Made by a program: the position numbers and the translations under genes. A model generated the notes under the pieces. That model ran no database searches and was not told the origin of the DNA. It saw only the letters and a list, made by a program, of their open reading frames with translations. Shown here one piece after another: positions 1-64,000 of a stretch of 64,000 bases of DNA (its first letter is position 1; each line of letters begins with the position of its first letter). Source of the DNA: Candidatus Binatia bacterium (GTDB taxonomy: Bacteria > Desulfobacterota > Binatia > UBA12015); contig JAQWRY010000003.1 of assembly GCA_029243485.1 (NCBI GenBank), forward strand, positions 62,001-126,000, written 5' to 3'.

Positions 1-1346
1 GGACCGACCCGCAGCTGCCAGGCGCGGAGTAGTAGGGCGTCGTCCTCGGCATCGAGCTCGGCGTTGGGTTCCTCGCCGGCGAGGAAGTCGTGCACGGTGC
101 CGACGTGCTTCTCGTTCCATTCGACGATGCGGTCGATCGCGTTGTTCGAGAACGAATCGTTGCCCAGCTCGTCGCGAATTTCGAGGAGCAGGTCGCGGTT
201 CGTCAGGACGGACGCCCAATCCTCGACGGCCTGTTCGGGGCTGGAGCGACCCGGCGTGCGCTCGACGTGGCGGGCGAGCGCCGCGCCCATGAGCGGATGG
301 AGCTTCGCACGTGTCACGACCGCGGGGGTGTCGTCTCGTTCCTTCCCGGGCAGTCGCGGAAAGTGACGCCTGCAGACGCCGCGCTCCCAGCTGCGGTAGG
401 TATGCGGCTCGACGTTGTGAAGGCCGAGCGACGGCAGGACATGACTCACGTACTTCTGGAGCGCCCGCGAGAACATCACCACGAGTGTGTCGGGCCCGTC
501 GATGCGTGGATCGTCGTACGCCAGGAAGGCGACGCGATGGAGGGCGACCGTGGTCTTTCCGGAGCCGGCGGTACCGCGCACGATGAGGAAGCCGGCCGAC
601 GGTCGGCTGATCAGTCCGTACTGCTCGGGATCAATCAGCCCGGTGATCTCGGGGAGGTGGCGATCCGCGGGGCGCCCGCTCGGGCCGCCACCGCCGAGGC
701 GTGCCTCGGCGGCATCCGTCCCCTGAACGCGGAGCGCCGCCGATTCGCCACCGGCGAGACGAGGCGCTGCGAGCTCGCGATGTGCCCAGTCACCGTCGAC
801 CTCGGGATTCTGAGAGAAGTCGCCCTCGGGAGCCTGGATGCGCCGGAGCTCCCCGCGCTCGATCGCGACCATCCGCCGGGTGACGATCTCGCCCTCGCGT
901 TCGCGGTCGGCGATCTCCTCCTCGTAGTCCTCGCCTTGTCGGTAGGTGTAGAAGAGCTTCGCGATTGGCGCGTCGCGCCAGTCGACGATTCGCAGCCCCC
1001 CCTCGACGCAGCTCGTCCGTCCGAGGCAGAGATCCCACTCGCGGCCCTCCTCGCGCAGTCGGAGGTGTCCGAAGTACGGGACGTCGGGGTTCACCGGCTG
1101 GACGGCGCGGGCACTACGCAGCTGTTCTAGAAGAGCCGACTGATGATGCCATTGCTCCAGGAGCGACGAGCGGTCCTTGTCCTCCTCGCCGGATCGCATG
1201 ACCTCTCGAATCCGCTCGAGCTCGGTGTGAATCCTCCGTTCCGCCGCGGCGTTACGGTTGTCATCGCCGCGCGCGGCGCGAGCCTCGAGGCGTTCGCGGA
1301 CCTGAGCGAGCAGTTCCAGTTCTTCTTTGACGATTGCGTGGGGCAA
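1..1346 (-). CDS. HelD/UvrD-like superfamily 1 helicase (C-terminus outside window)
   Basis: N-terminal ~448 residues of an SF1 helicase; the gene runs off the left edge. The charged, probably coiled-coil N-terminus (about residues 1-60) is followed by a segment with IVDWRDAPIAKLFYTYRQGE, typical of the HelD branch. Walker A GTAGSGKTTVALHR lies near residue 255 and MFSRALQKYV follows. HelD proteins use ATP to remove or recycle RNA polymerase; plain UvrD-like DNA helicases are the alternative. No ATG fits the N-terminus: the likely start is TTG at 1346-1344, preceded by AGAGG about 10 bases upstream. It is divergent from the DUF3313 lipoprotein gene. Confidence 0.75.
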   Translation of the reverse strand, partial: MPHAIVKEELELLAQVRERLEARAARGDDNRNAAAERRIHTELERIREVMRSGEEDKDRSSLLEQWHHQSALLEQLRSARAVQPVNPDVPYFGHLRLREEGREWDLCLGRTSCVEGGLRIVDWRDAPIAKLFYTYRQGEDYEEEIADREREGEIVTRRMVAIERGELRRIQAPEGDFSQNPEVDGDWAHRELAAPRLAGGESAALRVQGTDAAEARLGGGGPSGRPADRHLPEITGLIDPEQYGLISRPSAGFLIVRGTAGSGKTTVALHRVAFLAYDDPRIDGPDTLVVMFSRALQKYVSHVLPSLGLHNVEPHTYRSWERGVCRRHFPRLPGKERDDTPAVVTRAKLHPLMGAALARHVERTPGRSSPEQAVEDWASVLTNRDLLLEIRDELGNDSFSNNAIDRIVEWNEKHVGTVHDFLAGEEPNAELDAEDDALLLRAWQLRVG

Positions 1347-1451
1347 GGGAGCGCCTCTTTATAGCGGGCGCAGAGCCGGAGCGCTCGACCGAGGAACCCG
1401 TTGCGAAACGGGCCGGTGGGGTCCACTCTTGCGGTCGAAGGAGGAGGTCCC

Positions 1452-2159
1452 TTGGTAATTCGTCGCTCGATTTTCGTCGTAGGATTCCTGGTGCTGGCTG
1501 CGTGCGCGGGCACGAAGAAAGTCCCGTCGCCCCCTCTATTCGATCCCGGCGATGTCACCGTGGACGGGCTCTACCGCGTGAAGGACGCACGCATGGCGGC
1601 GGCCTACCTTCGGCCGGGCGCGGATCTGGCGAGCTACGACAAGGTCAAGCTCGACCTGGTTTCGATCTCCTACAAGAGCCCACCGAAGGGGAACCAGTAC
1701 GACCGGAGCCGCGCGAACTTCCCGCTGACGAAGGAGGAGATCGCGCGGGCGGACAAGCTTTTCTACGAGGCGTTCGCTGAGGAGTTGGCGAAGAGCTCGT
1801 ATCAGCTCGTAGACCAGACCGGACCCGACGTGCTCTCCCTCGAGGCCGAGCTGATCGACCTCGTCGTGAAGGCGCCGCCGCAGTCGACGACGGGCACGAG
1901 CTGGGTCTTCGTTCAGTCGGCAGGGGAACTCACCCTCGTCGCCGAACTCCACGATTCCGTGACCGGTGCGACCCTCGCTCGGATCGCCGATCGCCGAGCG
2001 GTCCAGTCCCCGGGCGCGGGCGCCGGAGGCCTTTACTACAGCTCGCCCGTCAGCAATTGGAGCGATCTCCGCCGCGTGTTCAGCGGTTGGGCACGGCAGC
2101 TTCGGGAAGCCCTCGATGAGGCGCGCGCGCTGAAAGCGGTATCCGTCACTGCAAACTGA
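1452..2159 (+). CDS. DUF3313-type lipoprotein
   Basis: Exported lipoprotein of about 235 residues. A TTG start at 1452 is favoured over the GTG at 1401 because GGAGGAGG lies just upstream and the signal peptide (IRRSIFVVGFLVLAAC) then begins at the right place; LAAC is a lipobox. The mature part has the DUF3313 pattern: a parameter-like first strand (AAYLRPGADLASYDKVKLD), a helix with FYEAFAEELAKSSYQLVDQ, then GPDVLSLEAELIDLVV and an end helix WARQLREALDEAR. The family's function is unknown; members sit in the periplasm. It is a single gene, divergent from the helicase. Confidence 0.75.
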   Translation: MVIRRSIFVVGFLVLAACAGTKKVPSPPLFDPGDVTVDGLYRVKDARMAAAYLRPGADLASYDKVKLDLVSISYKSPPKGNQYDRSRANFPLTKEEIARADKLFYEAFAEELAKSSYQLVDQTGPDVLSLEAELIDLVVKAPPQSTTGTSWVFVQSAGELTLVAELHDSVTGATLARIADRRAVQSPGAGAGGLYYSSPVSNWSDLRRVFSGWARQLREALDEARALKAVSVTAN

Positions 2160-2338
2160 GGTTCATTCGCCCGGACTATGGCGTTCGGCATCGCAGGCGC
2201 TATTCAAGTCGATGCCCCACTCGGTTGATCGTTCTCGCAGGAAGGCTCGCTTCTCTGCCTACGACGAATCCTGCCGCGACCAACCGGGACTTTGATCGAG
2301 TTGCCACCGCGACGCTGCATGAGAGATGCCTGCCGTAG

Positions 2339-2642
2339 ATCGCACACCGGCTGTCACTCCTCCTGCGGATCGTCGCAGTCTCCATCGTTCCGAGTCTTCT
2401 GATCGTGAAGCTCACGTCGATTCTCGCGTAAGGGGTTGGTGCCTACTTCGCGACGCGGCTCGTCCGGGGTCGAGTGGCGGAGGGCCACGACTCTGGCGGC
2501 TTGCATGGCGACGCTCCCCTGCTTCGTCGGGCTTGGCATCGCGGGCTTCTCGGGTGAGTTCGGCAGGTCGTGACGAATCTTCCTTCCAATGCGGTCAAGT
2601 TCACCGAGGATGGCGAGGCGATGGGCCGCGCCCGGATCGGTC
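2339..2642 (+). pseudogene. Decayed sensor histidine kinase remnant
   Basis: This lies in a 521-base gap without intact genes. One frame interrupted by stops at 2429 and 2555 reads first as a hydrophobic membrane-like stretch (RLSLLLRIVAVSIVPSLLIV), then an Arg-rich stretch, then VRQVVTNLPSNAVKFTEDGE from 2558. The last piece is a near-textbook N-box of the HATPase domain of hybrid histidine kinases (usual form RQVLTNLLSNAVKFTEEGE). The HisKA part and the G boxes are missing, so this looks like an internally deleted, dead kinase gene. The N-box match is direct; the membrane part is weaker. I see nothing else in 2160-2680. Confidence 0.45.
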
Positions 2643-2680
2643 ACATCGGCCCTCGGGTCGGCCGAGTTGCGGAGGGGGAC

Positions 2681-3493
2681 TCAGGCGAGCCCGGTGAAGT
2701 CGACTTGGCCCGTCGTCATGAAGGAGCTGAACCCGCGGTCGATGTTGAGATTCACGCCGTTCACGTAGCGCGCGGCCTCGCTGCCGAGGAAGGCAAGGGG
2801 CATGGCGATGTCTTCCGGCGTGGCGATCTTTCCGCCGCACTGCTCCACGGTCCAGTTGATCGTCTTCTCGGTCATCGAGGCGCTGAACTCGGGCAGGAGA
2901 GGCGTGTCGATCGGGGCCGGGCAGACGCTGTTGGTGCGGACTCCGCAGGCCAGGGTCTGCTTGGCGCTCTTCATCGTGTAGACCTGCACGCACTCCTTCG
3001 AGAAGGCGTATCCGTCACCCACGAGCTCGGCGTGGTTCTTGAACCACGCGAGCGACTCGTCGCGTCCCTCGACGGCGATCGCCTCCATGACGTCATCAGG
3101 ATGCGTGGGCCACTGTCCGCCGGCGATCGACGCGGTGTTCACGATGGCGCCGCCCTGGGGGATCTTCGGCAGGAGCGCGACCGACAGCTGACGCAGGCCG
3201 AGCCAGTTGATGCACATGACCTTCTCGGCACCGAGGACCGCGGAGACGCCCGCGTTGTTGAAAAGGACGTCGACGCGTCCGTCGATCTGAGCGGCGGCGG
3301 CGGCGACGGCCGCCGCATCGCCCATGTCTGTTTCGATGAACGACGTGATCGGCCCGTCCGGCTTCTTGATGTCGAGCGCGACGATCTCGCTCGCGCCGAG
3401 TTCGGCGAGGAGCTTCACGGTGGCCGCGCCTACGCCTGAGAAGGCACCGGTGATCACGATTCGTTTGCCGGAATAGTCGAAAGGGTTGGCCAT
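2681..3493 (-). CDS. SDR family oxidoreductase (coniferyl-alcohol/hydroxysteroid dehydrogenase-like)
   Basis: Classical-size short-chain dehydrogenase, 270 residues, cytoplasmic, NAD(P)-dependent. The start at MANPFDYSGKR (3493) is preceded by GAGGA; an upstream in-frame ATG at 3541 would add an unlikely 16 residues. The Rossmann motif TGAFSGVG is at the N-terminus, NNAG in mid-protein, catalytic Ser in NTASIAGG, and Tyr/Lys in YAFSK. The long insertion before YAFSK (HPDDVMEAIAVEGRDESLAW) is characteristic of the coniferyl-alcohol dehydrogenase/3-alpha-hydroxysteroid dehydrogenase subgroup. The substrate cannot be read from the sequence. It appears to be a lone gene. Confidence 0.85.
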   Translation of the reverse strand: MANPFDYSGKRIVITGAFSGVGAATVKLLAELGASEIVALDIKKPDGPITSFIETDMGDAAAVAAAAAQIDGRVDVLFNNAGVSAVLGAEKVMCINWLGLRQLSVALLPKIPQGGAIVNTASIAGGQWPTHPDDVMEAIAVEGRDESLAWFKNHAELVGDGYAFSKECVQVYTMKSAKQTLACGVRTNSVCPAPIDTPLLPEFSASMTEKTINWTVEQCGGKIATPEDIAMPLAFLGSEAARYVNGVNLNIDRGFSSFMTTGQVDFTGLA

Positions 3494-4015
3494 GGGAGTC
3501 CTCGGATTGGGGTTCAGTGTCTCAAATTGGGCGCCGATCATTTAGCAGTCGAGGCCGGGTCGTCTAACTTCTCATTTCCCTCCGCGGGATCGATAGGGAA
3601 GTTCTTGAATCTCGGCGGTTTCCCTAATCGCCACTCTTGTCGCGCCTGGTCGGGGGTGCCTTCGGTGGATCGCCCTGATCTTCGGCGCTCCCCTGTCCCG
3701 GTCGTGCGCATCAGCCCACGTCTCGGAGTCGGCCCGGCGCTCTCTCCGGTGCAGCGGGGCGCTCCTCACCTCGGTCGAACGGAACCGATTCTTACGTGAA
3801 GGACTTCGTGCGCTTGTTCGGGTGGTGGCTCTCGGGCATCTCGCCTCGGTCACAGGAAAGACAATCGAGCAGGGCCCCGAGACGAGACGCGCGCCCCTCC
3901 TCGGACGATCCATGAACGCTGCCTAGCCTACGAACGGAACGGTGTCCCGACGGGCGAACGTGAGCCGCCTCGGTGTAGAAGTAGTTCGGCGAGACGCCCT
4001 CCTACAGGGCCTCCA
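3494..4015. other. Intergenic, no gene seen
   Basis: About 520 bases between two minus-strand genes. Reading frames here are short, with composition like antisense noise and no recognisable motif. It probably contains the promoter of the SDR gene ending at 2681 near its left end. I see no tRNA, repeat or clear terminator. Confidence 0.4.
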
Positions 4016-4657
4016 TCATTCGTCGACGTCGGCTACCGCGGCCATGACGTCCATCGACGCGCCCTCGGGGGCTGCGACCTCGGTCACCCGGTCGTCCACG
4101 TCGTCGTACTCGAGGCGAAGCGCCCGACACATCGTCGCGTGCATGTCGTACGTGCAGGTGATGTACGTGAGCTCGAGGATTTGGGTGTCGTTGAGCTCCG
4201 CGCGGAGCGCGTCGAACACGGCATCCGGAACCCGGCCGCCTTCGAGTACGAGACAGTCGGTGTAAGCTAGAACCGCGCGCTCGATCGGTGAAAAGCACGA
4301 CGCGACACTCCAGGCAGGGAGGGACGCGATCTGCTCCTCGCTGAGGCCGACCTCACGACTTGCCTTGCAGTGCTGGGAGAATACGAACTGGCTGCCGCGT
4401 GCGTAGCCCGTGCGGGTCTGCGCGAGCTCGCGGAGCTGCGGTGAGAGTTCACGGTTCGGGTTTCGGTAGAAGGCGAAGCCCTGAAGGGTGTGGTCGAAGC
4501 AGTCCGGCACGCCGGCGAAGACGGTCCACCAGTTGCCGGGGGTTCCGGTCGCGGTGCCCGGAGATTCGACCGGGTCTCGGCCTCCGAAGAGAAGCTCGTA
4601 CATTGTCTTGGCCGTGTCATGGGCGTCGGCTTTCGCGACTTGGCGGAGGCGAGGCAT
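4016..4657 (-). CDS. Carboxymuconolactone decarboxylase family protein (AhpD-like)
   Basis: All-helical 213-residue protein of the CMD/AhpD superfamily. The core helix carries LRELAQTRTGYARGSQFVFSQHCKASREVGLSEEQI, where the usual E-x-x-H or C-x-x-C site is replaced by QFVFSQHC; the second helical half has LAYTDCLVLEGGRVP and LELTYITCTYDMHATMCRAL. The family includes 4-carboxymuconolactone decarboxylase and thiol peroxidase-like AhpD proteins. With a single Cys in the core motif, peroxidase activity of the AhpD type is doubtful. It lies 96 bases behind the isocitrate lyase-family gene on the same strand, so probably co-transcribed. AGGA precedes the ATG. Confidence 0.75.
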   Translation of the reverse strand: MPRLRQVAKADAHDTAKTMYELLFGGRDPVESPGTATGTPGNWWTVFAGVPDCFDHTLQGFAFYRNPNRELSPQLRELAQTRTGYARGSQFVFSQHCKASREVGLSEEQIASLPAWSVASCFSPIERAVLAYTDCLVLEGGRVPDAVFDALRAELNDTQILELTYITCTYDMHATMCRALRLEYDDVDDRVTEVAAPEGASMDVMAAVADVDE

Positions 4658-4753
4658 AATCGTTTTCCTTTCGGTCGGTTGGTTGGGGGGACGGGCGCAG
4701 GCCCGGTCCTCTTCGGAGTCGAGTGTTCGCGGCGCAGGATGGCTGCTTCCGCC

Positions 4754-5659
4754 TCAGGGCTTCTTTGTGTCGTTCGGGTCGGCTTCGATGCTCTGCAGTC
4801 TTCGTTCGTACTCGTCCCAACCGAGAAGGTCTCGGACCTGGTCGAACTTCACGCGTGAGCTGCCGTCGGACACGCCGCCTGCGAGGCCGTCGGCGGCCGC
4901 GCGCAGGGCGAAGACGCTGTGGAGGAGGAGCGCGACCGGGTAGAGTACGATCGAGTATCCGATCTCCTCGAGCTGCGCTGGCTCGAGCCAGGGCGTCTTG
5001 CCGTCCTCGACGAGGTTCGCGGTGGTCCAGCCTGGTACGAGCCGGCAGTATCGCTCCATCTGCTCGACGCTCGAAGGCGCTTCGAGGAAGGTGATGTCGG
5101 CCCCGGCATCCGCGAAGGCCTGCGCGCGCCAGAGCGCTTCGTCGAAGCCGTCGGTCGCGTTGGCGTCGGTTCGCGCCATGAGCAGCACGTCGAGCTTCTG
5201 CTCCTCGCGGGCGCGGACGCAGGCGCGGACACGAGCGAGTGCTTCTTGCCTATCGACGATCGACTTGCCGGATGTGTGTCCGCATCGCTTCGGCCACTGC
5301 TGATCCTCGATCATCACGCCGGCGAGGCCGGCCTGGGTGCAGCCGAGCAACGTCCGCTCGGCGTTGATCGCGTTGCCGTACCCGGTGTCGGCGTCGCCGA
5401 TGATCGGCAGTGAGGTCGCCGCGCAGACGTCACGCGCCTGCTCGACCATCTCGCCGTAACTGAGGAGGCCTACGTCCGGCAGGCCGAGCCGGGCGGCGGC
5501 CACGGAGAACCCGCCGAGAAAGCCCACGGAGAACCCGGCCTGCTCCACGACCCGGGCGGACAGCGCGTCGAAACAGCCGGGAGCGCGCACCAGCGAGCCA
5601 CGTTCGAGGATCTCGCGCAGAGTTTCGCCGCTCGCGTGGCGCTTTGGGAAGAAGCTCAT
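4754..5659 (-). CDS. Isocitrate lyase/PEP mutase family protein
   Basis: TIM-barrel enzyme of 301 residues, the usual length for PEP mutase/methylisocitrate lyase-like proteins. Visible signatures are ADTGYGNA (metal/substrate loop, residues ~90-97), MIEDQQWPKRCGH (Cys of the KKCGH-type active-site loop, ~120-130), RTDAN (~165) and LEAP (~190). Family members cleave or form C-C or C-P bonds of 2-hydroxy/oxo acids such as methylisocitrate, oxaloacetate or phosphonopyruvate; which reaction applies is not decidable. It is first gene of a likely two-gene unit with the downstream CMD-family gene. The gap to the divergent acyl-CoA dehydrogenase is 287 bases. Confidence 0.85.
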   Translation of the reverse strand: MSFFPKRHASGETLREILERGSLVRAPGCFDALSARVVEQAGFSVGFLGGFSVAAARLGLPDVGLLSYGEMVEQARDVCAATSLPIIGDADTGYGNAINAERTLLGCTQAGLAGVMIEDQQWPKRCGHTSGKSIVDRQEALARVRACVRAREEQKLDVLLMARTDANATDGFDEALWRAQAFADAGADITFLEAPSSVEQMERYCRLVPGWTTANLVEDGKTPWLEPAQLEEIGYSIVLYPVALLLHSVFALRAAADGLAGGVSDGSSRVKFDQVRDLLGWDEYERRLQSIEADPNDTKKP

Positions 5660-5946
5660 GCGTCGTTATACGGCCGAGCCCCTTCGGTGAGAAACGGCCC
5701 CTCGGACGCCCACGCTGCCTCCCCGCGACCGCAGAGCCCGGGAATGCGCCGGAAACCGCACTGATCTGGACAGCAGGAGGCTGTTCCTCCAAGGTATCCA
5801 ATCCACGTCGGCGGGCTCCCGTCGGCTGAGATTCGAGATCACCCCAGAGTTCAGAAAGAAGCTGGAAGCCGAGCGCGGCGGTCCGCGCGGAAGCCGCTCG
5901 CCTGCCAGCAGCCGTCCACTGCCGACGAGAAAGTACGAGCGAACGA

Positions 5947-7227
5947 ATGAGTTGGGATTTTTCCACTGAGCCGGAGTTCCAGGAGAAGCTCGATTGGGTC
6001 GAGAAGTTCTGCCGTGAAGAGGTCGAGCCGCTCGATCTGATCTTCCCTTACGCCGTGCGGTCGAAGGACCCGAAGATCAAGGCGCTGGTCAAGCCGCTCC
6101 AGGATCAGGTGAAGGCGCAGGGCCTCTGGGCGCTCTTCCTCGACGAGGAGCTGGGCGGGCCTGGCTACGGCCAGCTCAAACTGGGCCTCCTGAACGAGAT
6201 CCTCGGTCGGTACGGTTCGGCTCCGCAGATTTTCGGTGCGGCCGCGCCCGACACCGGCAACATGGAGATGCTCGCCGCGTACGGCACCGATGAGCAGAAG
6301 GAGCGTTGGCTGAAGCCGATGCTCAACCAGGAGATATGGTCGGCGTACTCGATGACCGAGCCGCAAGGTGGCTCGGATCCGCGGCTGTTCAAGACATTTG
6401 CCGAGCGCGACGGTGACGAGTGGATCATCAACGGTGAGAAGTGGTTCACCAGCGCGGGTCGCGTCGCCGACATTCTATTTGTGATGTGCACGAATGGCAT
6501 GTTCGTGGTGCCGCGCAAGACGCCGGGCGTCGAGATCATGCCCGAGCCGCGGTCGCACAATCACATCAAGTACAACGATGTGCGCATCCCTCTCGATCAC
6601 CTCCTCGGCCCGGAAGACGGAGCGCGGACTCTCGCGCAACGCCGACTCGGCGGTGGTCGGATCCATCACGCGATGCGCACGATCGCCCAATGCAAGCTCG
6701 CCTTCGACATGATGTGTGAGCGCGCACTTAGCCGCGAGTCGCACGGAAAAACCATCGGTGAGCACCAGATGGTGCAGCAGAAGATAGCCGACTCCTACGC
6801 CTCGATTCGCATGCTCCGCCTCTTCGTTCTCGAGACGGCCTGGAAGATCGACAACACCAGCACGCAGGAGACCCGGACGGACATCGCCGCCGTGAAGTTC
6901 ACGATGGCGAAAGTGCTACGGGAGGTCTCCTTCAACGCGCTGCACATCCTGGGATCTCTCGGCACGACGAACCTCACGCCGATTCAGGCGATGTACGCGG
7001 CAGCGCCGACGATGGGGATCGCGGATGGCGTCGATGAGGTGCACAAGGCCACAGTGGCTCGGAACGTCCTGAAGTCGTACGAGCCCCACGAAGGCTTCTG
7101 GCCGACCGAGTACTACCCCGAGAAGCGTAAGCAGGCTCGCAAGCAGTTCGAGCCGAAATTCGCCGCGGACCCTGAATTGCGAGCGCTCGCGGACGGCTAC
7201 GCGAAGTACATCGCGAGCCGCACCTGA
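5947..7227 (+). CDS. Acyl-CoA dehydrogenase family protein
   Basis: FAD-dependent acyl-CoA dehydrogenase, 426 residues, a little longer than the ~380 usual for short-chain members and like the bacterial ACAD11-like group. The N-terminal helical domain has LWALFLDEELGGPGYGQLK; the FAD-binding strand region has YSMTEPQGGSDPRLFKT and INGEKWFTSAGRVADI; the C-terminal domain has HILGSLGTTNLTPIQ. It would oxidise an acyl-CoA to the enoyl-CoA. It stands alone, followed by a strong hairpin. The start has only a weak Shine-Dalgarno. Confidence 0.9.
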   Translation: MSWDFSTEPEFQEKLDWVEKFCREEVEPLDLIFPYAVRSKDPKIKALVKPLQDQVKAQGLWALFLDEELGGPGYGQLKLGLLNEILGRYGSAPQIFGAAAPDTGNMEMLAAYGTDEQKERWLKPMLNQEIWSAYSMTEPQGGSDPRLFKTFAERDGDEWIINGEKWFTSAGRVADILFVMCTNGMFVVPRKTPGVEIMPEPRSHNHIKYNDVRIPLDHLLGPEDGARTLAQRRLGGGRIHHAMRTIAQCKLAFDMMCERALSRESHGKTIGEHQMVQQKIADSYASIRMLRLFVLETAWKIDNTSTQETRTDIAAVKFTMAKVLREVSFNALHILGSLGTTNLTPIQAMYAAAPTMGIADGVDEVHKATVARNVLKSYEPHEGFWPTEYYPEKRKQARKQFEPKFAADPELRALADGYAKYIASRT

Positions 7228-7233
7228 TTGCTT

Positions 7234-7270
7234 CGAGCGGAGCGGGACGCAGGCTGTCCCGCTCCGCTCG
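7234..7270 (+). terminator. Perfect 15-bp hairpin after acyl-CoA dehydrogenase
   Basis: The arms at 7234-7248 (CGAGCGGAGCGGGAC) and 7256-7270 are exact reverse complements with a 7-base loop, seven bases after the stop codon. There is no T-run, so if it is a terminator it is of the GC-hairpin type common in GC-rich genomes; it may also protect the mRNA 3' end. Confidence 0.65.
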
Positions 7271-7360
7271 GCGCCATGATGGCGAGGCGCCGGGGCCGCA
7301 TTTCGGCCGTTAGAGCAGGCCCCCTTCCTCCCAGGGGGCGGTTTTCGTACTGAGCCATCG

Positions 7361-8103
7361 ATGCGAATCTCGTGCTCAGACACCGTCGGAGCCCTCGCGC
7401 TACTGCCATTTTTGGTCGTCCTCCTGGCCCCGCCGTGGCTCGCTCCCGCGGCCGCGCACGAGAGTCAGGCCGGCATCGGCGCGAAGTCGGTGCTGGTGGA
7501 CACGCGCAAGGACCCGGCGAAGCACAAGTTCATCTTCAGCGCGTCGAACGAGATTCTGCTCAACCCGACGCATGATCCCGCCGTGGCGGGTTCGGCCCTG
7601 CTCGTCGAGCGGACAGGGCAGAACGGTGTCGGTGCCGGACGCACGGAGCTGATTCAGTTGGACCCGCTCAGCTGGAAGGGACTCGGGAATCCGGCCGGTA
7701 CGAGCGGCTACAAGTACGTGGACAAAACGCAGAGCGCATTCGCACCGTGTTGTTCAAGCCGGGTGGCAACGGTGGCAAGCTGAAGATCGTCGCCAAGGGT
7801 GAGAACTGGCCCTGGGAGCTGGGTGGCCCGAACGATCTCGTGCGCGTGCACTGGCGCGTCGAGAACGAGTGGTTCTGCGTCGAGGCGGGTGGGGTCGTGA
7901 AGAAGAACGAGTCCGGCTTGTACAAAGCGGCGAAGATCGCGGCCCCGGCGAGCTGTCCGACCGAGGTTTGCGGTAATGGGGTCGTCGAGCTCACTCCGGA
8001 TCATCTGCAGGCCATATACGAATGGATCCGCGGCGGTGCACCCGAAGATACGGTGGTGTCCGGGACGGCCGAGCTCCTCGCGACGTGCCTTCCCGATCCG
8101 TGA
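7361..8103 (+). pseudogene. Secreted protein with GYKY-type domain, split by a frameshift
   Basis: The first frame (7361-7783) gives a signal peptide ending LAPAAAHES, then a domain with WKGLGNPAGTSGYKYVDK. The second frame (up to 8103) continues it with ERIRTVLFKPGGNGGKLKIV, WFCVEAGG and a C-terminal segment LTPDHLQAIYEWIRGGAP that looks like the end helix of a cytochrome c-type domain. Adding one A to the A4 run at 7724-7727 restores DKNAERIRTVLF, matching the related DKN(GV)HGPITTVKV stretch in the gene at 10797. So it is either a genuine frameshift or a homopolymer base-call error. The function of this domain is unknown; it is exported. Confidence 0.7.
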
Positions 8104-8210
8104 CCGACTTCGCTCTCCCCCACATTTCGCCGCCCATGAGCTCTGCGAAGCGCTTTGAGATCGCGAGGCCGAGGCTCGTGCGGCCGTGCTTGCGGAGGCG
8201 CCCCGGCGCG

Positions 8211-8945
8211 TCAGTCCACCGGTGCGACTGCGCTTGGAGGGAGCATCGCGTCGTCGTTCGCGTGGGCCGTGTCTTTCAATTGTTGCAGAATCGCCGGGGG
8301 TAGGCCGGATGCGACGCCGGGCTCGATGCCGGCAAAATCGCTCGGATCGACACCGAGCTGCTCTACCATCAGGCGCTCCGCCTCTTGGAGCGCCTCGCCG
8401 TAGACGAGCTGCTCCTCGCGTTGCCGATCGTCGTCGGTGATTTCGGCGCCGGAGTCGGCAGGCGGAGCGTCGGCAGCGCGAATGGGGATCTGTTCTCGTG
8501 GCTGGACCTCGGGGCCCGCGAGAGATGACGCCGGTCGGTCGGCCGCGCGCACGCGCTTGCTGGGGCTCAGCAGAATGATCTTCTCGACGCTGCCGGCCTC
8601 GATCTTCTCGTTCGTGCCTCCGCGATAGACGATGAGGTGGTTCGAGGTACCCAGGAGCTGCCGAAGCGTCGCTTCGAGCGTTGCGTCGCGGACCTGGAAC
8701 TCGTCGATCGGCGGGCGCTCGGCACCCGAGTCCTGCACTTTGAATCCGGCTTCCTCGCCGATCGCCGAGAGTACCTGCGGGAGCGTCGCGCCCTCGGCCT
8801 CGATGCTGAATCCCGTCTCGGTCTTGGAGACCTCGAGGAACGGCCCATAGCCTTGGGCGGTCGCAACTCGCGCAGGGATCGCTACGAGAGCGATCGACAC
8901 CACGCAGGTGAGCAGGCGGGAGATCACCGACTGTTCCATCATCAC
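8211..8945 (-). CDS. Exported protein with secretin/TonB N-terminal-like domain
   Basis: 244-residue exported protein. The signal peptide ends near ARVATAQG. Residues ~38-110 (FSIEAEGATLPQVLSAIGEE, IDEFQVRDATLEATLRQLLG, HLIVYRG) have the beta-alpha-beta pattern of the STN domain found at the N-terminus of secretins and TonB receptors. After that comes a low-complexity acidic/Pro-rich tail with no barrel or secretin domain, so this is a free-standing STN-like protein. Three consecutive ATGs make the exact start uncertain. Convergent with the frameshifted gene at 7361. Confidence 0.6.
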   Translation of the reverse strand: MMMEQSVISRLLTCVVSIALVAIPARVATAQGYGPFLEVSKTETGFSIEAEGATLPQVLSAIGEEAGFKVQDSGAERPPIDEFQVRDATLEATLRQLLGTSNHLIVYRGGTNEKIEAGSVEKIILLSPSKRVRAADRPASSLAGPEVQPREQIPIRAADAPPADSGAEITDDDRQREEQLVYGEALQEAERLMVEQLGVDPSDFAGIEPGVASGLPPAILQQLKDTAHANDDAMLPPSAVAPVD

Positions 8946-9011
8946 GTTTCCACCGATTGAGCCGGCACCGATGCTAGCAGGATCCGGGGGTCGGGAGGAA
9001 GAGGGGTCGGC

Positions 9012-9641
9012 TCAGTGGGTCGCGGGGGTGCTGCGCGCGGCGATCTGTCGCTCGATCCACCGGCGATACATCGGAACCGGCAAGGCGCCTGTCAGGAAGG
9101 CTTCGTTTCCTTCGAGTCGGGCTGCGGGAGCGCCCGTTATGCCGAGACTCTGCGCTTCCGCGAAATCCTCGAGCGTCTCTGCGAGGATCTCTGGGCTTTG
9201 AGACCGGGCGAAGGCGTCGCGCGGCAAGGCCTGCTCGTTCCAAATGGCCTCGAGCACCGATTCGTCGCTGATGTCGCGATTGTCGGTGAAGTAGGCCCGC
9301 AGGAGAGCGTCGTGCATCTTGTGGAACGACTCTGGGTCGAGCGTCGCTGCGGCCTTGGCGACGACGTGGGCGGGCACGCTGTGCGTCGGCGGCGGGGCGT
9401 CGCTCGCCCAGGGCCGGAAGGTGCCGCTGTCCTCTTCCTCTCCCGGTCGGGCCCAGGATTGGGTGTAGGCGCGGAACTTCTCGACATTGCGTGCCTTCGG
9501 TTCCGGGCGCAGCAGGTAGGAGCGCCACACGATCTCGAGATCTGAGGACATTTCCTCCTCGAGGCGCCGCAGCCGGACGCTGGCGTTGTAGCACCACGGA
9601 CAGAGGTAGTCGGAGTAGACGATTAGTCGGACGAGGCTCAC
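9012..9641 (-). CDS. DsbA family oxidoreductase (FrnE-like)
   Basis: Thioredoxin-fold protein of 209 residues without a signal peptide. The active site CPWC is at residues ~14-17 (YSDYLCPWCYNASVRL), followed by the helical insertion typical of the DsbA/FrnE/HCCA isomerase group, and the cis-Pro region SLGITGAPAARLEG near residue 170. FrnE-like proteins are cytoplasmic disulfide oxidoreductases, often linked to polyketide or stress functions. Divergent from the lipoprotein at 9691, 49 bases apart. Confidence 0.85.
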   Translation of the reverse strand: MSLVRLIVYSDYLCPWCYNASVRLRRLEEEMSSDLEIVWRSYLLRPEPKARNVEKFRAYTQSWARPGEEEDSGTFRPWASDAPPPTHSVPAHVVAKAAATLDPESFHKMHDALLRAYFTDNRDISDESVLEAIWNEQALPRDAFARSQSPEILAETLEDFAEAQSLGITGAPAARLEGNEAFLTGALPVPMYRRWIERQIAARSTPATH

Positions 9642-9690
9642 GTTGATTGCGAGACATGCCCATTTCTGCTGTCATTTTCAAGGTTCCCCA

Positions 9691-10596
9691 ATGAAGCGAT
9701 TTGTCGAAAGAGGCTTGGTCGTCGCCGCGCTCTGTATCCTGGGCTGCGGTGGTGGAGGAGAGAGTGCACCGGCCGTTGGCCCCACGCAGTTCGGTGTCGT
9801 GAGCGGCAATGGACGCCTGGTCGCGGTGGGGGTCAATGGTGGGGTCTTCACCTCGGACACCGGGGGGGGCTGGGACGGGCAGGACTCCGTCGTCGGCGGC
9901 ACGCTTCGCGGCGTCGGGTTCGGTGCGGATCGGTTCGTCGCGGTGGGTAGCCGCGGCTCGATCGTCTCCTCGATCAACGGTGGGAGGAGCTGGGCCCGTG
10001 CAGAGTCCCCGACGGAGAACGTCCTTCAGGACGTCGCGTTCGGTGGAGGTCGATTCGTCGCCGTGGGCGACGGTGGCGCTCTTCTGGTCTCCCTCGACGG
10101 CGAGAGCTGGGTGACCGCCGACAGCCACACGGGTGAGGATCTGCTCGGAGTGGCCTGGGGGAACGGGCTCTTCGTGGTGGTTGGCGACGCCGGTGCTCTC
10201 GTGACCTCGCGCGATGCTGTCGAGTGGACGTTCGAGCAGTTCGAGATCGAGTCGGATCTCGCGGACGTGGCCTACGGCGGCGGCTACTATCTGGCGGTGG
10301 GTTCGGGCGGTGGCGTTCTTCGCTCCGAGGACGGCGAGACCTGGGAAGACGTCTCGATCCGGAATGTGAAAAACATCAACACGGTCCTCTATGAGCTCGG
10401 GATCTTCGTGCTCATGGGGAACTCGGGTACGTCCTACACGTCGCGGGACGGCGAGACCTTCTTTTCCGGTGGCATGACCACCCCCGAGTCCTTCCACGCG
10501 GTGACCTTCCACGTGAACAACTTCGTCGGGGTTGGGTCGAACGGGATCTTCCGGCAGTCGTTCGATGGCCGAATCTGGTTCGGCGGGGTCCTCTAG
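9691..10596 (+). CDS. Lipoprotein with BNR/YCF48-like beta-propeller repeats
   Basis: The start is placed at the ATG at 9691, because MKRFVERGLVVAALCILGC then forms a short signal peptide with lipobox LGC; an upstream in-frame start at 9643 would overlap the promoter. The mature ~280 residues are six or seven repeats of about 40 residues with the pattern FGxGRFVAVGxxGxxxxSxDGxxW (for example RFVAVGDGGALLVSLDGESW). This is the BNR/photosystem-II-assembly YCF48-type propeller, probably a periplasmic or surface binding protein. Enzymatic residues are not evident. Confidence 0.75.
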   Translation: MKRFVERGLVVAALCILGCGGGGESAPAVGPTQFGVVSGNGRLVAVGVNGGVFTSDTGGGWDGQDSVVGGTLRGVGFGADRFVAVGSRGSIVSSINGGRSWARAESPTENVLQDVAFGGGRFVAVGDGGALLVSLDGESWVTADSHTGEDLLGVAWGNGLFVVVGDAGALVTSRDAVEWTFEQFEIESDLADVAYGGGYYLAVGSGGGVLRSEDGETWEDVSIRNVKNINTVLYELGIFVLMGNSGTSYTSRDGETFFSGGMTTPESFHAVTFHVNNFVGVGSNGIFRQSFDGRIWFGGVL

Positions 10597-10796
10597 GGCC
10601 CCCGAGGCGGCCGAGTCGATCCGACACTCCTTGTCCTAGGGGAGCCGGCGGGAAAGAGGCCGGATTAGCCGGGTTTTCGATGACATCCTCGCCGAAAATT
10701 CCTTGCCCCGCGAGTGTGCTATCGGGCATGATATAGTGACCGGTGCGTCCCCATCCACTCTTTGGGATAGTGCGCGGCCGGGTTGGAGGAACCTGA

Positions 10797-13700
10797 ATGC
10801 TTTGCGATCGGATCCGCTCTTCCTCGTCGAGAGGTGTTTGTCTGGTTTTCGCGACTCTCGCGTTCCTGTTGCCGAACCCAGCGCAGGCGCAGAAGTTTGT
10901 GAACTTCGAGTCGGGGCAGGTGCGCCCGCTCGCGATCTCGCCCGACGGGACGACGGTCTTCGCGACGAATACGCCCGACAATCGCCTCGAGATCTTCGAC
11001 GTGTCGGGCGGAACGCTGGTCCACTCGGGGTCGGTCGTGGTCGGCATGGAGCCGGTCGCGGTTGCCGCGCGAAGCAACTCGGAAGTCTGGGTCGTGAATC
11101 ACCTCTCCGACAGCGTGAGCGTCGTGGACGTGAGCTCGAACCCCCCACGTGTCACGCGTACGCTTCTCGTCGGTGACGAGCCGCGCGACATGGTGTTCGC
11201 CGGCGGCGGCGGCAACGTCGCGTTCATCTCCGCGGCTCACCGCGGGCAGAACAATCCGAGCGATCCGCTGCTGACCACCAAGAGCATTGGACGTACCGAC
11301 GTCTGGATCTTCGATGCAACGAACCTCGGCGCCGGCATGGGTGGCGACGAAGTCGATGTTCTCACGTTCTTCGGGGACACGCCCCGTCCGCTGGCCACCG
11401 ATGGGGACACCGTCTGGGTCGGCGTTTTCCATTCGGGCAATCGGACGACAGCTCTGAGCGAGGGAACGGTCTGCAACGGCGGCGCGGGTGTGGGCTCGTG
11501 CAATGTCGGCGGGACCCTGATGCCGGGTGGCCTCCCTGCGCCCAATCAGCACGCCGGTTTCGTTACGGGTCCGGAGGTTGGACTCATCGTCCGCCAGAAC
11601 GCCGTCACCGGAGACTGGGAGGATGAGCTCGCTCGCGATTGGAGCGCCGCGATCCGCTTCGATCTCCCCGACTTCGACTTCTTCGGCATCGATGCGACGG
11701 TCTTTCCGCCGGTCGCGAGCGGCGTCGAGCATTCCGGCGTCGGTACGATCAACATGAACGCGATCGTCCACCCGACGAGCGGCAAGCTCTACGTCACGAA
11801 CACGGAGGCGCGAAACGAGGTCCGCTTCGAAGGGCCGGGCGCCTTCTTCGGCAGCACGAGTGTTCGCGGCCATCTCCACGAGGCCCGTATCACGGTGATC
11901 GACGGTGCGGCCGTCATGCCTCGGCATCTGAACAAGCACATCAACTATGCCGTGGTGCCGAGCGCTCCGGGCACCAAGGAGAACAGCCTTGCGACCCCGC
12001 TCGGCATGGCGATCTCCGCCGACGGGGCCACGCTGTACGTGGCGGCCTTCGGTTCGAGCAAGATCGGCATCTTCGACACGACGGAGCTGGAGAACGATAC
12101 CTTCGTGCCCAGCAGTTCGAGCCATATCCCGGTGACGGGCGGTGGTCCGACGGGGCTCGTCCTGGACGAGGCAAACGATCGGCTGTACGCGCTGACCCGG
12201 TTCGACAACTCGATCTCGGTCATCGACACGATCTCGAACTCGGAGATCGATCACGTGTCGATCTTCAGCCCGGAGCCGGCGTCCGTCGTCGACGGACGAC
12301 CGCTTCTGTACGACGCGAACGAGACCTCGAGCAACGGTGAGGCGTCCTGCTCGTCGTGTCACATCTTTGCTGACTTCGACAGCCTGTCGTGGGACCTCGG
12401 CAACCCGGACGAGGCCGACATCCTGAACAACCCGTTGCCTCTCCGGATCCCGGTCATCAGCGGGTTCAAGGATTTCCATCCGCTGAAGGGGCCGATGACG
12501 ACGCAGACCCTTCGGGGCATGTCGACGCACGGCTCGATGCATTGGCGCGGCGATCGGACCGCGGGCAACGACCCCGGCGGCAACGTCTTCGATGAGGACG
12601 GGGCCTTCAAGAAGTTCAATCCCGCGTTCGTGGGCCTGGTCGGTCGTTCGGCGGAGCTCTCGACGTCGCAGATGCAGGCTTTTGCGGACTTCATTCTTAC
12701 GGTGGAGTTGCCGCCGAATCCGATTCGCGCCCTCGACAACTCCCTTACGACACAGGAGCAGCAGGGGAGAAATCTGTTCTTCGGCCGCGTGACGGATTCC
12801 GTCTTCAACTGTGACGGTTGTCACACGTTGAGCCCGGCGCAGGGCTTCTTCGGCGCGGACGGGTTCTCGACGTTCGACGGCGAAACTCAGTCCTTCAAGG
12901 TCGCGCACATGCGCAACATGTATCAGAAGGTCGGAATGTTCGGAATGTCGCCGACGGGTATCGTCAGCGGTTCGTTCCCGCACACCGGCCCCCAGGTCCG
13001 CGCCTCCGGCTTCCTGCACGATGGCAGTGTCGATACGGTTTTCCGCTTCCTCTCAAGCCCCCTGTTCTCGATCAACGACATCGAGCAGCGAAGCCTCGAG
13101 GCCTTTAGTCTGGCCTTCGATACCGACCACAAACCGATCGTGGGTCAGCAAATCACTCTTGCGGACTCGAGTGCTCTCGCCGTCGACACGCGGATCAGTC
13201 TCATGATCGCGCGGGCGGCAGTGGGTGAATGTGACGTGGTGGTGAAGGGCACGATCGCCGGCGAGGGCCGCGGCGCGGTCCGCCTGCCGGGCGGGAACTT
13301 CCAGATGGATCGGCAGGGTCAGATCCTCGGCGATGCGACACTTCGCGCCGAGGCGCAGACGGCCGGTCAGGAACTGACGTACACCTGCGTACCGCCGGGT
13401 TCCGGTACGCGCGTAGGTGTCGATCGCGATGAAGACGGCTTCTTCGATCGCGACGAGATCGACGCGGGCTCGGACCCGGCCGACTCGGGCAGCACGCCGC
13501 CGGCACCTACGCCGACGCCGTCTCCCACGCCTACGCCGACGGCTACGCCGCCTGCGGCGGAAGCCCCGATTCGGGCGACTACGTTCCAGTTGCGGGATGA
13601 TGCGACGCCGCCGATCACGGCGAACAAACGCCGCTTGTCCTTCAAGTCCACGAAGAAGGGCGCGCTCCCGAGCGGGGTCGAAGCGGCACCGTGGGGAAGC

Positions 13701-14186
13701 GACGGCGATCCGACAGTCGGTGGTAGTGGCGGGGGTAGTGCCGTGGTCACAGTTTACAAAGTCGGCGGCGCTCTGACGGACGTCATGACGCTGACTCTGC
13801 CCGCGTCGAACTGGCAGCGCACCGGGAATCCGGGCACGCCGGGCTACAAGTACCTCGACAAGAACGGGGTCCACGGACCGATCACGACCGTCAAAGTCAT
13901 CCAGGGTAAGCTTACGGTGAAGGGGAAGGGCAACGGTCTCTACGAGTTGCTCAACGCCCCGCAGGACGAGATGGGGATTCGTCTGCAACTCGGCACCGGC
14001 GACATCTGGTGCAGTGCGGCGACGGCGCGCGATCCCGAGTTCAAGTTCGACAATACGGTTCGATTCTTCGGGGAGAAGCAGACGCCGGCTCCGGCCGTCT
14101 GTCCGGCGGTGCCCGCTCCGCCGCCGGGAGCCTACGGGTCCGCGTCGTGGGCGTTCGTGACTCGCACGGGAAGTCTCCTGAAATAG
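10797..14186 (+). CDS. Secreted beta-propeller/dihaem cytochrome c fusion protein
   Basis: 1129 residues. GGAGGA sits eight bases before the ATG, and the signal peptide ends PNPAQAQ. Residues ~35-480 form a YVTN/Lvp-like propeller (PDGTTVFATNTPDNRLEIFD, PLGMAISADGATLYVAAF). Residues ~510-800 carry two haem sites, CSSCH (~517) and CDGCH (~672), with MauG/cytochrome c peroxidase-like spacing and FKVAHMRNMYQKVGMFG. A Thr-Pro linker at about 905-920 leads to a C-terminal GYKY-type domain (PGYKYLDKNGVHGP) shared with the gene at 7361. It is probably a periplasmic redox enzyme or electron carrier; its substrate is unknown. A terminator follows. Confidence 0.8.
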   Translation: MLCDRIRSSSSRGVCLVFATLAFLLPNPAQAQKFVNFESGQVRPLAISPDGTTVFATNTPDNRLEIFDVSGGTLVHSGSVVVGMEPVAVAARSNSEVWVVNHLSDSVSVVDVSSNPPRVTRTLLVGDEPRDMVFAGGGGNVAFISAAHRGQNNPSDPLLTTKSIGRTDVWIFDATNLGAGMGGDEVDVLTFFGDTPRPLATDGDTVWVGVFHSGNRTTALSEGTVCNGGAGVGSCNVGGTLMPGGLPAPNQHAGFVTGPEVGLIVRQNAVTGDWEDELARDWSAAIRFDLPDFDFFGIDATVFPPVASGVEHSGVGTINMNAIVHPTSGKLYVTNTEARNEVRFEGPGAFFGSTSVRGHLHEARITVIDGAAVMPRHLNKHINYAVVPSAPGTKENSLATPLGMAISADGATLYVAAFGSSKIGIFDTTELENDTFVPSSSSHIPVTGGGPTGLVLDEANDRLYALTRFDNSISVIDTISNSEIDHVSIFSPEPASVVDGRPLLYDANETSSNGEASCSSCHIFADFDSLSWDLGNPDEADILNNPLPLRIPVISGFKDFHPLKGPMTTQTLRGMSTHGSMHWRGDRTAGNDPGGNVFDEDGAFKKFNPAFVGLVGRSAELSTSQMQAFADFILTVELPPNPIRALDNSLTTQEQQGRNLFFGRVTDSVFNCDGCHTLSPAQGFFGADGFSTFDGETQSFKVAHMRNMYQKVGMFGMSPTGIVSGSFPHTGPQVRASGFLHDGSVDTVFRFLSSPLFSINDIEQRSLEAFSLAFDTDHKPIVGQQITLADSSALAVDTRISLMIARAAVGECDVVVKGTIAGEGRGAVRLPGGNFQMDRQGQILGDATLRAEAQTAGQELTYTCVPPGSGTRVGVDRDEDGFFDRDEIDAGSDPADSGSTPPAPTPTPSPTPTPTATPPAAEAPIRATTFQLRDDATPPITANKRRLSFKSTKKGALPSGVEAAPWGSDGDPTVGGSGGGSAVVTVYKVGGALTDVMTLTLPASNWQRTGNPGTPGYKYLDKNGVHGPITTVKVIQGKLTVKGKGNGLYELLNAPQDEMGIRLQLGTGDIWCSAATARDPEFKFDNTVRFFGEKQTPAPAVCPAVPAPPPGAYGSASWAFVTRTGSLLK

Positions 14187-14217
14187 GAGCGCATCTCTTC
14201 GCGTTCCAACGGAACAA

Positions 14218-14250
14218 GGGGTCGGACATCGTGTCCGGCCCCCCCGTTTT
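14218..14250 (+). terminator. Rho-independent terminator
   Basis: GGGGTCGGACA at 14218-14228 pairs with TGTCCGGCCCC (one G-T pair) across a TCG loop and is followed by CCC and GTTTT. It lies 32 bases after the stop of the cytochrome fusion gene and before the end of the convergent DUF3604 gene, so it may serve both strands. Confidence 0.75.
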
Positions 14251-14268
14251 GCGTTGCGTTGCGGACTT

Positions 14269-16137
14269 TCAGCCCGTGGGCGCGTACCAGATCGCGGAGG
14301 TCCAGGCGCGTTCCTGGGTGGTGAGGGACACGCTTCCGTCGGTGCACCATGCAGGTTTCGCATCGCGCGGTGCGGCCTTGCATGCCCAGCCCGTCTGACG
14401 GCAGCTGGGATTCTCGACGACGCGGGCGTAGTAGACCGCTCTCTTCTTCGGGTCGAAGATGGGATCGACCCATACGCGGCAAAGGGAGTCGGCTCCGGTG
14501 CCGATCGGGTTGCACGTGGCCGTGTCTACCTTGGCCCCGTTCTTCGGACGACCCGCGACATCGAAGACCCGTTGGTGGACTTTGCCGTCGTCGCCCATCC
14601 AGCCCTTGATGATCTGAATGAGTTGCAGCTTGCCGCCCGGATGTTCGTCGGTTCCCGGATCGCGGAGCGCCGAGACGACGAAGCCCGGTGCCTTGGCGGC
14701 CTTGGGCGCGGGGGGAAGGTCGGAGCCCATCGGGACGCCGCCCGCGTAGCCTTTCTTCACGAGAGCGGCGTCTTTGCAAAGTTCCTTGGGGTAATCCCAA
14801 CCGCCGAAGAAACGCACGCTCATGCGAGGTCCGCTCGTGCCGTACGTCTCGCGTCGGCGCATGGCCCGGAACAGCGACTCTCGGGAATTCTCCTCGGCCC
14901 AGACGGCCGCGATCCCGCCGGGATTCATCCCCGGTTGTCCGCTCGGCCGGCTCATCCGCAGGTCGAGGCGGGACTCTTCGACCGTGCCGGGCGTGCCGTC
15001 GTGGATGTCGGTGGCCGCGATCAGGCCGAACGCGTAGGGGTTCACACCGATCCGGTCAGCCTCGGCGAGGCCTTCGGTCAGCGCGTACCGTACGAAGTCA
15101 CGTCGGGACACGCAGCCGTCGCCCGCGAGCGCTCCCTTCCCGGTGCCGTCTTCGCAATCGGGTGTGTCCTTCGGACGCATTTTCTCGAAATCGCAGAGCT
15201 CGTCCGCGCCGACGACGTTCCACATCCCATTGCGGCACTCGGAGTCGCCCTTCATCTGCATGACTTCGACGAGCGGTTCCATCGAGGCGCGGAGCTTCGC
15301 GATCTCGGCTTGTTCTTCCTTCGTCTTGGCGTCGCCGTAGTCGATCGCGAACATGTTGCCGTTGGAGAGGTTGGAGTTGTGGGGGATGGCGAGCACGTCG
15401 CAGCCGGTCCCTGCCTCGATGCACTCGGCGCGAAGTCGCTTCCACATCTTGATCGCGTCCGGCTCGTCGGCGTACGAGATGGGGAGATCGAGCACCTTGT
15501 CGTTACGGAAGATCACATTGCGGTGGACTTTCGTGAGTTCCGGGGTCGCGGTGTACTCGTACGCGACGAACGTCGTGAACTTGCAGGAAGGGGCTGGGTC
15601 GTCGTGGCGCGCTGCCGCGTCCTGGGTCTCTTTCCAGACGGTGGAGGCGCCCTGGGTGCAGCGGGCGCCGTCCTCGCCGCACACGGCTGGGGACGAGAGC
15701 GAGCCGCCGATGCGTTCGAATAGGTCACGCACGGTCTGGCGGAGGCTGCCGCGGTTCATGTCGTACGGTTCCCGGTACGCCTTGCACTGCTCGGAGTCGT
15801 AGACCTCGGACGTCGGCGTCGTGCACAGGTGAACCGAGCCGAAGTTCGACGCGTGGTCGGTCACCGCCGCAAAATCCAGGGGGCGCTCGAGCTTCACTTC
15901 GGGCATTCGGGGATCGAGCTGGATCGCTCCGCCCTTTGCGAACTTGTACGCCTCGTCCGGACGAACCCGGGTGCCGAACATGTTCGCGTCCATGGATACG
16001 GCGGTGTGGACGTGCAGGTCCCCCCAGAAGACCTGTCGTTCCGGTTGATTCTCGGAGCATTGCTCCACCGCCGTCGCCGAAGAGGACAGCACAAAGAGGA
16101 GCAGAATCGTGAGAAGTCCCTTCCGCCGATTGTTCAT
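14269..16137 (-). CDS. DUF3604 exported PHP-like protein (copy 1)
   Basis: 622 residues from the ATG at 16137, where a signal peptide (LLTILLLFVLSSSATAVE) begins; an in-frame ATG at 16173 is possible. DUF3604 proteins resemble PHP metallohydrolases. Metal-ligand-like motifs are WGDLHVHTAVSMDA near the mature N-terminus, AAVTDHASNFG, LAIPHNSNLSNG and MKGDSECRNGMW, then AATDIHDGTPG and the C-terminal SGPRMSVRFFGGWDYP. Several Cys pairs fit a periplasmic location. Substrate unknown; the family is common in environmental bacteria. A paralogue lies at 51800. Probably monocistronic. Confidence 0.85.
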   Translation of the reverse strand: MNNRRKGLLTILLLFVLSSSATAVEQCSENQPERQVFWGDLHVHTAVSMDANMFGTRVRPDEAYKFAKGGAIQLDPRMPEVKLERPLDFAAVTDHASNFGSVHLCTTPTSEVYDSEQCKAYREPYDMNRGSLRQTVRDLFERIGGSLSSPAVCGEDGARCTQGASTVWKETQDAAARHDDPAPSCKFTTFVAYEYTATPELTKVHRNVIFRNDKVLDLPISYADEPDAIKMWKRLRAECIEAGTGCDVLAIPHNSNLSNGNMFAIDYGDAKTKEEQAEIAKLRASMEPLVEVMQMKGDSECRNGMWNVVGADELCDFEKMRPKDTPDCEDGTGKGALAGDGCVSRRDFVRYALTEGLAEADRIGVNPYAFGLIAATDIHDGTPGTVEESRLDLRMSRPSGQPGMNPGGIAAVWAEENSRESLFRAMRRRETYGTSGPRMSVRFFGGWDYPKELCKDAALVKKGYAGGVPMGSDLPPAPKAAKAPGFVVSALRDPGTDEHPGGKLQLIQIIKGWMGDDGKVHQRVFDVAGRPKNGAKVDTATCNPIGTGADSLCRVWVDPIFDPKKRAVYYARVVENPSCRQTGWACKAAPRDAKPAWCTDGSVSLTTQERAWTSAIWYAPTG

Positions 16138-16246
16138 GGCCGGACGTTGCTCCGGTTTCTCCGTGCTCGTCAAGCGAGCTTGGGTGGATCCCCGCTACCT
16201 CGCCCCGGTCAAGTTTGTGGCGGCTTGCCGGGAGCCGGGCTGAAGC

Positions 16247-16669
16247 TCAGTGGGGTTCCAGGCGCAGTGTCAGTGGGTGGGGGAAGAAGCGAATGAAGAG
16301 GTCGCTCCAGTACTTCTCCGCCATGAGATCTTCGACCTGCTCGGCTTTGTCCGGAGCGGGGATGCCCTCGACCTTGGCGAATTTCTGTCCGGCGATCTTC
16401 ACCGGCATGTAGGGTTTGGTCGTGCTCTCGTTCACCTGATCGGCCGCGCGGTTTCCGAGTCGGACGTAGACGTCGCCGTCGATCACCACGAGCCAGACCG
16501 GGAACGAGTAGAGCTCTTCACCCGGGGCGGTCGTGCCGAGCTCGATGGTCTCGGTGTCGATCCAGTCGGCAGGGGTCCAACCGTCGGCCGCCGCAGCGGA
16601 AACACCGGGGCTCATGAGGAGGATCAATCCCAGAGTGGTCGTCATCCATCTCGTCGCTAGGGTGCGCAT
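16247..16669 (-). CDS. Small exported protein, split-barrel-like
   Basis: 140 residues from the ATG at 16669, chosen because AGGAGA is six bases upstream and a signal peptide (WMTTTLGLILLMSPGVSAAA) follows; the longer frame to 16816 lacks both. The mature part has alternating strands (FPVWLVVIDGDVYVRLGN, PYMPVKIAGQKFAKVEGI) and ends with WSDLFIRFFPHPLTLRLEP. It resembles the FMN-binding split barrel fold of DUF2255/quinone reductase-like proteins, but it is exported, so the likeness is tentative. Adjacent to DUF3604, 109 bases before it on the same strand. Confidence 0.6.
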   Translation of the reverse strand: MRTLATRWMTTTLGLILLMSPGVSAAAADGWTPADWIDTETIELGTTAPGEELYSFPVWLVVIDGDVYVRLGNRAADQVNESTTKPYMPVKIAGQKFAKVEGIPAPDKAEQVEDLMAEKYWSDLFIRFFPHPLTLRLEPH

Positions 16670-16803
16670 CTGGTCTCCTTTTGGCGGGGGCGCCGTGGTC
16701 CGGCGTCCCCCGTACTGCACCCCGGCCGAAACGCGAAACGGTCGAAGGCAGGCCACTTTCCTTGCGTTGCGGGCACGTGACATAGGCTGAAACCGGGAAT
16801 TCG

Positions 16804-17045
16804 ATGCGCGGAACATGGCGACGTCGACAGGGGCCGGCCCTCCTGATGGCCCTCACGCTCACGAGCGTGGGCTGTTCGGCCAAACACTGGCCGAGTGTCA
16901 GTGAGGGCGAGCGGGATGGCGTCCTCGCCGAGGTGCACGGGGCCACGATTGCGGATTTCGATGCAGGGAAGGCGCACCGCCGCCGGTGGACTAGGCGCCT
17001 GACCCAGGATGGATCGGCGGCAGGTCGTCGTGAGCGATCTTGGGT
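16804..17045 (+). other. Possible lipoprotein gene fragment
   Basis: In the 383-base gap 16670-17052 a plus-strand frame starts at 16804 with MRGTWRRRQGPALLMALTLT and a lipobox-like SVGCS, then some 45 residues of plausible sequence. The frame continues to 17331, but only as antisense of the DUF6491 gene, so the real product, if any, has lost its end. No Shine-Dalgarno is visible. Chance resemblance to a signal peptide cannot be excluded. Confidence 0.25.
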
Positions 17046-17052
17046 CAGGGTC

Positions 17053-17448
17053 CTAGTCCGGTTGCGCGTTGAACTCGTTGGCTTCGACGCCCAAGGGGTG
17101 CTCGTACGCCTCGAAGCGTCCGAGGCCGCACACGCTCAGCGAACCTCCGAGTACCTGGATGAGGTCGAGGTCGCAGAGCCGGTCGAGTGGCGTCGTGTAG
17201 CCGAAGCCGCCCTGAATCCGGAGCCCGTAGCAGCGCTGCGGCAGCGCGTTTCGCCAAATCGCGCCGTCGCGCATGTGAAACAGGATCGTGCTGTCATCGA
17301 CGATCTCGCTGCGATCGATCCGCGAGATTGACAGGCATCGTTTCGCCGCGGGGTCCGATGCGGATGGGGTGGCCGGCGGCGTGGAGTCGGTCGCCGCGGA
17401 GCTGCAACCGAGCACGAACAGGAGCGCGAGGGCGGTCGAGACCCGCAT
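17053..17448 (-). CDS. DUF6491-type lipoprotein
   Basis: 131 residues; short signal peptide MRVSTALALLFVLGC with lipobox. The mature part shows the DUF6491 pattern: CLSISRIDRSEIVDDSTILF, then MRDGAIWRNALPQRCYGLR, GFGYTTPLDRLCDLDLIQV and a final Cys motif. Function unknown, periplasmic, Cys residues probably disulfide-bonded. It begins 13 bases behind the TetR gene and is probably the last gene of that minus-strand unit. Confidence 0.75.
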   Translation of the reverse strand: MRVSTALALLFVLGCSSAATDSTPPATPSASDPAAKRCLSISRIDRSEIVDDSTILFHMRDGAIWRNALPQRCYGLRIQGGFGYTTPLDRLCDLDLIQVLGGSLSVCGLGRFEAYEHPLGVEANEFNAQPD

Positions 17449-17461
17449 CGCGGCGTCCGCC

Positions 17462-18115
17462 TCAGCGTCCCTTCGCGGAGTGGGTCGGAGGTGCCGGCGC
17501 GAGTTCCGGCGCGAGCGCGGTGATCACCTGCCCGATTTCGGCCATGTCGAGCCGTTCGCGGAGGCCCAGGAGCTCGGTGCGATCGATCAGACTTCCGAGG
17601 CTGATGAACAGCCATGTCCGGGCACGTAGGTCGAGTCCGGCGGGGATGAGTTCCGCCTTCTCGGCTTGCTGGTAGAGGCCAAGTACGAAGTCGAAGGTCT
17701 CAAGAAAGTGCGCACGAAGCTTCTCGTTCACTTCGGGATCTTCGGTTTCGATCTCTGCCCGAGCCCGGAGCATGAGGGTCGACGTGTCCCGCTGCAGGTC
17801 CTCGAAGTACCAGATGCCGAGGCCGATGAGCGCGTCTACCGGCGTGGCGCTCTCCCGCGCCATCTCGTGCCAGCGAGAGAGGATCTCACCGGAGCCGAGC
17901 TCGATCGCTTCGAGATAGAGCTCCCGCTTGCTGTCGAAATACCGGTAGAGCGTAGGCTCGCTGATCCCGATTTCGCGCGCGATGTCCGCGGTGCCGGTCT
18001 CGCGGTAGCCCTTCTGCGCGAATGCCTTCATCGCCGTCCGAAGGATTTCGGCGCGTCGTTCGGCCGCGGGCCTACGCGCGGCGCGGGCGCGCGGGACGGA
18101 GGAAGCTCGTCCCAT
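17462..18115 (-). CDS. TetR/AcrR family transcriptional regulator
   Basis: 217 residues. The N-terminal helix-turn-helix (AAERRAEILRTAMKAFAQKG, TGTADIAREIGISEPTLYRY, FDSKRELYLEAI) is canonical for TetR repressors; the C-terminal helical ligand domain is variable. The basic N-terminal extension (RARAARRPAAE) is common. It lies 35 bases behind the SDR at 18151 in a minus-strand unit of MDR, SnoaL and SDR genes, and probably controls that unit in response to a hydrophobic or acyl-CoA ligand. No operator could be assigned with confidence. Confidence 0.9.
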   Translation of the reverse strand: MGRASSVPRARAARRPAAERRAEILRTAMKAFAQKGYRETGTADIAREIGISEPTLYRYFDSKRELYLEAIELGSGEILSRWHEMARESATPVDALIGLGIWYFEDLQRDTSTLMLRARAEIETEDPEVNEKLRAHFLETFDFVLGLYQQAEKAELIPAGLDLRARTWLFISLGSLIDRTELLGLRERLDMAEIGQVITALAPELAPAPPTHSAKGR

Positions 18116-18150
18116 AGTGCGTTGGGACTACACTCCGGATGGCAGGTCGA

Positions 18151-18969
18151 TCAAGCGTTTCGTTTCTGGGCCTGGTCGAGCGAATTGCGCACGGCGTCGA
18201 GCCGGGCATCGGCCAGTTCGCGGATATCGGGGTGGGTCCAGATGTACTCGAGGTCGTCGATCACGCCCTGCCGAACGATCTGGCCGACCTGTTCCGGTGC
18301 CATGCCTTCGTCGATGATGGATTGAACGGCGGGATTGTCGGCCTCTTCGGGTCCTCCGAACTCGGGCAGCCGATTCCGGGCGCTCATCACGATCTTCGTG
18401 TTGGTGTTCCCCGCGCAGAGGGCGGAGCAGCTGAGGCCGTAGTCGGCGCCTTCCATGCGAAGCGTTTCCGAGATCCCGACGACGGCGTACTTGCTCGCGA
18501 CGTACGGTGCGAGGCCGGGGTGCGGCCACATCCCGGCGGTGGAAGCCGTGTTCACGACGTGCTTCTCGCCGTCCTGCTTCTTCATGCGGTGCACGAACGA
18601 TTGGATCCCGTTCACAACGCCGTGAAGGTTCACGGCGAGGACCCAACTCCAGTCGGCGGGTGTGAGGTCATGCATGGAGCCGAACGCCACGACGCCGGCG
18701 TTGTTGCACAGGAGGTGGACCGCGCCCAATTCGGTGTAGACGGCGTCGGCGAGAGCTTCCACCGAATCTGCCTGGGTCACGTCGGTCTTCACGGCGAGCC
18801 CCCGGACGCCCAGCTTCTCGACTTCTGCTTTGACGGACGCGGCCGCGTCGACTTCGATGTCGGCGAGCACGACGTTCATGCCGGCTTCAGCGAAGGCGAG
18901 GGCCATGCCGCGACCGATTCCGGAACCGCCGCCGGTGATGACTGCGTTCTTGCCTTTGAGGTCTTTCAT
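18151..18969 (-). CDS. SDR family NAD(P)-dependent oxidoreductase
   Basis: 272 residues from ATG 18969 ([20 protein letters not shown]). All classical SDR elements are present: [15 protein letters not shown] (acidic residue after strand 2, favouring NAD), CNNAGVV, Ser in NTASTAGMW, and YVASK. The ATG overlaps the stop of the SnoaL-like gene (ATGA), so translation is coupled. The C-terminal extension (DPVHPRE-like region, EYIWTHPDIRELADARLDAV) resembles the SDRs of steroid and other alicyclic catabolism clusters. Substrate unknown. Confidence 0.88.
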   Translation of the reverse strand: MKDLKGKNAVITGGGSGIGRGMALAFAEAGMNVVLADIEVDAAASVKAEVEKLGVRGLAVKTDVTQADSVEALADAVYTELGAVHLLCNNAGVVAFGSMHDLTPADWSWVLAVNLHGVVNGIQSFVHRMKKQDGEKHVVNTASTAGMWPHPGLAPYVASKYAVVGISETLRMEGADYGLSCSALCAGNTNTKIVMSARNRLPEFGGPEEADNPAVQSIIDEGMAPEQVGQIVRQGVIDDLEYIWTHPDIRELADARLDAVRNSLDQAQKRNA

Positions 18970-19397
18970 CCGATCACCAATGGGTTGCCTTCGGTCCACG
19001 TCGTCGCGAGTTCGCGTCGACTGATGCGCCACCCGTCGCTCGTGCGAACGAGGTCGTCGCGGTACACCCCCGCGAGAATGAAGTGGGGTCCACCCGGTGC
19101 GGATTTCCGGATGTGCTGCGCCATCAGATAGCAGCAGCTCTTTGCCACGTCGCCGTCGACCGTGATCTCGAAGTTCGAGATGAAGTGCTGTGATCCGTCG
19201 AGCGGTTCGAGGGCGTTGCGACAGATCTTCTCGATCTTGTCGTATCCCTTGTGGTCGCCGAGCGTTCCGTAGTCGGCGACGGCGTCAGGGAGGAAGCACG
19301 TGGCCAAGCGCTCCCAGTTTTTGGCATCGAGGGACGTCCCATACCGGACGAGGAGGTCCTGGATGGCGAGTCGGTCGCGCAGGTTCTCGTCGCTCAT
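18966..19397 (-). CDS. Nuclear transport factor 2 family protein (SnoaL-like)
   Basis: 143 residues, the normal size for a single SnoaL_4/NTF2-like domain. It begins MSDENLRDRLAIQDLLVRYG, continues with FLPDAVADYGTLGDHKGYDK, QHFISNFEITVDGDVAKSCC and ends with a strand-rich half carrying WRISRRELATTWTEG. NTF2-like proteins in this context act as small dehydratases, isomerases or binding proteins (for example scytalone dehydratase, BaiE, ketosteroid isomerase). Located between an MDR reductase (8 bases upstream) and an SDR (overlapping), so it is part of the same pathway. Confidence 0.85.
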   Translation of the reverse strand: MSDENLRDRLAIQDLLVRYGTSLDAKNWERLATCFLPDAVADYGTLGDHKGYDKIEKICRNALEPLDGSQHFISNFEITVDGDVAKSCCYLMAQHIRKSAPGGPHFILAGVYRDDLVRTSDGWRISRRELATTWTEGNPLVIG

Positions 19398-19405
19398 GAT
19401 GTGCT

Positions 19406-20422
19406 CTACGCTTTGATGACGAGCTTGCCGCGGTTTCCACCGCGGAACATTTGGCAGAACGCGTCGCCAGTCTTGTCGACGCCGTCGATCATCTGCTCGA
19501 CGTTCTTGATCTTGCCCTCTTTGAGCCAGGCCCCGAGCTGTCCGATGCCCTCGGGATAGCGCTCGACCTGGTCGGTGACCATGAAACCCTGCAGCAGGGC
19601 GCGGGCGGTGATGACCTTGAACATGTTCCGAGGCCCGGGGGGCGGCTCGACCTGATCGTACGCGGAGAGCGCGCCGGAGAGGACGACGCGAGCTCCCTGC
19701 GCGAGCCGCGCGAGGGTTTGGTCGAGCGTGTCGCCGGCCACGTTGTCGAAGTACACGTCGACACCGTCCGGGCAGTGCTTGTCGAGTCCGGCTGCGATGC
19801 CGCCCGGTGCTTGGTAGTTGATCGCGGCGTCGATCCCGAGCTCTTCGACGAGCCACTTACATTTCTCGTCGCTGCTCGTCGTACCGACGACCCGGCAACC
19901 CAGGATCTTTGCCATCTGGCATGCGACGTTGCCGACAGCGCCTGCGGCCGTGCTGATCAGAACGGTTTCACCGGGCTGTGGCCTGCCGATGTCGGTCAGC
20001 CCGAAATAGGCGGTGAGCCCCGTCGCGCCCAGCAGGCCCATGTAGGCGGAGAGCGGCACCTGCGGGTCGGCCTCGAGCTTGGTGATGTAGTCGGTGCCGT
20101 CTGCGAGGGAATAGCTCTCCCAGGCGGTGCGGCCCATGACGAGTTCGCCCGTGGTATACTCGGGATTCTTCGACTCGATCACCTTTCCGAGGATCAAGCC
20201 GGTCACCGGAGCGCCGATTTCCATGGCCGGCATGTACTCGTCGCCCGAGCCTTCGTTCATCCACTGCCGGAACCCGGCGTCGAGCGAAATATACAGATTC
20301 TGAATCAGGAATTGCCCTTCCCCTGCTTGGGGAATCGGCGCTTCTCGGCACTCGAAATCGGTTTCTGTGGGGTTGCCTACGGGCCGCGCGCGCAGGTGGA
20401 TTCTCAGGTTTTTCTCACTCAT
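19406..20422 (-). CDS. NADP-dependent oxidoreductase, zinc-free MDR family
   Basis: 338 residues, resembling prostaglandin reductase/leukotriene B4 12-hydroxydehydrogenase-like double-bond reductases (E. coli CurA type). The motifs are LYISLDAGFRQWM near the N-terminus, GLLGATGLTAYFGL, the nucleotide-binding VLISTAAGAVGNVACQMAK, and VDVYFDNVAGDTLDQTLA. No zinc-binding Cys cluster is visible. It should reduce an activated C=C bond with NADPH. First gene of the minus-strand unit; AGGA lies upstream. It diverges from the sigma-54 regulator across a 90-base gap. Confidence 0.88.
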   Translation of the reverse strand: MSEKNLRIHLRARPVGNPTETDFECREAPIPQAGEGQFLIQNLYISLDAGFRQWMNEGSGDEYMPAMEIGAPVTGLILGKVIESKNPEYTTGELVMGRTAWESYSLADGTDYITKLEADPQVPLSAYMGLLGATGLTAYFGLTDIGRPQPGETVLISTAAGAVGNVACQMAKILGCRVVGTTSSDEKCKWLVEELGIDAAINYQAPGGIAAGLDKHCPDGVDVYFDNVAGDTLDQTLARLAQGARVVLSGALSAYDQVEPPPGPRNMFKVITARALLQGFMVTDQVERYPEGIGQLGAWLKEGKIKNVEQMIDGVDKTGDAFCQMFRGGNRGKLVIKA

Positions 20423-20512
20423 CTCGGATCCTGGGGTGGGCGGCGACGAGGTCGCGGGTACCGGGCGGCACTACGATGAAGGGACCTCGACTGTCAATCG
20501 GCTTTCCCACCG

Positions 20513-20542
20513 TTGACAACGATTCGGTGGGGATTCCATAGT
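20513..20542 (+). promoter_or_regulatory. Candidate sigma-70 promoter for the activator gene
   Basis: TTGACA at 20513-20518 is a perfect -35 box, and CATAGT at 20537-20542 (4 of 6 matches to TATAAT) lies 18 bases away. It overlaps the TTG that opens the longest reading frame of the activator. If the promoter is real, translation must start later, for example at the in-frame GTG 20549 or below. Confidence 0.35.
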
Positions 20543-22045
20543 CGGCTGGTGCGTCCTACTGACCCCTCCCGGGGTGCTCCCGCCGAGAGCGAAGTCCCGA
20601 CCAGCGATCCGTCTACCGCGGAGCAGGCACTGCAATCCAAGCAGTTGCTCGGCGCGGTGATGGAGGCGTCGTACGATGGGATTTGCCTGATCTCGCCCGA
20701 GGGGACTTTCCTGGAAATGAACGGTGCCTTCGAGCGGATTACGGGTGTGAACCGAACGAAGTGGATCGGCCGCACGATCGACGACATGCGCAGCGCGCCG
20801 GGCATGACGCGGAATTCCGCTGCACTTCAGGTGCTCAACGGCTCGTATCCGGCGACGACGCTGGTGAACATCTCGGGGGGCGAGCTGATGCTCGTGACCG
20901 CGAGCCCGCACTTCGGCGAGCGCGGGACGCTGCAGAGCATCATTCTGAACGTCCGGAACATCACGCAACTGAACTACCTGAAGCGCCAACTCGAAGACGA
21001 TCTCGGCGAAGAAGCTCTGGCCGAGGGGCCCTCGGTCGTTCAGGAGCGGCTCACGCGAGCCGGCTTCGAAGACTTCGTCGTGAAGAGCCCCATCATGGAG
21101 GGCATCGTCTCGACGGTCCTCCAGATTGCGGATTTCGACCTCACCGTCCTGGTCGAGGGCGAGACTGGGGTCGGAAAGGGCATTCTCGCGAGCCTGATCC
21201 ATCGCCTGAGTCGTCGCGCGGACAAGCCGTTCATCGAGGTGAACTGCGGGGCCATCCCGGAGTCCCTCGTCGAATCCGAGCTGTTCGGGTACGAGCCGGG
21301 CGCGTTCACCGGGTCGGTGCGCGGCGGCAAGACGGGCTACTTCGAGGCGGCCGAGGGCGGGACGATCTTTCTGGACGAGATCGGCGAATTGCCCAAGGAA
21401 TCCCAGGCGAAGTTGCTCAAGATCCTGGACGACCGGATGCTCACGCGGGTCGGGGGGACCGGCCAGCGGCGCTTGGACGTCCGCGTGATCGCGGCCACGA
21501 ATCGCCGCCTTCGCGACCTGGTTCGCCACGGCCAATTCCGCGCCGACCTCCTGTATCGCCTCGAGACGATTCCACTGGTGGTACCGCCCTTGCGGGACCG
21601 TAAAGAAGACCTGAAGGCGCTGATCCACAGCTTGCTGGAGCGCTACAATCAGGAGTTCAGCACCGACAAGGTCATCGCCTCGGAGGCCGTCCGCCGTCTG
21701 ATGGAAGATCCGCTCCCGGGCAACGCCCGCGAGCTGAAGAACCTCCTGGTCCGCCTCGTTTTGACCTGCCAGGGCAGCGAGATCGGTCTTCGGCACGTCC
21801 GCGAGGTCCTGGACCGGTCTGGGAGCGAGACGCACGGGACCGAGACCCCGTCGCCGGAGGTCCCGGCCGACGCTCCGCCGACGTCGATGAAAGCCCGGAT
21901 CGAGGAGTTCGAGCGGTCGATCCTGGTGGAGTCCTCCCGGCAGTGCCGATCGACTTACGAGGTCGCCGCGCGCCTCGGGATCAACCAGTCGTCGGTCGTT
22001 CGCAAGATGAAGAAGTACGGCATCCCGCCGCCCGCCTCTCATTGA
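20513..22045 (+). CDS. PAS domain-containing sigma-54-dependent activator
   Basis: Up to 510 residues. The PAS sensor is at ~45-150 (MEASYDGICLISPEGTFLEM); the AAA+ sigma-54 interaction domain at ~185-410 has Walker A GETGVGKG (~216), the GAFTGS loop (~262), Walker B IFLDEIGELP (~285) and the sensor/R-finger region FRADLLYRLETIPLVVPPLR; a C-terminal Fis-like helix-turn-helix (YEVAARLGINQSSVVRKMKK) follows. There is no receiver domain, so the PAS probably senses a ligand or cofactor directly. The TTG start is uncertain (GTG 20549 is the alternative). It lies next to a -24/-12 promoter and is the likely activator of the 22-41 kb operon. Confidence 0.9.
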   Translation: MTTIRWGFHSRLVRPTDPSRGAPAESEVPTSDPSTAEQALQSKQLLGAVMEASYDGICLISPEGTFLEMNGAFERITGVNRTKWIGRTIDDMRSAPGMTRNSAALQVLNGSYPATTLVNISGGELMLVTASPHFGERGTLQSIILNVRNITQLNYLKRQLEDDLGEEALAEGPSVVQERLTRAGFEDFVVKSPIMEGIVSTVLQIADFDLTVLVEGETGVGKGILASLIHRLSRRADKPFIEVNCGAIPESLVESELFGYEPGAFTGSVRGGKTGYFEAAEGGTIFLDEIGELPKESQAKLLKILDDRMLTRVGGTGQRRLDVRVIAATNRRLRDLVRHGQFRADLLYRLETIPLVVPPLRDRKEDLKALIHSLLERYNQEFSTDKVIASEAVRRLMEDPLPGNARELKNLLVRLVLTCQGSEIGLRHVREVLDRSGSETHGTETPSPEVPADAPPTSMKARIEEFERSILVESSRQCRSTYEVAARLGINQSSVVRKMKKYGIPPPASH

Positions 22046-22081
22046 CGACCTGCGTCGTAAAGACGCCTCCCCGGCACGCCT

Positions 22082-22129
22082 GCATCGGGCTTCGATGCCG
22101 CGATGCATTGTCGATGCAATTGCGCATCG
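22082..22129. promoter_or_regulatory. Candidate upstream activating sequences (five hexamer copies)
   Basis: GCATCG occurs at 22082-22087 and 22124-22129, and its complement CGATGC at 22093-22098, 22101-22106 and 22112-22117. The first pair is an inverted repeat with a 5-base spacer. Five copies in 48 bases, 50-100 bases upstream of a -24/-12 element and just behind an activator gene, fit enhancer sites for that activator. Binding is inference. Confidence 0.55.
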
Positions 22130-22179
22130 GGCGATCCGCACGTGCCCCCGAGTTCTCGGTGTTTCGAGGCTCGCCGCGC

Positions 22180-22195
22180 TGGCCGGTGGGTTGCT
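22180..22195 (+). promoter_or_regulatory. Sigma-54 promoter (-24/-12)
   Basis: TGGC at 22180-22183, seven bases, then TTGCT at 22191-22195: the invariant GG and GC are exactly ten bases apart, as in the consensus TGGCAC-N5-TTGC. Transcription would start near 22206, leaving an ~80-base leader before the P450 start codon. It is placed between a sigma-54 activator gene and a long co-oriented operon. Confidence 0.7.
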
Positions 22196-22287
22196 TTGTT
22201 CGTCGGTTCCAGCCGCTCACGCGCGCCCTGCGCACGGAGCCGCAGCGATCGACTCGCAGCATCGAGCCAGACCGGGGGAACGAGATC

Positions 22288-23562
22288 ATGGCGCAAGACG
22301 GGAAGGACGATCGCACCGCTGAGGCCGAGAAGGCCGGCACTCCGCCGTTCGTGTACGCCCCGATGGGCCCCGAGCAGCTGGCGAACCCGTATCCGACGAT
22401 CGCGCAGGCGCACGCCGAGAAGCCGGTCTTCTTCAGTGAGGCCTTCAGCCTCTGGATCGTCACCCGGTACGAGGACATCTGGACGATCCTGCGGGACACG
22501 GAGCGCTTCACCTCCTCGGCTTCGGTGACGGTTGGGACCGAGACCCCCGACGAAGTGAAGGCAGTCCTCGCCGAGGGCTGGGGCGAGGTAGACACTCTGG
22601 TCACGAACGACCCGCCGGTCCACACCCGTTTTCGCAGCTTGGTGAACAAGGCCTTTACGCCGCGGCGCGTCGCGGGTCGCGAGGAGCACATCCGCGAGCT
22701 GGCGAACAGTCTGGTTGATGCTTTCATCGACGCGGGTCGCGTGGACATCGCGACGGAGTTCGCTGTGCCCCTGCCGCTGACGGTGATCGCGGAGATCCTC
22801 GGTGTGCCGACCGCGGACGTGGCCAAGTTCAAGCAATGGAGCGACGACATCACGGCGCGCCTCATGCCGCTTCCGCTCGAACGGGACATCGAGTGCGCTC
22901 GGAGCCTGGTCGCGTTCCAGCACTACATGAACGCGATGCTCGACGAGCGTGCGAAGAATCCGCACGACGACATGCTGAGCGACCTGCTCACTGCGCGCGC
23001 GGACGGGATGGAACCGCTTTCGCGCGGTGAGATCCTGAGCATGCTCCAGCAGATCCTCGTTGCCGGGAATGAGACCACGACGAGTCTCATTAGCAACATG
23101 GTCGGGATCTACCTCGAGCGGCCCGACGAGTGGCGGGCGCTGGCGGAGGACCCGAGCCTCGTGCCGGACGCGGTCGAAGAGGTTCTGCGCATGGAGTCCC
23201 CGGTGCAGGGGCTCTTTCGGAGCACGAAGGAAGAGCTCGAACTCGGAGGAGTCGTGCTGCCCAAGGGCGCGCATCTCCAGCTCCTGTACGGCGGCGGCAA
23301 TCGCGACGCGAGCGAGTTCCCGAACCCCGACGAGTTCCAGCCGGGACGCAAGAACGGCGCGTCGCACCTCGCGTTCAGCGGCGGTGTGCACTTCTGTCTC
23401 GGCGCGGCGCTCGCGCGGCTCGAAGGGCGGATCGCGCTCGAGACCCTGTCGCAGCGTCTGCCCGGCATTCGCCTCGACCCGGACGGCCCGACCGCGCTGC
23501 GCCCGCATTTCTTTCTGCGCGGCTATGAGCACCTCTCGATCGCCTGGGGGGCGGGCCACTGA
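22288..23562 (+). CDS. Cytochrome P450
   Basis: 424 residues from the ATG at 22288 (MAQDGKDDRTAEAEK), with GGGGGAACGA upstream; longer in-frame starts would overlap the promoter region. Soluble bacterial P450 with I-helix AGNETTTSLISNMV, EEVLRMESPVQGLFR containing the ExxR motif, and haem-binding FSGGVHFCLGAALARLEGR. It would hydroxylate a hydrophobic substrate using electrons from a ferredoxin system not encoded nearby. First gene of the sigma-54 operon, so it may carry out the entry oxidation. Confidence 0.93.
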   Translation: MAQDGKDDRTAEAEKAGTPPFVYAPMGPEQLANPYPTIAQAHAEKPVFFSEAFSLWIVTRYEDIWTILRDTERFTSSASVTVGTETPDEVKAVLAEGWGEVDTLVTNDPPVHTRFRSLVNKAFTPRRVAGREEHIRELANSLVDAFIDAGRVDIATEFAVPLPLTVIAEILGVPTADVAKFKQWSDDITARLMPLPLERDIECARSLVAFQHYMNAMLDERAKNPHDDMLSDLLTARADGMEPLSRGEILSMLQQILVAGNETTTSLISNMVGIYLERPDEWRALAEDPSLVPDAVEEVLRMESPVQGLFRSTKEELELGGVVLPKGAHLQLLYGGGNRDASEFPNPDEFQPGRKNGASHLAFSGGVHFCLGAALARLEGRIALETLSQRLPGIRLDPDGPTALRPHFFLRGYEHLSIAWGAGH

Positions 23563-23588
23563 GGGCTCGTCCGTCAACCCGGGGCGCC

Positions 23589-25955
23589 TTGCACGGCGTC
23601 CGCATCGTCGAGTGTGGCGAAGGTGTTTCGGCTCCGTTCTGCACGCGCGTGCTCGCCGATCTGGGCGCCGAAGTCTGGAAGGTCGAACCGGCCGAAGGGG
23701 ATGTCGCACGTACCTGGGGACCGTTCCCCGAGGGCACGATCGACGGCGAAGCCAGTGCGATGTTCGGCTATCTCAACGCTGGCAAGAAGAGCGTGCGTCT
23801 CACGGGCGAGCCCAACGCCGACAACGCGATCGTCTCGAGCCTGACGTCGCACGCCGACGTCTTTGTGACGAACCTGCTGTCGCCCGCGCAGAATCGCTTG
23901 GGTGTCGATATCGATGCCGTCGGTCGCGAGCGCGCGGATCTGATTTCGATTCAGTTGTCGCCCTACGGCGCTTCGGGCCCCTGGGCCGGCATGCCCGGAC
24001 AGGGAATCAACGTGTGTGCAGCTTCGGGGATTAGCGTGATCCTCGGTGAGCCTGGGCGGACGCCTCTGTCGTTTCCGGCGGAGCTCCCCGGCCTGCAGGC
24101 GGGACTCCACGGTGCCGGGGCCGTGCTCGCGGCACTCCTTTCGCGTCTCAAGAGCGGGAACGGCCACTGGATCGACGTCTCCGAAGCCGACGTCCTCGCC
24201 TACTACGCTGGAGGCATGTCGCTCTTCATCCTCGGCAGCGGCGGCGATTGGATGCGGCGCGGCTTCGAACGTCACGGGGGCATCTATCCCTCGGGCTTCT
24301 ATCCCTGCGGCGACGGATTCATCTTTCTCGCTACACAGACGCGCGCGCAGTGGTCGGGCTTCCTCGAGTTAATGGGCGATCCGGAGTGGGCGAAGGCCGA
24401 TCCGGTGTTTCAGGACGGAGTCGCGATCGGCTTTGAACGTGCGGAGGAAGTAGACCTGCACTTCATCCCTTGGCTGCTCGAACACACGAGAGCGGAACTC
24501 GCGGTCATGGCACGCGAGGCCAATCTCGTTCTCGGACCCATCAACGAACCGCCGGACGTACTTGCGAGCAGCCATCTCGAAGAACGTGAGTTCTGGACGA
24601 CGGCGCGGATGGGCGGCGCGGATTTGCGGATCCCCGGAATGGGGTATCGCCTCTCTGAGACGCCGTACTCGCTCGGGCCGATCCCGCGCCTCGGGGAGCA
24701 CGGGGAGATCGCGCCGGTCGACGCTTCGAGCAGCGAGGATGTCCCGGCCGTGCCCGGTCCGCGGCGGACGCGTCCGCTCGCGGGCTACCGCGCGGTCGAG
24801 TTCGGCTTCAACTGGGCGGGTCCGATGGTCGGCCAGATCCTTGCCGACATGGGCATGGAGGTCATCAAGGTCGAGACCGCCGGCCGCCTCGACTTCATGC
24901 GGCATTGGAAGCACGCGCGTCGGTTCTTCCACAACGCGAACCGCAGCAAGTTGTCGGTGTCGGTCGACGTGAAGAAGCCGGAGGGCCGCGAGTTGGTACT
25001 CTCGCTCGTCCGGGAGTCTGATCTAGTCTTCGACAACTTCGCAGCGGGCGTGATGGAGCGTCTGCGGCTCGGGTACGACGATCTGCGCGGAGTGAAGCAG
25101 GACATCATCGGTCTCTCGATGGCGATGGCCGGACAGACCGGTCCCCTGCGCCACCTGCGCGGGTTCGCGACAATCGCGACCGGATTCGCCGGGATCGAGA
25201 ACGCGATCGGGTACGCCGAGACCGGGCCCACCGGCTTGCCGGTCATCGGCCTCGGGGATGCGAACGCGGCAATTCAAGGGGTCGTGTCTGCGCTCGCAGC
25301 ACTTCATCATCGCGAACGCACGGGCCAGGGGCAGGCCATTGATCTCTCGCAGATCGAAGCGGCGACGACGCTGTCGGGAGCGCTGCTCGCGCGACATCAG
25401 TTCGACCCGTCGGCATCCACGCGGCCGCAGGGGAATCAGCACGACCGGATGGTGCCGCACGGCATCTACCCGACATCGGGCGACGATCGCTGGATCTCTC
25501 TGGCGGTGGACTCCGACGAGGAGTGGGTCGCGTTGGTCGGTGCTCTCGAAGCCCCCTCCTGGGCGATGGACGCCACACTGGCTACAGCCGAAGGTCGTCG
25601 CACAAGGCGTTCGGAGATCGACGAGCAGTTGGCCGCGTGGACCGCGGGCCACGAGCGGGACGCCTTGGTCGAGCGACTCGCGGTGGTCGGACTCGCTGTC
25701 GCGCCGGTTCTCGGCATCGAAGAACTGACGACCTGGCCGCAGTTCGCGGCGCGCGGACTCGTCGAGGAGTTGCCGAGCTTCGAAGGCGAGCGGGAGACCG
25801 TCTACCGGACGCCCTGGCACCTCAGCGAAACGCCGGACGCCCTGACGGGACCTTCTCCCCGCGTCGGTGAGCACAACGAATACGTCTTCAAGGAGGTCCT
25901 CGGTCTCGGTTCCGATCGAGTCGAGGAGCTCGTCGCCCAAGAGGTGATCCATTGA
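23589..25955 (+). CDS. Double-domain CaiB/BaiF CoA-transferase
   Basis: 788 residues, about twice a class III CoA-transferase (~400). Domain 1 (1-~390) begins LHGVRIVECGEGVSAPFCTR with VLADLGAEVWKVE, and has GHWIDVSEADVLAYY around the catalytic Asp; domain 2 (~400-788) begins GYRAVEFGFNWAGPMVGQIL with VIKVETAG, and has GQAIDLSQIEAATTL. Both halves keep the Asp, so both may be active, or one may act as a pseudo-subunit of the interlocked dimer. It transfers CoA between carboxylic acids. Starts at TTG 23589, 26 bases after the P450; its stop overlaps the next start. Confidence 0.88.
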   Translation: MHGVRIVECGEGVSAPFCTRVLADLGAEVWKVEPAEGDVARTWGPFPEGTIDGEASAMFGYLNAGKKSVRLTGEPNADNAIVSSLTSHADVFVTNLLSPAQNRLGVDIDAVGRERADLISIQLSPYGASGPWAGMPGQGINVCAASGISVILGEPGRTPLSFPAELPGLQAGLHGAGAVLAALLSRLKSGNGHWIDVSEADVLAYYAGGMSLFILGSGGDWMRRGFERHGGIYPSGFYPCGDGFIFLATQTRAQWSGFLELMGDPEWAKADPVFQDGVAIGFERAEEVDLHFIPWLLEHTRAELAVMAREANLVLGPINEPPDVLASSHLEEREFWTTARMGGADLRIPGMGYRLSETPYSLGPIPRLGEHGEIAPVDASSSEDVPAVPGPRRTRPLAGYRAVEFGFNWAGPMVGQILADMGMEVIKVETAGRLDFMRHWKHARRFFHNANRSKLSVSVDVKKPEGRELVLSLVRESDLVFDNFAAGVMERLRLGYDDLRGVKQDIIGLSMAMAGQTGPLRHLRGFATIATGFAGIENAIGYAETGPTGLPVIGLGDANAAIQGVVSALAALHHRERTGQGQAIDLSQIEAATTLSGALLARHQFDPSASTRPQGNQHDRMVPHGIYPTSGDDRWISLAVDSDEEWVALVGALEAPSWAMDATLATAEGRRTRRSEIDEQLAAWTAGHERDALVERLAVVGLAVAPVLGIEELTTWPQFAARGLVEELPSFEGERETVYRTPWHLSETPDALTGPSPRVGEHNEYVFKEVLGLGSDRVEELVAQEVIH

Positions 25956-27613
25956 CCGCGTTCCCGCAGTTCTCGCCTGAATATCGCGAACGGTTCGTCT
26001 CGCAGGAGCTGTGGCTCGACCGAACCCTGCACGACTATTTCGCCGAAGCCGTCGAGAAGGCGCCGGATCAGGTGGCGCTCATCGAAGGCGATCGTCGCGT
26101 CACGTTCTCACAGTGGGATGCGATGGCCGAGCGCGCCGCCGCGGGTCTCACGAGGCTCGGCCTCGGCAAGGGCGACATCGTGACCGTCCAGTTGCCGAAC
26201 TGGATTGAGATGTGTGTCTCACAGATCGCCTTGTCGCGCATCGGTGCTGTCATTCAGCCGATGCACACGGTCTATCGCGAGCGCGAGATGGCATCGATGC
26301 TCGAGTTCTGTAACTCCCGCGCGATCCTGCTGCCGCAAGAGTACGCCGGTTTTGCCCACGCGGATGCGGCCGTGGCGCTGCAGCCGGAGCTGCCCCAGTT
26401 GGACCATGTCGTCGTCGTGCGCGGCGAGGCGTCGGGGGCGTTATCGTGGGACGAGCTTCTCGCGAGCACGGACGGTCTGGCCGCCCACGAGAAGGCTCAT
26501 CCGGTCCACGCGGACGACGTCTTCTATCTGAACTTCACGTCCGGCACCGAAGGTGCGCCGAAAGGCTTCCTGCATACGCACAACACGATGCTGTCGGTTT
26601 TGAAGCGCTTCGCCGACATGCAGACCGAAGCCGACCCGTCTTCAAAGAACGACGTACTGCTGGCGAATAGTCCGATGACGCACTCGTTCGGCCATCTGAG
26701 CACCTACCAGCTGCTCCTGCGGCAGGTGCGGATGGTTCTGGTCGAGAGGTTCTCACCGTCCCAGACGTTGCGTTTGATCGCGGACGAGCGGGTCTCGTCG
26801 ATCTCCGGCACGCCTGCTCATCTCATTAGCATTCTGCATCACGCGGACTTCGAGAAGACGGACACCAGCTGCATCAACAGCGTCGGCGTCGGCGGTTCGC
26901 AATGCCCGCCGCAACTGATGGCGGACATCGAGAAGCACTTCGGCGTGCGCGTGGGGAACATGTACGGGATGGGCGAGAACATCCTGCACACCCGAACGAT
27001 GCCGACCGACTCGCACGAGATCATCCGCGAGACCGTCGGGATGCCGGTGCCCGGCGCCGAGTTGAAGATCTTCGCCGCGGATCACGCTCGCGAGCAGCCT
27101 CAGGGCGAGGTCGGCGAGATCGCCTTCCGAGGCCCCACGCTATTCCTCGGCTACTACCGAAATCCGGAGCGGACGGCGGAGACCCGGAACGACGACGGGT
27201 GGTTCTTCACTGGCGACCTCGGGTTCGTCGACGAGCGCGGCTACCTCCACATGGCGGGCCGCAAGAAGGAACAGATCAATCGGGGCGGAACAAAGATCTT
27301 CCCCAAGGAAATCGAGGACCTCCTGCACTCGCATCCGAGTGTTCAGAAGGCCGCCGTCGTCGGCATGCCGGACTATCGGCTCGGCGAGCGCGTCTGCGCC
27401 TATCTCGAACTCGAGAGGGACTCGGCCGTAACGCTGGACGAGCTCCGGGAGTTCCTCACGTCGAAGCAAGTCATGAAGCACAAGATCCCCGAGCGGCTGG
27501 AGATCGTCAGCGAGCTGCCGCAAACCCCGACTGGGAAGATCCAGAAGGGTCCTCTGGTCGAGGACATCAAAGCGAAGCTCGAGGCCGAAGCCGGCTCGGC
27601 GGAAGGAGGATGA
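25952..27613 (+). CDS. AMP-dependent acyl-CoA synthetase
   Basis: 553 residues. ANL-superfamily motifs in order: A3 NFTSGTEGAPKGFLHTHN (~190), A5 YGMGENIL (~345), the A7/A8 region GWFFTGDLGFVDERGYLHM then GRKKEQINRGGTKIFPKEIE (~430), and A10 PQTPTGKIQK (~525). Activates a carboxylic acid to its CoA thioester with ATP. The TTG start shares bases with the CoA-transferase stop (TTGA), so it is translationally coupled. The presence of both a ligase and a CoA-transferase suggests two acids or two stages of activation. Confidence 0.92.
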   Translation: MTAFPQFSPEYRERFVSQELWLDRTLHDYFAEAVEKAPDQVALIEGDRRVTFSQWDAMAERAAAGLTRLGLGKGDIVTVQLPNWIEMCVSQIALSRIGAVIQPMHTVYREREMASMLEFCNSRAILLPQEYAGFAHADAAVALQPELPQLDHVVVVRGEASGALSWDELLASTDGLAAHEKAHPVHADDVFYLNFTSGTEGAPKGFLHTHNTMLSVLKRFADMQTEADPSSKNDVLLANSPMTHSFGHLSTYQLLLRQVRMVLVERFSPSQTLRLIADERVSSISGTPAHLISILHHADFEKTDTSCINSVGVGGSQCPPQLMADIEKHFGVRVGNMYGMGENILHTRTMPTDSHEIIRETVGMPVPGAELKIFAADHAREQPQGEVGEIAFRGPTLFLGYYRNPERTAETRNDDGWFFTGDLGFVDERGYLHMAGRKKEQINRGGTKIFPKEIEDLLHSHPSVQKAAVVGMPDYRLGERVCAYLELERDSAVTLDELREFLTSKQVMKHKIPERLEIVSELPQTPTGKIQKGPLVEDIKAKLEAEAGSAEGG

Positions 27614-28761
27614 GTTTGTCGTTCGGAAAAATCACCGACGAGGGCGTCGAGAAGCTACGTTCCCGCATCGGCGTGGAGCGCAAGGGCTCGACAATGCATC
27701 GCCGTGGACCGCTCAAGCTCAGTGGCGAGACCATAAACCGGTTCGCGCTGGGTTGTGGCGATGACAATCCGGTGTACATCGATCGCGAGTACGCCGAGTC
27801 GACTCGGCACGGCGCGCGGATCGCGCCGGCAAGCATCAGCGGTTACATGGAGCGCTCGAATGGCGCTTCGGATGGTTTCCCGGGCTGCCACACGATCTGG
27901 CGCGACGCGAAATACGAGTGGAACCGCTCGATGCGTGAGGGCGACGTCCTCGACTCGAGTAGCTACCTGCGCAAGGTCGAGATCATCCCGAGCAAGTTCG
28001 GCGGTGGGCGCGCGGCGGTCATGGACTACGAGACCGAGATCGTGGACGCGGAGGGCGAGCCTCTCGGACGGTACGATACCTCGTGGCACCGGTTTGAGCG
28101 TTCGAGCGCGAAGAAGGCGAGCACGCTCAAGAAGCGCGAACTCCCGATGTACACGCCCGACGACATCGAGCGCATCAAGGGCGACTATCGCAAGGAGAAA
28201 CGTCGCGGCGCCGACACGCTCCACTGGGAAGAGGTCCAACTCGAGGAGGAGATCCCCTTTGTCGTGAAGGGACCCACGACCCAGATCAGCAAGTTCGCCT
28301 TCGAGAGCTGGCAGGGCGCGAGCGGTTGGTTCGTCGGACACAAGTTCGCGTTCGACATGTTCGACAAGCATCCGGGTCTACCGTTCATCAACGAGCAGGG
28401 GATCCCGGAGGCGCCGGTCGCGATTCACTGGTCGAACGAGCGCTCCCAAAAGATCCTCGGTCTCCCGGGCGCCTACGAAGCCGGCTACGAGCGCACCAGC
28501 TGGATCGTCCACATGCTCCAGAACTGGATGGGCGACGACGGACACCTCTACACGCTCACGCAGAAGTACCCGACGTTCAATTTGCTCGGGGACACGAGCT
28601 GGTGCCATGGCACGGTGAGGGAGAAGTTCCTCCTCGACGAGCCCGTGGACGGCAAGCGCCACGCCGTACGGTGCGACATCTGGTCGATCAATCAGCGCGG
28701 GGACATCACGACGACCGGTCAGGCCGTCGTTCTGCTCCCGGGCGCCGACGGAAACCCCTGA
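27610..28761 (+). CDS. MaoC-like / FAS1-type dehydratase, double hotdog
   Basis: 383 residues from ATG 27610, which overlaps the ligase stop (ATGA) and has GGAAGGAGG directly upstream. The N-terminal hotdog has the hydratase signature ALGCGDDNPVYIDREYAEST and a FAS1-type dehydratase region (RHGARIAPASISGYME); the C-terminal half carries a second, more divergent hotdog with a substrate pocket (GGASGWFVGHKF-like region). Members hydrate enoyl-CoA or dehydrate 3-hydroxyacyl-CoA. Its length suits a fused, self-sufficient hydratase for bulky acyl-CoAs. Confidence 0.82.
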   Translation: MSLSFGKITDEGVEKLRSRIGVERKGSTMHRRGPLKLSGETINRFALGCGDDNPVYIDREYAESTRHGARIAPASISGYMERSNGASDGFPGCHTIWRDAKYEWNRSMREGDVLDSSSYLRKVEIIPSKFGGGRAAVMDYETEIVDAEGEPLGRYDTSWHRFERSSAKKASTLKKRELPMYTPDDIERIKGDYRKEKRRGADTLHWEEVQLEEEIPFVVKGPTTQISKFAFESWQGASGWFVGHKFAFDMFDKHPGLPFINEQGIPEAPVAIHWSNERSQKILGLPGAYEAGYERTSWIVHMLQNWMGDDGHLYTLTQKYPTFNLLGDTSWCHGTVREKFLLDEPVDGKRHAVRCDIWSINQRGDITTTGQAVVLLPGADGNP

Positions 28762-28773
28762 GGAGGCCCAGCC

Positions 28774-29553
28774 ATGCGACCCGAAGTTCTCGATCAGCTC
28801 TTCTCTCTTCGCGGCAAGGTGGCGATTGTCACCGGCGCCGGTTCGGGAATCGGGTGTGGCATTGCGATGCGTTTGGCGGAACTCGGCGCGGACGTCGCGG
28901 TTGCAGACCTGGACCTGGCGCAGGCCGAGCGCGTGACGGGACTCGTGAAAGACGCGGGTGCAAAGGGGCTTGCAATCCAGGGTGACGTCTCGGTCGAGGC
29001 CGACGTGGCCACGATGGTGGATGGGACCGTGGCGGAGCTCGGCGCAGTGGACATCCTGGTGAACAACGCTGGGATATATCCGACGAACCCGATCGCGGAG
29101 ATGCCGGTCGAGGAGTGGGACCGGGTCTTCGCCGTGAACGTCCGCGGCGCGATGCTTTGCACGCGCGAGGCGACGCGCGCGATGCGGAAAGCCGGCAAGG
29201 GTGGGTCGATCGTGAACATTTCTTCGATCGAGTCCATGCACCCGACGTTCGTCGGCCTTGGCCACTACGCGGCGTCAAAGGGCGCCGTCAACATGATGAC
29301 CAAGTCCGCCGCGCTCGAGTTCGCGCCGGACAATATCACCGTGAACGCAGTCTGCCCCGGCGGCATCGAGACCGAGGGGACGCAGGAAGCATTCGGTGAC
29401 GGCTTGAAGGAGCAGCTCGAGGAGCGCATTCCCCTCCACCGCGTCGGGCGACCGGAGGAGATCGGCGGCGTGGTCGCATTCCTGGCCAGCGCAGCCGGCT
29501 CGTACATTACCGGCGCCACGCTGGTCGTGGACGGCGGCTACCTCATCACCTGA
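28774..29553 (+). CDS. SDR family oxidoreductase
   Basis: 259 residues, strong Shine-Dalgarno (GAGGAGGCC). Classical SDR: TGAGSGIGCG, ADLDLAQAE (Asp after strand 2, favours NAD), NNAGIYP, Ser in NISSIESMHP, YAASKGAVN and the C-terminal GSYITGATLVVDGGYLI typical of FabG-like enzymes. Probably oxidises a hydroxyacyl-CoA or ring alcohol of the operon's substrate. Related to the SDR at 33248 (both contain NNAGIYP and GSYITG), suggesting paralogous steps. Confidence 0.9.
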   Translation: MRPEVLDQLFSLRGKVAIVTGAGSGIGCGIAMRLAELGADVAVADLDLAQAERVTGLVKDAGAKGLAIQGDVSVEADVATMVDGTVAELGAVDILVNNAGIYPTNPIAEMPVEEWDRVFAVNVRGAMLCTREATRAMRKAGKGGSIVNISSIESMHPTFVGLGHYAASKGAVNMMTKSAALEFAPDNITVNAVCPGGIETEGTQEAFGDGLKEQLEERIPLHRVGRPEEIGGVVAFLASAAGSYITGATLVVDGGYLIT

Positions 29554-29570
29554 GACGGAGGAGCAGCGAC

Positions 29571-30116
29571 ATGAGTGAAGACAAGGACAAGGCGTACTGG
29601 ATCGAAGAGCAGCAGCTCGCGATGATCGACCCCGACCTCGTGGACAAGTGGGGCGACCCGAACAAGCATCCGGAGACGCAGCTTTCGAAGGACGAGCAGC
29701 AGGAGCTCCTCGTTGCGGGGCGCGAGATGTTCGTCACGCATCTCACGAAAGTCGGCTTTCCGATGGTCACGGTGCACGTCTACTGCCTGATCGACGGTGA
29801 GGTCTGGAGCACGAGTGTGAACGGGCGCGTGAAGGCAAGCGCGTTCCGCCGCGACGCTCGCACCGGCCTGTGCATTTCGTCGAACGGACTTGGCCTGCCG
29901 TTCGGTGGCGGCATGACCATCAAGGCCAAGGCCGAAGTCATCGAGGACCGCGCGATCGTAGAGAAGGTCTGCATCGAGCACGGCAAGCGGTACTACTCGA
30001 GCCCGAAGGCGCAGGGGCTCTTCACGGGATCGCTCTTCACCCCCAACCGAATCGCTCTCAAGTTCGACATTGAGAAGATCGTGAGTTGGAAGAACATCGG
30101 GATGAAGTCGGAGTAG
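29571..30116 (+). CDS. Pyridoxamine 5-phosphate oxidase-like split-barrel protein
   Basis: 181 residues; GGAGGAG precedes the ATG. After a helical N-terminal lead (residues 1-55) the sequence has the split-barrel pattern of FMN/F420-binding PPOX-like proteins: PMVTVHVYCLIDGEVWSTSV, KASAFRRDARTGLCISSNGL, AKAEVIEDRAIVEKV and NRIALKFDIEKIVSW. The assignment rests on this fold pattern only. In catabolic clusters such proteins act as flavin reductases or F420/FMN oxidoreductases. Packed between an SDR and the ene-reductase. A second PPOX-like gene lies at 35063. Confidence 0.65.
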   Translation: MSEDKDKAYWIEEQQLAMIDPDLVDKWGDPNKHPETQLSKDEQQELLVAGREMFVTHLTKVGFPMVTVHVYCLIDGEVWSTSVNGRVKASAFRRDARTGLCISSNGLGLPFGGGMTIKAKAEVIEDRAIVEKVCIEHGKRYYSSPKAQGLFTGSLFTPNRIALKFDIEKIVSWKNIGMKSE

Positions 30117-30120
30117 TTCT

Positions 30121-32064
30121 TTGACCGCTGTCGACCACCTGTTCCGTCCCATCCAGATCGGTCCCATGCGGGTGCCGAACCGGATCGTAGAGACGACCTA
30201 CTCGATCAATTCGGGTCGGGCGGACGGACTCCCGGATGCGCCTTTCATCGAGCATCACGTTCGGAGGGCGCGTGGGGGGGCGGGGTGGATCGGGAACGAG
30301 ACGTGGCTTCTGCCAACGCCGCTGCCCCCGGGCCGGGCGGATGAGATTCTGCCAGGCACCGGGGCGGTAGCGTTCGCAGTGTACGAGCACCCGGAATTCG
30401 TGTCTCGTGTGCGCGCGTTCACGGATGCAGTGCATGAACACGGGGCCGTGGCTGTGATGCAGCTGACGCATCTGCAGTCGCTGATGTGTCCGTCGCCGGC
30501 GTCCATGACGCTCAACATGGACACGATCCCGCACGCGCTCGAAGAGGATGAGATCGAGTGGATCCTCGAGACGTACGCGATCGCGGCGGAGCGGTTTCGT
30601 GACGCTGGGGCCGATGCGGTCGAGATTCACTGTGCGCACGAGGCGCTGCCGCAGTGGTTCCTCTCGCCCACCACGAATCAGCGCACGGACCGGTGGGGCG
30701 GGTCGGAAGAGAACCGGATTCGCTTCGTCGTCGAGGCGGTTCGGGGCGTGCGTGCCCGCGTCGGTTCGGACCTTGCCGTGGGACTTCGGATCTGTGCCGA
30801 CGAGTATCGCGACGACGGATACGATCTCGAAGACATGAAGAGAATGGCGGCTGCGATCTGCGCCGCCTGCGAGATCGACTACCTGAGCGTCGACGTCGGC
30901 TCGACGTACGGCCGACCGAGCTACATCTCTCCGGTGCACGTTCCGGTCGCAGGCTTTGCGTCGCATGCGGCGGCGATTCGCGAGGCGGTTGCGGTTCCGG
31001 TGCTCTACGCCGGTCGGGTGAACGATCCGGAGGTGGCGGCCGACCTCCTCGTGCGAGACCAGGTCGACCTCGTCGGGATGACGCGAGCGCTCATCGCGGA
31101 TCCCGAGATGCCGCGTAAGGTCCGCGAAGGGCGTACCGCCGAGGTACGGAAGTGCATCGGCTGTAATACCTGTATCGGCAAGGTCGTCCACGCGGAGGTG
31201 AAGACCCCGTTGTGCTCCGTGAATCCCATGGTCGGTCACGAGCTCGAATGGAACGACGAACCCGCGGCGACTCTGAAGCGGGTCTGGGTGATCGGCGGCG
31301 GCCCCGCCGGCCTCGAGGCCGCCCGCGTTGCGGCGACGCGAGGCCACCGCGTGACGTTGGTCGAAGCGGCCGAAGAACTTGGCGGGATGATGCGCCTCGC
31401 GGCGTCGACCCCCGGGCGCGCCGCCTTTCTGGACTTCCCCGATTTCCTCGCGGGGGCGCTTCGTCGGCTCGACGTCGACGTCCGCTGCGCAAGGCGCGTG
31501 TCCTGCGAGGATGTGCTCGCAGACCGACCCGACGTCGTCATCGTCGCGACCGGCGCCACGCCGCGCCGCGCGAGCTTCTCCGGTCCGAACGTGGTCGACT
31601 TCGCAGAGGTGCTCTCGGGCGACGTGCCGGTAGGTGACCATGTCGTGATCGCATCAGAGGACGATCACATGATCACCCCCGGCGTGGCCGACCATCTCGC
31701 TTCCCACAACAAGCGCGTGGAGATCGTGCAGAAGTGGCTGATGCCCGGTTCGCAGATCGACCGCTACACGCAGGGCGAGATCTTCCATCGCCTCTACGCC
31801 GGCGGGGTCGTCATCCATCCCTCGACGCGTGCCCACTCCTTCGAAGGCGGGCGCGTCGGGACGCGGAACGCGCACACCGGGGTCGAGGGAACGATCGACG
31901 ACGTCGACACTCTCGTTCTGAGCCTTGGCGCACAGAGCGAGGACTCGCTTTATCGCGAGCTCAAAGGCAAGGTCCCCGAGCTCTATCTAGTCGGTTCGGC
32001 GTTCGCGCCGCGACAGATTGCCGACGCAACGCAGCACGGTGCCAGTGTGGCGCGCCTGATTTGA
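30121..32064 (+). CDS. Fe-S flavoenzyme, 2,4-dienoyl-CoA reductase/BaiCD-like
   Basis: 647 residues. The N-terminal OYE-type FMN barrel begins LFRPIQIGPMRVPNRIVETT; a four-Cys [4Fe-4S] site is in CIGCNTCIGK plus the later Cys in KTPLCSVNPMVG (~340-365); the C-terminal FAD/NAD(P) domain starts VWVIGGGPAGLEAARVAA (~380) with LVEAAEELGGMM. This is the domain order of 2,4-dienoyl-CoA reductase, trimethylamine dehydrogenase and the bile-acid enzymes BaiCD/BaiH. It would reduce (or oxidise) a conjugated C=C in a CoA thioester or enone. TTG start, only 4 bases after the preceding stop. Confidence 0.88.
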   Translation: MTAVDHLFRPIQIGPMRVPNRIVETTYSINSGRADGLPDAPFIEHHVRRARGGAGWIGNETWLLPTPLPPGRADEILPGTGAVAFAVYEHPEFVSRVRAFTDAVHEHGAVAVMQLTHLQSLMCPSPASMTLNMDTIPHALEEDEIEWILETYAIAAERFRDAGADAVEIHCAHEALPQWFLSPTTNQRTDRWGGSEENRIRFVVEAVRGVRARVGSDLAVGLRICADEYRDDGYDLEDMKRMAAAICAACEIDYLSVDVGSTYGRPSYISPVHVPVAGFASHAAAIREAVAVPVLYAGRVNDPEVAADLLVRDQVDLVGMTRALIADPEMPRKVREGRTAEVRKCIGCNTCIGKVVHAEVKTPLCSVNPMVGHELEWNDEPAATLKRVWVIGGGPAGLEAARVAATRGHRVTLVEAAEELGGMMRLAASTPGRAAFLDFPDFLAGALRRLDVDVRCARRVSCEDVLADRPDVVIVATGATPRRASFSGPNVVDFAEVLSGDVPVGDHVVIASEDDHMITPGVADHLASHNKRVEIVQKWLMPGSQIDRYTQGEIFHRLYAGGVVIHPSTRAHSFEGGRVGTRNAHTGVEGTIDDVDTLVLSLGAQSEDSLYRELKGKVPELYLVGSAFAPRQIADATQHGASVARLI

Positions 32065-33251
32065 ACGATACGATGGATCTCAACGACTCCACAGAAGACG
32101 CAGTGTTCCGCGCGGAGCTCCGTGCCTGGTTCGAGCAGAACCTCGCCGAAGTGGGACGACTTCCGTCCGATCCGGCGGCGGCGGTCGATCACTCGCGCGC
32201 GTGGCAGCGGCGTTTGTGCGAGGCGGGATACGTTGGACTCGCCTGGCCGAAGGACTGCGGCGGCCGTGAGGCATCGCCAACGCAGCAGGTGATCTTCGCC
32301 GAGGAGGGGGCGCGCGCCGGTGCGCCGGCCCTTATCAATACGATCGCGATCAACATCCTCGGCCCCGCTCTGATCCAACACGGTAGTGAGGAACAGAAGC
32401 AGCACTATCTGCCCCGGATCCTGCGCGCGGAGGACATCTGGTGTCAGGGATTCTCGGAACCGGGTGCCGGCTCCGATCTGGCCTCGCTCCGCACGCGCGC
32501 GGTCGTCGATGGCGACGCGCTCGTCGTGAACGGCCAGAAAGTCTGGACGAGTCTCGGTCCGATCGCCGACTGGTGCTTCCTGTTGGTGCGCACCGGCGAG
32601 GAGCCGATCGGTCAGGGCGGGATCACCTACGTGCTGATGGACATGCGCAGCGAAGGCGTGCGCATTCAGCCCATCCGGCAGATCACGGGGAAGAGTCACT
32701 TCAGCGAGATTTTCCTGGAAGACGTCCGCATCCCGCGCGCGAACATCGTGGGTGAGATGGACGCGGGTTGGGCGGTGGCCCGGTCGACACTCTCGGCGGA
32801 ACGCAGCGGCCTGTCCGGCGTCGTAGAGCTAGAGCGGTCGCTCGGTCGACTGCGGGACCTCGCCGAACAGCGCGACCGACTCGACGATCCGGTCGTCCGC
32901 CAACAGTTGGCCAAGCTTTACATTCAGAAGCAGGCGCTCAAGTACACGGGCTACCGGGTTCTCACGAAGCAGCTCCGAGGAGCGGCGCTCGGCCCGGAGT
33001 CCTCGATCGGCAAGCTCGCCGCGTCGGAGTTCCGACGCGGCATCATGGACACCGCTCTGGATCTACAGGGTCCGTACGCGACGATCGGCCGCGGTAATCC
33101 GCAAGCGCTCGACCGCGGGCGTTGGCAGGGTCTGTACCTCGACGCACGCGCCTACACGATCGGCGGCGGCACTTCGGAGATCATGCGGAACATCATTGCG
33201 GAACGGGCCTTGGGCCTTCCCAAGTCGGTTCCAGCAGGAGGCACTCGATGA
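32061..33251 (+). CDS. Acyl-CoA dehydrogenase family protein
   Basis: 396 residues from TTG 32061 (overlapping the previous stop as TTGA); ATG 32073 is an alternative. Motifs: GYVGLAWPKDCGGREASPTQ, FSEPGAGSDLASLRTRA, NGQKVWTSLGPIADWCF, RIPRANIVGEMDAGWAVARS and the C-terminal AYTIGGGTSEIMRNIIAERALGLPK. Similar to the acyl-CoA dehydrogenases of steroid and terpenoid side-chain/ring degradation, which often act on bulky CoA esters. Only one ACAD gene is in this operon; heteromeric types need two, so a homomeric enzyme is more likely. Confidence 0.9.
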   Translation: MNDTMDLNDSTEDAVFRAELRAWFEQNLAEVGRLPSDPAAAVDHSRAWQRRLCEAGYVGLAWPKDCGGREASPTQQVIFAEEGARAGAPALINTIAINILGPALIQHGSEEQKQHYLPRILRAEDIWCQGFSEPGAGSDLASLRTRAVVDGDALVVNGQKVWTSLGPIADWCFLLVRTGEEPIGQGGITYVLMDMRSEGVRIQPIRQITGKSHFSEIFLEDVRIPRANIVGEMDAGWAVARSTLSAERSGLSGVVELERSLGRLRDLAEQRDRLDDPVVRQQLAKLYIQKQALKYTGYRVLTKQLRGAALGPESSIGKLAASEFRRGIMDTALDLQGPYATIGRGNPQALDRGRWQGLYLDARAYTIGGGTSEIMRNIIAERALGLPKSVPAGGTR

Positions 33252-34027
33252 CGACGGCTTTAGAACGACGGTTTTCCCTCGCGGGGAAGGTTGCGATGGT
33301 TTCCGGCGCAGGCCAAGGAATTGGACGTGGGATCGCTCTATGTCTGGCGGAGGCGGGCGCGGCGGTAGCCGTGCAGGACTTGTCCGCGGAATCCGCGAAC
33401 ACGGTCGCAGAAGAGATCAAGGCGCTTGGTGGCCGGGCCGCTTCGGTCGGCGGTGACATGAGCAAGGTCGAGTCGATCGACGCGTGGCTTGAGGTCGCGC
33501 AGAAGGAACTCGGGGTTCCCGAGATCCTGGTGAACAACGCGGGCATCTACCCGTTCGCGAGCTTCCTCGAACTGCAGCTCGAAGAGTGGGACAGAGTCCT
33601 CGCGTTGAACCTGCGCTCGGCGTTCGTCGCGACTCAGAAGGTCGGACAGGCGATGGCCGACGGCGGTAAAGGCGGCCGGATCGTGAACATCGCATCGATT
33701 CAGGGCCTGCGGCCTTCGGGCCCCGGCGTCGCCGCTTACAACATGAGCAAGGCGGGCGTGATCATGCTGACGAAGTCCGCGGCGCTGGAGCTGGCGGAGT
33801 ACGGCGTCGGCGTGAATGCGATTGCCCCGGGTATTGTCGCGACTCCAGGAACGAAAGAGATCATCGACACCAACCAACTCGGCGACCCGAAGGACCTCGT
33901 GCCTCTCGGCGGCCGTTGGGCGAGCACGGACGACGTCGCGAACGCCGTCCTCTACCTCTCGAGCCCGGCCGGCTCGTACATCACCGGCGAGACCATCGTG
34001 GTCGATGGCGGCTACCTGCTGAAGTGA
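33248..34027 (+). CDS. SDR family oxidoreductase
   Basis: 259 residues from ATG 33248 (ATGA overlap with the dehydrogenase stop; GGAG upstream in AGCAGGAGGC). Carries SGAGQGIGRG, NNAGIYP, Ser in NIASIQGLRP, YNMSK, and GSYITGETIVVDGGYLL at the end. FabG-like oxidoreductase, paralogous to the SDR at 28774. Probably oxidises a secondary alcohol made in the pathway. Confidence 0.9.
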   Translation: MTTALERRFSLAGKVAMVSGAGQGIGRGIALCLAEAGAAVAVQDLSAESANTVAEEIKALGGRAASVGGDMSKVESIDAWLEVAQKELGVPEILVNNAGIYPFASFLELQLEEWDRVLALNLRSAFVATQKVGQAMADGGKGGRIVNIASIQGLRPSGPGVAAYNMSKAGVIMLTKSAALELAEYGVGVNAIAPGIVATPGTKEIIDTNQLGDPKDLVPLGGRWASTDDVANAVLYLSSPAGSYITGETIVVDGGYLLK

Positions 34028-34051
34028 ACGGTACTTGGAGAATTTAAGCGA

Positions 34052-35041
34052 ATGGTGAACCCAGAAGACGAATACCGACACGCCTGTCCCCAGGAGATCC
34101 AGCATCTGCTCTGGGGCGACACCCTCTGGGTCAGCGTCGTCGACCGCGAAGCCAACATTTTCGGCATCAATCACTTCCACCTGACGAACAAGGGATACGC
34201 TCGTTACGAAGCGCTCTACATCATCGACGGTGTGATGCAGCTCTGGGGGAACAAGGTTCCCCTCGGCGTCGAAGTCGATCAGGGCCCGTGGACCGACGGT
34301 CGCCTCTCCTACGAGGTCATCAAGCCGCACGAAGAGATCCGGATCCAGTTCGATGGTCCGTGCTTCGGTTTCGACCAGACGTTCCGCGGCCGCTTCCCGA
34401 TCTTCGACTACCACGACAGTGTGAACGGGAACCCGCTCGGCCGCTTCCACAATTACGGTGGACACTTCGAGCAGGCGATGCACTGCACCGGCGATTTCGA
34501 GATTCGCGGCGGCCCTTGTAAAGGCGAGACCCGGAAACTCGACAGCTGGTCGCACCGCGATCATTCCTGGTCGACACGCTTCGCAGACCAGCTGCCCTGG
34601 GAGCCCGAGCACGGCGACTACCCGTCGCACTTCTGGCCTTCCATCCAGCTGGAGGACAAGCACATCAACGCCTTCGGCATCATGCAACTCGGCGGCATGG
34701 GCCTGCCCGAGGGCGAGAAGCCGGTGGGGGGGTTCTGCTCGACGAAGGATGGTTCGCGTCCGATCCTCGGCGCGACCGCGGAGATCCTCACCGAAGAGAA
34801 TCGTCGGGATGCGGCAGCCTTCCGCTACGAGATCACGATGCCGGACGGCGAGGTCATTCACGTCCGGACCGGCCGCAAGCACGGCCAGGTGAAGCTCTGG
34901 GATCGCGGCGAGAACGACCTCGAGAACCGTTTTGATTGTTACGAGCCGTTCTTCGACTTCGAAGTCGAAGAGACCGGCGAGCGCGGCTACGGCGTGGCCG
35001 AGTACTCGATCCAGCCGGTTAGTCCGCGCTGGATGGCCTGA
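34052..35041 (+). CDS. DUF7065/DUF7064-type protein (copy 1), CrtC/AttH-like fold inferred
   Basis: 329 residues; GGAG upstream. Begins MVNPEDEYRHACP, has WVSVVDREANIFGINHFHLT, FNYHDSVNGNPLGRF-like middle, CTGDFEIRGGP, the strongly conserved SHRDHSWSTRF, and VIHVRTGRKHGQ near the end. The layout is that of the DUF7065 plus DUF7064 family, reminiscent of lipocalin-like hydroxyneurosporene synthase (CrtC/AttH) proteins. Function unknown; no cofactor motif. The His/Asp-rich HRDHSW box could be a catalytic or binding site. A paralogue follows at 38624. Confidence 0.75.
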   Translation: MVNPEDEYRHACPQEIQHLLWGDTLWVSVVDREANIFGINHFHLTNKGYARYEALYIIDGVMQLWGNKVPLGVEVDQGPWTDGRLSYEVIKPHEEIRIQFDGPCFGFDQTFRGRFPIFDYHDSVNGNPLGRFHNYGGHFEQAMHCTGDFEIRGGPCKGETRKLDSWSHRDHSWSTRFADQLPWEPEHGDYPSHFWPSIQLEDKHINAFGIMQLGGMGLPEGEKPVGGFCSTKDGSRPILGATAEILTEENRRDAAAFRYEITMPDGEVIHVRTGRKHGQVKLWDRGENDLENRFDCYEPFFDFEVEETGERGYGVAEYSIQPVSPRWMA

Positions 35042-35062
35042 CGCGGAGACAAGGAGAGCATC

Positions 35063-35521
35063 ATGGCAGAGCAGGAAGCCTGGGAAGATCTCAACTTCTT
35101 TCGGATGGAAGATGCCGACGCGTGGAAAGTCATCGAGGAGGCGCCGGGCAGCGTGGTCACGTTCGCTCGGAAGGACGGTCACACGATTGGGGTGTGGGTC
35201 TCCCACGCCGTGATCGACGACGTCCTCTACGTCACGACGACCGCGAACCGCCCGAAGACGCGTGCGTGGGAACGGGATCCGCGCATGTCGGCCTGCTTCG
35301 CCGTGCCGGGGCTTGGTTCCGTGACGGTCGTCGGCCGCGTCGAACTCGGAGAGCAGCCGGAGCTCCGTCGTAAGTTCCTCGAGGCTCTGTGCGATCGGCT
35401 CGAGATCGCAGCAGACGCGCGCGAGTCGTGGATCAGCAAGATGGACACCGACGGCCGTGTGATCGGGAAGGTCGAAGTCGAGAAGCTGATCACGTTCGAC
35501 GAGCGCAAGCTGGAGTTCTGA
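35063..35521 (+). CDS. PPOX-class FMN/F420-dependent protein
   Basis: 152 residues; AAGGAGAG upstream. Typical short pyridoxamine-phosphate-oxidase-like split barrel: GSVVTFARKDGHTIGVWVSH, DVLYVTTTANRPKTRAWERD, RMSACFAVPGLGSVTVVGRV. May bind FMN or F420 and reduce a quinone-like or unsaturated intermediate, or serve as a flavin reductase. Short gaps (21 and 18 bases) to both neighbours keep it in the operon. Confidence 0.8.
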   Translation: MAEQEAWEDLNFFRMEDADAWKVIEEAPGSVVTFARKDGHTIGVWVSHAVIDDVLYVTTTANRPKTRAWERDPRMSACFAVPGLGSVTVVGRVELGEQPELRRKFLEALCDRLEIAADARESWISKMDTDGRVIGKVEVEKLITFDERKLEF

Positions 35522-35539
35522 CGCGAAGGCGGTGAGACA

Positions 35540-36517
35540 ATGAGCGATATGAGACAGGCACTGGCCCGCTTCATCGCGGAGAAGACCGACGGGCCCGCGG
35601 AAGTCCACGAGCTCTCGCGGATCTCCGGCGGGTTCTCGTACGAGACGTGGAGTGCGCGCGCGAAGTGGCGCGGCGGTGAGGGGCATCTGGTCGTTCGGCG
35701 GGAGCCGCGGGGCGGCGTGCTCGAGCCGTACGATGCGTCGAAAGAGTTCCGCATTCTGCGGGCGCTGGAGGCGACTCGTGTGCCCGTGCCGAAGGCCCTA
35801 TGGCTCGAGGACACCGGCGAGGTGCTCGGGACGCGGTTCTACATCATGGAGTTCGTCGAGGGGGAGATCCCGCTCCCGTGGGACGAGTCCATTCCGAATG
35901 ATGTCCGGCAGGAGATGCATCGCCAGTTCACCGACATGCTGGCGGCGATGCACACCCTCGACTGGAAGGCCCTCGGCCTCGACTTTCTCGGCGTGCCGAC
36001 GGACGCGATGGATCCGGGAGCCCTCGAACTCGAGCGCTGTCGCGAGATCCTCGATCGCGTCGAGCTCCGACCCTACCCGCTTCTTCGCGAGATCCTGGCC
36101 TGGCTCGACGAGCGGCGTCCGAAGTCCCCGATGCTCTCGCTGATTCACAACGATTTTCGGATGGGAAACTTCGTGTGGCGCGACGGCAAGATCGTCACGC
36201 TTCTCGATTGGGAGCGCGCGTTCATCGGCGACCCCATGGTGGATGTCGCCTTCTCCCGACTCGAGAACCTGGCCGGCTGGTGCAGCATCACGGATGGGAT
36301 GGCGAAGCGGTACACCGAGAAGTCCGGCATCGCGATCGATGAGGAGCGGGTGTCCTTCTACGAGACCCTCGAGCAGCTGAAGGCGACGCTGGTCGGGCTC
36401 ACGGGTTTGCGCGCCTTCGCCGATGGCCGGACGTCCGACCTCAGGCTGGTTCAGATCGGCGCGTTCGGAGAGCAAGCCGTTCCGTCCTTGGCCAAGGCGA
36501 TTGGAGTGGGGTCATGA
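35540..36517 (+). CDS. Phosphotransferase family protein (APH-like kinase)
   Basis: 325 residues, APH/choline-kinase fold. The catalytic loop is LIHNDFRMGNFVWRDGKI (HxDxxxxN, ~205) with DFG-equivalent LLDWERAFIGDP; the N-lobe has HLVVRREPRGG (ATP Lys region replaced by Arg-rich strand). APH-like proteins next to acyl-CoA dehydrogenases are homologous to the ACAD10/ACAD11 kinase domain, which phosphorylates 4-hydroxyacyl-CoAs. That reaction is a plausible role here but is inference. Its stop overlaps the next start (ATGA). Confidence 0.85.
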   Translation: MSDMRQALARFIAEKTDGPAEVHELSRISGGFSYETWSARAKWRGGEGHLVVRREPRGGVLEPYDASKEFRILRALEATRVPVPKALWLEDTGEVLGTRFYIMEFVEGEIPLPWDESIPNDVRQEMHRQFTDMLAAMHTLDWKALGLDFLGVPTDAMDPGALELERCREILDRVELRPYPLLREILAWLDERRPKSPMLSLIHNDFRMGNFVWRDGKIVTLLDWERAFIGDPMVDVAFSRLENLAGWCSITDGMAKRYTEKSGIAIDEERVSFYETLEQLKATLVGLTGLRAFADGRTSDLRLVQIGAFGEQAVPSLAKAIGVGS

Positions 36518-36978
36518 CGGCGCGCACGCTTCCGACGCAGACGTTGATCGAAGGAATGGCGCGATGTGTGCGCGAGACGATCCTTCCGGCTTTGGAGGAT
36601 CCGAGCGCGCAGACGCAGGCTGAAGTGCTTGCGGCGCTGTTGGATGGTCTACCGGCAGCGATCTCGGCCGAGACGAACGATGCTGTTCGGGCCGATAGTG
36701 ACGCGGCTCGGACTCTCCTTACGGAGCTGGGTGGTTCGGCTCCACGTCCGCCGGCGCCCCAGGCTGTGCTCGGGGAGCTTCTGGCCGAGAATCACGCGCT
36801 TCATGGCGCGCTGCTCGGGCTCGCCACGCGGGCCCGGGCTGACGGCGACGGGGAGCGGCTGCGGTCACTCCAGCAGTACTTCCTGGCGAGTGCTCGTACC
36901 GAGCACGCGCCTACCGAGCAGGCGACGGACTTCGCATCGCTCAGCTCTCAAGAGGACTCGGCGCGTCGCGGCGATTGA
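36514..36978 (+). CDS. Hypothetical protein behind the APH-like kinase
   Basis: 154 residues, mostly helical: MARCVRETILPALEDPSAQT, a charged central part, AENHALHGALLGLATRARAD. The tail is acidic/polar (TEQATDFASLSSQEDSARRGD). Not recognised. Translationally coupled to the kinase (ATGA), so the two products probably work together, perhaps as a small helical partner or adaptor. Note the absence of Cys except one near the N-terminus, and no signal peptide. Confidence 0.6.
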   Translation: MTARTLPTQTLIEGMARCVRETILPALEDPSAQTQAEVLAALLDGLPAAISAETNDAVRADSDAARTLLTELGGSAPRPPAPQAVLGELLAENHALHGALLGLATRARADGDGERLRSLQQYFLASARTEHAPTEQATDFASLSSQEDSARRGD

Positions 36979-37009
36979 GCCGAGAGCGTAGAGAGACGCA
37001 ACGGAGAAG

Positions 37010-38074
37010 ATGATGGCAACGATGCGCGGAGCAGTACTGGTCGAGCCGTACAAGATTCGGCTCGAGGACTTTCCGAAGCCCGAGATCGACAGCGACGATG
37101 CGGTTCTCATCCGCACCGAGGGCGTCGGGATCTGCGGCAGCAATCTGCACTGGTGGACGGGCGGCGGCCCGGCGACGAAGCTCATGGAGTTCCCGATGCC
37201 GGGAGCGGGTGGACACGAATTCGCCGGAGTCGTCGAAGAAGTCGGGTCGCGCGTGACCCGGGTGAAGCCTGGCGACCGTGTCACGGTCGATCAGTTCGAG
37301 AGCCGTTCGTGCGGATACTGCTCACAGTGCACGACCGGTCTCTTCACGCAGTGCGAGAACATCGCGGCGCCGGGCCTTGAAGGCTTCTTCGACTACCTCA
37401 AGTTCACAGAGCGCGGTCTGTATCACGTGCCCGACGGCATCGAGACCTACATCAGTGCCCTCGTCCAGCCGTACGCATGCTCGGTGAGCGCCGTTCGGCG
37501 CGCGGGCATCGTTGGTGGCGAGCAGGTGGTCGTTCTCGGAGCCGGGGTCCTCGGTCTCTGTGCGGCGGCGACCGCGAAGGCACTTGGCGCCGAGAAGGTC
37601 ATCATCACCGCGAAGTACGACGCGCAGAAGAAGCTCGCGAAGAAGTTCGGCGTCGACGTCATCGTCGAGAGCGGCACGGAGAACCTGGTCGAACGGCTCC
37701 TCGAAGAGACGGGCGGGCGCGGTGCGGATCTCGTCGTCGAGACCGTCGGGAGTCACGCACCCACGCTGGGGCAGGCGCTCGAGATCGTTCGTCCGGCGAG
37801 CAAGGTGGTCGTTCTCGGTCTTTGGGACGACCTTGTGCCGCTCGACTCGTGGCAGGCGATCCTGAAGGACGTCCAGCTGCTCTTCTGTCTGAACCACGGC
37901 GTGATCGGCCACAAGGCCGACTACGAGCTGTGTCTCGACTGGATGGCGAGCGGGAAGGTTCCGGCACAAGACCTCGTGACGCACGTGATGACGTTCGAGC
38001 AACTCGAAGAAGCCTTCAAGGTGGCCGCAGACAAGACTAGCGGCTGCGTGAAGGTCATCGCACGACCCTTCTGA
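37010..38074 (+). CDS. Zinc-dependent medium-chain alcohol dehydrogenase
   Basis: 354 residues; ATG at 37010 (a second ATG follows at 37013), GGAG eight bases upstream. Catalytic zinc motifs GVGICGSNLHWWTGG and GAGGHEFAGVVEEVGSRVTR; the structural zinc Cys cluster CGYCSQCTTGLFTQC is complete; nucleotide fold QVVVLGAGVLGLCAAATAKA. Threonine-dehydrogenase/sorbitol-dehydrogenase-like zinc ADH. In this operon it would oxidise a (ring or side-chain) alcohol. The CGSN replaces the common CGTD/CGSD after the catalytic Cys. Confidence 0.9.
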   Translation: MMATMRGAVLVEPYKIRLEDFPKPEIDSDDAVLIRTEGVGICGSNLHWWTGGGPATKLMEFPMPGAGGHEFAGVVEEVGSRVTRVKPGDRVTVDQFESRSCGYCSQCTTGLFTQCENIAAPGLEGFFDYLKFTERGLYHVPDGIETYISALVQPYACSVSAVRRAGIVGGEQVVVLGAGVLGLCAAATAKALGAEKVIITAKYDAQKKLAKKFGVDVIVESGTENLVERLLEETGGRGADLVVETVGSHAPTLGQALEIVRPASKVVVLGLWDDLVPLDSWQAILKDVQLLFCLNHGVIGHKADYELCLDWMASGKVPAQDLVTHVMTFEQLEEAFKVAADKTSGCVKVIARPF

Positions 38075-38078
38075 TTCG

Positions 38079-38588
38079 ATGGCGAGCGCACTGACAGATC
38101 TGGCTCCGCACTTCTTCCAGGTGGCCTACGTCGTACCCAACCTCGAAGAGGCGGAGGCGTGGTTCGGCCGTACCTTCGGGGTTTCGTACTTCGAGCGGAT
38201 GGAAGGCGTGGCGATGGGCGAGGGGTGTCGTCATCGCGGCGGGCCGTCGGATGGTGTGCTGGATATCTCCCTCGGCTTCTTTGGTGTGACCCAGGTCGAA
38301 CTGGTGAAGCCGGCAGGCGGAACCTCGATCCACAGTGAGTTCCAGGACGCGGGCGGGACGGGGCTGCATCACATCGCCTTTGTGGTGCCCGACTTCGCCG
38401 CGACGACCGCGCGTCTAACGGGAGAACTCGGCGAGCCGGCCGCCGACGGCGTGATCGCCGGCGGGATGCGCGTCGATTTTGCCTACTACGAATGTAACTC
38501 GGCCGCGGCGTCGACGATCGAGATCCTCGGGTTCGACGCCGCGGCCCGCGATTTCATGACGGAGCTCAAGCAGAAGAGCCGTCGCTGA
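38079..38588 (+). CDS. VOC superfamily (glyoxalase-like) protein
   Basis: 169 residues. Two beta-alpha-beta-beta-beta modules: FFQVAYVVPNLEEAEAWFGR and LHHIAFVVPDFAATTARLTG. The usual first metal ligand His is replaced by Gln (FQVAYVV), while HH in the second module and the C-terminal Glu (STIEILGFD) remain. Related to methylmalonyl-CoA epimerase and extradiol dioxygenase folds. May be a lyase, epimerase or dioxygenase acting on a cleaved product. It starts 4 bases after the ADH stop, so it is co-translated. Confidence 0.8.
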   Translation: MASALTDLAPHFFQVAYVVPNLEEAEAWFGRTFGVSYFERMEGVAMGEGCRHRGGPSDGVLDISLGFFGVTQVELVKPAGGTSIHSEFQDAGGTGLHHIAFVVPDFAATTARLTGELGEPAADGVIAGGMRVDFAYYECNSAAASTIEILGFDAAARDFMTELKQKSRR

Positions 38589-38623
38589 GTTCCACGCAGC
38601 ATTTTCCACGAAAGGAACAGGAC

Positions 38624-39631
38624 TTGGTTACTCCGGAAGACGAATATCTGCATCAAGCGCCCGACGCCGAGACCGGCCTCTGGAGCGACAACTTCTGGTT
38701 CTCGATCTGTGATCGCGAGGCGGACGTGTTCGGCGTGAATCATATCCACGCAAGTACGAACCGAGACTACGTCCGCTTCAGCACGATGCTCGTGATCGAC
38801 GGTGTGCCGATGCCGTGGGCGAACAAGGTCGCGCTACCGGCCGGCGCCGCGAACGGTCCCTTCGACAAGCTCAGCGAAGGGCACATGACCTACACGGTCG
38901 TGAAGCCGCTCGAAGAACTGCGGATGACGTACGACGGCCCGCGGTACGGCTTCGACCTCACCTATCGAGCCCGCTTTCCGGTGTTCGACTATCGGGATTG
39001 TGCCGGTGGGAACCCGCTCTCGGGCGCGATGTACTACGGCGGGCACTACGAGCAGGGCCTCCACTGCACGGGAGACTTCGAAGTCCGCGGAGGCCCGCGG
39101 CCGGGCGTTCGCAAGATCAACTCGTTCGCGCACCGTGACCATTCCTGGACGTTCCGGTTCAGCACCGAGACGCCGTGGGAGCAGCCGGCCGTGACACGGC
39201 AGCAGAGCCTCGGTCACTTCTGGCCGTCGGTGCAGTTCAAGGACAAGCACCTGAACGCCTTTGGGTGGATGAACCCGGACTACGAGCCGCCGATTCCAGG
39301 CTCGCCCACGGTGGGCGGATTCCTTTCGGACGCGAACGGCAGTCGGCCGATCCAGGACTGCTCGTGTGAAGTCCGACTCGAGGACGACGGCCGCTCCGCC
39401 ATGAGCTTCCGCTATCGGTTCACCCTCCCCGACGGCGAAGTCATTCACGTCCGAACGGGTCGCAAGTACGCGCAGACGGTGAACGGCCTGATGCGCGGGG
39501 AGAACGACGCCGAGTGCGGGATGGATTGTTACGAGGGCTTCTTCGACTTCGAGGTCGAAGAGACCGGAGAGCGCGCGTACGGGTGCGCCGAGTACTCGAT
39601 CATGCCGCCGTCGCCGCGGTTCCGGTACTGA
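38624..39631 (+). CDS. DUF7065/DUF7064-type protein (copy 2)
   Basis: 335 residues; TTG start at 38624 (MVTPEDEYLHQAPDAE) with AAAGGAACAGGA upstream. Closely parallels the 34052 gene: NFWFSICDREADVFGVNHIH, FDYRDCAGGNPLSGAMYYGG, CTGDFEVRGGP, AHRDHSWTFRF, VIHVRTGRKYAQ, ETGERAYGCAEYSIMPPSP. The two copies agree at roughly half of positions over their whole length by eye. They may bind different intermediates or form a heterodimer. Function unknown. Confidence 0.75.
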   Translation: MVTPEDEYLHQAPDAETGLWSDNFWFSICDREADVFGVNHIHASTNRDYVRFSTMLVIDGVPMPWANKVALPAGAANGPFDKLSEGHMTYTVVKPLEELRMTYDGPRYGFDLTYRARFPVFDYRDCAGGNPLSGAMYYGGHYEQGLHCTGDFEVRGGPRPGVRKINSFAHRDHSWTFRFSTETPWEQPAVTRQQSLGHFWPSVQFKDKHLNAFGWMNPDYEPPIPGSPTVGGFLSDANGSRPIQDCSCEVRLEDDGRSAMSFRYRFTLPDGEVIHVRTGRKYAQTVNGLMRGENDAECGMDCYEGFFDFEVEETGERAYGCAEYSIMPPSPRFRY

Positions 39632-39650
39632 GGCGCGGAAGGAGTTCTCA

Positions 39651-40565
39651 GTGGAACGGGTCTTGGCAATCGACGTGATGAACCACCCGATCGAGGCGAA
39701 GCGTAGCCTCGGTGGGGACCCCTTCGAGTTCGAAGAGTTCAAGATCATGCTGCGGACGACTTTCAAGGCCGCAGCGTCGCCGCCTGACGACAAGAAGTCG
39801 GCGAAGAAGAAGGATCCCATGTCCTCGATGCTGCAGGGACATGCGTCGGTGAAGGAGCTCGTTCGCGACATGGACGAGCTCGGCTACGAGTACATCGTCA
39901 TCACCGCCACCAAGATGTGGTCGTATCGGCATCACCATCAGCTGATCCTCGACTACGAGGTCGATGACGTCGGGAAGCTTGTGGAGGAGTCGAACGGCCG
40001 GATCATCGGTGCGGCCAGCTACAACCCGTGGCGCATCGAGGAGAGCCTGCAGGACGTCGAGAAGGGCGTCCGCGAGTACGGCTTTAAGTATGTGTGGTTC
40101 CACCCCTTGTCATTCGGCATGGCACCGAACGACCGCCGCTTCTACCCGCTCTATGCAAAGTGCAATGAGCTCGACATTGCCGTCGGGATGCAAGTGGGCC
40201 ATTCGGCGGAGGTACTTCCGTCGGACGTGGGCCGGCCGATGTTGGTCGACGACGTCGCGATCGATTTTCCGAACCTTCGCATCAACCTCTCTCATACCGG
40301 TTGGCCCTGGGTGGACGAGTGGTGCTCCATGCTCTGGCGTCACCCGAACGTCTACGGCGACATTTCGGCGTATTTTCCGCGTAGCCTCGACGAGCGGCAG
40401 ATACGTTTCATGGACAGCTCTCGGGGCCGGGACAAGGTGCTCTTCGGCACCAACGGACTCGGCCTGCGGAAGTGTGTTGAACAGTTCCGCGACCTGCCGG
40501 TGAAGGAGGAAACGCAGCGGCGAGTGCTTCGCGAGAACGCACTCGAGTTCCTGAAGATCAGCTGA
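39651..40565 (+). CDS. Amidohydrolase family protein with altered metal site
   Basis: 304 residues; GTG start with AAGGAG upstream. TIM-barrel amidohydrolase_2 pattern: metal-type His in [13 protein letters not shown] and [16 protein letters not shown], and [18 protein letters not shown]. But the N-terminal HxH of the family is replaced by [11 protein letters not shown], and the late LFGTDxP Asp by LFGTNGLGL. So it keeps the fold while lacking some usual ligands, which suggests an altered or lost metal centre. In pathways of this type such proteins hydrolyse or decarboxylate ring-cleavage products. Confidence 0.75.
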
Positions 40566-40598
40566 CGTGCCCCACGACGATCAGCTGACGCGCCCCAC
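40556..40598. repeat. 20-bp direct tandem repeat at the amidohydrolase stop
   Basis: GATCAGCTGACGTGCCCCAC at 40556-40575 recurs at 40579-40598 with one change (T to C), period 23 bases. The first copy contains the amidohydrolase stop codon and the second lies just before the ribosome binding site of the next gene. It looks like a recent slippage duplication. Confidence 0.8.
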
Positions 40599-40612
40599 AA
40601 GGAGATGCACGG

Positions 40613-41341
40613 ATGGGTAAGCTCGATGGAAAAGTAGCGGTCGTCACAGGCGGTGGTTCCGGAATCGGTTTCGGCATTGCCGAACGTTTTGCTGAAGAAG
40701 GTGCCAAGTTGGTGTTGGTCGGCAGAACCCAGGAGCGTCTGGGTCGAGCCGCCAAGGCGATCGGCAACGGCGCGATCGGCATCGCCGCGGACATGAGCGT
40801 GGAGTCCGAGGTGAAGGCCCTCTTCGACCAACTCGAGCGCGTGGATCACCTCGTGACGTGCGCCGGTGGTGCGGTCTTCGGCACGATTGACGGGCTTCCC
40901 GCGCACGAATGGAAGGCTCTCTTCGAAGGCAGGTTCTTTGGACAGATCTATTGCTGTCATCATGCGGTTGCGAAGATGCCCGAGGGAAGCACCATTCTTC
41001 TCTGCTCGGGAATCGCCGCAGAGGCGTACGTTCCCGAGTATAGTGGCGGCGCAGCGCTATGCGGCGCCGTGAACGCGCTCGGGAAGAATCTCGCCGTCGA
41101 GCTCGCACCCAAGGGGATCCGCGTCAACGTTCTCTCGCCGGGACTCGTCGAAGGTACGGAGATCAAGAACAACCTCGCAGAAGAGAAGCTCGCGGCGTTC
41201 TGGGAAGACACGGTGAATCGCATTCCCGCCAGGCGTGCGGGGACCGCGCGTGACACAGCAGATGCCGCGTACTTTCTCGCGACATGTGGATACGCAAGCG
41301 GAATCGTCATCGACGTTGATGGCGGCTGGACCGCTACGTGA
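40613..41341 (+). CDS. SDR family protein lacking the YxxxK pair
   Basis: 242 residues; AAGGAG upstream. Nucleotide motif [10 protein letters not shown] and the C-terminal [13 protein letters not shown] are normal, as is TCAGGAVFG and Ser in [10 protein letters not shown]. At the place of the catalytic YxxxK the sequence reads [20 protein letters not shown], with no Lys at the position that follows a Tyr by four. So catalysis by the standard SDR mechanism is doubtful; it may use other residues or be a binding or structural subunit. Last enzyme gene before the TonB receptor. Confidence 0.78.
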
Positions 41342-41474
41342 CTTCTAAAACAAAAACTCGCGTTGCTCGACTCTCGATGCAGCGGATATGACGAACCTCA
41401 CTGGAACCCCGCCCGCCCTCGTCGGTCCGGTGCCCTATGTGCGGCGCCCACGACCCCACTCTATCGGAGCCTGC

Positions 41475-43997
41475 ATGTTCTTTCGCTTTCTGACCGTTCT
41501 CACCAGTCTCGCCTTCGCTCTGGTAATCGCGCTCGCGAGCGCGTCCCACGCTTTCGCGCAGGATAGTGAGAGCTACCACGAGGGGCAGGACGGGGCGCCG
41601 GATTACACCGCGGACGAAGAGGCGGGGACCGACCCGATTCCGGCCGACGAGCCGCACAGCTTCGATGAGCCGGAGCCCGGCATCGAAGTCGTCGCACCGA
41701 CGAAATCACGCAATGAGGGCATCGGAGTCGAAGAGCTGGTCGTTACCGCGCAGAAGCGCGCGCAGAACATCCAGGATGTTCCGATCTCGATGACGGCCCT
41801 CACCAGTCAGTTCATCGAAGATTCCGGGCTCACCAGCGTTCTCGACATGTCCCAGTACGTTCCGAACGTGCAGATCAACGCAGTCACGGATTCCCGTTCC
41901 ACCGCGATTCGAATTCGAGGCATCGGCAGCGACGGGAACAACGCGGGGATTGACGCGAGCGTCGGCGTGTTCATCGACGGCGTGTTCCAGGGGCGCTCCG
42001 GCGCGGCCTCGATCACGGATCTCGCGGATGTGGAGCGAATTGAAGTCCTGCGAGGCCCGCAGGGGACTCTCTACGGAAAGAACACCGCGGCCGGCGCGAT
42101 TAATGTTGTGAGCAAGAAGCCGATCATGAACGTCTGGGAGGGGTTGATCGAGGGCCAGGCCGGCAACTACCAGAACCGTCAGGTCCGCGGCTCGATCAAT
42201 ATCCCGGTCCTCGATGACACGGTAGCGCTCCGGCTGTCCGGCTACTACGTACACCGCGGTCCCTTCGACGAGCTGCTGTCCGGTGGAGGTGTGAACGATC
42301 TCAACCGGAACGGCGCTCGCCTGCGCGGTCTCTTCAACATCACCGACGATCTCGAGTTGATCCTCTGGGGCGACTACGGCTCGGAATCCTCGAAGTGCTG
42401 CGTCGCCGACATCCTGACCTACGAGGGCTTCCCGAATCTAGATGTCGTTTTTTCCGATGCCTTCGCGTCGCAGATCGACGGGATCGGCAGTCTCGAAGGT
42501 GCGACGGGGCGCCCCCTGCCGCCCGTGGATCCCTTCGATCGTGTCGTCGATGCAGACCAGAAGAGCACGAACGACCTCACGATCTGGGGCGTGGCGGGCG
42601 AGCTGAACTACGATATCGACGACTATATTATCACCTGGCTGAACGCGTATCGGCAGTTCAGCAGCTTCAGCATCCTCGACGGCGACTTCTCAAGCTACGA
42701 CGCGGTCCTCAGCAAGACCGACGAGGAGTTCGAGCAGGTCTCGTCGGAGTTGCGTGTCACGTCGCCGTACGGAGAGGACCTAGAGTACGTTGCGGGGCTC
42801 TTTTTCTACTACCAGAAGGACAACACCGTCGGTCAGACCGGGATTTCTCGCGAGTGGTTTCAGGCGTCGGATTCTCTTCGCGACCTATTCCTGGATTTGG
42901 GCGAGCCGGACGAGAACGGTCGGATCTTCAACGTCGACACGAACGTTCACAAGACGTGGAGCTACGCGTTCTTCGGGCAGGGCACGTACCACCTCGCGGA
43001 TCAGTGGGACGTCACGATCGGTGTGCGCGGCACGTACGAAGAGAAGAAGCGCGTGGGCACGCAGATTTCGGGTTTCAAGGCCGCGGATGCCGGCATCTTC
43101 GGCCCAGACCGATTCGCCGACGAGGGCTTCAGCGTCTTCAACGTCTCTCCGATGGGCGCTCTGATGTACTACCCGACCGAAGACGCGATGGTCTTTGCGA
43201 AGATCGCGCGCGGCTTCAAATCGGGCGGCTTTAATCAGCTTCGAACGGTCGACGGGCTGGACACCAGGTTCGACGACGAGAAGGCGACCGATGTCGAGGC
43301 AGGCATTCGTACGGCGTGGTTCGATCGGATGCTCACCTTCAACGCAACGTTCTTCTACACCTGGTACGACGACTTCCAATCCCAGGCGTTCGACGGAAGC
43401 TCGTTCCGGGTGACGAACGCCGGCAGCCTGACCAGTTACGGTGTCGAGACCGACGGGCTGTTCATCCCACATCCGATGCTCGTAGCCGGTTTCGGGACCG
43501 GGTACCTGCACGCTCGCTACACCGACTTCGACAGCGCGCCGTGTACCTCCGCGCAGGAGTTCGGGAAGCGTATCGAGGCCGGGAATCTCGTGGCACCGAC
43601 GGGCTGCATCGCCGACCTGACCGGAAGGCCCCTCGACAACGCACCGGAATGGACCGTGTCGACGTTTGCGCAGTTCACGGTGCCGTTGGGCGATGCACCA
43701 TGGGGTAATTGGTCGCTTCTCGGCTTCCTGCGGGCGGAGTACAGCTACCGCGACCGCGCGTACCTCGGGCAGGATCTCGACGAGAATCTGGTTCAGGATC
43801 CGGTGAACCTCGTGAATCTCCGCGGCGGCATCCGCACCGAGGACGATGCCTGGGAGCTCACCTTTTGGACGATGAATCTCACGAACGAAAGCTACAATGT
43901 GGTCGGTTTCGACGTGCCGATCGTGAGTGGCTTCGCCGCGATCAACGGCCCCCCGCGCACCTACGGCGCGACTCTGCGTTACCGCTGGTATCCGTGA
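41475..43997 (+). CDS. TonB-dependent outer-membrane receptor
   Basis: 840 residues from ATG 41475 (signal peptide FFRFLTVLTSLAFALVIALA, cleaved after AFA); upstream ATG 41388 would add 29 non-signal residues. A ~45-residue acidic segment follows, then the TonB box/plug region EELVVTAQKRAQNIQDVPIS and the barrel with LRGPQGTLYGKNTAAGAINV, EKATDVEAGIRTAWFDRMLT and the C-terminal strand GATLRYRWYP. It imports a large or scarce substrate across the outer membrane by TonB energy, the expected uptake route for the operon's substrate. Separated from the SDR by 133 bases, so it may have its own promoter. Confidence 0.93.
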   Translation: MFFRFLTVLTSLAFALVIALASASHAFAQDSESYHEGQDGAPDYTADEEAGTDPIPADEPHSFDEPEPGIEVVAPTKSRNEGIGVEELVVTAQKRAQNIQDVPISMTALTSQFIEDSGLTSVLDMSQYVPNVQINAVTDSRSTAIRIRGIGSDGNNAGIDASVGVFIDGVFQGRSGAASITDLADVERIEVLRGPQGTLYGKNTAAGAINVVSKKPIMNVWEGLIEGQAGNYQNRQVRGSINIPVLDDTVALRLSGYYVHRGPFDELLSGGGVNDLNRNGARLRGLFNITDDLELILWGDYGSESSKCCVADILTYEGFPNLDVVFSDAFASQIDGIGSLEGATGRPLPPVDPFDRVVDADQKSTNDLTIWGVAGELNYDIDDYIITWLNAYRQFSSFSILDGDFSSYDAVLSKTDEEFEQVSSELRVTSPYGEDLEYVAGLFFYYQKDNTVGQTGISREWFQASDSLRDLFLDLGEPDENGRIFNVDTNVHKTWSYAFFGQGTYHLADQWDVTIGVRGTYEEKKRVGTQISGFKAADAGIFGPDRFADEGFSVFNVSPMGALMYYPTEDAMVFAKIARGFKSGGFNQLRTVDGLDTRFDDEKATDVEAGIRTAWFDRMLTFNATFFYTWYDDFQSQAFDGSSFRVTNAGSLTSYGVETDGLFIPHPMLVAGFGTGYLHARYTDFDSAPCTSAQEFGKRIEAGNLVAPTGCIADLTGRPLDNAPEWTVSTFAQFTVPLGDAPWGNWSLLGFLRAEYSYRDRAYLGQDLDENLVQDPVNLVNLRGGIRTEDDAWELTFWTMNLTNESYNVVGFDVPIVSGFAAINGPPRTYGATLRYRWYP

Positions 43998-44011
43998 CCC
44001 ACCGCGCCGCC

Positions 44012-44022
44012 GGGGGGGGGGG
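44012..44022 (+). repeat. Run of eleven G
   Basis: An uninterrupted tract of 11 G lies between the TonB receptor stop and the end of the convergent kinase gene. Not in a coding region. Such tracts are prone to slippage and to base-calling errors. Confidence 0.8.
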
Positions 44023-44030
44023 CGTGTTGC

Positions 44031-45002
44031 TCAGGCGGTTGGCGGTAGGAGCAGCCGAAGGGCGCTCGGCCGGAACCGGATCTGCCAGTCGTCCGTCGCG
44101 GGGATCTCCTCCCCGTCGATCTGCGCCGTTGCAGGCGCCGGGAGCCTCACACGGAGCTCGCGGCAGCGTTGCGTCGTTTCTGGTTCGTAGGTGCGCAGTC
44201 CGCGGTTGTGATTCACGTGCCGGCGCCAAGCGGCGACGTACGCCTTCAGGTACTGGGCACGGCCACGAAACGCGTGCACACCGAGAGCACCGGGAGGCAC
44301 GCCCCCGGGCCCGCCGAATCGGAACTCCCCGGCGTACACCGGGCAGCTCGTGACGAGAAGGTTGTAAATCGGTCCTTCGGAGTGAACGCCGTCGAGCTCG
44401 GTTCGTGCCTTCACCTTCGCGTGGGCGATGCCCTGGAGCGCGGTGCTGGCGAGATAGAGCGGATAGCCGCCCAACGCGCCGTTGAGTCGTAGCTGGTCTC
44501 GAAGGCGGTTTCGCAGCCGGAGGATCGCGGCATCCATTCCCAGGGCAAACGATCCGACGAACGGGATTCCGTTCGCTTCGCCGACATCAATACGACGGCT
44601 GTGCTCCGAATCGATCGAGGCGAGCGTTCGACGCGCAGCGGTCGCGCCGTCCACCCGAACCGACAGGAGTCCGAAGGAACGCGCAACGTTGTTCGCGGTT
44701 CCGAGCGGGAGGATGGCGAGGTTGGGCCGCCTGTAGTCGGGGATCTCGAGGAGGCCGCGCGCGACGGTAGAGACGGTGCCATCGCCGCCGGCGGCGATGA
44801 CGACTCGGGTGCCGCGCGACTCGAGGAGGTCACGAATGCGAATCACATCCAGACCGTCGCCGCGGGTCTCGAGCGCTTCTCCGGGAAAGGTCTTGCCGAA
44901 GCCGCTCGTGCTGATCTCCCGAGCGAACGCCTCCCGACGTTCGGGATGGATCACCAGTACGGGCTCGTCGGCACCCCGGTATGCGAGGGTGGGCGCGGTC
45001 AC
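44031..45002 (-). CDS. Diacylglycerol kinase/lipid kinase family protein
   Basis: 323 residues from GTG 45002. DAGK/YegS-type catalytic domain: VVIAAGGDGTVSTVARGLLE, LAILPLGTANNVARSFGL (the GGDGT and PLGTxN signatures), and the C-terminal lobe with AQIDGEEIPATDDWQIRF. The family phosphorylates diacylglycerol, sphingosine or related lipids using ATP at the membrane. Its GTG start overlaps the stop of the HMG-CoA-synthase-like gene (GTGA), so the two are translated together; this suggests a polyisoprenoid- or lipid-related role, which is inference. Confidence 0.88.
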   Translation of the reverse strand: MTAPTLAYRGADEPVLVIHPERREAFAREISTSGFGKTFPGEALETRGDGLDVIRIRDLLESRGTRVVIAAGGDGTVSTVARGLLEIPDYRRPNLAILPLGTANNVARSFGLLSVRVDGATAARRTLASIDSEHSRRIDVGEANGIPFVGSFALGMDAAILRLRNRLRDQLRLNGALGGYPLYLASTALQGIAHAKVKARTELDGVHSEGPIYNLLVTSCPVYAGEFRFGGPGGVPPGALGVHAFRGRAQYLKAYVAAWRRHVNHNRGLRTYEPETTQRCRELRVRLPAPATAQIDGEEIPATDDWQIRFRPSALRLLLPPTA

Positions 45003-46498
45003 GCCTGCGGAACGAACTCGTAGTACTCGACTGCGAGATCCTGGAACGCGGGTTCGTGAGTCTCTCCGACCCGTGAGATGGCAAAGGTTCCCGGAACGGG
45101 TCCGGCGAGTCCGTCGACGCTGCGCCCGTCGTGTAGGGCTTCGTACTGCTCGCGGCTCAGATCGATCGCGCCGGTAAGAGCCTGACGAGCACCGATCCGT
45201 GCGGCCGCGGTGCGCCAGCGCGGGGCGGCGGCGAGGGGCATCGATTCCGCGGCGTCTCCGCTGCCGTACCCGACGGCGACCATGGGGTAGTCGTCGAGGT
45301 CGAGGTTGCGCTCGCACGCGTCTTCGAAGCCTGCGGCGATCCAGGCGGGCAGCGCGGCCGAATAGAGATTACCAAGGTCGCGCACGACGGCGTCGCCGAG
45401 GCTCATCTTGGCTTCGAGGAGTTCGCGGAACGAGGCTTTCTTTCGAAGAAGCGCGGCGATCGCGCTCGTAGCGGCGTACGGGTTCGTCGGGCCATCGGCG
45501 AGGAGTGTTCCGAAAAGGTCGGGCGACGATGTCGTTTCGCGGAGAACCTCGTCGTACTCGACGCCGGCTTCGTCGCACAGCGTGCGGAGCTCGTCGTGGT
45601 GGTGATCACCACGGGCGAGCCCGCGGGCGTAAAGGAACGACATCGCCTGTACCGGCATCTGCTGATAAGGCCGATGGAAGAACAGGGCTTTTACGTCGGC
45701 GTAGTAGCCGCCGGCCGAGACATCGAGGCGGCGGAGCATTTCTTCGACGGCCGTTACCGTGCCGTCGAGATACGAGAACGTCGAATAGGGGCCGCTGAAG
45801 ACCGGGAAGTCGGCGATCCGGTCACCGGTTCGGGCGTACTGGTCCTTCCAGTGCCGCGCGAAGGGCTTGCGGAAGTCGGGGCCCCGGTAGTCGGACGCGC
45901 TGCCGGACCTGTCGAGGTCTACCGTGAACAGCTCCGGGTCGTCTTCGATGAGGAAGGCGACTGCCCCGGCGCCTTGGGTCTGCTCTCCGGTGCTGCCGCG
46001 CTCGTACTCGGCGATGTCCGAGCAGACCACGATCGCCTGGCGGCCGGCCCCGTCGGTCCGCACATAACGCAGTGCGCTCTTGAGTGCGTAAACGCCGCCG
46101 AGGCAGGCGTGCTTGAACTCGGGCACTTCGAGGTGGCGTGACAGTCGATCCTTGCCGAGGCCCGCGAGAGCCCCGTCTACCATGCCGCGCACGATTACGG
46201 CTCCGGCCGCGTTGTCGGTGCTCGACTCGGTGCCGAGTCCGAGGAAGCCGACGCGCGAGGGATCGACGTCGTTCTCTTCGATCAGGCGCAGGACCGCGTT
46301 GGCGGCCATGGTGTAGACGTTCTCATGCGGGGCGGGGACGCGGAAGCTCTTGCCGACGACGGCCTGAACCTTGGGCCACGAGTTGTCGGTCCACTCACAC
46401 CACTGCTCCAGATCGACTCGGAAAGACGGCACGTAGAGACTCATTCCGCTGACGCCGGGCATGGCGCGGTTGGATTCGGCAGTCTGGCTGGACGTCAT
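44999..46498 (-). CDS. Hydroxymethylglutaryl-CoA synthase family protein
   Basis: 499 residues from ATG 46498 (MTSSQTAESNRAMPGVSGM); an upstream in-frame ATG at 46588 is less likely. Thiolase-superfamily condensing enzyme of the MvaS type: LGLGTESSTDNAAGA, catalytic Cys in KHACLGGVYALKSALRYV (~135), IVVCSDIAEYERGSTGEQTQ, His in ALFFHRPYQQMP (~250). It is ~110 residues longer than ordinary MvaS (~390), with an extra C-terminal part (VDGLAGPVPGTFAISRVGE). Catalyses acetoacetyl-CoA plus acetyl-CoA condensation, or a beta-branching variant. Divergent from the MFS gene. Confidence 0.85.
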   Translation of the reverse strand: MTSSQTAESNRAMPGVSGMSLYVPSFRVDLEQWCEWTDNSWPKVQAVVGKSFRVPAPHENVYTMAANAVLRLIEENDVDPSRVGFLGLGTESSTDNAAGAVIVRGMVDGALAGLGKDRLSRHLEVPEFKHACLGGVYALKSALRYVRTDGAGRQAIVVCSDIAEYERGSTGEQTQGAGAVAFLIEDDPELFTVDLDRSGSASDYRGPDFRKPFARHWKDQYARTGDRIADFPVFSGPYSTFSYLDGTVTAVEEMLRRLDVSAGGYYADVKALFFHRPYQQMPVQAMSFLYARGLARGDHHHDELRTLCDEAGVEYDEVLRETTSSPDLFGTLLADGPTNPYAATSAIAALLRKKASFRELLEAKMSLGDAVVRDLGNLYSAALPAWIAAGFEDACERNLDLDDYPMVAVGYGSGDAAESMPLAAAPRWRTAAARIGARQALTGAIDLSREQYEALHDGRSVDGLAGPVPGTFAISRVGETHEPAFQDLAVEYYEFVPQA

Positions 46499-46591
46499 GA
46501 TCTTGGTTCCCCTTCGGGTAGACGACGGTGGTGTGACCTGCTCCGTCGAGTCCATACCCAAGGTAGCACGGCCCTTTCCGCCCGCCACCGA

Positions 46592-46606
46592 AACAGGTGT
46601 TCTGTT
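46592..46606. promoter_or_regulatory. Small inverted repeat between divergent genes
   Basis: AACAG, five bases, CTGTT: a perfect 5-5-5 inverted repeat in the 146-base gap between the HMG-CoA-synthase-like and MFS genes; a 10-base palindrome ACCGTACGGT lies at 46629-46638. Either could be a repressor site. Evidence is weak and short. Confidence 0.25.
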
Positions 46607-46644
46607 GTCCTTAGGTAGGCCTGCGGGTACCGTACGGTGCGGAT

Positions 46645-48036
46645 GTGGCAGTCACTCGATCAGCTGTTCTTCGCATGACGTCACCGCCCGCGCCCAATCG
46701 TACGCGGAAGTTGGGCTGGGGGTTGCTCACTCTCTATGGCCTGCCGGGCATGGGAGTGAACTTTCTCTACTGCCTGGTTCTCATCCTGTACATGAAGTTC
46801 GCTACTGACGTCCTCGGCCTTGCGGCGGGGGTGGTCGGTCTCATCTTTTTCGCCTCGCGGATCTGGGATGGGGTTTCCGACCCGCTCATCGGTAGCCTGA
46901 GTGATCGCACGTCGTCCCGGCTCGGACGACGGAAGACATGGATGCTCGCGTCGGCGATTCCGCTCGCGGGCGCTGCCCTCGCCATGTGGGCCCCGCCGCG
47001 CTCGCTCGAAGGGGTGGGGCTCACGGTCTGGGTCGGCGTTTCGGTGGTACTCTTCTACACGGCGTACACGCTGTTCGACGTCCCACAGATGGCCCTGGGT
47101 GCGGAACTCACCGAGGAGCCGAAGGAGAGGATCCGCGTCTTCGGCGCGCGTCAGATCTTACGAACAGTCGGGCTGTTCGTGGCGGGTGCGCTTGGCGCCG
47201 CGCTCTTGCAGGACGCGGTGAATCCGCGCGAGGTCGCGTTCTGGATGGTGCTCGTCGCCGGCGCCGCGACGGTCGTGCTCATCGTCTGGGCCGTTCTCGC
47301 GCTTCCGGCGGAGAGAGCGGACTACGCAAATCGCGGTGGCAGCGATCTCCGTCGCTCGTTGCGGGACGTGTGGACGAATCCGCACGCTCGGCTTCTGCTC
47401 CTGGTCTATTTTCTCGACCAGCTCGGAACCGGCAGCATCGGGACGCTGGCTCCGTACGCCGTGACGTACGTGGTGAAGGAGCCGAGCCTCCTCAGCAAGA
47501 TGCTCATCGCCTACATGGTCCCGGCCCTCGTCTCGATTCCGGCCTGGGTCTGGTTGGGCTCCCGTTTCCCGAAGCGCGATTTGTGGCTCGTGGCGATGGG
47601 GCTCACGGGGCTGGGCTTCGGCGGACTGTTCTTCCTGCACGAGGGAAGCATCGGCTTGATGCTCGGGTCCGCGCTCGTTGCGGGCGTGGGGAGTGGCTGT
47701 GGGAGCACTGTGGGCTACGCGCTCAAGGCCGACGTGATCGATGTGGACGAGTACCGCACGGGCGAACGCAAGGAGGGCGCGTACTTTGCGGCGTGGAACT
47801 TCGTCGGAAAGCTGGCGGGCGGCGTCATGGTAGGCACCGTCGGTGTCACGCTGCAGGTGGTGGGGTTCGAGCCGAACGCGGAGCAGTCGGAGGGTACGAA
47901 GTTCGCGATTCGCTTCCTGATGGGCGGCGTTCCGTTCCTGCTGTTTTTCGTGGGGCTCTGGTTTTTCCGCAGCTTCTCGCTGACGGAGGCCGAGCACGCC
48001 GCAATTCTCGAGGAGATGCGCGGGCGCTCGGCCTAG
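46645..48036 (+). CDS. MFS transporter, glycoside-pentoside-hexuronide (GPH) type
   Basis: 463 residues, about 12 membrane segments. The cytoplasmic loop signature is RIWDGVSDPLIGSLSDRTSSRLGRRKTW (MelB-like D-PxxG-xxxD-R/T pattern), and a second half begins after FLDQLGTGSIGTL. GPH-type symporters take up sugars and other small polar compounds with Na+ or H+; many environmental MFS-2 relatives transport lipid-like or steroid compounds. Starts at GTG 46645 or ATG 46675. Convergent with the SDR at 48053. Confidence 0.85.
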   Translation: MAVTRSAVLRMTSPPAPNRTRKLGWGLLTLYGLPGMGVNFLYCLVLILYMKFATDVLGLAAGVVGLIFFASRIWDGVSDPLIGSLSDRTSSRLGRRKTWMLASAIPLAGAALAMWAPPRSLEGVGLTVWVGVSVVLFYTAYTLFDVPQMALGAELTEEPKERIRVFGARQILRTVGLFVAGALGAALLQDAVNPREVAFWMVLVAGAATVVLIVWAVLALPAERADYANRGGSDLRRSLRDVWTNPHARLLLLVYFLDQLGTGSIGTLAPYAVTYVVKEPSLLSKMLIAYMVPALVSIPAWVWLGSRFPKRDLWLVAMGLTGLGFGGLFFLHEGSIGLMLGSALVAGVGSGCGSTVGYALKADVIDVDEYRTGERKEGAYFAAWNFVGKLAGGVMVGTVGVTLQVVGFEPNAEQSEGTKFAIRFLMGGVPFLLFFVGLWFFRSFSLTEAEHAAILEEMRGRSA

Positions 48037-48052
48037 GCAGCGTTTCGGTGCA

Positions 48053-48817
48053 CTAGAAGTCGTCCGGACGGAGCATGGCGTCGTGGCCTCCGTCGACGAA
48101 CACGACGGAGCCGCACATGAAGTCGGCCTTCGGGCTCAGCATGAACGTGATGACGTTCGCTAGCTGCTCGGGAACGCCCATGGATCCCGTCGGGATCGTG
48201 TCGCCGAATCCCTTGATCGCGGCGCCGAGTTTTTCGTCGGCCATCACGTGATCCGTGAGAGGGGTTCTGGTTATTCCCGGGGCGACCGCGTTCATGCGGA
48301 CGCCGTCCTTCGCGAATGCCGTGGAGTTGCGACGCATCCACCGCGTGACCGCGAGCTTGGAGCCGCCGTATGCGTTCTGGCCGTCACCGACTTCGTCCGC
48401 GCGAGCCGTGGCGGCGGTCTCGTCGCCGGAGAGGCACTTTTCGACGTACTCGGCATCGCAACCCATCGGGGCGGAGTTCGACGAGATCAGGACCATGCAG
48501 CCCTTCTTCTTGGCGAGGAGCGGCTTCATCGCCTCTACGAGCACCGTCGTTCCGAAGTAGTTGATCTTCGTGACGAGCGAGGGTGGCGAGACCGAGGGGC
48601 CGACGCCGGCGCACGGAACGAAGCCGTCGAGGCCGTCCGGTGCCCTAGCGCGAATTCCGTCGATCGCCGCCTGGCGACCCTTCGGAGTCGAGAGGTCCGC
48701 AATGATGTCCGCGTCCTTGATGTCGACCACGATGACCTGATGCCCGGCGTCGCCGAGTTGCTTCCGGACCGCGGCGCCGATCCCGGTCGCCCCGCCCGTC
48801 ATTGCGAATGTGCCCAT
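48053..48817 (-). CDS. SDR family oxidoreductase
   Basis: 254 residues. Rossmann start TFAMTGGATGIGAAVRKQLG, VDIKDADII (Asp after strand 2), CAGVGPS instead of the usual NNAG, Ser in LISSNSAPMG, catalytic NAYGGSK and the C-terminal CGSVVFVDGGHDA. The long insert between Ser and Tyr (CLSGDETAATARADEVGDGQ) resembles 3-alpha-hydroxysteroid dehydrogenase-type SDRs. Single gene; it ends 17 bases after the MFS gene on the opposite strand. Confidence 0.87.
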   Translation of the reverse strand: MGTFAMTGGATGIGAAVRKQLGDAGHQVIVVDIKDADIIADLSTPKGRQAAIDGIRARAPDGLDGFVPCAGVGPSVSPPSLVTKINYFGTTVLVEAMKPLLAKKKGCMVLISSNSAPMGCDAEYVEKCLSGDETAATARADEVGDGQNAYGGSKLAVTRWMRRNSTAFAKDGVRMNAVAPGITRTPLTDHVMADEKLGAAIKGFGDTIPTGSMGVPEQLANVITFMLSPKADFMCGSVVFVDGGHDAMLRPDDF

Positions 48818-49012
48818 AGCGAGTTCCCTCCTGGTTGGAATTGGTCCGGGTCGTATAGCCCAGGATCGCGCCGGGCCCCAGCGGAGGGTTGATCAGTGCT
48901 TGACGCACCGAGGCCCCCGGGTGTGGCTCGACGGCCATGCACGGCCCGAAGACGCTCCGGCCCGACACCACCCCCTGTGTCAGTGAGAGCGCTCGGCCGG
49001 CCAGAGTCTCCG

Positions 49013-50185
49013 TCAGTAGCTCTTGGGTAGACCGAGTACGTGCTCGGCGACGTAGTTCAGTGCCATCTCCTGTGAGATGGGGGCGAGGCGCATGAGCCGT
49101 GCCTCACGCCAGTAGCGCTCGATGTTGTACTCCTTGGCGTATCCGAAGCCCCCGTGGGTTTGTAGCGCCCGATCCGCAGCGCGAAACCCGGCCTCGGCGG
49201 CTCGGAACTTGGCCATGTTCGTAAGTGCCCCAACGTCGGGTTGCCCGTTGTCGTACGCCCAGGCCGCGCGCTGCCAGAGCAGGTCGGCCGCTTCGAGTTC
49301 CGAATGGGAATCGGCGAGCGGATGCGCGACCGCCTGGTTCTTGCCGATAGGCCGATCGAAGACGATGCGCTCATTGGCGTAACGAGCGGCGCACTCGATC
49401 GATCGACGGCCGATCCCGACTGCCTCGGCGGCAATGACGATCCGCTCGGGATTGATGCCGTCGAGGATGTGGTAGAACCCGCGCCCCACTTCTCCGACGA
49501 TGTCGTTGGACGATACGGGAAGGTCGCGGATGAATACCTCGTTCGAGTTCACCGCGTTGCGGCCGAGCTTGTCGATCTCCTTAATGTCGACGTGGTTCGG
49601 GTCCATGTCGGCGAGAAAGAGCGTCATGCCGTCGAAGGGGCGCTTGCCTTCTTCGCGGGGGGTGGTGCGTGCGAGGAGGAGAATCTTCTGCGCCTGCTGC
49701 GCTTTGGTGTTCCAGACCTTCTTGCCGTTCACTATCCAGCGATCGCCGTCGCGGACCGCGCTCGTGCGGATGCGTGAGGTGTCTGTTCCGGCGTCGTCCT
49801 CGGTGACACCGAACGAGACGTGGAGTTCGCCGGTCGCGGTGGGCGGCAGGTACTTCTGCTTCATCTCGTCGGAGCCGTGATGGATGACCGGGGCCATCCC
49901 GAAGATCGATAGGTGGAGAGTCGACGCGGCATTCATCGCGCCCCCACTCGAGGCGACCGCGCGCAAGAGGGTGCCGGCGGCCTGCACGCCGAGCCCCGCG
50001 CCGCCGTACTCGGTGGGAACGAGAACCCCGATCCAGCCGTTCTGGGCAAAGGCGTCGTAGTACTCCCACGGGAACTCGTGCTGTGAATCGTGGACCCGCC
50101 AGTAGTCGTCGTCGAAGTTCTCAGCGAGGCGGCGCGCCTCGCGATCGATGCGGTCGAGTTCCTCGTTGCTGCCGAAATCCATCAT
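49013..50185 (-). CDS. Acyl-CoA dehydrogenase family protein
   Basis: 390 residues. N-terminal NGWIGVLVPTEYGGAGLGVQ, FAD region FGVTEDDAGTDTSRIRTSAV and VNGKKVWNTKAQQAQKILLL, middle GYHILDGINPERIVIAAEAV, C-terminal FRAADRALQTHGGFGYAKEY with Gly-rich FAD contact. It resembles the cyclohexanecarboxyl-CoA/isovaleryl-CoA type. It lies 39 bases behind the membrane protein gene at 50225 and probably ends that unit, though the fit of an acyl-CoA dehydrogenase with these neighbours is unclear. Confidence 0.9.
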   Translation of the reverse strand: MMDFGSNEELDRIDREARRLAENFDDDYWRVHDSQHEFPWEYYDAFAQNGWIGVLVPTEYGGAGLGVQAAGTLLRAVASSGGAMNAASTLHLSIFGMAPVIHHGSDEMKQKYLPPTATGELHVSFGVTEDDAGTDTSRIRTSAVRDGDRWIVNGKKVWNTKAQQAQKILLLARTTPREEGKRPFDGMTLFLADMDPNHVDIKEIDKLGRNAVNSNEVFIRDLPVSSNDIVGEVGRGFYHILDGINPERIVIAAEAVGIGRRSIECAARYANERIVFDRPIGKNQAVAHPLADSHSELEAADLLWQRAAWAYDNGQPDVGALTNMAKFRAAEAGFRAADRALQTHGGFGYAKEYNIERYWREARLMRLAPISQEMALNYVAEHVLGLPKSY

Positions 50186-50224
50186 CGGAGCATAGCGGCG
50201 GACGGGTGTCCGGGGCCAGACGTT

Positions 50225-51790
50225 CTATTGGCAGCGCAGGAAGCCGTCGTTGTTCATGAAGCCGCGCTTGCAGTGCTGCATCGCTCCGGTTTCGCGCCAT
50301 TCCCCCCCGCGCGTGCGGCATTCGCACAGCAGCAGGGTGCCGTCCCAGGTGCAGTTTCGGCAGGTGGCGTAGTACGATCCCTGCGGTCCGCAGTTCACGT
50401 GACACGGGGATTCCTTCAAGTGGCGGTGGTAGTCGATGTGCATCGCGTTCAGGCGCGCCAGCCCGTGGACCGAAGCGGCGGCTAGGGCGAGGCCGAGAAG
50501 AAAGCCGAAGAAGCGTGGGCTCCGACGACCCCACAGGAGGAACCCCCATCCTCCTAGAAGCGTGATCGGTACGGCGGGGTACGTGTAGGCGTCCCAGTCG
50601 GAGTACTGGCCGAAGAGAGGGTCGAGGACGAGCAGGAACGCGAAGTGCCCGGCGGCGATCGAGCCCAGGACCAATACCCGGAGATCGATCTTGCGCCAAT
50701 CGCGAACGAGCTCCGAGCTGGTGCAGACGGCGAAGAGCAGAAGGCCGATCCCGTCCACGAGCAGCAGGAGATGGAGCATCTCGTTGAGGTGCGGCCAACT
50801 CAGCATGTAATCCAGCGGCAGTAGGCAGCTTGCGTCTTGATAGCCCCAAGAGCAGCTCGCGGCCTCGGAGGCTTCGGCGTACCAGGGGCCCCACGCGAGC
50901 GGGTAGCCGTGGCCGGGCACCGTTGCGAAGATTGCCGCGGCGAGCGTCAGAAGGCACGGCCGCCATACGTGTTGGATCCCGCTGTCGCGTCGGACCCGGT
51001 CGAACAGAAGGAAGAGCGCAGACGGCGCGAGCAGGATGAGCCCAATGTAGAAGAACGGACCGACCCCGACGATCAGCAATGGCCAGAGGATTTGGGTGCG
51101 GCCCTCCAGTACGCGAAACGCGAGCCACAGGTAGATGCCGGTGACGGCGAGTGGCACGGGATAGATGTCCAGGTAGCCGACGGAGATCTGCAAGACGCCG
51201 AAGGAGCTCCACACGAGGAGTGTCAGCGCGATGGCTTCGCCGCGCGTCTTGGCGAGCAGGCGGGCGCAGCCTGCGAAGGCCGTGAGTGCAACGGCGCCGA
51301 GGAGCACGTTCACGCCGCGCGCGAACTGTTCGGCGGTGAGAGGTGGCACGAGCACGGTCGACAGCAGCCGATAGGTGCGGATGCTCAGGTACCACCGCGG
51401 ATTGTACTGGAACCCGGGCTGACTCGATCCGAAGAGGAACTCCGCCGAGTCGACGGCGTGAGGTTCCTGCGGAAAGAAGATGCTCATCGCGAGAAGGGCG
51501 AAGAACAGGAGGGCGAAGCCGCCGAGGATCTGTCCGCGCGAGAGCGGGGTGAGTGGTTGTTGGAACTGCGGGCGGCGCCAGGCCAACGCGGCGGCGAGCG
51601 GCAACAGTAAGACGAGCGCTGCACCGATCCAGGGGAGAGACGGGCGCCGATGGAGGTGGGCGAAGCTCCACGTGATCGAAAGCGCGGGCTCGGCGAAATG
51701 TAGGAACAGATAGGCGCCGAACCCGACCGCCAGGATCGACGAGATGATCAGGTTGGAACGATCCTGGAGCTTCGCCGGGTCTCGAGCCAT
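50225..51790 (-). CDS. Polytopic glycosyltransferase-like protein with C-terminal cyanovirin-like tail
   Basis: 521 residues. About 11-12 membrane segments from residue ~14 to ~450, with a periplasmic-type loop PHAVDSAEFLFG that recalls GT-C enzymes; the exact family is not identified. The last ~59 residues hold eight Cys and read as one CVNH (cyanovirin-N) half-repeat: YYATCRNCTWDGTLLLCECR, GGEWRETGAMQHC, NNDGFLRC match the usual C-x-N-x-DG-x-L-x-C ... W ... NNDGxL pattern. CVNH domains bind mannose-type glycans. Cytoplasmic N-terminus and periplasmic tail are inferred. It is 9 bases behind the DUF3604 gene. Confidence 0.75.
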   Translation of the reverse strand: MARDPAKLQDRSNLIISSILAVGFGAYLFLHFAEPALSITWSFAHLHRRPSLPWIGAALVLLLPLAAALAWRRPQFQQPLTPLSRGQILGGFALLFFALLAMSIFFPQEPHAVDSAEFLFGSSQPGFQYNPRWYLSIRTYRLLSTVLVPPLTAEQFARGVNVLLGAVALTAFAGCARLLAKTRGEAIALTLLVWSSFGVLQISVGYLDIYPVPLAVTGIYLWLAFRVLEGRTQILWPLLIVGVGPFFYIGLILLAPSALFLLFDRVRRDSGIQHVWRPCLLTLAAAIFATVPGHGYPLAWGPWYAEASEAASCSWGYQDASCLLPLDYMLSWPHLNEMLHLLLLVDGIGLLLFAVCTSSELVRDWRKIDLRVLVLGSIAAGHFAFLLVLDPLFGQYSDWDAYTYPAVPITLLGGWGFLLWGRRSPRFFGFLLGLALAAASVHGLARLNAMHIDYHRHLKESPCHVNCGPQGSYYATCRNCTWDGTLLLCECRTRGGEWRETGAMQHCKRGFMNNDGFLRCQ

Positions 51791-51799
51791 CGGAGAGCC

Positions 51800-53701
51800 T
51801 CAGGAGCGCGGAGAATACCAAATGGGTGAGGTGACTGCGCGTTCCTGGATCGTGCGTGGGTAGCTCTCGTCGCAGCAGGGCTCGAGTTCGTTGGTCACCG
51901 TGGTCGGATCGTCGCAGAGGACACCGGCTGCGTTGCACGTCCAGGTGTGCCAGCGGCAGGTCGGGCCTTGGAGAACACGCGCGTAGTAGAAGGCGCGGTC
52001 GCCCGGGTCGAAGTCCGGGTCGGTCCAGACGGCGCACAGGGCGCTCGGGCCGGTGCCGGAGCGCTCGCAGGTGAGGGGATCGACGCTGCCGCCGCCCGCC
52101 GCGTCGCGCGCGACGTCGTAGACCCTCTCGTGCGTCGCGCCGTCTTTCGTCCATCCCTTCACGATCTGAATCCGCTCGAGCGCAACGGGAGGTGCCTCGG
52201 GGGTACCGGGGTCGGCGAGAGCGGCGACCGCGAAGGTCGGTCGCGCCGTCGAGCCGACCGGGGTCGGTAGCTCTCCGCCCATTGGAACCCCGCCCGCGTA
52301 GCCTTGCGCCGCGAAGTCGCCGGCGTCGCAGAGACCGGCGTCGTATCCCCAACCACCGAAGAAGCGTACGGCCATGCGCGGGCCGCTGGTGGAATACGTT
52401 TCGCGCCTGCGCATGGCGTCAAAGAGAGAGTCCCGGTTGTTTTCCTCGGCCCAGAGGACGGCGAGACCGCCGGGGTTGAACTCGATGTCGTCGGGGAGGC
52501 GTTTCGGGCCACCCTCCTTGGCCGGGGTTCCGGCGCCGCCGTGCCCGGGGTGCGCGGTCTCATCGATGTAGCCGGGCGTGCCGAGGTGAGTGTCGGTACT
52601 GCCGATTAGGCCGAACTGATATGGGTTGGTCCCGAAGCGTTCCTCGAGAAGTAGTCCGTCCTTCAGTGCGTTTCGCACGAAATTCGTCGGGTCGGGGTCG
52701 TCCGAGCCGAGGCCGGTGAACTTGCCGGCGAAAGTTCCATACGGGAGCAATTCGAAGTTGCACAGCTCGTCGCTCGTGCCGACGCCCATGCGGCACTCGG
52801 AGTCGCCCTTGTGTTGGATGAGTTCGGCCAGCGGCTCGCTTCGCTTCCGGAGTCGTACGTACTCCGCCGTGAAGGGTTGGCCGGTTTCTTCCTCGTCTCC
52901 GAACATGAGTCCGCCGCTCAGGTTCGAATTGTGGGGGATGGCCAGTACCTCGCAGTTCTTCCGCCCGTGGGTGCACTTGGCATCGAGGTCGCGCCACAGC
53001 TGGCTCACGACGGTCGCGTCGAGCGAGCTTACTGGGAGGGCCGGAACGTCGGTGTTTCGGAAGATCACATTGCGGTGGAGGTTCGAGGCGAACGGCGCGC
53101 CGGTCCATTCGTACGCGATGAAACTCGTGAAGGAGCATTCCTCCGATCGGTCGTAGGCCTCTTCGGCTGCGTCGATCGTCTCCTTCCACGGCGTCGCCGC
53201 GGCACTCAGGCAGTTTTCGTCGTTCTCTCCGCAGAAGCTGAAGCGCGTCGCGTCCGCCCCTTCCGCACTGCGAGAGTTCATCATGAAGAACGCGAGCCGC
53301 GGCCACCGGCGGTAGACCATGCATATCGGTGAGTCGTGACCGGGCAATCCCGGGGTGCGGCAAATGCGCAACTCACCGAAGAGCTCGGCGTGATCGGTGA
53401 CCGCCGCGAAATCGAGCGGACGTTTCAGGCGCAGCGTGCGCAGCGCATTCCCGTTCTCGTCGTGCGGCTGGATTCCGACCTCGCTCCCCTGCGCGAACGC
53501 GTACGCATCTCGGGGGCGGAGCTTCGTGCCCTGCGTCGACGCATCGAGAGACAGCGTCGTGTGCACGTGGAGGTCGCCGAAGAATGGTCGGCGAAGGGGA
53601 TCCCGGTTCGAGCAGGCCGGCCGAGGGTCCGCCGCGCCCGCGCTCAACGCGCTCGCCACGCAGAACAGCACTGTGAGGAGGAGCTGGTACGCGAGGTTCA
53701 T
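51800..53701 (-). CDS. DUF3604 exported PHP-like protein (copy 2)
   Basis: 633 residues from ATG 53701, the only start giving a signal peptide (LAYQLLLTVLFCVASALSAG). Motifs parallel copy 1 at 14269: FFGDLHVHTTLSLDASTQGT, AAVTDHAELFGE, LAIPHNSNLSGG, HKGDSECRMGVG, GSTDTHLGTPGYIDE and SGPRMAVRFFGGWGY. Overall arrangement and Cys positions agree, so the two are paralogues. ATG overlaps the stop of the small membrane protein gene (ATGA). Substrate unknown; a metal-dependent phosphoesterase-like activity is inferred from the PHP-like motifs only. Confidence 0.85.
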   Translation of the reverse strand: MNLAYQLLLTVLFCVASALSAGAADPRPACSNRDPLRRPFFGDLHVHTTLSLDASTQGTKLRPRDAYAFAQGSEVGIQPHDENGNALRTLRLKRPLDFAAVTDHAELFGELRICRTPGLPGHDSPICMVYRRWPRLAFFMMNSRSAEGADATRFSFCGENDENCLSAAATPWKETIDAAEEAYDRSEECSFTSFIAYEWTGAPFASNLHRNVIFRNTDVPALPVSSLDATVVSQLWRDLDAKCTHGRKNCEVLAIPHNSNLSGGLMFGDEEETGQPFTAEYVRLRKRSEPLAELIQHKGDSECRMGVGTSDELCNFELLPYGTFAGKFTGLGSDDPDPTNFVRNALKDGLLLEERFGTNPYQFGLIGSTDTHLGTPGYIDETAHPGHGGAGTPAKEGGPKRLPDDIEFNPGGLAVLWAEENNRDSLFDAMRRRETYSTSGPRMAVRFFGGWGYDAGLCDAGDFAAQGYAGGVPMGGELPTPVGSTARPTFAVAALADPGTPEAPPVALERIQIVKGWTKDGATHERVYDVARDAAGGGSVDPLTCERSGTGPSALCAVWTDPDFDPGDRAFYYARVLQGPTCRWHTWTCNAAGVLCDDPTTVTNELEPCCDESYPRTIQERAVTSPIWYSPRS

Positions 53702-54090
53702 GCGAACAGCTGGAGCAGATTGATGCGGTCGCCACTCGCGACGAGTGGTGTGGCGTAGACGCGCAAGAGGGAGAGACCGAGCAAGACGACGACGGTTGCG
53801 AGGACTCCACCCGTGCGCCAGGCCTCCGGCAGCCTGCCGACCAGGAGCCGCGCTGCGACTCGAGCCAGTAGATACAGGCCCAGGGTCGCGAGAAGGGCTT
53901 CGGCGACGAACAAGCCGGTGGTGAGTCCGATGATCGAGCCGCCCTCGGTCAGGAGCACCGCAAGGGTGAAACCGGAGAGCTCGTACAACCAGATCGTGGG
54001 TACCCAGCCGCCCTCCATCGCCCAGTAGGGGACCGGCAGCGCCACGAGCAACGCGATCCACAGAAGTCGTCGTGTTGCTTCGATAGTCAC
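53698..54090 (-). CDS. Small membrane protein coupled to DUF3604
   Basis: 130 residues from GTG 54090; the upstream ATG at 54213 would run into the gluQ promoter region. Four predicted membrane segments (LLWIALLVALPVPYWAM, IWLYELSGFTLAVLLT, LFVAEALLATLGLYLLAR, GGVLATVVVLLGLSLLRVYA). Not recognised. ATGA overlap with the DUF3604 gene indicates a linked function, for example membrane anchoring or export help. Confidence 0.6.
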   Translation of the reverse strand: MTIEATRRLLWIALLVALPVPYWAMEGGWVPTIWLYELSGFTLAVLLTEGGSIIGLTTGLFVAEALLATLGLYLLARVAARLLVGRLPEAWRTGGVLATVVVLLGLSLLRVYATPLVASGDRINLLQLFA

Positions 54091-54153
54091 AGGCGGACGA
54101 GACCATGCGCCTCCGAGGTGGTCAAGGATGGCCAGCCGCGCTAATCGGGAGGC

Positions 54154-55125
54154 ATGGGGGAGGTCAGCTCCTATCGCGGGCGCTTCGCCCCGTCGCCGAC
54201 CGGCGACCTGCATCTGGGGTGTGCCGCGACGGCTCTGGTGACGTGGCTCGCCGCGCGCCAGGCGGGTGGCCGGCTCGTCCTACGGGTCGAGGACATCGAC
54301 ACCCCGCGGATCGTTCGGGGCTCGATCGACCGTCAACTGGAAGATCTGCGCTGGTTGGGACTCGATTGGGACGAGGGCCCGGAGGAGGGCGGCGCCTTTG
54401 GGCCGTACGCGCAGTCGCAGCGCTTCGATCGCTACGAGGCCGCGCTGGACGATCTCGCGGCGCGCGACCTCCTCTATTACTGCGACTGCTCGCGCGCAGA
54501 GATCGCTCGAGTCGCCAGCGCGCCGCACGTGGGAGACGAAGGCCCGCCGTACCCCGGCACGTGTCGCGAGACGGGCCTCGAGCGGCGGGAGTGGAAGCGG
54601 CCGCCCGCCATCCGACTGCGGACCCCGGACCGCGAGCCGGTCACCGTCCACGACCGCTTCCAGGGTGGGCTTACGCAGGACGTGCGGGAGGAGGTCGGCG
54701 ACTTCGTCCTGAAGCGGGGCGACGGCGTCTACTCCTATCAACTGGCGGTCGTCGTCGATGATCTCGCGATGGAGATTACGCAAGCCGTCCGGGGAGCGGA
54801 TCTCTTCGGCTCCGCCCCTCGGCAGGTCTTGTTGGCGGAGCTTCTGGGCGGCGAGGCTCCCGGCTTTGCCCATGCTCCCCTGATTCTGGCGACGGACGGC
54901 GCACGTCTCGCGAAACGGGCGCGCGGGGTGCCCCTGCGCGATCACCGCGATGCCGGCCGCTCTTCGGAGGAGCTGGTGGGCCTCCTCGCCCGGACGTTGG
55001 GGCTGGTGAGTCCCGAGGAATCTCGCGTCCGTCCATCGGATCTGCGGGCCGCGTCGGTGCTGGCCCGCCTGAACGGCGTGCTCTCGGCCCCACTCTCCCC
55101 GCAGGCCGACCTCCCGGGGCGCTAA
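54154..55125 (+). CDS. gluQ: Glutamyl-Q tRNA(Asp) synthetase
   Basis: 323 residues, the usual size of GluQ. Class I core: HIGH-like RFAPSPTGDLHLGCAATALV, VEDIDTPR, the zinc Cys pattern YYCDCSRAEI ... YPGTCRETG (as in E. coli YadB), FVLKRGDGVYSYQLAVVVDD and the KMSKS-like GARLAKRARGV. It lacks the anticodon-binding domain of GluRS. It glutamylates the queuosine of tRNA(Asp). Divergent from the small membrane protein; probably monocistronic. No dksA neighbour is present, unlike in many proteobacteria. Confidence 0.93.
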   Translation: MGEVSSYRGRFAPSPTGDLHLGCAATALVTWLAARQAGGRLVLRVEDIDTPRIVRGSIDRQLEDLRWLGLDWDEGPEEGGAFGPYAQSQRFDRYEAALDDLAARDLLYYCDCSRAEIARVASAPHVGDEGPPYPGTCRETGLERREWKRPPAIRLRTPDREPVTVHDRFQGGLTQDVREEVGDFVLKRGDGVYSYQLAVVVDDLAMEITQAVRGADLFGSAPRQVLLAELLGGEAPGFAHAPLILATDGARLAKRARGVPLRDHRDAGRSSEELVGLLARTLGLVSPEESRVRPSDLRAASVLARLNGVLSAPLSPQADLPGR

Positions 55126-55301
55126 CCTTCGGAGACGAGTCCCCATAGTCTAAATGGGAACCGGGCGGGTAGCGGGGAGTCGCTTCTCTTCTGGCTACCA
55201 CGCCGGCTCCCCGGCCGTTATCGCCCCGGCGGGCTGTGGTCTTCCCTGCAGATGCTGAGCGAAGTAGCCCGCTTTCAGCGTAACCAGGGTTCGCGCTCGG
55301 T

Positions 55302-55928
55302 CTACGAACCCGGTCGTGCGACTGCGATGTGGTACGAGCGCGAGCGTGTTCCGCCGAGCTTGACCATCTCCACCAGGTCGACGTTCGCGGTCTGGAGCTC
55401 GGTGCGGAAGTCGTCCTCGTACGTAACGCGTCCGAAATCGATCGTCGTGAGAGTGCGTAGCATGGGCTTCAGGCGCTCCATCAAGGCCGACCGCTCGTTC
55501 TCGAAGGTCTGTGTGAAGTAGAAGTGGCCGGTGGGTGCGAGCATCGGGCGGACGTGATCGAGCGCGGCGCGCGGATCGGGCAGCAGCATGAAGCTCGCGC
55601 TGAAGTAGATGGCTTCGTACGGGCCGCCCTTGTGATCGTAGACGGACTCGAGCCGAGCCTCGACGCGCTCGCTCAAGTTCTTCTCGGTGAGCAGCGCGTT
55701 GCACCGGGCGATGTAGTCTCGATCGATGTCGATGCCGATGACTCTCAGATCTTTGCGTTGCACCAGATCGGCGTTCGCTGCGAGTGCGCCACCGGTGCCG
55801 ATGCCTACGTCGAGGATCGCGGCGCCGTCCGGAACGCGATCCAGAACCGCGGCGTACCACGATGTGGTGAGAGGGAGAATCGCCGCATCGTAGATGCGGG
55901 CTCGCAGGCCGCCGCTTCCGTTCGCCAT
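55302..55928 (-). CDS. Class I SAM-dependent methyltransferase
   Basis: 208 residues. Motif I AAILDVGIGTGGALAANADL, acidic end of strand 2 in VIGIDIDRDYIARC, motif II/III region YEAIYFSASFMLLPDPRAAL, then HVRPMLAPTGHFYFTQTFE. A MerR-like small class I methyltransferase; the substrate is unknown. It starts 10 bases after the propeller protein at 55939, so it is in the same minus-strand unit. No membrane or export signal. Confidence 0.85.
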   Translation of the reverse strand: MANGSGGLRARIYDAAILPLTTSWYAAVLDRVPDGAAILDVGIGTGGALAANADLVQRKDLRVIGIDIDRDYIARCNALLTEKNLSERVEARLESVYDHKGGPYEAIYFSASFMLLPDPRAALDHVRPMLAPTGHFYFTQTFENERSALMERLKPMLRTLTTIDFGRVTYEDDFRTELQTANVDLVEMVKLGGTRSRSYHIAVARPGS

Positions 55929-55938
55929 GCCGGTTCGA

Positions 55939-57720
55939 TCAGTCGTTCGCGGCGCCGTCGGCGATCCAGGTGCGGATGCGATCGATCTGGTCGGGCTCGA
56001 GCATCCCGGTAATCGGCATGTTGGTGCCGCACACGACGTCGCCCCCGTTGATCTTGTTCATCAGCAGGCTGTTGTCGGGGTTGCCCGGGTCGACGCGCAG
56101 GCCACCGTTCTCGATGCACTCCGGTCCTTCCGCATCGACACCGACCAATTCGTCGTAGGCGACTGCTTGCGAGGCGAACGAGAGCTCGCCGGCTCCCGAC
56201 CCATGGCAGCTGCCGCCGGCGCAGCCGGCGCTGACGAAGATGTCGGAGTAGATCGAGGTGAACGTCGTGTTGGCCGGCGCGGGTGTCGCGGTGGGAGGCG
56301 TCGGCGGGCCGTCGTCGCCCGGAAGCGAAAGCGCGAAGATCGTGCTTTCGCGCTCGCCCACGATGTAGGCCATTCCGCTGCCAAAGTAGGCGCGACCGTC
56401 GACGATGGCAGTACCCGACGCGATCGTGCCGGGGGTCTCAAAGGCGAAGAGTTCGTCACCGGTCTCGGTGTTATAGCCGCGCAGTGTCGTCCAGGTGGGG
56501 ACGTAGAGCACACCGTTTGCGATGGTCACCGGCCCCCAGACCCAATCCTCCAGGGTCTTCTGCCAGACAGTCGCCCCCGTTGCAGGGTCGAGCGCGACGA
56601 GGGTCGTGTCCGAGCGGTCCTGCTGGTTGTGGGAAACGAAGAAGAGCCGCTCGCCGTCGTACGCGCCGGTATTCAGGATGCCACCGATGAGAGCGCTGCC
56701 GCCGCTGACCGGCTTCTCCCAAAGGACCTCGCCGGTTCCGCGATCGAGGCCCCAGACGACGCCGGACTTCTGGCCGGCGGCGAGCATCTTGCGGGTCACG
56801 CCGTCAACGTCGGCGTCGAAGAGCGTGGGGTTGGTCCCGAAGTCGCTGTCGGGGCTCTTCGGATTGAGGATCGTGAAGATGTCGTCTTCGGTGAGCTGTG
56901 TCGTCCAGACGAGTTCGCCGGAGTCGAGGTCCAGGGCGAAGATTGAATCCGAATTCGGACCGCCGTCGCCGGTGTAGTTGTTTCCGGTCGTCCCGAAGAC
57001 GTGGCGGGCCTCGAGGTCGACGGTCACGGTCGACCACACGGTCGCGCCGTTGTAAGGCGGGATGGCGGTGTAGTGACGCCACCGTTGTTCGCCCGTTTCA
57101 CGGTCGAGAGCGATGACGCCGCCCCGGAACGTCGCGCCCTCTGCGACGACCCCTTCTTCGATTGAGGAGGCGCCGACGAGGATGAAGTCGTCGACGACGA
57201 TCGGCGAGGAGTATCCCGACGTCACTCGGTTCGTGTCGCTGGGAGTTTGCCAGATCACCTCACCGTCGGCGGGGTTCACCGCGCTGATGAGCCCGATCTT
57301 CGTGTGAATGTAGAGCACGCCGTCGTGGTACGCGGCCGAGGACGTCGCCGGGAGGTCGCGGTTCTCCCAGAGGACCTCCCCGCTGTCGGCGTCGATCGCG
57401 TACGAGCCGCCGTTGGAAGTCGCGTAAACGACGCCGTTGACGACGACCGGCGTGCCGTTCGGCTGGGCGGCCGGCTCGACGGACCAGTGGAGCTTCAAGT
57501 CGCCCACGTTGTCGCGCGAAATCTTGTCTTCGAGCTTCTGGTGGTACGTAGATGCGTAGTCGCGGCCGAGCATCGTCCACTCTGCCGGGCCCTCTTCGTT
57601 CGGGGGCTCGATCCCGCCGCCGCTGTCTCCCAGGTCGACGTCGGAGCAGCCGACCCAAAAAGAGGTTCCGAGCAGGCACAGTGCGGAGGTGAGGATGCGA
57701 TGGTTTTGAGAGGCGTTCAT
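55939..57720 (-). CDS. PQQ-type beta-propeller lipoprotein with C-terminal CX4CH haem-like domain
   Basis: 593 residues from ATG 57720 (lipobox FWVGC in the short signal peptide). Quinoprotein repeats follow (AIDADSGEVLWENRD, AVNPADGEVIWQTPSD, ALDRETGEQRWRHYT, ALDPATGATVWQKTLE), spanning residues ~60-470, without the vicinal Cys or known PQQ ligands I could confirm. The last ~110 residues are a cytochrome-like domain with CAGGSCHGSGAGELSF, a C-x4-C-H site instead of CxxCH, and the end helix DQIDRIRTWIADGA. A periplasmic redox protein is likely. Confidence 0.75.
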   Translation of the reverse strand: MNASQNHRILTSALCLLGTSFWVGCSDVDLGDSGGGIEPPNEEGPAEWTMLGRDYASTYHQKLEDKISRDNVGDLKLHWSVEPAAQPNGTPVVVNGVVYATSNGGSYAIDADSGEVLWENRDLPATSSAAYHDGVLYIHTKIGLISAVNPADGEVIWQTPSDTNRVTSGYSSPIVVDDFILVGASSIEEGVVAEGATFRGGVIALDRETGEQRWRHYTAIPPYNGATVWSTVTVDLEARHVFGTTGNNYTGDGGPNSDSIFALDLDSGELVWTTQLTEDDIFTILNPKSPDSDFGTNPTLFDADVDGVTRKMLAAGQKSGVVWGLDRGTGEVLWEKPVSGGSALIGGILNTGAYDGERLFFVSHNQQDRSDTTLVALDPATGATVWQKTLEDWVWGPVTIANGVLYVPTWTTLRGYNTETGDELFAFETPGTIASGTAIVDGRAYFGSGMAYIVGERESTIFALSLPGDDGPPTPPTATPAPANTTFTSIYSDIFVSAGCAGGSCHGSGAGELSFASQAVAYDELVGVDAEGPECIENGGLRVDPGNPDNSLLMNKINGGDVVCGTNMPITGMLEPDQIDRIRTWIADGAAND

Positions 57721-57729
57721 GAAGGCCGA

Positions 57730-57764
57730 CTCCGGTTTTTGGCAGGCCCCGAAAAAAGCCGGAG
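57730..57764. repeat. Imperfect inverted repeat
   Basis: CTCCGGTTTTTGG at 57730-57742 mirrors CCGAAAAAAGCCGGAG ending 57764, with a short GC loop. It lies just upstream of the propeller gene and ahead of the IS3 remnant. It could be a hairpin terminator or an old element end; neither is shown. Confidence 0.4.
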
Positions 57765-57845
57765 GGCCTTGGCCTGCGCACCCTTTGTTCTCGCGCGCCG
57801 GGCGGAGCCGGTCAACCAAAGGACCCGGGGACGGGGTGAGAGGAC

Positions 57846-58436
57846 ATGCGGTGTGCGCACCGGCCCGATTCCGGATCCTATCCGCCGCCTCACGCTGGAA
57901 TCGCTCTCTCCCAAACGCCGGGAAAGATCGAGCGCTACCACCGCTCGATGAAGAACGTGGTGAAGCTGGAGAAGTACTACCGCCCGTGGGAGCTGGAGCG
58001 TGCGATCAGTCGCTTCGTCGAGCACTACAACCACCGGCGCTACCACGAGTCGCCGGACAACGTGACTCCAGCCGATGCATATCATGGCCGGCGCAACGCG
58101 ATCCTGACGCGCTTCTTCGCCGGTTTGACGCTACTGGGATTCGGGCACGTGTTCATCGCGCCGCAGCTGGGTGGGGCGGTCTTCATGGCCGGATTCGCCG
58201 TCGTGTCCTTGCTCGGGGCCCGTCACCAGGACCGCCAGCTCCTCGTGGCCAAAGGTCTCGGGTATAAGGACTTCATGCGCAACACGTCGATGGTTCCGTT
58301 GGCTGCGATCCTCGCGCGACGGCAGCGCCTCGTGGTCCGGGAGCTTCCGTGGGGGATGATTGGGTCCACGATCTTGGTCTGCGTCGGGGTTCGCTACGCG
58401 CACGCCGGCCTTTTCGCCTGGTACGGTCGCCGGTGA
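57846..58436 (+). CDS. Chimeric frame: IS3 transposase tail joined to NnrU-like C-terminal domain
   Basis: The frame is 196 residues. Residues ~22-89 are the C-terminal end of an IS3-family transposase; from FFAGLTLLGFGHVFIAPQLG onward (~90-196) the sequence has NnrU-like features: hydrophobic helices, LLGARHQDRQLLVAKGLGYK, DFMRNTSMVPLAAILARRQR and WGMIGSTILVCVGVRYAHAG. NnrU-family membrane proteins are associated with haem or nitric-oxide metabolism. The native N-terminus seems to have been replaced. Whether it is expressed is unknown. Its TGA overlaps the next start (GTGA), so the following two genes are an old operon. Confidence 0.65.
   Translation: MRCAHRPDSGSYPPPHAGIALSQTPGKIERYHRSMKNVVKLEKYYRPWELERAISRFVEHYNHRRYHESPDNVTPADAYHGRRNAILTRFFAGLTLLGFGHVFIAPQLGGAVFMAGFAVVSLLGARHQDRQLLVAKGLGYKDFMRNTSMVPLAAILARRQRLVVRELPWGMIGSTILVCVGVRYAHAGLFAWYGRR
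57909..58112 (+). mobile_element. IS3-family transposase remnant (C-terminal rve fragment)
   Basis: 68 residues: SQTPGKIERYHRSMKNVVKL, WELERAISRFVEHYNHRRYH, NVTPADAYHGRRNAILTR. These are the last third of the DDE integrase core of IS3 OrfB, including the conserved Glu helix (KIERYHRS). Upstream ORFA and the remaining catalytic residues are absent between 57720 and 57909, and no terminal repeats are clear. A decayed insertion. Confidence 0.85.
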
Positions 58437-58732
58437 TCGCCGCGACACTCGGCGGCGCGGGGTTCTTCCTCGCCAAGGGGTTGTTCGCCGGCCGACCAGT
58501 CGTGCCGTGCGATCGCGAGGCGGTCTTCTGGTTCTTGCTGATGAGCCCGATGCTCGTGTTGCTCGGGCGCGTCGTTCGACACGGGATCGCCGCCATTGGT
58601 CTCGTGGTGATGCCGCTCTGCGGGTTCTGGGCCGTTCTCGTACTCGGGTTTCTCGTCCGCCGTCGGGCCGCCGGGTTCGTCGATTCGCCTGCATTGGTCG
58701 CTGTCGGTGGGCGGCTTCGAGAGGCGTCTTGA
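58433..58732 (+). CDS. Small membrane protein
   Basis: 99 residues from GTG 58433, overlapping the upstream stop (GTGA). Three hydrophobic segments: VIAATLGGAGFFLAKGLFAG, FWFLLMSPMLVLLGRVV, AIGLVVMPLCGFWAVLVLGF, then a positively charged tail. Not recognised. Its stop overlaps the next gene (TTGA), so it forms a coupled trio with the NnrU-like frame and the reductase. Confidence 0.5.
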   Translation: MIAATLGGAGFFLAKGLFAGRPVVPCDREAVFWFLLMSPMLVLLGRVVRHGIAAIGLVVMPLCGFWAVLVLGFLVRRRAAGFVDSPALVAVGGRLREAS

Positions 58733-59490
58733 GCTCGGCTCCGGTCTCTGGGCGCATCGAAGAGCTCTGGTCCGCGGATCTCACGGGCCGGTGCGGTGTG
58801 TTGCACGTCACGGCCGTCGGGCGGGCCACAGACGGAGGCGCGACGGTCATTCGGATCGGTCCGGAATCGCCGGCGAGCGAGACGGATTTCTTTGCGCTCT
58901 CCGTCGCGCGGGCACGGTCCGACGCCATCGTCACGACGGGGAGCATTCTGCGCGCCGAGTTGGCGGTCTCGCACGATCCCGGGCCCGCCCTCACCGAGTG
59001 GCGAGGTTCGGTCCTGGGAAAGACCAAACAGCCGATGCTGGCGATTCTGACGCGCGGGACCGGTCTGCCGGAGGCGCACCCGGTGTTCGAGCGCCCGAAC
59101 GTGCTCATCGGAACTTCCGTCGAGAGCGCCCCGGAACTCGAGGCGCGGCTCGGGCCCCGGGGTGTGGCCGTGGTGGGTCTTGCCGACAGCTCGCTTCGCG
59201 GTCTTCTTCGCGAACTCGCACGTCGGGGCCTGCCGGACATTTGCGTCGAGGCGGGCCCGTCGACCGCCGGTTCGTTGTACGACGCGCCCGTCGTCGTCGA
59301 TGAGTTGCTGCTCTCGGTCTACGAAGAAGCGCCGCTGCCACCGGCTCTCGACGCCGGCCCGTTTCTATCGAGCGCTGCTCTAGCGGAGCGGTTGGGCCCA
59401 CCCGTCTCGGCGGTGTCTCGCCGGGAAGCGAGCGGGCTCTGGCAGTTTCGTCGTTTCTGCCGGAGCCGTGGTCGGACCAGGCGCAGCTGA
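58729..59490 (+). CDS. RibD C-terminal domain/pyrimidine reductase-like protein
   Basis: 253 residues from TTG 58729. The dihydrofolate-reductase-like RibD_C fold: SVARARSDAIVTTGSILRAE, PMLAILTRGTGLPEAHPVFE, GLRELARRGLPDICVEAGPS-like NADPH region (LLRELARRGLPDICVEAGPS), and VDELLLSVYEEAPLPPALDA. Resembles the actinobacterial pyrimidine reductase family used in riboflavin synthesis or as a general dihydrofolate-reductase-like reductase. NADPH use is inferred. Convergent with the PQQ dehydrogenase. Confidence 0.8.
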   Translation: MSSAPVSGRIEELWSADLTGRCGVLHVTAVGRATDGGATVIRIGPESPASETDFFALSVARARSDAIVTTGSILRAELAVSHDPGPALTEWRGSVLGKTKQPMLAILTRGTGLPEAHPVFERPNVLIGTSVESAPELEARLGPRGVAVVGLADSSLRGLLRELARRGLPDICVEAGPSTAGSLYDAPVVVDELLLSVYEEAPLPPALDAGPFLSSAALAERLGPPVSAVSRREASGLWQFRRFCRSRGRTRRS

Positions 59491-59517
59491 GATCGGTGCT
59501 CGTCGAGGAACGGCCGA

Positions 59518-61701
59518 TCAATCGCCGCGAACCCTCGGTCCCTGAGGAAGGGCGAAGGCGACATACTGACCAGACGAGGGCTGCCGCAGCTTGCCGCCGC
59601 CCGCTGCGATCACCACGAATTGTCGGCCGTCCGCCTCAAACGTGGCGGGCGTCGCGAAGCCCGGTGCCGGGAGGTCCGCTTCCCAGAGAACGTCGCCGCT
59701 CGATGCGTCGAACGCGCGCATCTTGGCGTCCGGCGTGGCGGCGAGGAATAGGAGGCCGGAGTCGGTGAGGACCGGCCCTCCGTAGTTCTCGGCTCCGTGA
59801 CCGCTCTCGCCCGTGGCGAGCACCTTCGGATAATCGCCGAGCGGAACCTGCCAGCGGATCGACTTCTCGTTCAGGTCGATCGCCGTGAGGGTTCCCCACG
59901 GCGGCCTGGATCCGGGTACGCCATCGTCGTCCCGCAGGTCCTGGTAGCCGGCGTTGACGAACGTGGCTTCGCCTTCGATCTGGGCGGCCCACTCGGAGGG
60001 AGCATCTTCGGGGTCGGCGAAGTAGACCCAGCCCGCGATGACCGCGGCCTGCCACGGCTCGAGCATGCTCGCGAAACCGGGCATGCGCCCGCGCCCTTCC
60101 ATGATGATGTCGTACAGATCGATCGGTCCGACCCGATCGCCGATGTCGATCAGCGAAGGGATGGACCCTCTGTCTCCGCGCATGTCCATACCGTGGCAAC
60201 TCGCGCAGGCGAAGATGTAGCCCACGGCCGGGGTTTGCATGAGATCCGTGTCGGCGTCGATCTCGAGCATCTGAATGATCGACACGATTTGGTTGGCGTT
60301 CACAAAGAGCAGGCCCTCGTTCGCGTCCCAGGCGGCGCCACCCCACTCGGCGCCGCCATCCATCCCCGGCGCGAGGATCGTGCCTTCCGGGCTCGGTGGT
60401 TCGAAGGCACCCCCGAGCCGCAGCTTCTCTACGCGAGCGCGGAGGGCGGCTGCCGCCGCCGGCGTGCGCCCTCCCACGTCCGCCATGCCAAAGCCCTGAC
60501 GCACGAACGGTGGCGGTTCTTCGGGTAGTGGTTGAGACTTGGCTGGTGCTTCCCCGGGCACCGCGCCCGACCCGACCGGGACCTCCCGCATCGGGACGAG
60601 CGGCTCGCCGGTCTCGCGATGGAATAGAAACGTGTGGCCGGTCTTCGTGACCTGGGCCACGGCAGGCACCGTCGCACCTTCGTGCTCGATCTCGACGAGG
60701 TTCGGTGGTGAGGGAAGATCGCGATCCCACATGTCGTGGCGGATGAACTGGTAGTGCCATCGGCGTTCGCCGGTACGCGCGTCGAGAGCGACTAGCGAGT
60801 TGGCAAAGAGGTTGTCACCCGCGCGGTCGCCACCGAAGAAGTCCGGTGAGGCCGATCCCGTGGGGACGAACGCGAGTCCGCGTTCCTCGTCGACGCTGAT
60901 CCCGGCCCAGGAGTTGGCGCCCCCCGCGGTCTTCCACGCGTCCTTCGGCCACGTCTCGTGACCGGCTTCGCCGAGTCGGGGGATCGTGTGGAAGATCCAG
61001 CGTTGCTTGCCCGTGCGGACGTCGAAAGCGCGAAGGTGTCCGGGAGCGGCTCCCGCGGCCTCGTTGACCCGGGATCCGAGGATCAGGAGATCTTCGAAAA
61101 TGGTACCGGGCGTCGTTGCGACCACGCCCATCATGTCGTCGCCGACGTCGCGCCCAAGTCCTTCCTGGAGGTCGACGAGGCCGCCGTCACCGAAGTCGGG
61201 GATCCTCTGGCCCGTGCGCGCGTCGAGTGCGTAGAGGTGGGGGCCGGCGCCGAACAGGATGCGCTCGTCGTCCCCGTCTTCCCAGAACGCGACTCCGCGG
61301 CTTCGCGTCCACGACTCGTTCGAGGTGTCGGGTTCGAAGCTCCACAGTTCTTCGCCGGTGGTTGCGTCGAGCGCGAACAGGCGGAGGGACGGCGAGACGC
61401 CGTAGAGGACCCCCTTCACCACGAGCGGGTTGAACTGGATCTGCGATCCGCCGCTCGGGTGCGCGTCGCCGGAGTCGTAGGTCCATTCGATCTCTAGCTG
61501 GGAGACGTTCTCCTTATTGATCTCCGTCAGCTTCGAGTGGTGGGAGACGGCTTTGTCACCGAGGTAGGTCCGCCACTCGCGGTCGGCACTGGTCCCGCGC
61601 GAGCGCGCCTGCTCGAACGCCTCGGAGGGCGCGCTCGGCCTCGGCTCGCAGCCGGCCAGGACCGAAGCGATGGCGAGCGCGCCGAACGAGATGGCGATCA
61701 C
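59518..61701 (-). CDS. PQQ-dependent dehydrogenase-like lipoprotein with internal cytochrome c domain
   Basis: 727 residues from GTG 61701 (signal peptide with lipobox LAGC). PQQ-propeller repeats: FALDATTGEELWSFEPD, ALDARTGQRIPDFGDGG, AFDVRTGKQRWIFH, ALDARTGERRWHYQFIRHDM with DRDLPSPPNLVE, and later AFDASSGDVLWEADL. Between blades at residues ~490-590 a class I cytochrome c domain is inserted (FACASCHGMDMRGDRGSIPS, then MPGFASMLEPWQAAVIAGWV with distal Met). Periplasmic alcohol or sugar oxidation with electron transfer through the built-in haem is likely. Its start overlaps the AsmA-like gene's stop (GTGA). Confidence 0.85.
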   Translation of the reverse strand: MIAISFGALAIASVLAGCEPRPSAPSEAFEQARSRGTSADREWRTYLGDKAVSHHSKLTEINKENVSQLEIEWTYDSGDAHPSGGSQIQFNPLVVKGVLYGVSPSLRLFALDATTGEELWSFEPDTSNESWTRSRGVAFWEDGDDERILFGAGPHLYALDARTGQRIPDFGDGGLVDLQEGLGRDVGDDMMGVVATTPGTIFEDLLILGSRVNEAAGAAPGHLRAFDVRTGKQRWIFHTIPRLGEAGHETWPKDAWKTAGGANSWAGISVDEERGLAFVPTGSASPDFFGGDRAGDNLFANSLVALDARTGERRWHYQFIRHDMWDRDLPSPPNLVEIEHEGATVPAVAQVTKTGHTFLFHRETGEPLVPMREVPVGSGAVPGEAPAKSQPLPEEPPPFVRQGFGMADVGGRTPAAAAALRARVEKLRLGGAFEPPSPEGTILAPGMDGGAEWGGAAWDANEGLLFVNANQIVSIIQMLEIDADTDLMQTPAVGYIFACASCHGMDMRGDRGSIPSLIDIGDRVGPIDLYDIIMEGRGRMPGFASMLEPWQAAVIAGWVYFADPEDAPSEWAAQIEGEATFVNAGYQDLRDDDGVPGSRPPWGTLTAIDLNEKSIRWQVPLGDYPKVLATGESGHGAENYGGPVLTDSGLLFLAATPDAKMRAFDASSGDVLWEADLPAPGFATPATFEADGRQFVVIAAGGGKLRQPSSGQYVAFALPQGPRVRGD

Positions 61702-63974
61702 GGTTCCTTCTCCGCCTTCTCTGCGTCGGGGCGGTGGTCGTCGTCCTCGTCGTCGCGGCCGAAGAAGCTGCCAAAACCGCCAAGCACAGAGCCGATCGCG
61801 TTGCCGCCGCCGCGCACCGCGTCTTCGACGAGTCGCGTACTGCCGCCGACCAGGGATTCGGTCTGGTCCGCGGCGGCGCTGCTTCCGGGAACCACGGAGC
61901 GGGCACCGTCGAGGACGGCCCGCGTCCCTCCGCGGACGGCATCGAGCCCGGTCGACACCAGTCCGATGCTGGCGCTGGGCACCGTCATGAGGGCGGACTG
62001 GAAGACGGCTTTCGGCGGGATCCTCATCTGAGGATCCCGCACGTTGCCCGAGATGTTCAGGGGGATGAAACGCCACCCGTCCTTGCCCGTCACATAGGGG
62101 AGGGCGATGCCGGTCGAGAAGAGATCGCGGTTCGAGTTTGGCCCGATCCCCAGCGCGAGCTTGAGGTCGACGTCTTGGTTCGTATTGAGCGTCCCGGAAG
62201 CTTGGATGCCGGCTTCCGGACCCCAAAGCCGGAGGCGATCGGAGGAGAGAATCCCCTTCCGCACGCGGAACTTCCCGCCGGAGTTCATCACGACGAGATC
62301 GCGAAAGCCGGGGATCCCGGTGATGTTCGAAATCTTCTTCAAGTAGTCGGAACCCGTGACGCGCCCCTTGGTCCAGGAGATCTGGCCGTCGATCTCGACC
62401 TGGTTGAGCACCGCCCGCGGGTCCGTCCCGTGCCCGGTCAGTTGCATCTCGGTTGCGAAGATTCCCGTTCTCGTACCGAACCCGCCCTGGTCTTTGAGGC
62501 TAGCGGTCAGTTCCGGGATCTGCGCGTCTCGCAGAGAGATCGTGCCGGAGTATGAGAGCCCCGGCGTCGAGAGATCAACCGAGGCCAGGATTGAAAACGC
62601 GCCTTTCGCGAGAAGTCCGTCGAGCTTCGGCACCTGGATCCGACTCTTTTCGAGCGTTGCGGCGCCGGCGACCGTGGACAGAATCCAAGGGTCGGCGAGC
62701 AGTGTGGCCACGCGTACGTCGACGGTCATCCGGCCGTCGCCGGTATCGTAGGGCCCCAGGTCGCGGGGATTGCTCGGTGCGTACCGGCCGAGGACGGCAT
62801 CGAGGTCGAGGATGTCGATGTCGATGTTGCCGTCGAGTGCGATCGTGTCGAGGAGCCGCTCGTCGGTGGTCCCAGCCATCTTCAGCCGGACCACCGCGGA
62901 GGCTGTCGTTTCCGGATGGCGGCCCCAGTCGATGGGGTCGAGCAGGCCGTGCGCCTCTGCGAGCTTCACGTCGTGCAGCTTTGCCGTGCCCGAGTATCGG
63001 AAACCCTTCACGCCGAAGTCGATGTCGGCGGTCACGTCGGCGGTTCCTCCGGCGATGTCGGCATGTACGTCGGGCAAGGACAACTGAGTGCCTTCGAGTG
63101 TGGCGACCGCTTTTGCATCGGTGAACTCGAATCCCTCGTAGCGGACTCGATCCACGCGGAGTCGCGCGTTCACTCGCAAGTCTTCGAGCGGTAGGGGGCC
63201 AGGAACGTCGTCGTTGTCGGGGTTCGCGACGTTGGGCACCAGAGTGTCTACGTCGACTTCGCTCAGCGTCAGATCGGCATCGATCGCGACCGGGGTTGTC
63301 GTCATCGTACCCGATCCAGCGATCGTCGAGTGGGTGTCGGTCCCGAGCGTGATCGCGCCTTCGAGGTTGAACTTCAGGGGATTTTGGTGGGCGAGGCCCG
63401 TGAGCTCCAGTCGCTTCAGGTCGATCTCGAGTTGGAGGGGTCGGCTCGGTCTTTGGTGTTCGTCGTGAAGTTGCACCTCCGAGTCGTGAATCACGATATG
63501 GTCGAGTTCGAGTGTCGCCAGCATGTCATCGCCGGAGTCGGCCGCCTCGGGCGATGCCGACTGGGTCTCTTCGCCGGCCGCGATCGCGTCGAGGAGTCGC
63601 TGCAGGTTCGACTCCCCGTTCGGTCCGCGATGGATCGAGAGGTCGATTCCGTCCACGAACACCGTGGATATGACGATTCGCCCGTCGAGCAATTTCCGCC
63701 AGACGGGACGCACGGCCAATTCGCGGATCTGCAGGACTGCAGGATTCGCCCCGCCGGACGAGCTCGGCGCGAACACCTTCACGCCTCGGACCTCGACTCC
63801 TTCGAGCGCGAGCCCCATGCCCGAGATCTCGACCTCGATGCCGGTTCGTTCCTCGATGGAGTCCAGCACGTACCGCTCGATAATTTCCGGGCGCAGGAAC
63901 CACCAGCCTGCGGCGATGACGCCGACCACGGTCAGGGCGGCAAGGCCCAGGAGAATTCGAAAGAGTGACCGCAT
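61698..63974 (-). CDS. AsmA-like (DUF748/AsmA_2) envelope protein
   Basis: 758 residues. N-terminal membrane anchor LFRILLGLAALTVVGVIAAG followed by a long periplasmic repeat of beta-strand pairs: RTGIEVEISGMGLALEGVEV, VSGMG-like N-terminal AsmA segment, ATLELDHIVIHDSEVQL, GSGTMTTTPVAIDADLTLSE and the C-terminal VTGKDGWRFIPLNISGNVRD typical of AsmA. Proteins of this type form lipid-transfer bridges or control outer-membrane assembly. The last ~90 residues are polar and end in an Asp/Glu/Lys-rich tail. Coupled by overlap to the PQQ dehydrogenase. Confidence 0.85.
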   Translation of the reverse strand: MRSLFRILLGLAALTVVGVIAAGWWFLRPEIIERYVLDSIEERTGIEVEISGMGLALEGVEVRGVKVFAPSSSGGANPAVLQIRELAVRPVWRKLLDGRIVISTVFVDGIDLSIHRGPNGESNLQRLLDAIAAGEETQSASPEAADSGDDMLATLELDHIVIHDSEVQLHDEHQRPSRPLQLEIDLKRLELTGLAHQNPLKFNLEGAITLGTDTHSTIAGSGTMTTTPVAIDADLTLSEVDVDTLVPNVANPDNDDVPGPLPLEDLRVNARLRVDRVRYEGFEFTDAKAVATLEGTQLSLPDVHADIAGGTADVTADIDFGVKGFRYSGTAKLHDVKLAEAHGLLDPIDWGRHPETTASAVVRLKMAGTTDERLLDTIALDGNIDIDILDLDAVLGRYAPSNPRDLGPYDTGDGRMTVDVRVATLLADPWILSTVAGAATLEKSRIQVPKLDGLLAKGAFSILASVDLSTPGLSYSGTISLRDAQIPELTASLKDQGGFGTRTGIFATEMQLTGHGTDPRAVLNQVEIDGQISWTKGRVTGSDYLKKISNITGIPGFRDLVVMNSGGKFRVRKGILSSDRLRLWGPEAGIQASGTLNTNQDVDLKLALGIGPNSNRDLFSTGIALPYVTGKDGWRFIPLNISGNVRDPQMRIPPKAVFQSALMTVPSASIGLVSTGLDAVRGGTRAVLDGARSVVPGSSAAADQTESLVGGSTRLVEDAVRGGGNAIGSVLGGFGSFFGRDDEDDDHRPDAEKAEKEP

Positions 63975-64000
63975 GGGACGCAGTTTCCTGCCGTCGGTCT

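Follow-up and report, generated by a model that had tools for sequence, protein, structure and literature searches.

Genes and promoter elements in the window

The window, a 64,000-nt stretch of one contig of a Candidatus Binatia bacterium, carries on its forward strand a gene for a sigma-54 activator, a short intergenic region with repeated hexamers and a -24/-12 element, and a long run of genes that opens with a cytochrome P450. The features discussed below are the following.

20513..20542, + strand: sigma-70-type promoter, TTGACA-N18-CATAGT, ending 6 nt before the GTG of the activator gene; equivalents in eight of nine genomes, that of the window included
20549..22045, + strand: sigma-54 activator of 498 aa with PAS, AAA+ (GAFTGS loop) and TyrR-type HTH_50 domains; start taken as GTG 20549
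22082..22087, + strand: extra GCATCG half-site, at the same offset only in the same-genus genome G001
22093..22110, + strand: UAS dyad A, CGATGC-CGCGAT-GCATTG, an 18-bp inverted repeat with an N6 spacer; equivalents in 7/7 genomes
22112..22129, + strand: UAS dyad B, CGATGC-AATTGC-GCATCG, a perfect 6-N6-6 dyad starting 19 nt after the start of dyad A; equivalents in 7/7 genomes
22180..22195, + strand: sigma-54 -24/-12 element TGGCCGGTGGGTTGCT, of the form TGG...TTGC, 52-55 nt past the dyad core in 7/7 genomes
22206, + strand: predicted transcription start, 12 nt past the -12 C
22288..23562, + strand: cytochrome P450 (Pfam p450; ATG 22288, open frame to 23559), first gene of the target operon
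23589..41341, + strand: remainder of the predicted operon, described by gene families
41388..43997, + strand: TonB-dependent receptor, 46 nt past the preceding gene and possibly the end of the operon

The same-strand run comprises 19 genes, the TonB-dependent receptor being the last, separated by -4 to 47 nt when the chosen starts are used. The 19 kb originally given for the operon agrees with the 19.1 kb measured to 41341, and becomes 21.7 kb when the receptor gene, ending at 43997, is included. Between 23589 and 41341 lie genes for a two-domain family III CoA-transferase, an acyl-CoA ligase, a FAS1-type dehydratase, SDRs, a PNPOx-like protein, an OYE-type reductase, an acyl-CoA dehydrogenase, an APH-like protein, an ADH, a glyoxalase-like protein and an amidohydrolase, as well as genes without a clear family; the order from the P450 to SDR2 is kept in genome G068. 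Such a gene set would suit an aerobic pathway that degrades a hydrophobic and perhaps cyclic compound.

Within the -24/-12 element, the sequence read directly places GG at 22181-22182 and GC at 22193-22194 with ten bases in between, so that the exact GG-N10-GC spacing claimed for 22180-22195 holds; TGG at -24 and TTGC at -12, both features of sigma-54 promoters, are also present. The element lies 93-108 nt before the P450 ATG, the far end of the predicted interval (85-108 bases) being right and its near end moving to 93. By a crude consensus score it tops all GG-N10-GC sites of the window (14/16); however, sites of that score are expected by chance at a mean of 2.7 per 64 kb (Markov-1, 30 simulations, both strands), and the element alone was therefore discarded as evidence. 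Its weight comes from its position and conservation, not from its own score. The genome contains a single rpoN match (PF04552 at contig C63, E 6.5e-65), and the predicted start at 22206 was placed by a spacing rule that we take to be 12 nt after the -12 C.

Upstream of the element, GCATCG/CGATGC occurs in five exact copies, at 22082, 22093, 22101, 22112 and 22124 (span 22082-22129); no other non-overlapping hexamer is clustered as densely anywhere in the window. The five copies in 48 bases reported at the outset are real, as the maximum per 48 bases in 200 simulated windows was two (180 windows) or three (20 windows). GCATCG is enriched window-wide, with 126 occurrences observed against 78 expected, and single-hexamer counts therefore carry less weight. 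This excess, together with the non-significance of the -24/-12 element by itself, is what might suggest a chance cluster of a common hexamer beside a chance GG-N10-GC, an explanation that is nevertheless extremely improbable, given that a cluster of five arose in none of the 200 simulations, that no tandem core scoring at least 15/16 appeared in 1.2 Mb of simulated sequence, and that the combination is conserved in other genomes.

Conservation of the tandem dyads before the P450 gene

At E <= 1e-100, 11 of 193 genomes have a relative of the activator and 17 of 148 a homologue of the P450; seven genomes (G000, G001, G010, G031, G051, G068 and G073) have both. In all seven, a tandem core matching at 15-16 of 16 positions precedes the P450 together with a TGG...TTGC element, at core-to-element distances of 52, 52, 52, 53, 54, 55 and 55 nt. 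By contrast, the site is found at none of 11 P450 loci in ten genomes without an activator match, absence here meaning no match at E 1e-100, by which a more diverged activator could be missed. The best tandem at these loci reaches 12/16, and no element scoring at least 13 lies within 120 nt of the listed candidates (best <= 12). Around five of the activator-less loci (G003, G021, one of those in G053, G082 and G017), 12-15 kb of sequence held no tandem of at least 13 with a promoter. Upstream sequence was short at one negative locus (G103, 158 nt) and one positive locus (G073, 357 nt). Genome G003, although of the window's own genus, has neither an activator match nor the site. The corresponding Fisher value of 5e-5 overstates independence, since the seven genomes represent three genera (g1, g4 and g23) rather than seven independent events. 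Similarly, the invariance of GG and GC, and in one run of TT, is partly built in, as the element search required them; when TT was scored and not required, TTGC still occurred in the best element of 7/7 promoters.

A search upstream of orthologous operons had been named as a check on the hexamers, and its outcome favours the tandem dyads with the -24/-12 element (7/7, vs 0/11 without an activator match), at near-fixed spacing to the promoter, but not the exact hexamers, which number from one (G051) to six (G031) at the sites of the other six genomes. The exact hexamer cluster was discarded as the conserved unit on account of the single copy in G051. The copies at 22082 and 22101, the latter overlapping the spacer and right arm of dyad A, recur at the same offset in one of the six other genomes (G001, of the same genus), and the right half of dyad A itself, GCATTG (22105-22110), is not among the five exact hexamers. 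Thus, the 'hexamer array' of the original prediction exists as a cluster, but what is conserved is a pair of tandem 18-bp dyads, that is, ATGC-N6-GCAT twice. All 14 dyads of the seven genomes have ATG in the left core and GCAT in the right core; 13 of them also keep the C that follows ATG, and the spacer has a near-random composition at five of its six positions, with C or T at the remaining one. From the start of one dyad to that of the next is 19, 20 or 21 nt, which would put both on about the same face of the helix; the gap between them is 5-6 nt except in G010, where it is 7, one or two bases wider.

Many dimeric regulators could use inverted repeats of such a length, and the dyads might accordingly serve an unrelated regulator, such as a repressor, and lie by chance near a sigma-54 promoter. 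This is very unlikely, however, for the distance to the -24/-12 element stays at 52-55 nt across three genera, the tandem dyads are about two helical turns apart, and they are missing where the activator is missing.

The location of the activator gene relative to the site varies. In G031 the activator is encoded about 12.5 kb from the P450 and in G010 on a different contig, and in both genomes the UAS-promoter region remains before the P450. G010 also has another P450 (34% identical; L114:7653-8762), divergently oriented beside the activator gene, the closer P450 homologue being on the other contig. The positions in G031 and G010 bear on whether most transcripts of the operon arise by read-through, starting at the activator's own sigma-70-type promoter, with the sigma-54 promoter as a booster only. 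In the window, the activator and P450 genes are on the same strand, 242 nt apart; the sole same-strand terminator-like site in 20380-22400 overlaps the -24/-12 element itself, and the count of such sites is near background (two on both strands, vs a mean of 1.0 in shuffles). All of this would accommodate read-through, yet the retention of the UAS-promoter with the P450 when the genes are distant or on separate contigs makes it an improbable main route. Where the activator orthologue is kept and no P450 match is present, in G015 and G092, there is no tandem site, nor was one with a promoter found near the activator genes; these orthologues, G015:C10 (L119) and G092:C78 (L118), are at 54% and 64%, respectively.

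Genome-wide searches used the tandem pattern because the single dyad CGATGC-N6-GCATCG, rejected as a definition of the regulon, is too common, occurring in 135 of 193 genomes and, with two mismatches, at 1323 places per strand in the window's own genome. With a gap of 4-7, the tandem core was found in 10 of 148 genomes, six of the matches being P450 promoters; the own genome has a single exact tandem site, the P450 promoter of G068 fell outside the search by one mismatch, and a reversed control pattern matched two genomes, G031 and G051. The matches in the other four genomes (G118, G122, G132 and G137) are inside open frames, the longest being 265, 657, 136 and 364 codons, respectively, have no element of at least 13 at 30-80 nt, and are probably due to chance. 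They are located at G118:C126:4110, G122:C102:30575, G132:C115:1741-1808 and G137:C252:5597, and none of the four genomes has an activator match; G132 has three, which overlap in the manner of a short repeat.

When one mismatch was allowed, at a gap of 5 or 6 in 11 chosen genomes, the only extra places were on G000:C72 and G001:C297, the control pattern giving one match, in G003. These second tandem dyads (G000:C72:42897-42930, or L211:8898-8931, and G001:C297:19601-19634, or L212:8602-8635) both lie between a gene for a luciferase-like monooxygenase and a divergently oriented operon that encodes subunits E1-alpha and E1-beta of a 2-oxoacid (pyruvate-type) dehydrogenase. A TTGC-bearing element faces the E1 operon 40-41 nt past the core, a spacing shorter by about one helical turn than that at the P450, with GGG or AGG in place of TGG at -24; equal-scoring elements exist on the opposite strand too, and only the E1-facing one is common in place to both genomes. 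Neither site nor activator match is present in G002, where the E1 neighbourhood is kept, or in G003, where it is rearranged, and G010 encodes both the activator and E1-alpha but has no site there. Of nine E1-alpha loci, in 7 of the 14 genomes searched, two have the site. The E1-alpha operon was therefore discarded as a general target, G010 and others being without the site; from the sequences, it is a probable lineage-specific added target in G000 and G001 only.

The activator and comparable regulators

The neighbouring gene was originally read as a sigma-54 activator with a PAS domain and an intact GAFTGS loop, and PAS, the AAA+ sigma-54 interaction domain (PF00158, E 6.3e-63) and GAFTGS are all found in its product; the loop is GAFTGA in the G010 orthologue. 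The C-terminal HTH matches HTH_50 at 36.0 bits (cut-off 27). An AlphaFold model (mean pLDDT 76.5, pTM 0.54) is in line with PAS, AAA+ and HTH_50, its best matches among solved structures being NtrC1-type AAA+ domains. The protein thus has the AAA+ domain, GAFTGA-type loop and C-terminal HTH of a bacterial enhancer-binding protein, along with conserved upstream sites. Its start was moved from TTG 20513 to GTG 20549 because of the conserved promoter position, the discarded TTG sitting in the -35 itself: in eight of the nine genomes examined (not G015), a TTGAC(A/T)-N18-CATAGT-like sequence is followed, 6-8 nt past its end, by an ATG or GTG. This arrangement suggests that the activator mRNA is leaderless and made from a sigma-70-type promoter close before the start codon.

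Sigma-54 activators act in trans, and 25 further places in the genome match this one, mostly over the AAA+ region and some of them fragments; promoter and UAS could thus be real and the dyads be bound by another of these proteins. We consider this unlikely, as the site co-occurs with the neighbouring activator and the HTH of the latter is of the TyrR type, whereas 13 of 14 scanned paralogues have a Fis-type HTH_8 and in one (L017) no HTH was called. L020, which is among the 13, had an additional HTH_50 match below the cut-off; besides the 14 scanned, there are five further paralogue loci (L012, L013, L014, L016 and L021) and six weaker matches to which no locus is assigned. With HTH_50 in the neighbour and HTH_8 in nearly all of the scanned paralogues, the neighbour would be the obvious protein to recognize a TyrR-box-like operator of 6-N6-6 layout. 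Among the loci listed in the contig scan, at least 80 in number and outside the counts given here, no close orthologue of the activator was present, the first 12 listed being 33-39% identical.

TyrR of Escherichia coli, which works with sigma-70, offers a direct comparison. It matches HTH_50 at 71.1 bits and also matches PAS (L223), and is 37% identical to the activator over AAA+ and HTH (120 of 323 columns), with a gap in the alignment where the GAFTGA loop, intact in the activator, is located. The N-terminus of TyrR is ACT-like (E 1.2e-5; 25.4 bits, just below the cut-off of 27), whereas the activator has no ACT match at E 0.001. According to PMC4894688, the E. coli TyrR box is TGTAAA-N6-TTTACA; the 14 dyads share its 6-N6-6 layout but have a CGATGC-like half-site instead of TGTAAA. 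GcsR of Pseudomonas aeruginosa was classed as TyrR-like on > 40% identity to TyrR, a ground on which the activator, at 37%, falls short. We do not assign the activator to the TyrR-like group proper, the ACT domain, the TGTAAA half-site and 40% identity all being absent.

GcsR and its gcs2 operon (PMC4894688) are the closest worked example: a TyrR-like protein acts from tandem 18-bp palindromes upstream of an RpoN promoter on a catabolic operon. The TyrR-type enhancer-binding protein, the tandem 18-bp palindromes, the RpoN-type promoter and the catabolic operon are all shared with the present locus. Unlike the three copies of TGTAACG-N4-CGTTCCG recognized by GcsR, for which glycine is the inducer, here there are two copies of a CGATGC-N6-GCATCG-like sequence before a P450 operon (PMC4894688). 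In the sigma-54 regulons reconstructed in Clostridiales (PMC6615313), a UAS, often in multiple copies per operon, accompanies a -24/-12 element and each activator has one or few target operons, traits that also apply to the present site; however, those activators carry a Fis-type HTH (PF02954) and their UAS are mostly 100-250 bp from the promoter, as opposed to HTH_50 and about 50-90 bp here. A literature search that included excerpts of PMC4894688, PMC6615313 and PMC4641369 found no description of this operator or of the operon's control, which does not exclude one in print.

A predicted sigma-54 switch for the P450 operon

Taken together, the locus is very likely a sigma-54-dependent enhancer-promoter through which the neighbouring activator, on the tandem dyads, would drive the P450 operon. 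The site architecture, its conservation, the co-occurrence with the activator, the domains of the activator and rpoN in the genome are the observations behind this reading, and the conservation contrast of 7/7 vs 0/11 supports the enhancer-promoter-activator set that had been proposed before a catabolic operon. From these we infer binding, looping, ring assembly, the start site and an inducer. Apparently made from a leaderless mRNA that starts at its sigma-70-type promoter, the PAS-AAA+-HTH activator would bind as dimers to the dyads at 22093-22110 and 22112-22129, whose centres lie some 104 and 85 bp upstream of the predicted start and hence 19 bp, nearly two helical turns, apart. Upon reception of a signal by the PAS domain, the AAA+ domains would assemble into a ring that contacts sigma-54 RNA polymerase at 22180-22195 via the GAFTGS loop, and the promoter would be opened for transcription of the P450 catabolic operon.

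More tentatively, the protein and its relatives may form a separate branch of sigma-54 activators, combining a DNA-binding domain and operator layout of the TyrR type with a new half-site (GATGC), an intact GAFTGA-type loop, a PAS sensor for a substrate of the P450 pathway, a leaderless mRNA of their own and, in one genus, a recruited E1 operon. In kind, the switch is a known one, with a mechanism as in known enhancer-binding proteins, and, on sequence grounds, it is very probably real. Its significance would lie in giving a large and uncharacterised P450 operon a single regulator, a defined operator of 18 bp and a predicted start site, which would make the inducer and the pathway testable with a reporter; the relatives that have the P450 without the activator, and also without the site, provide a natural control.
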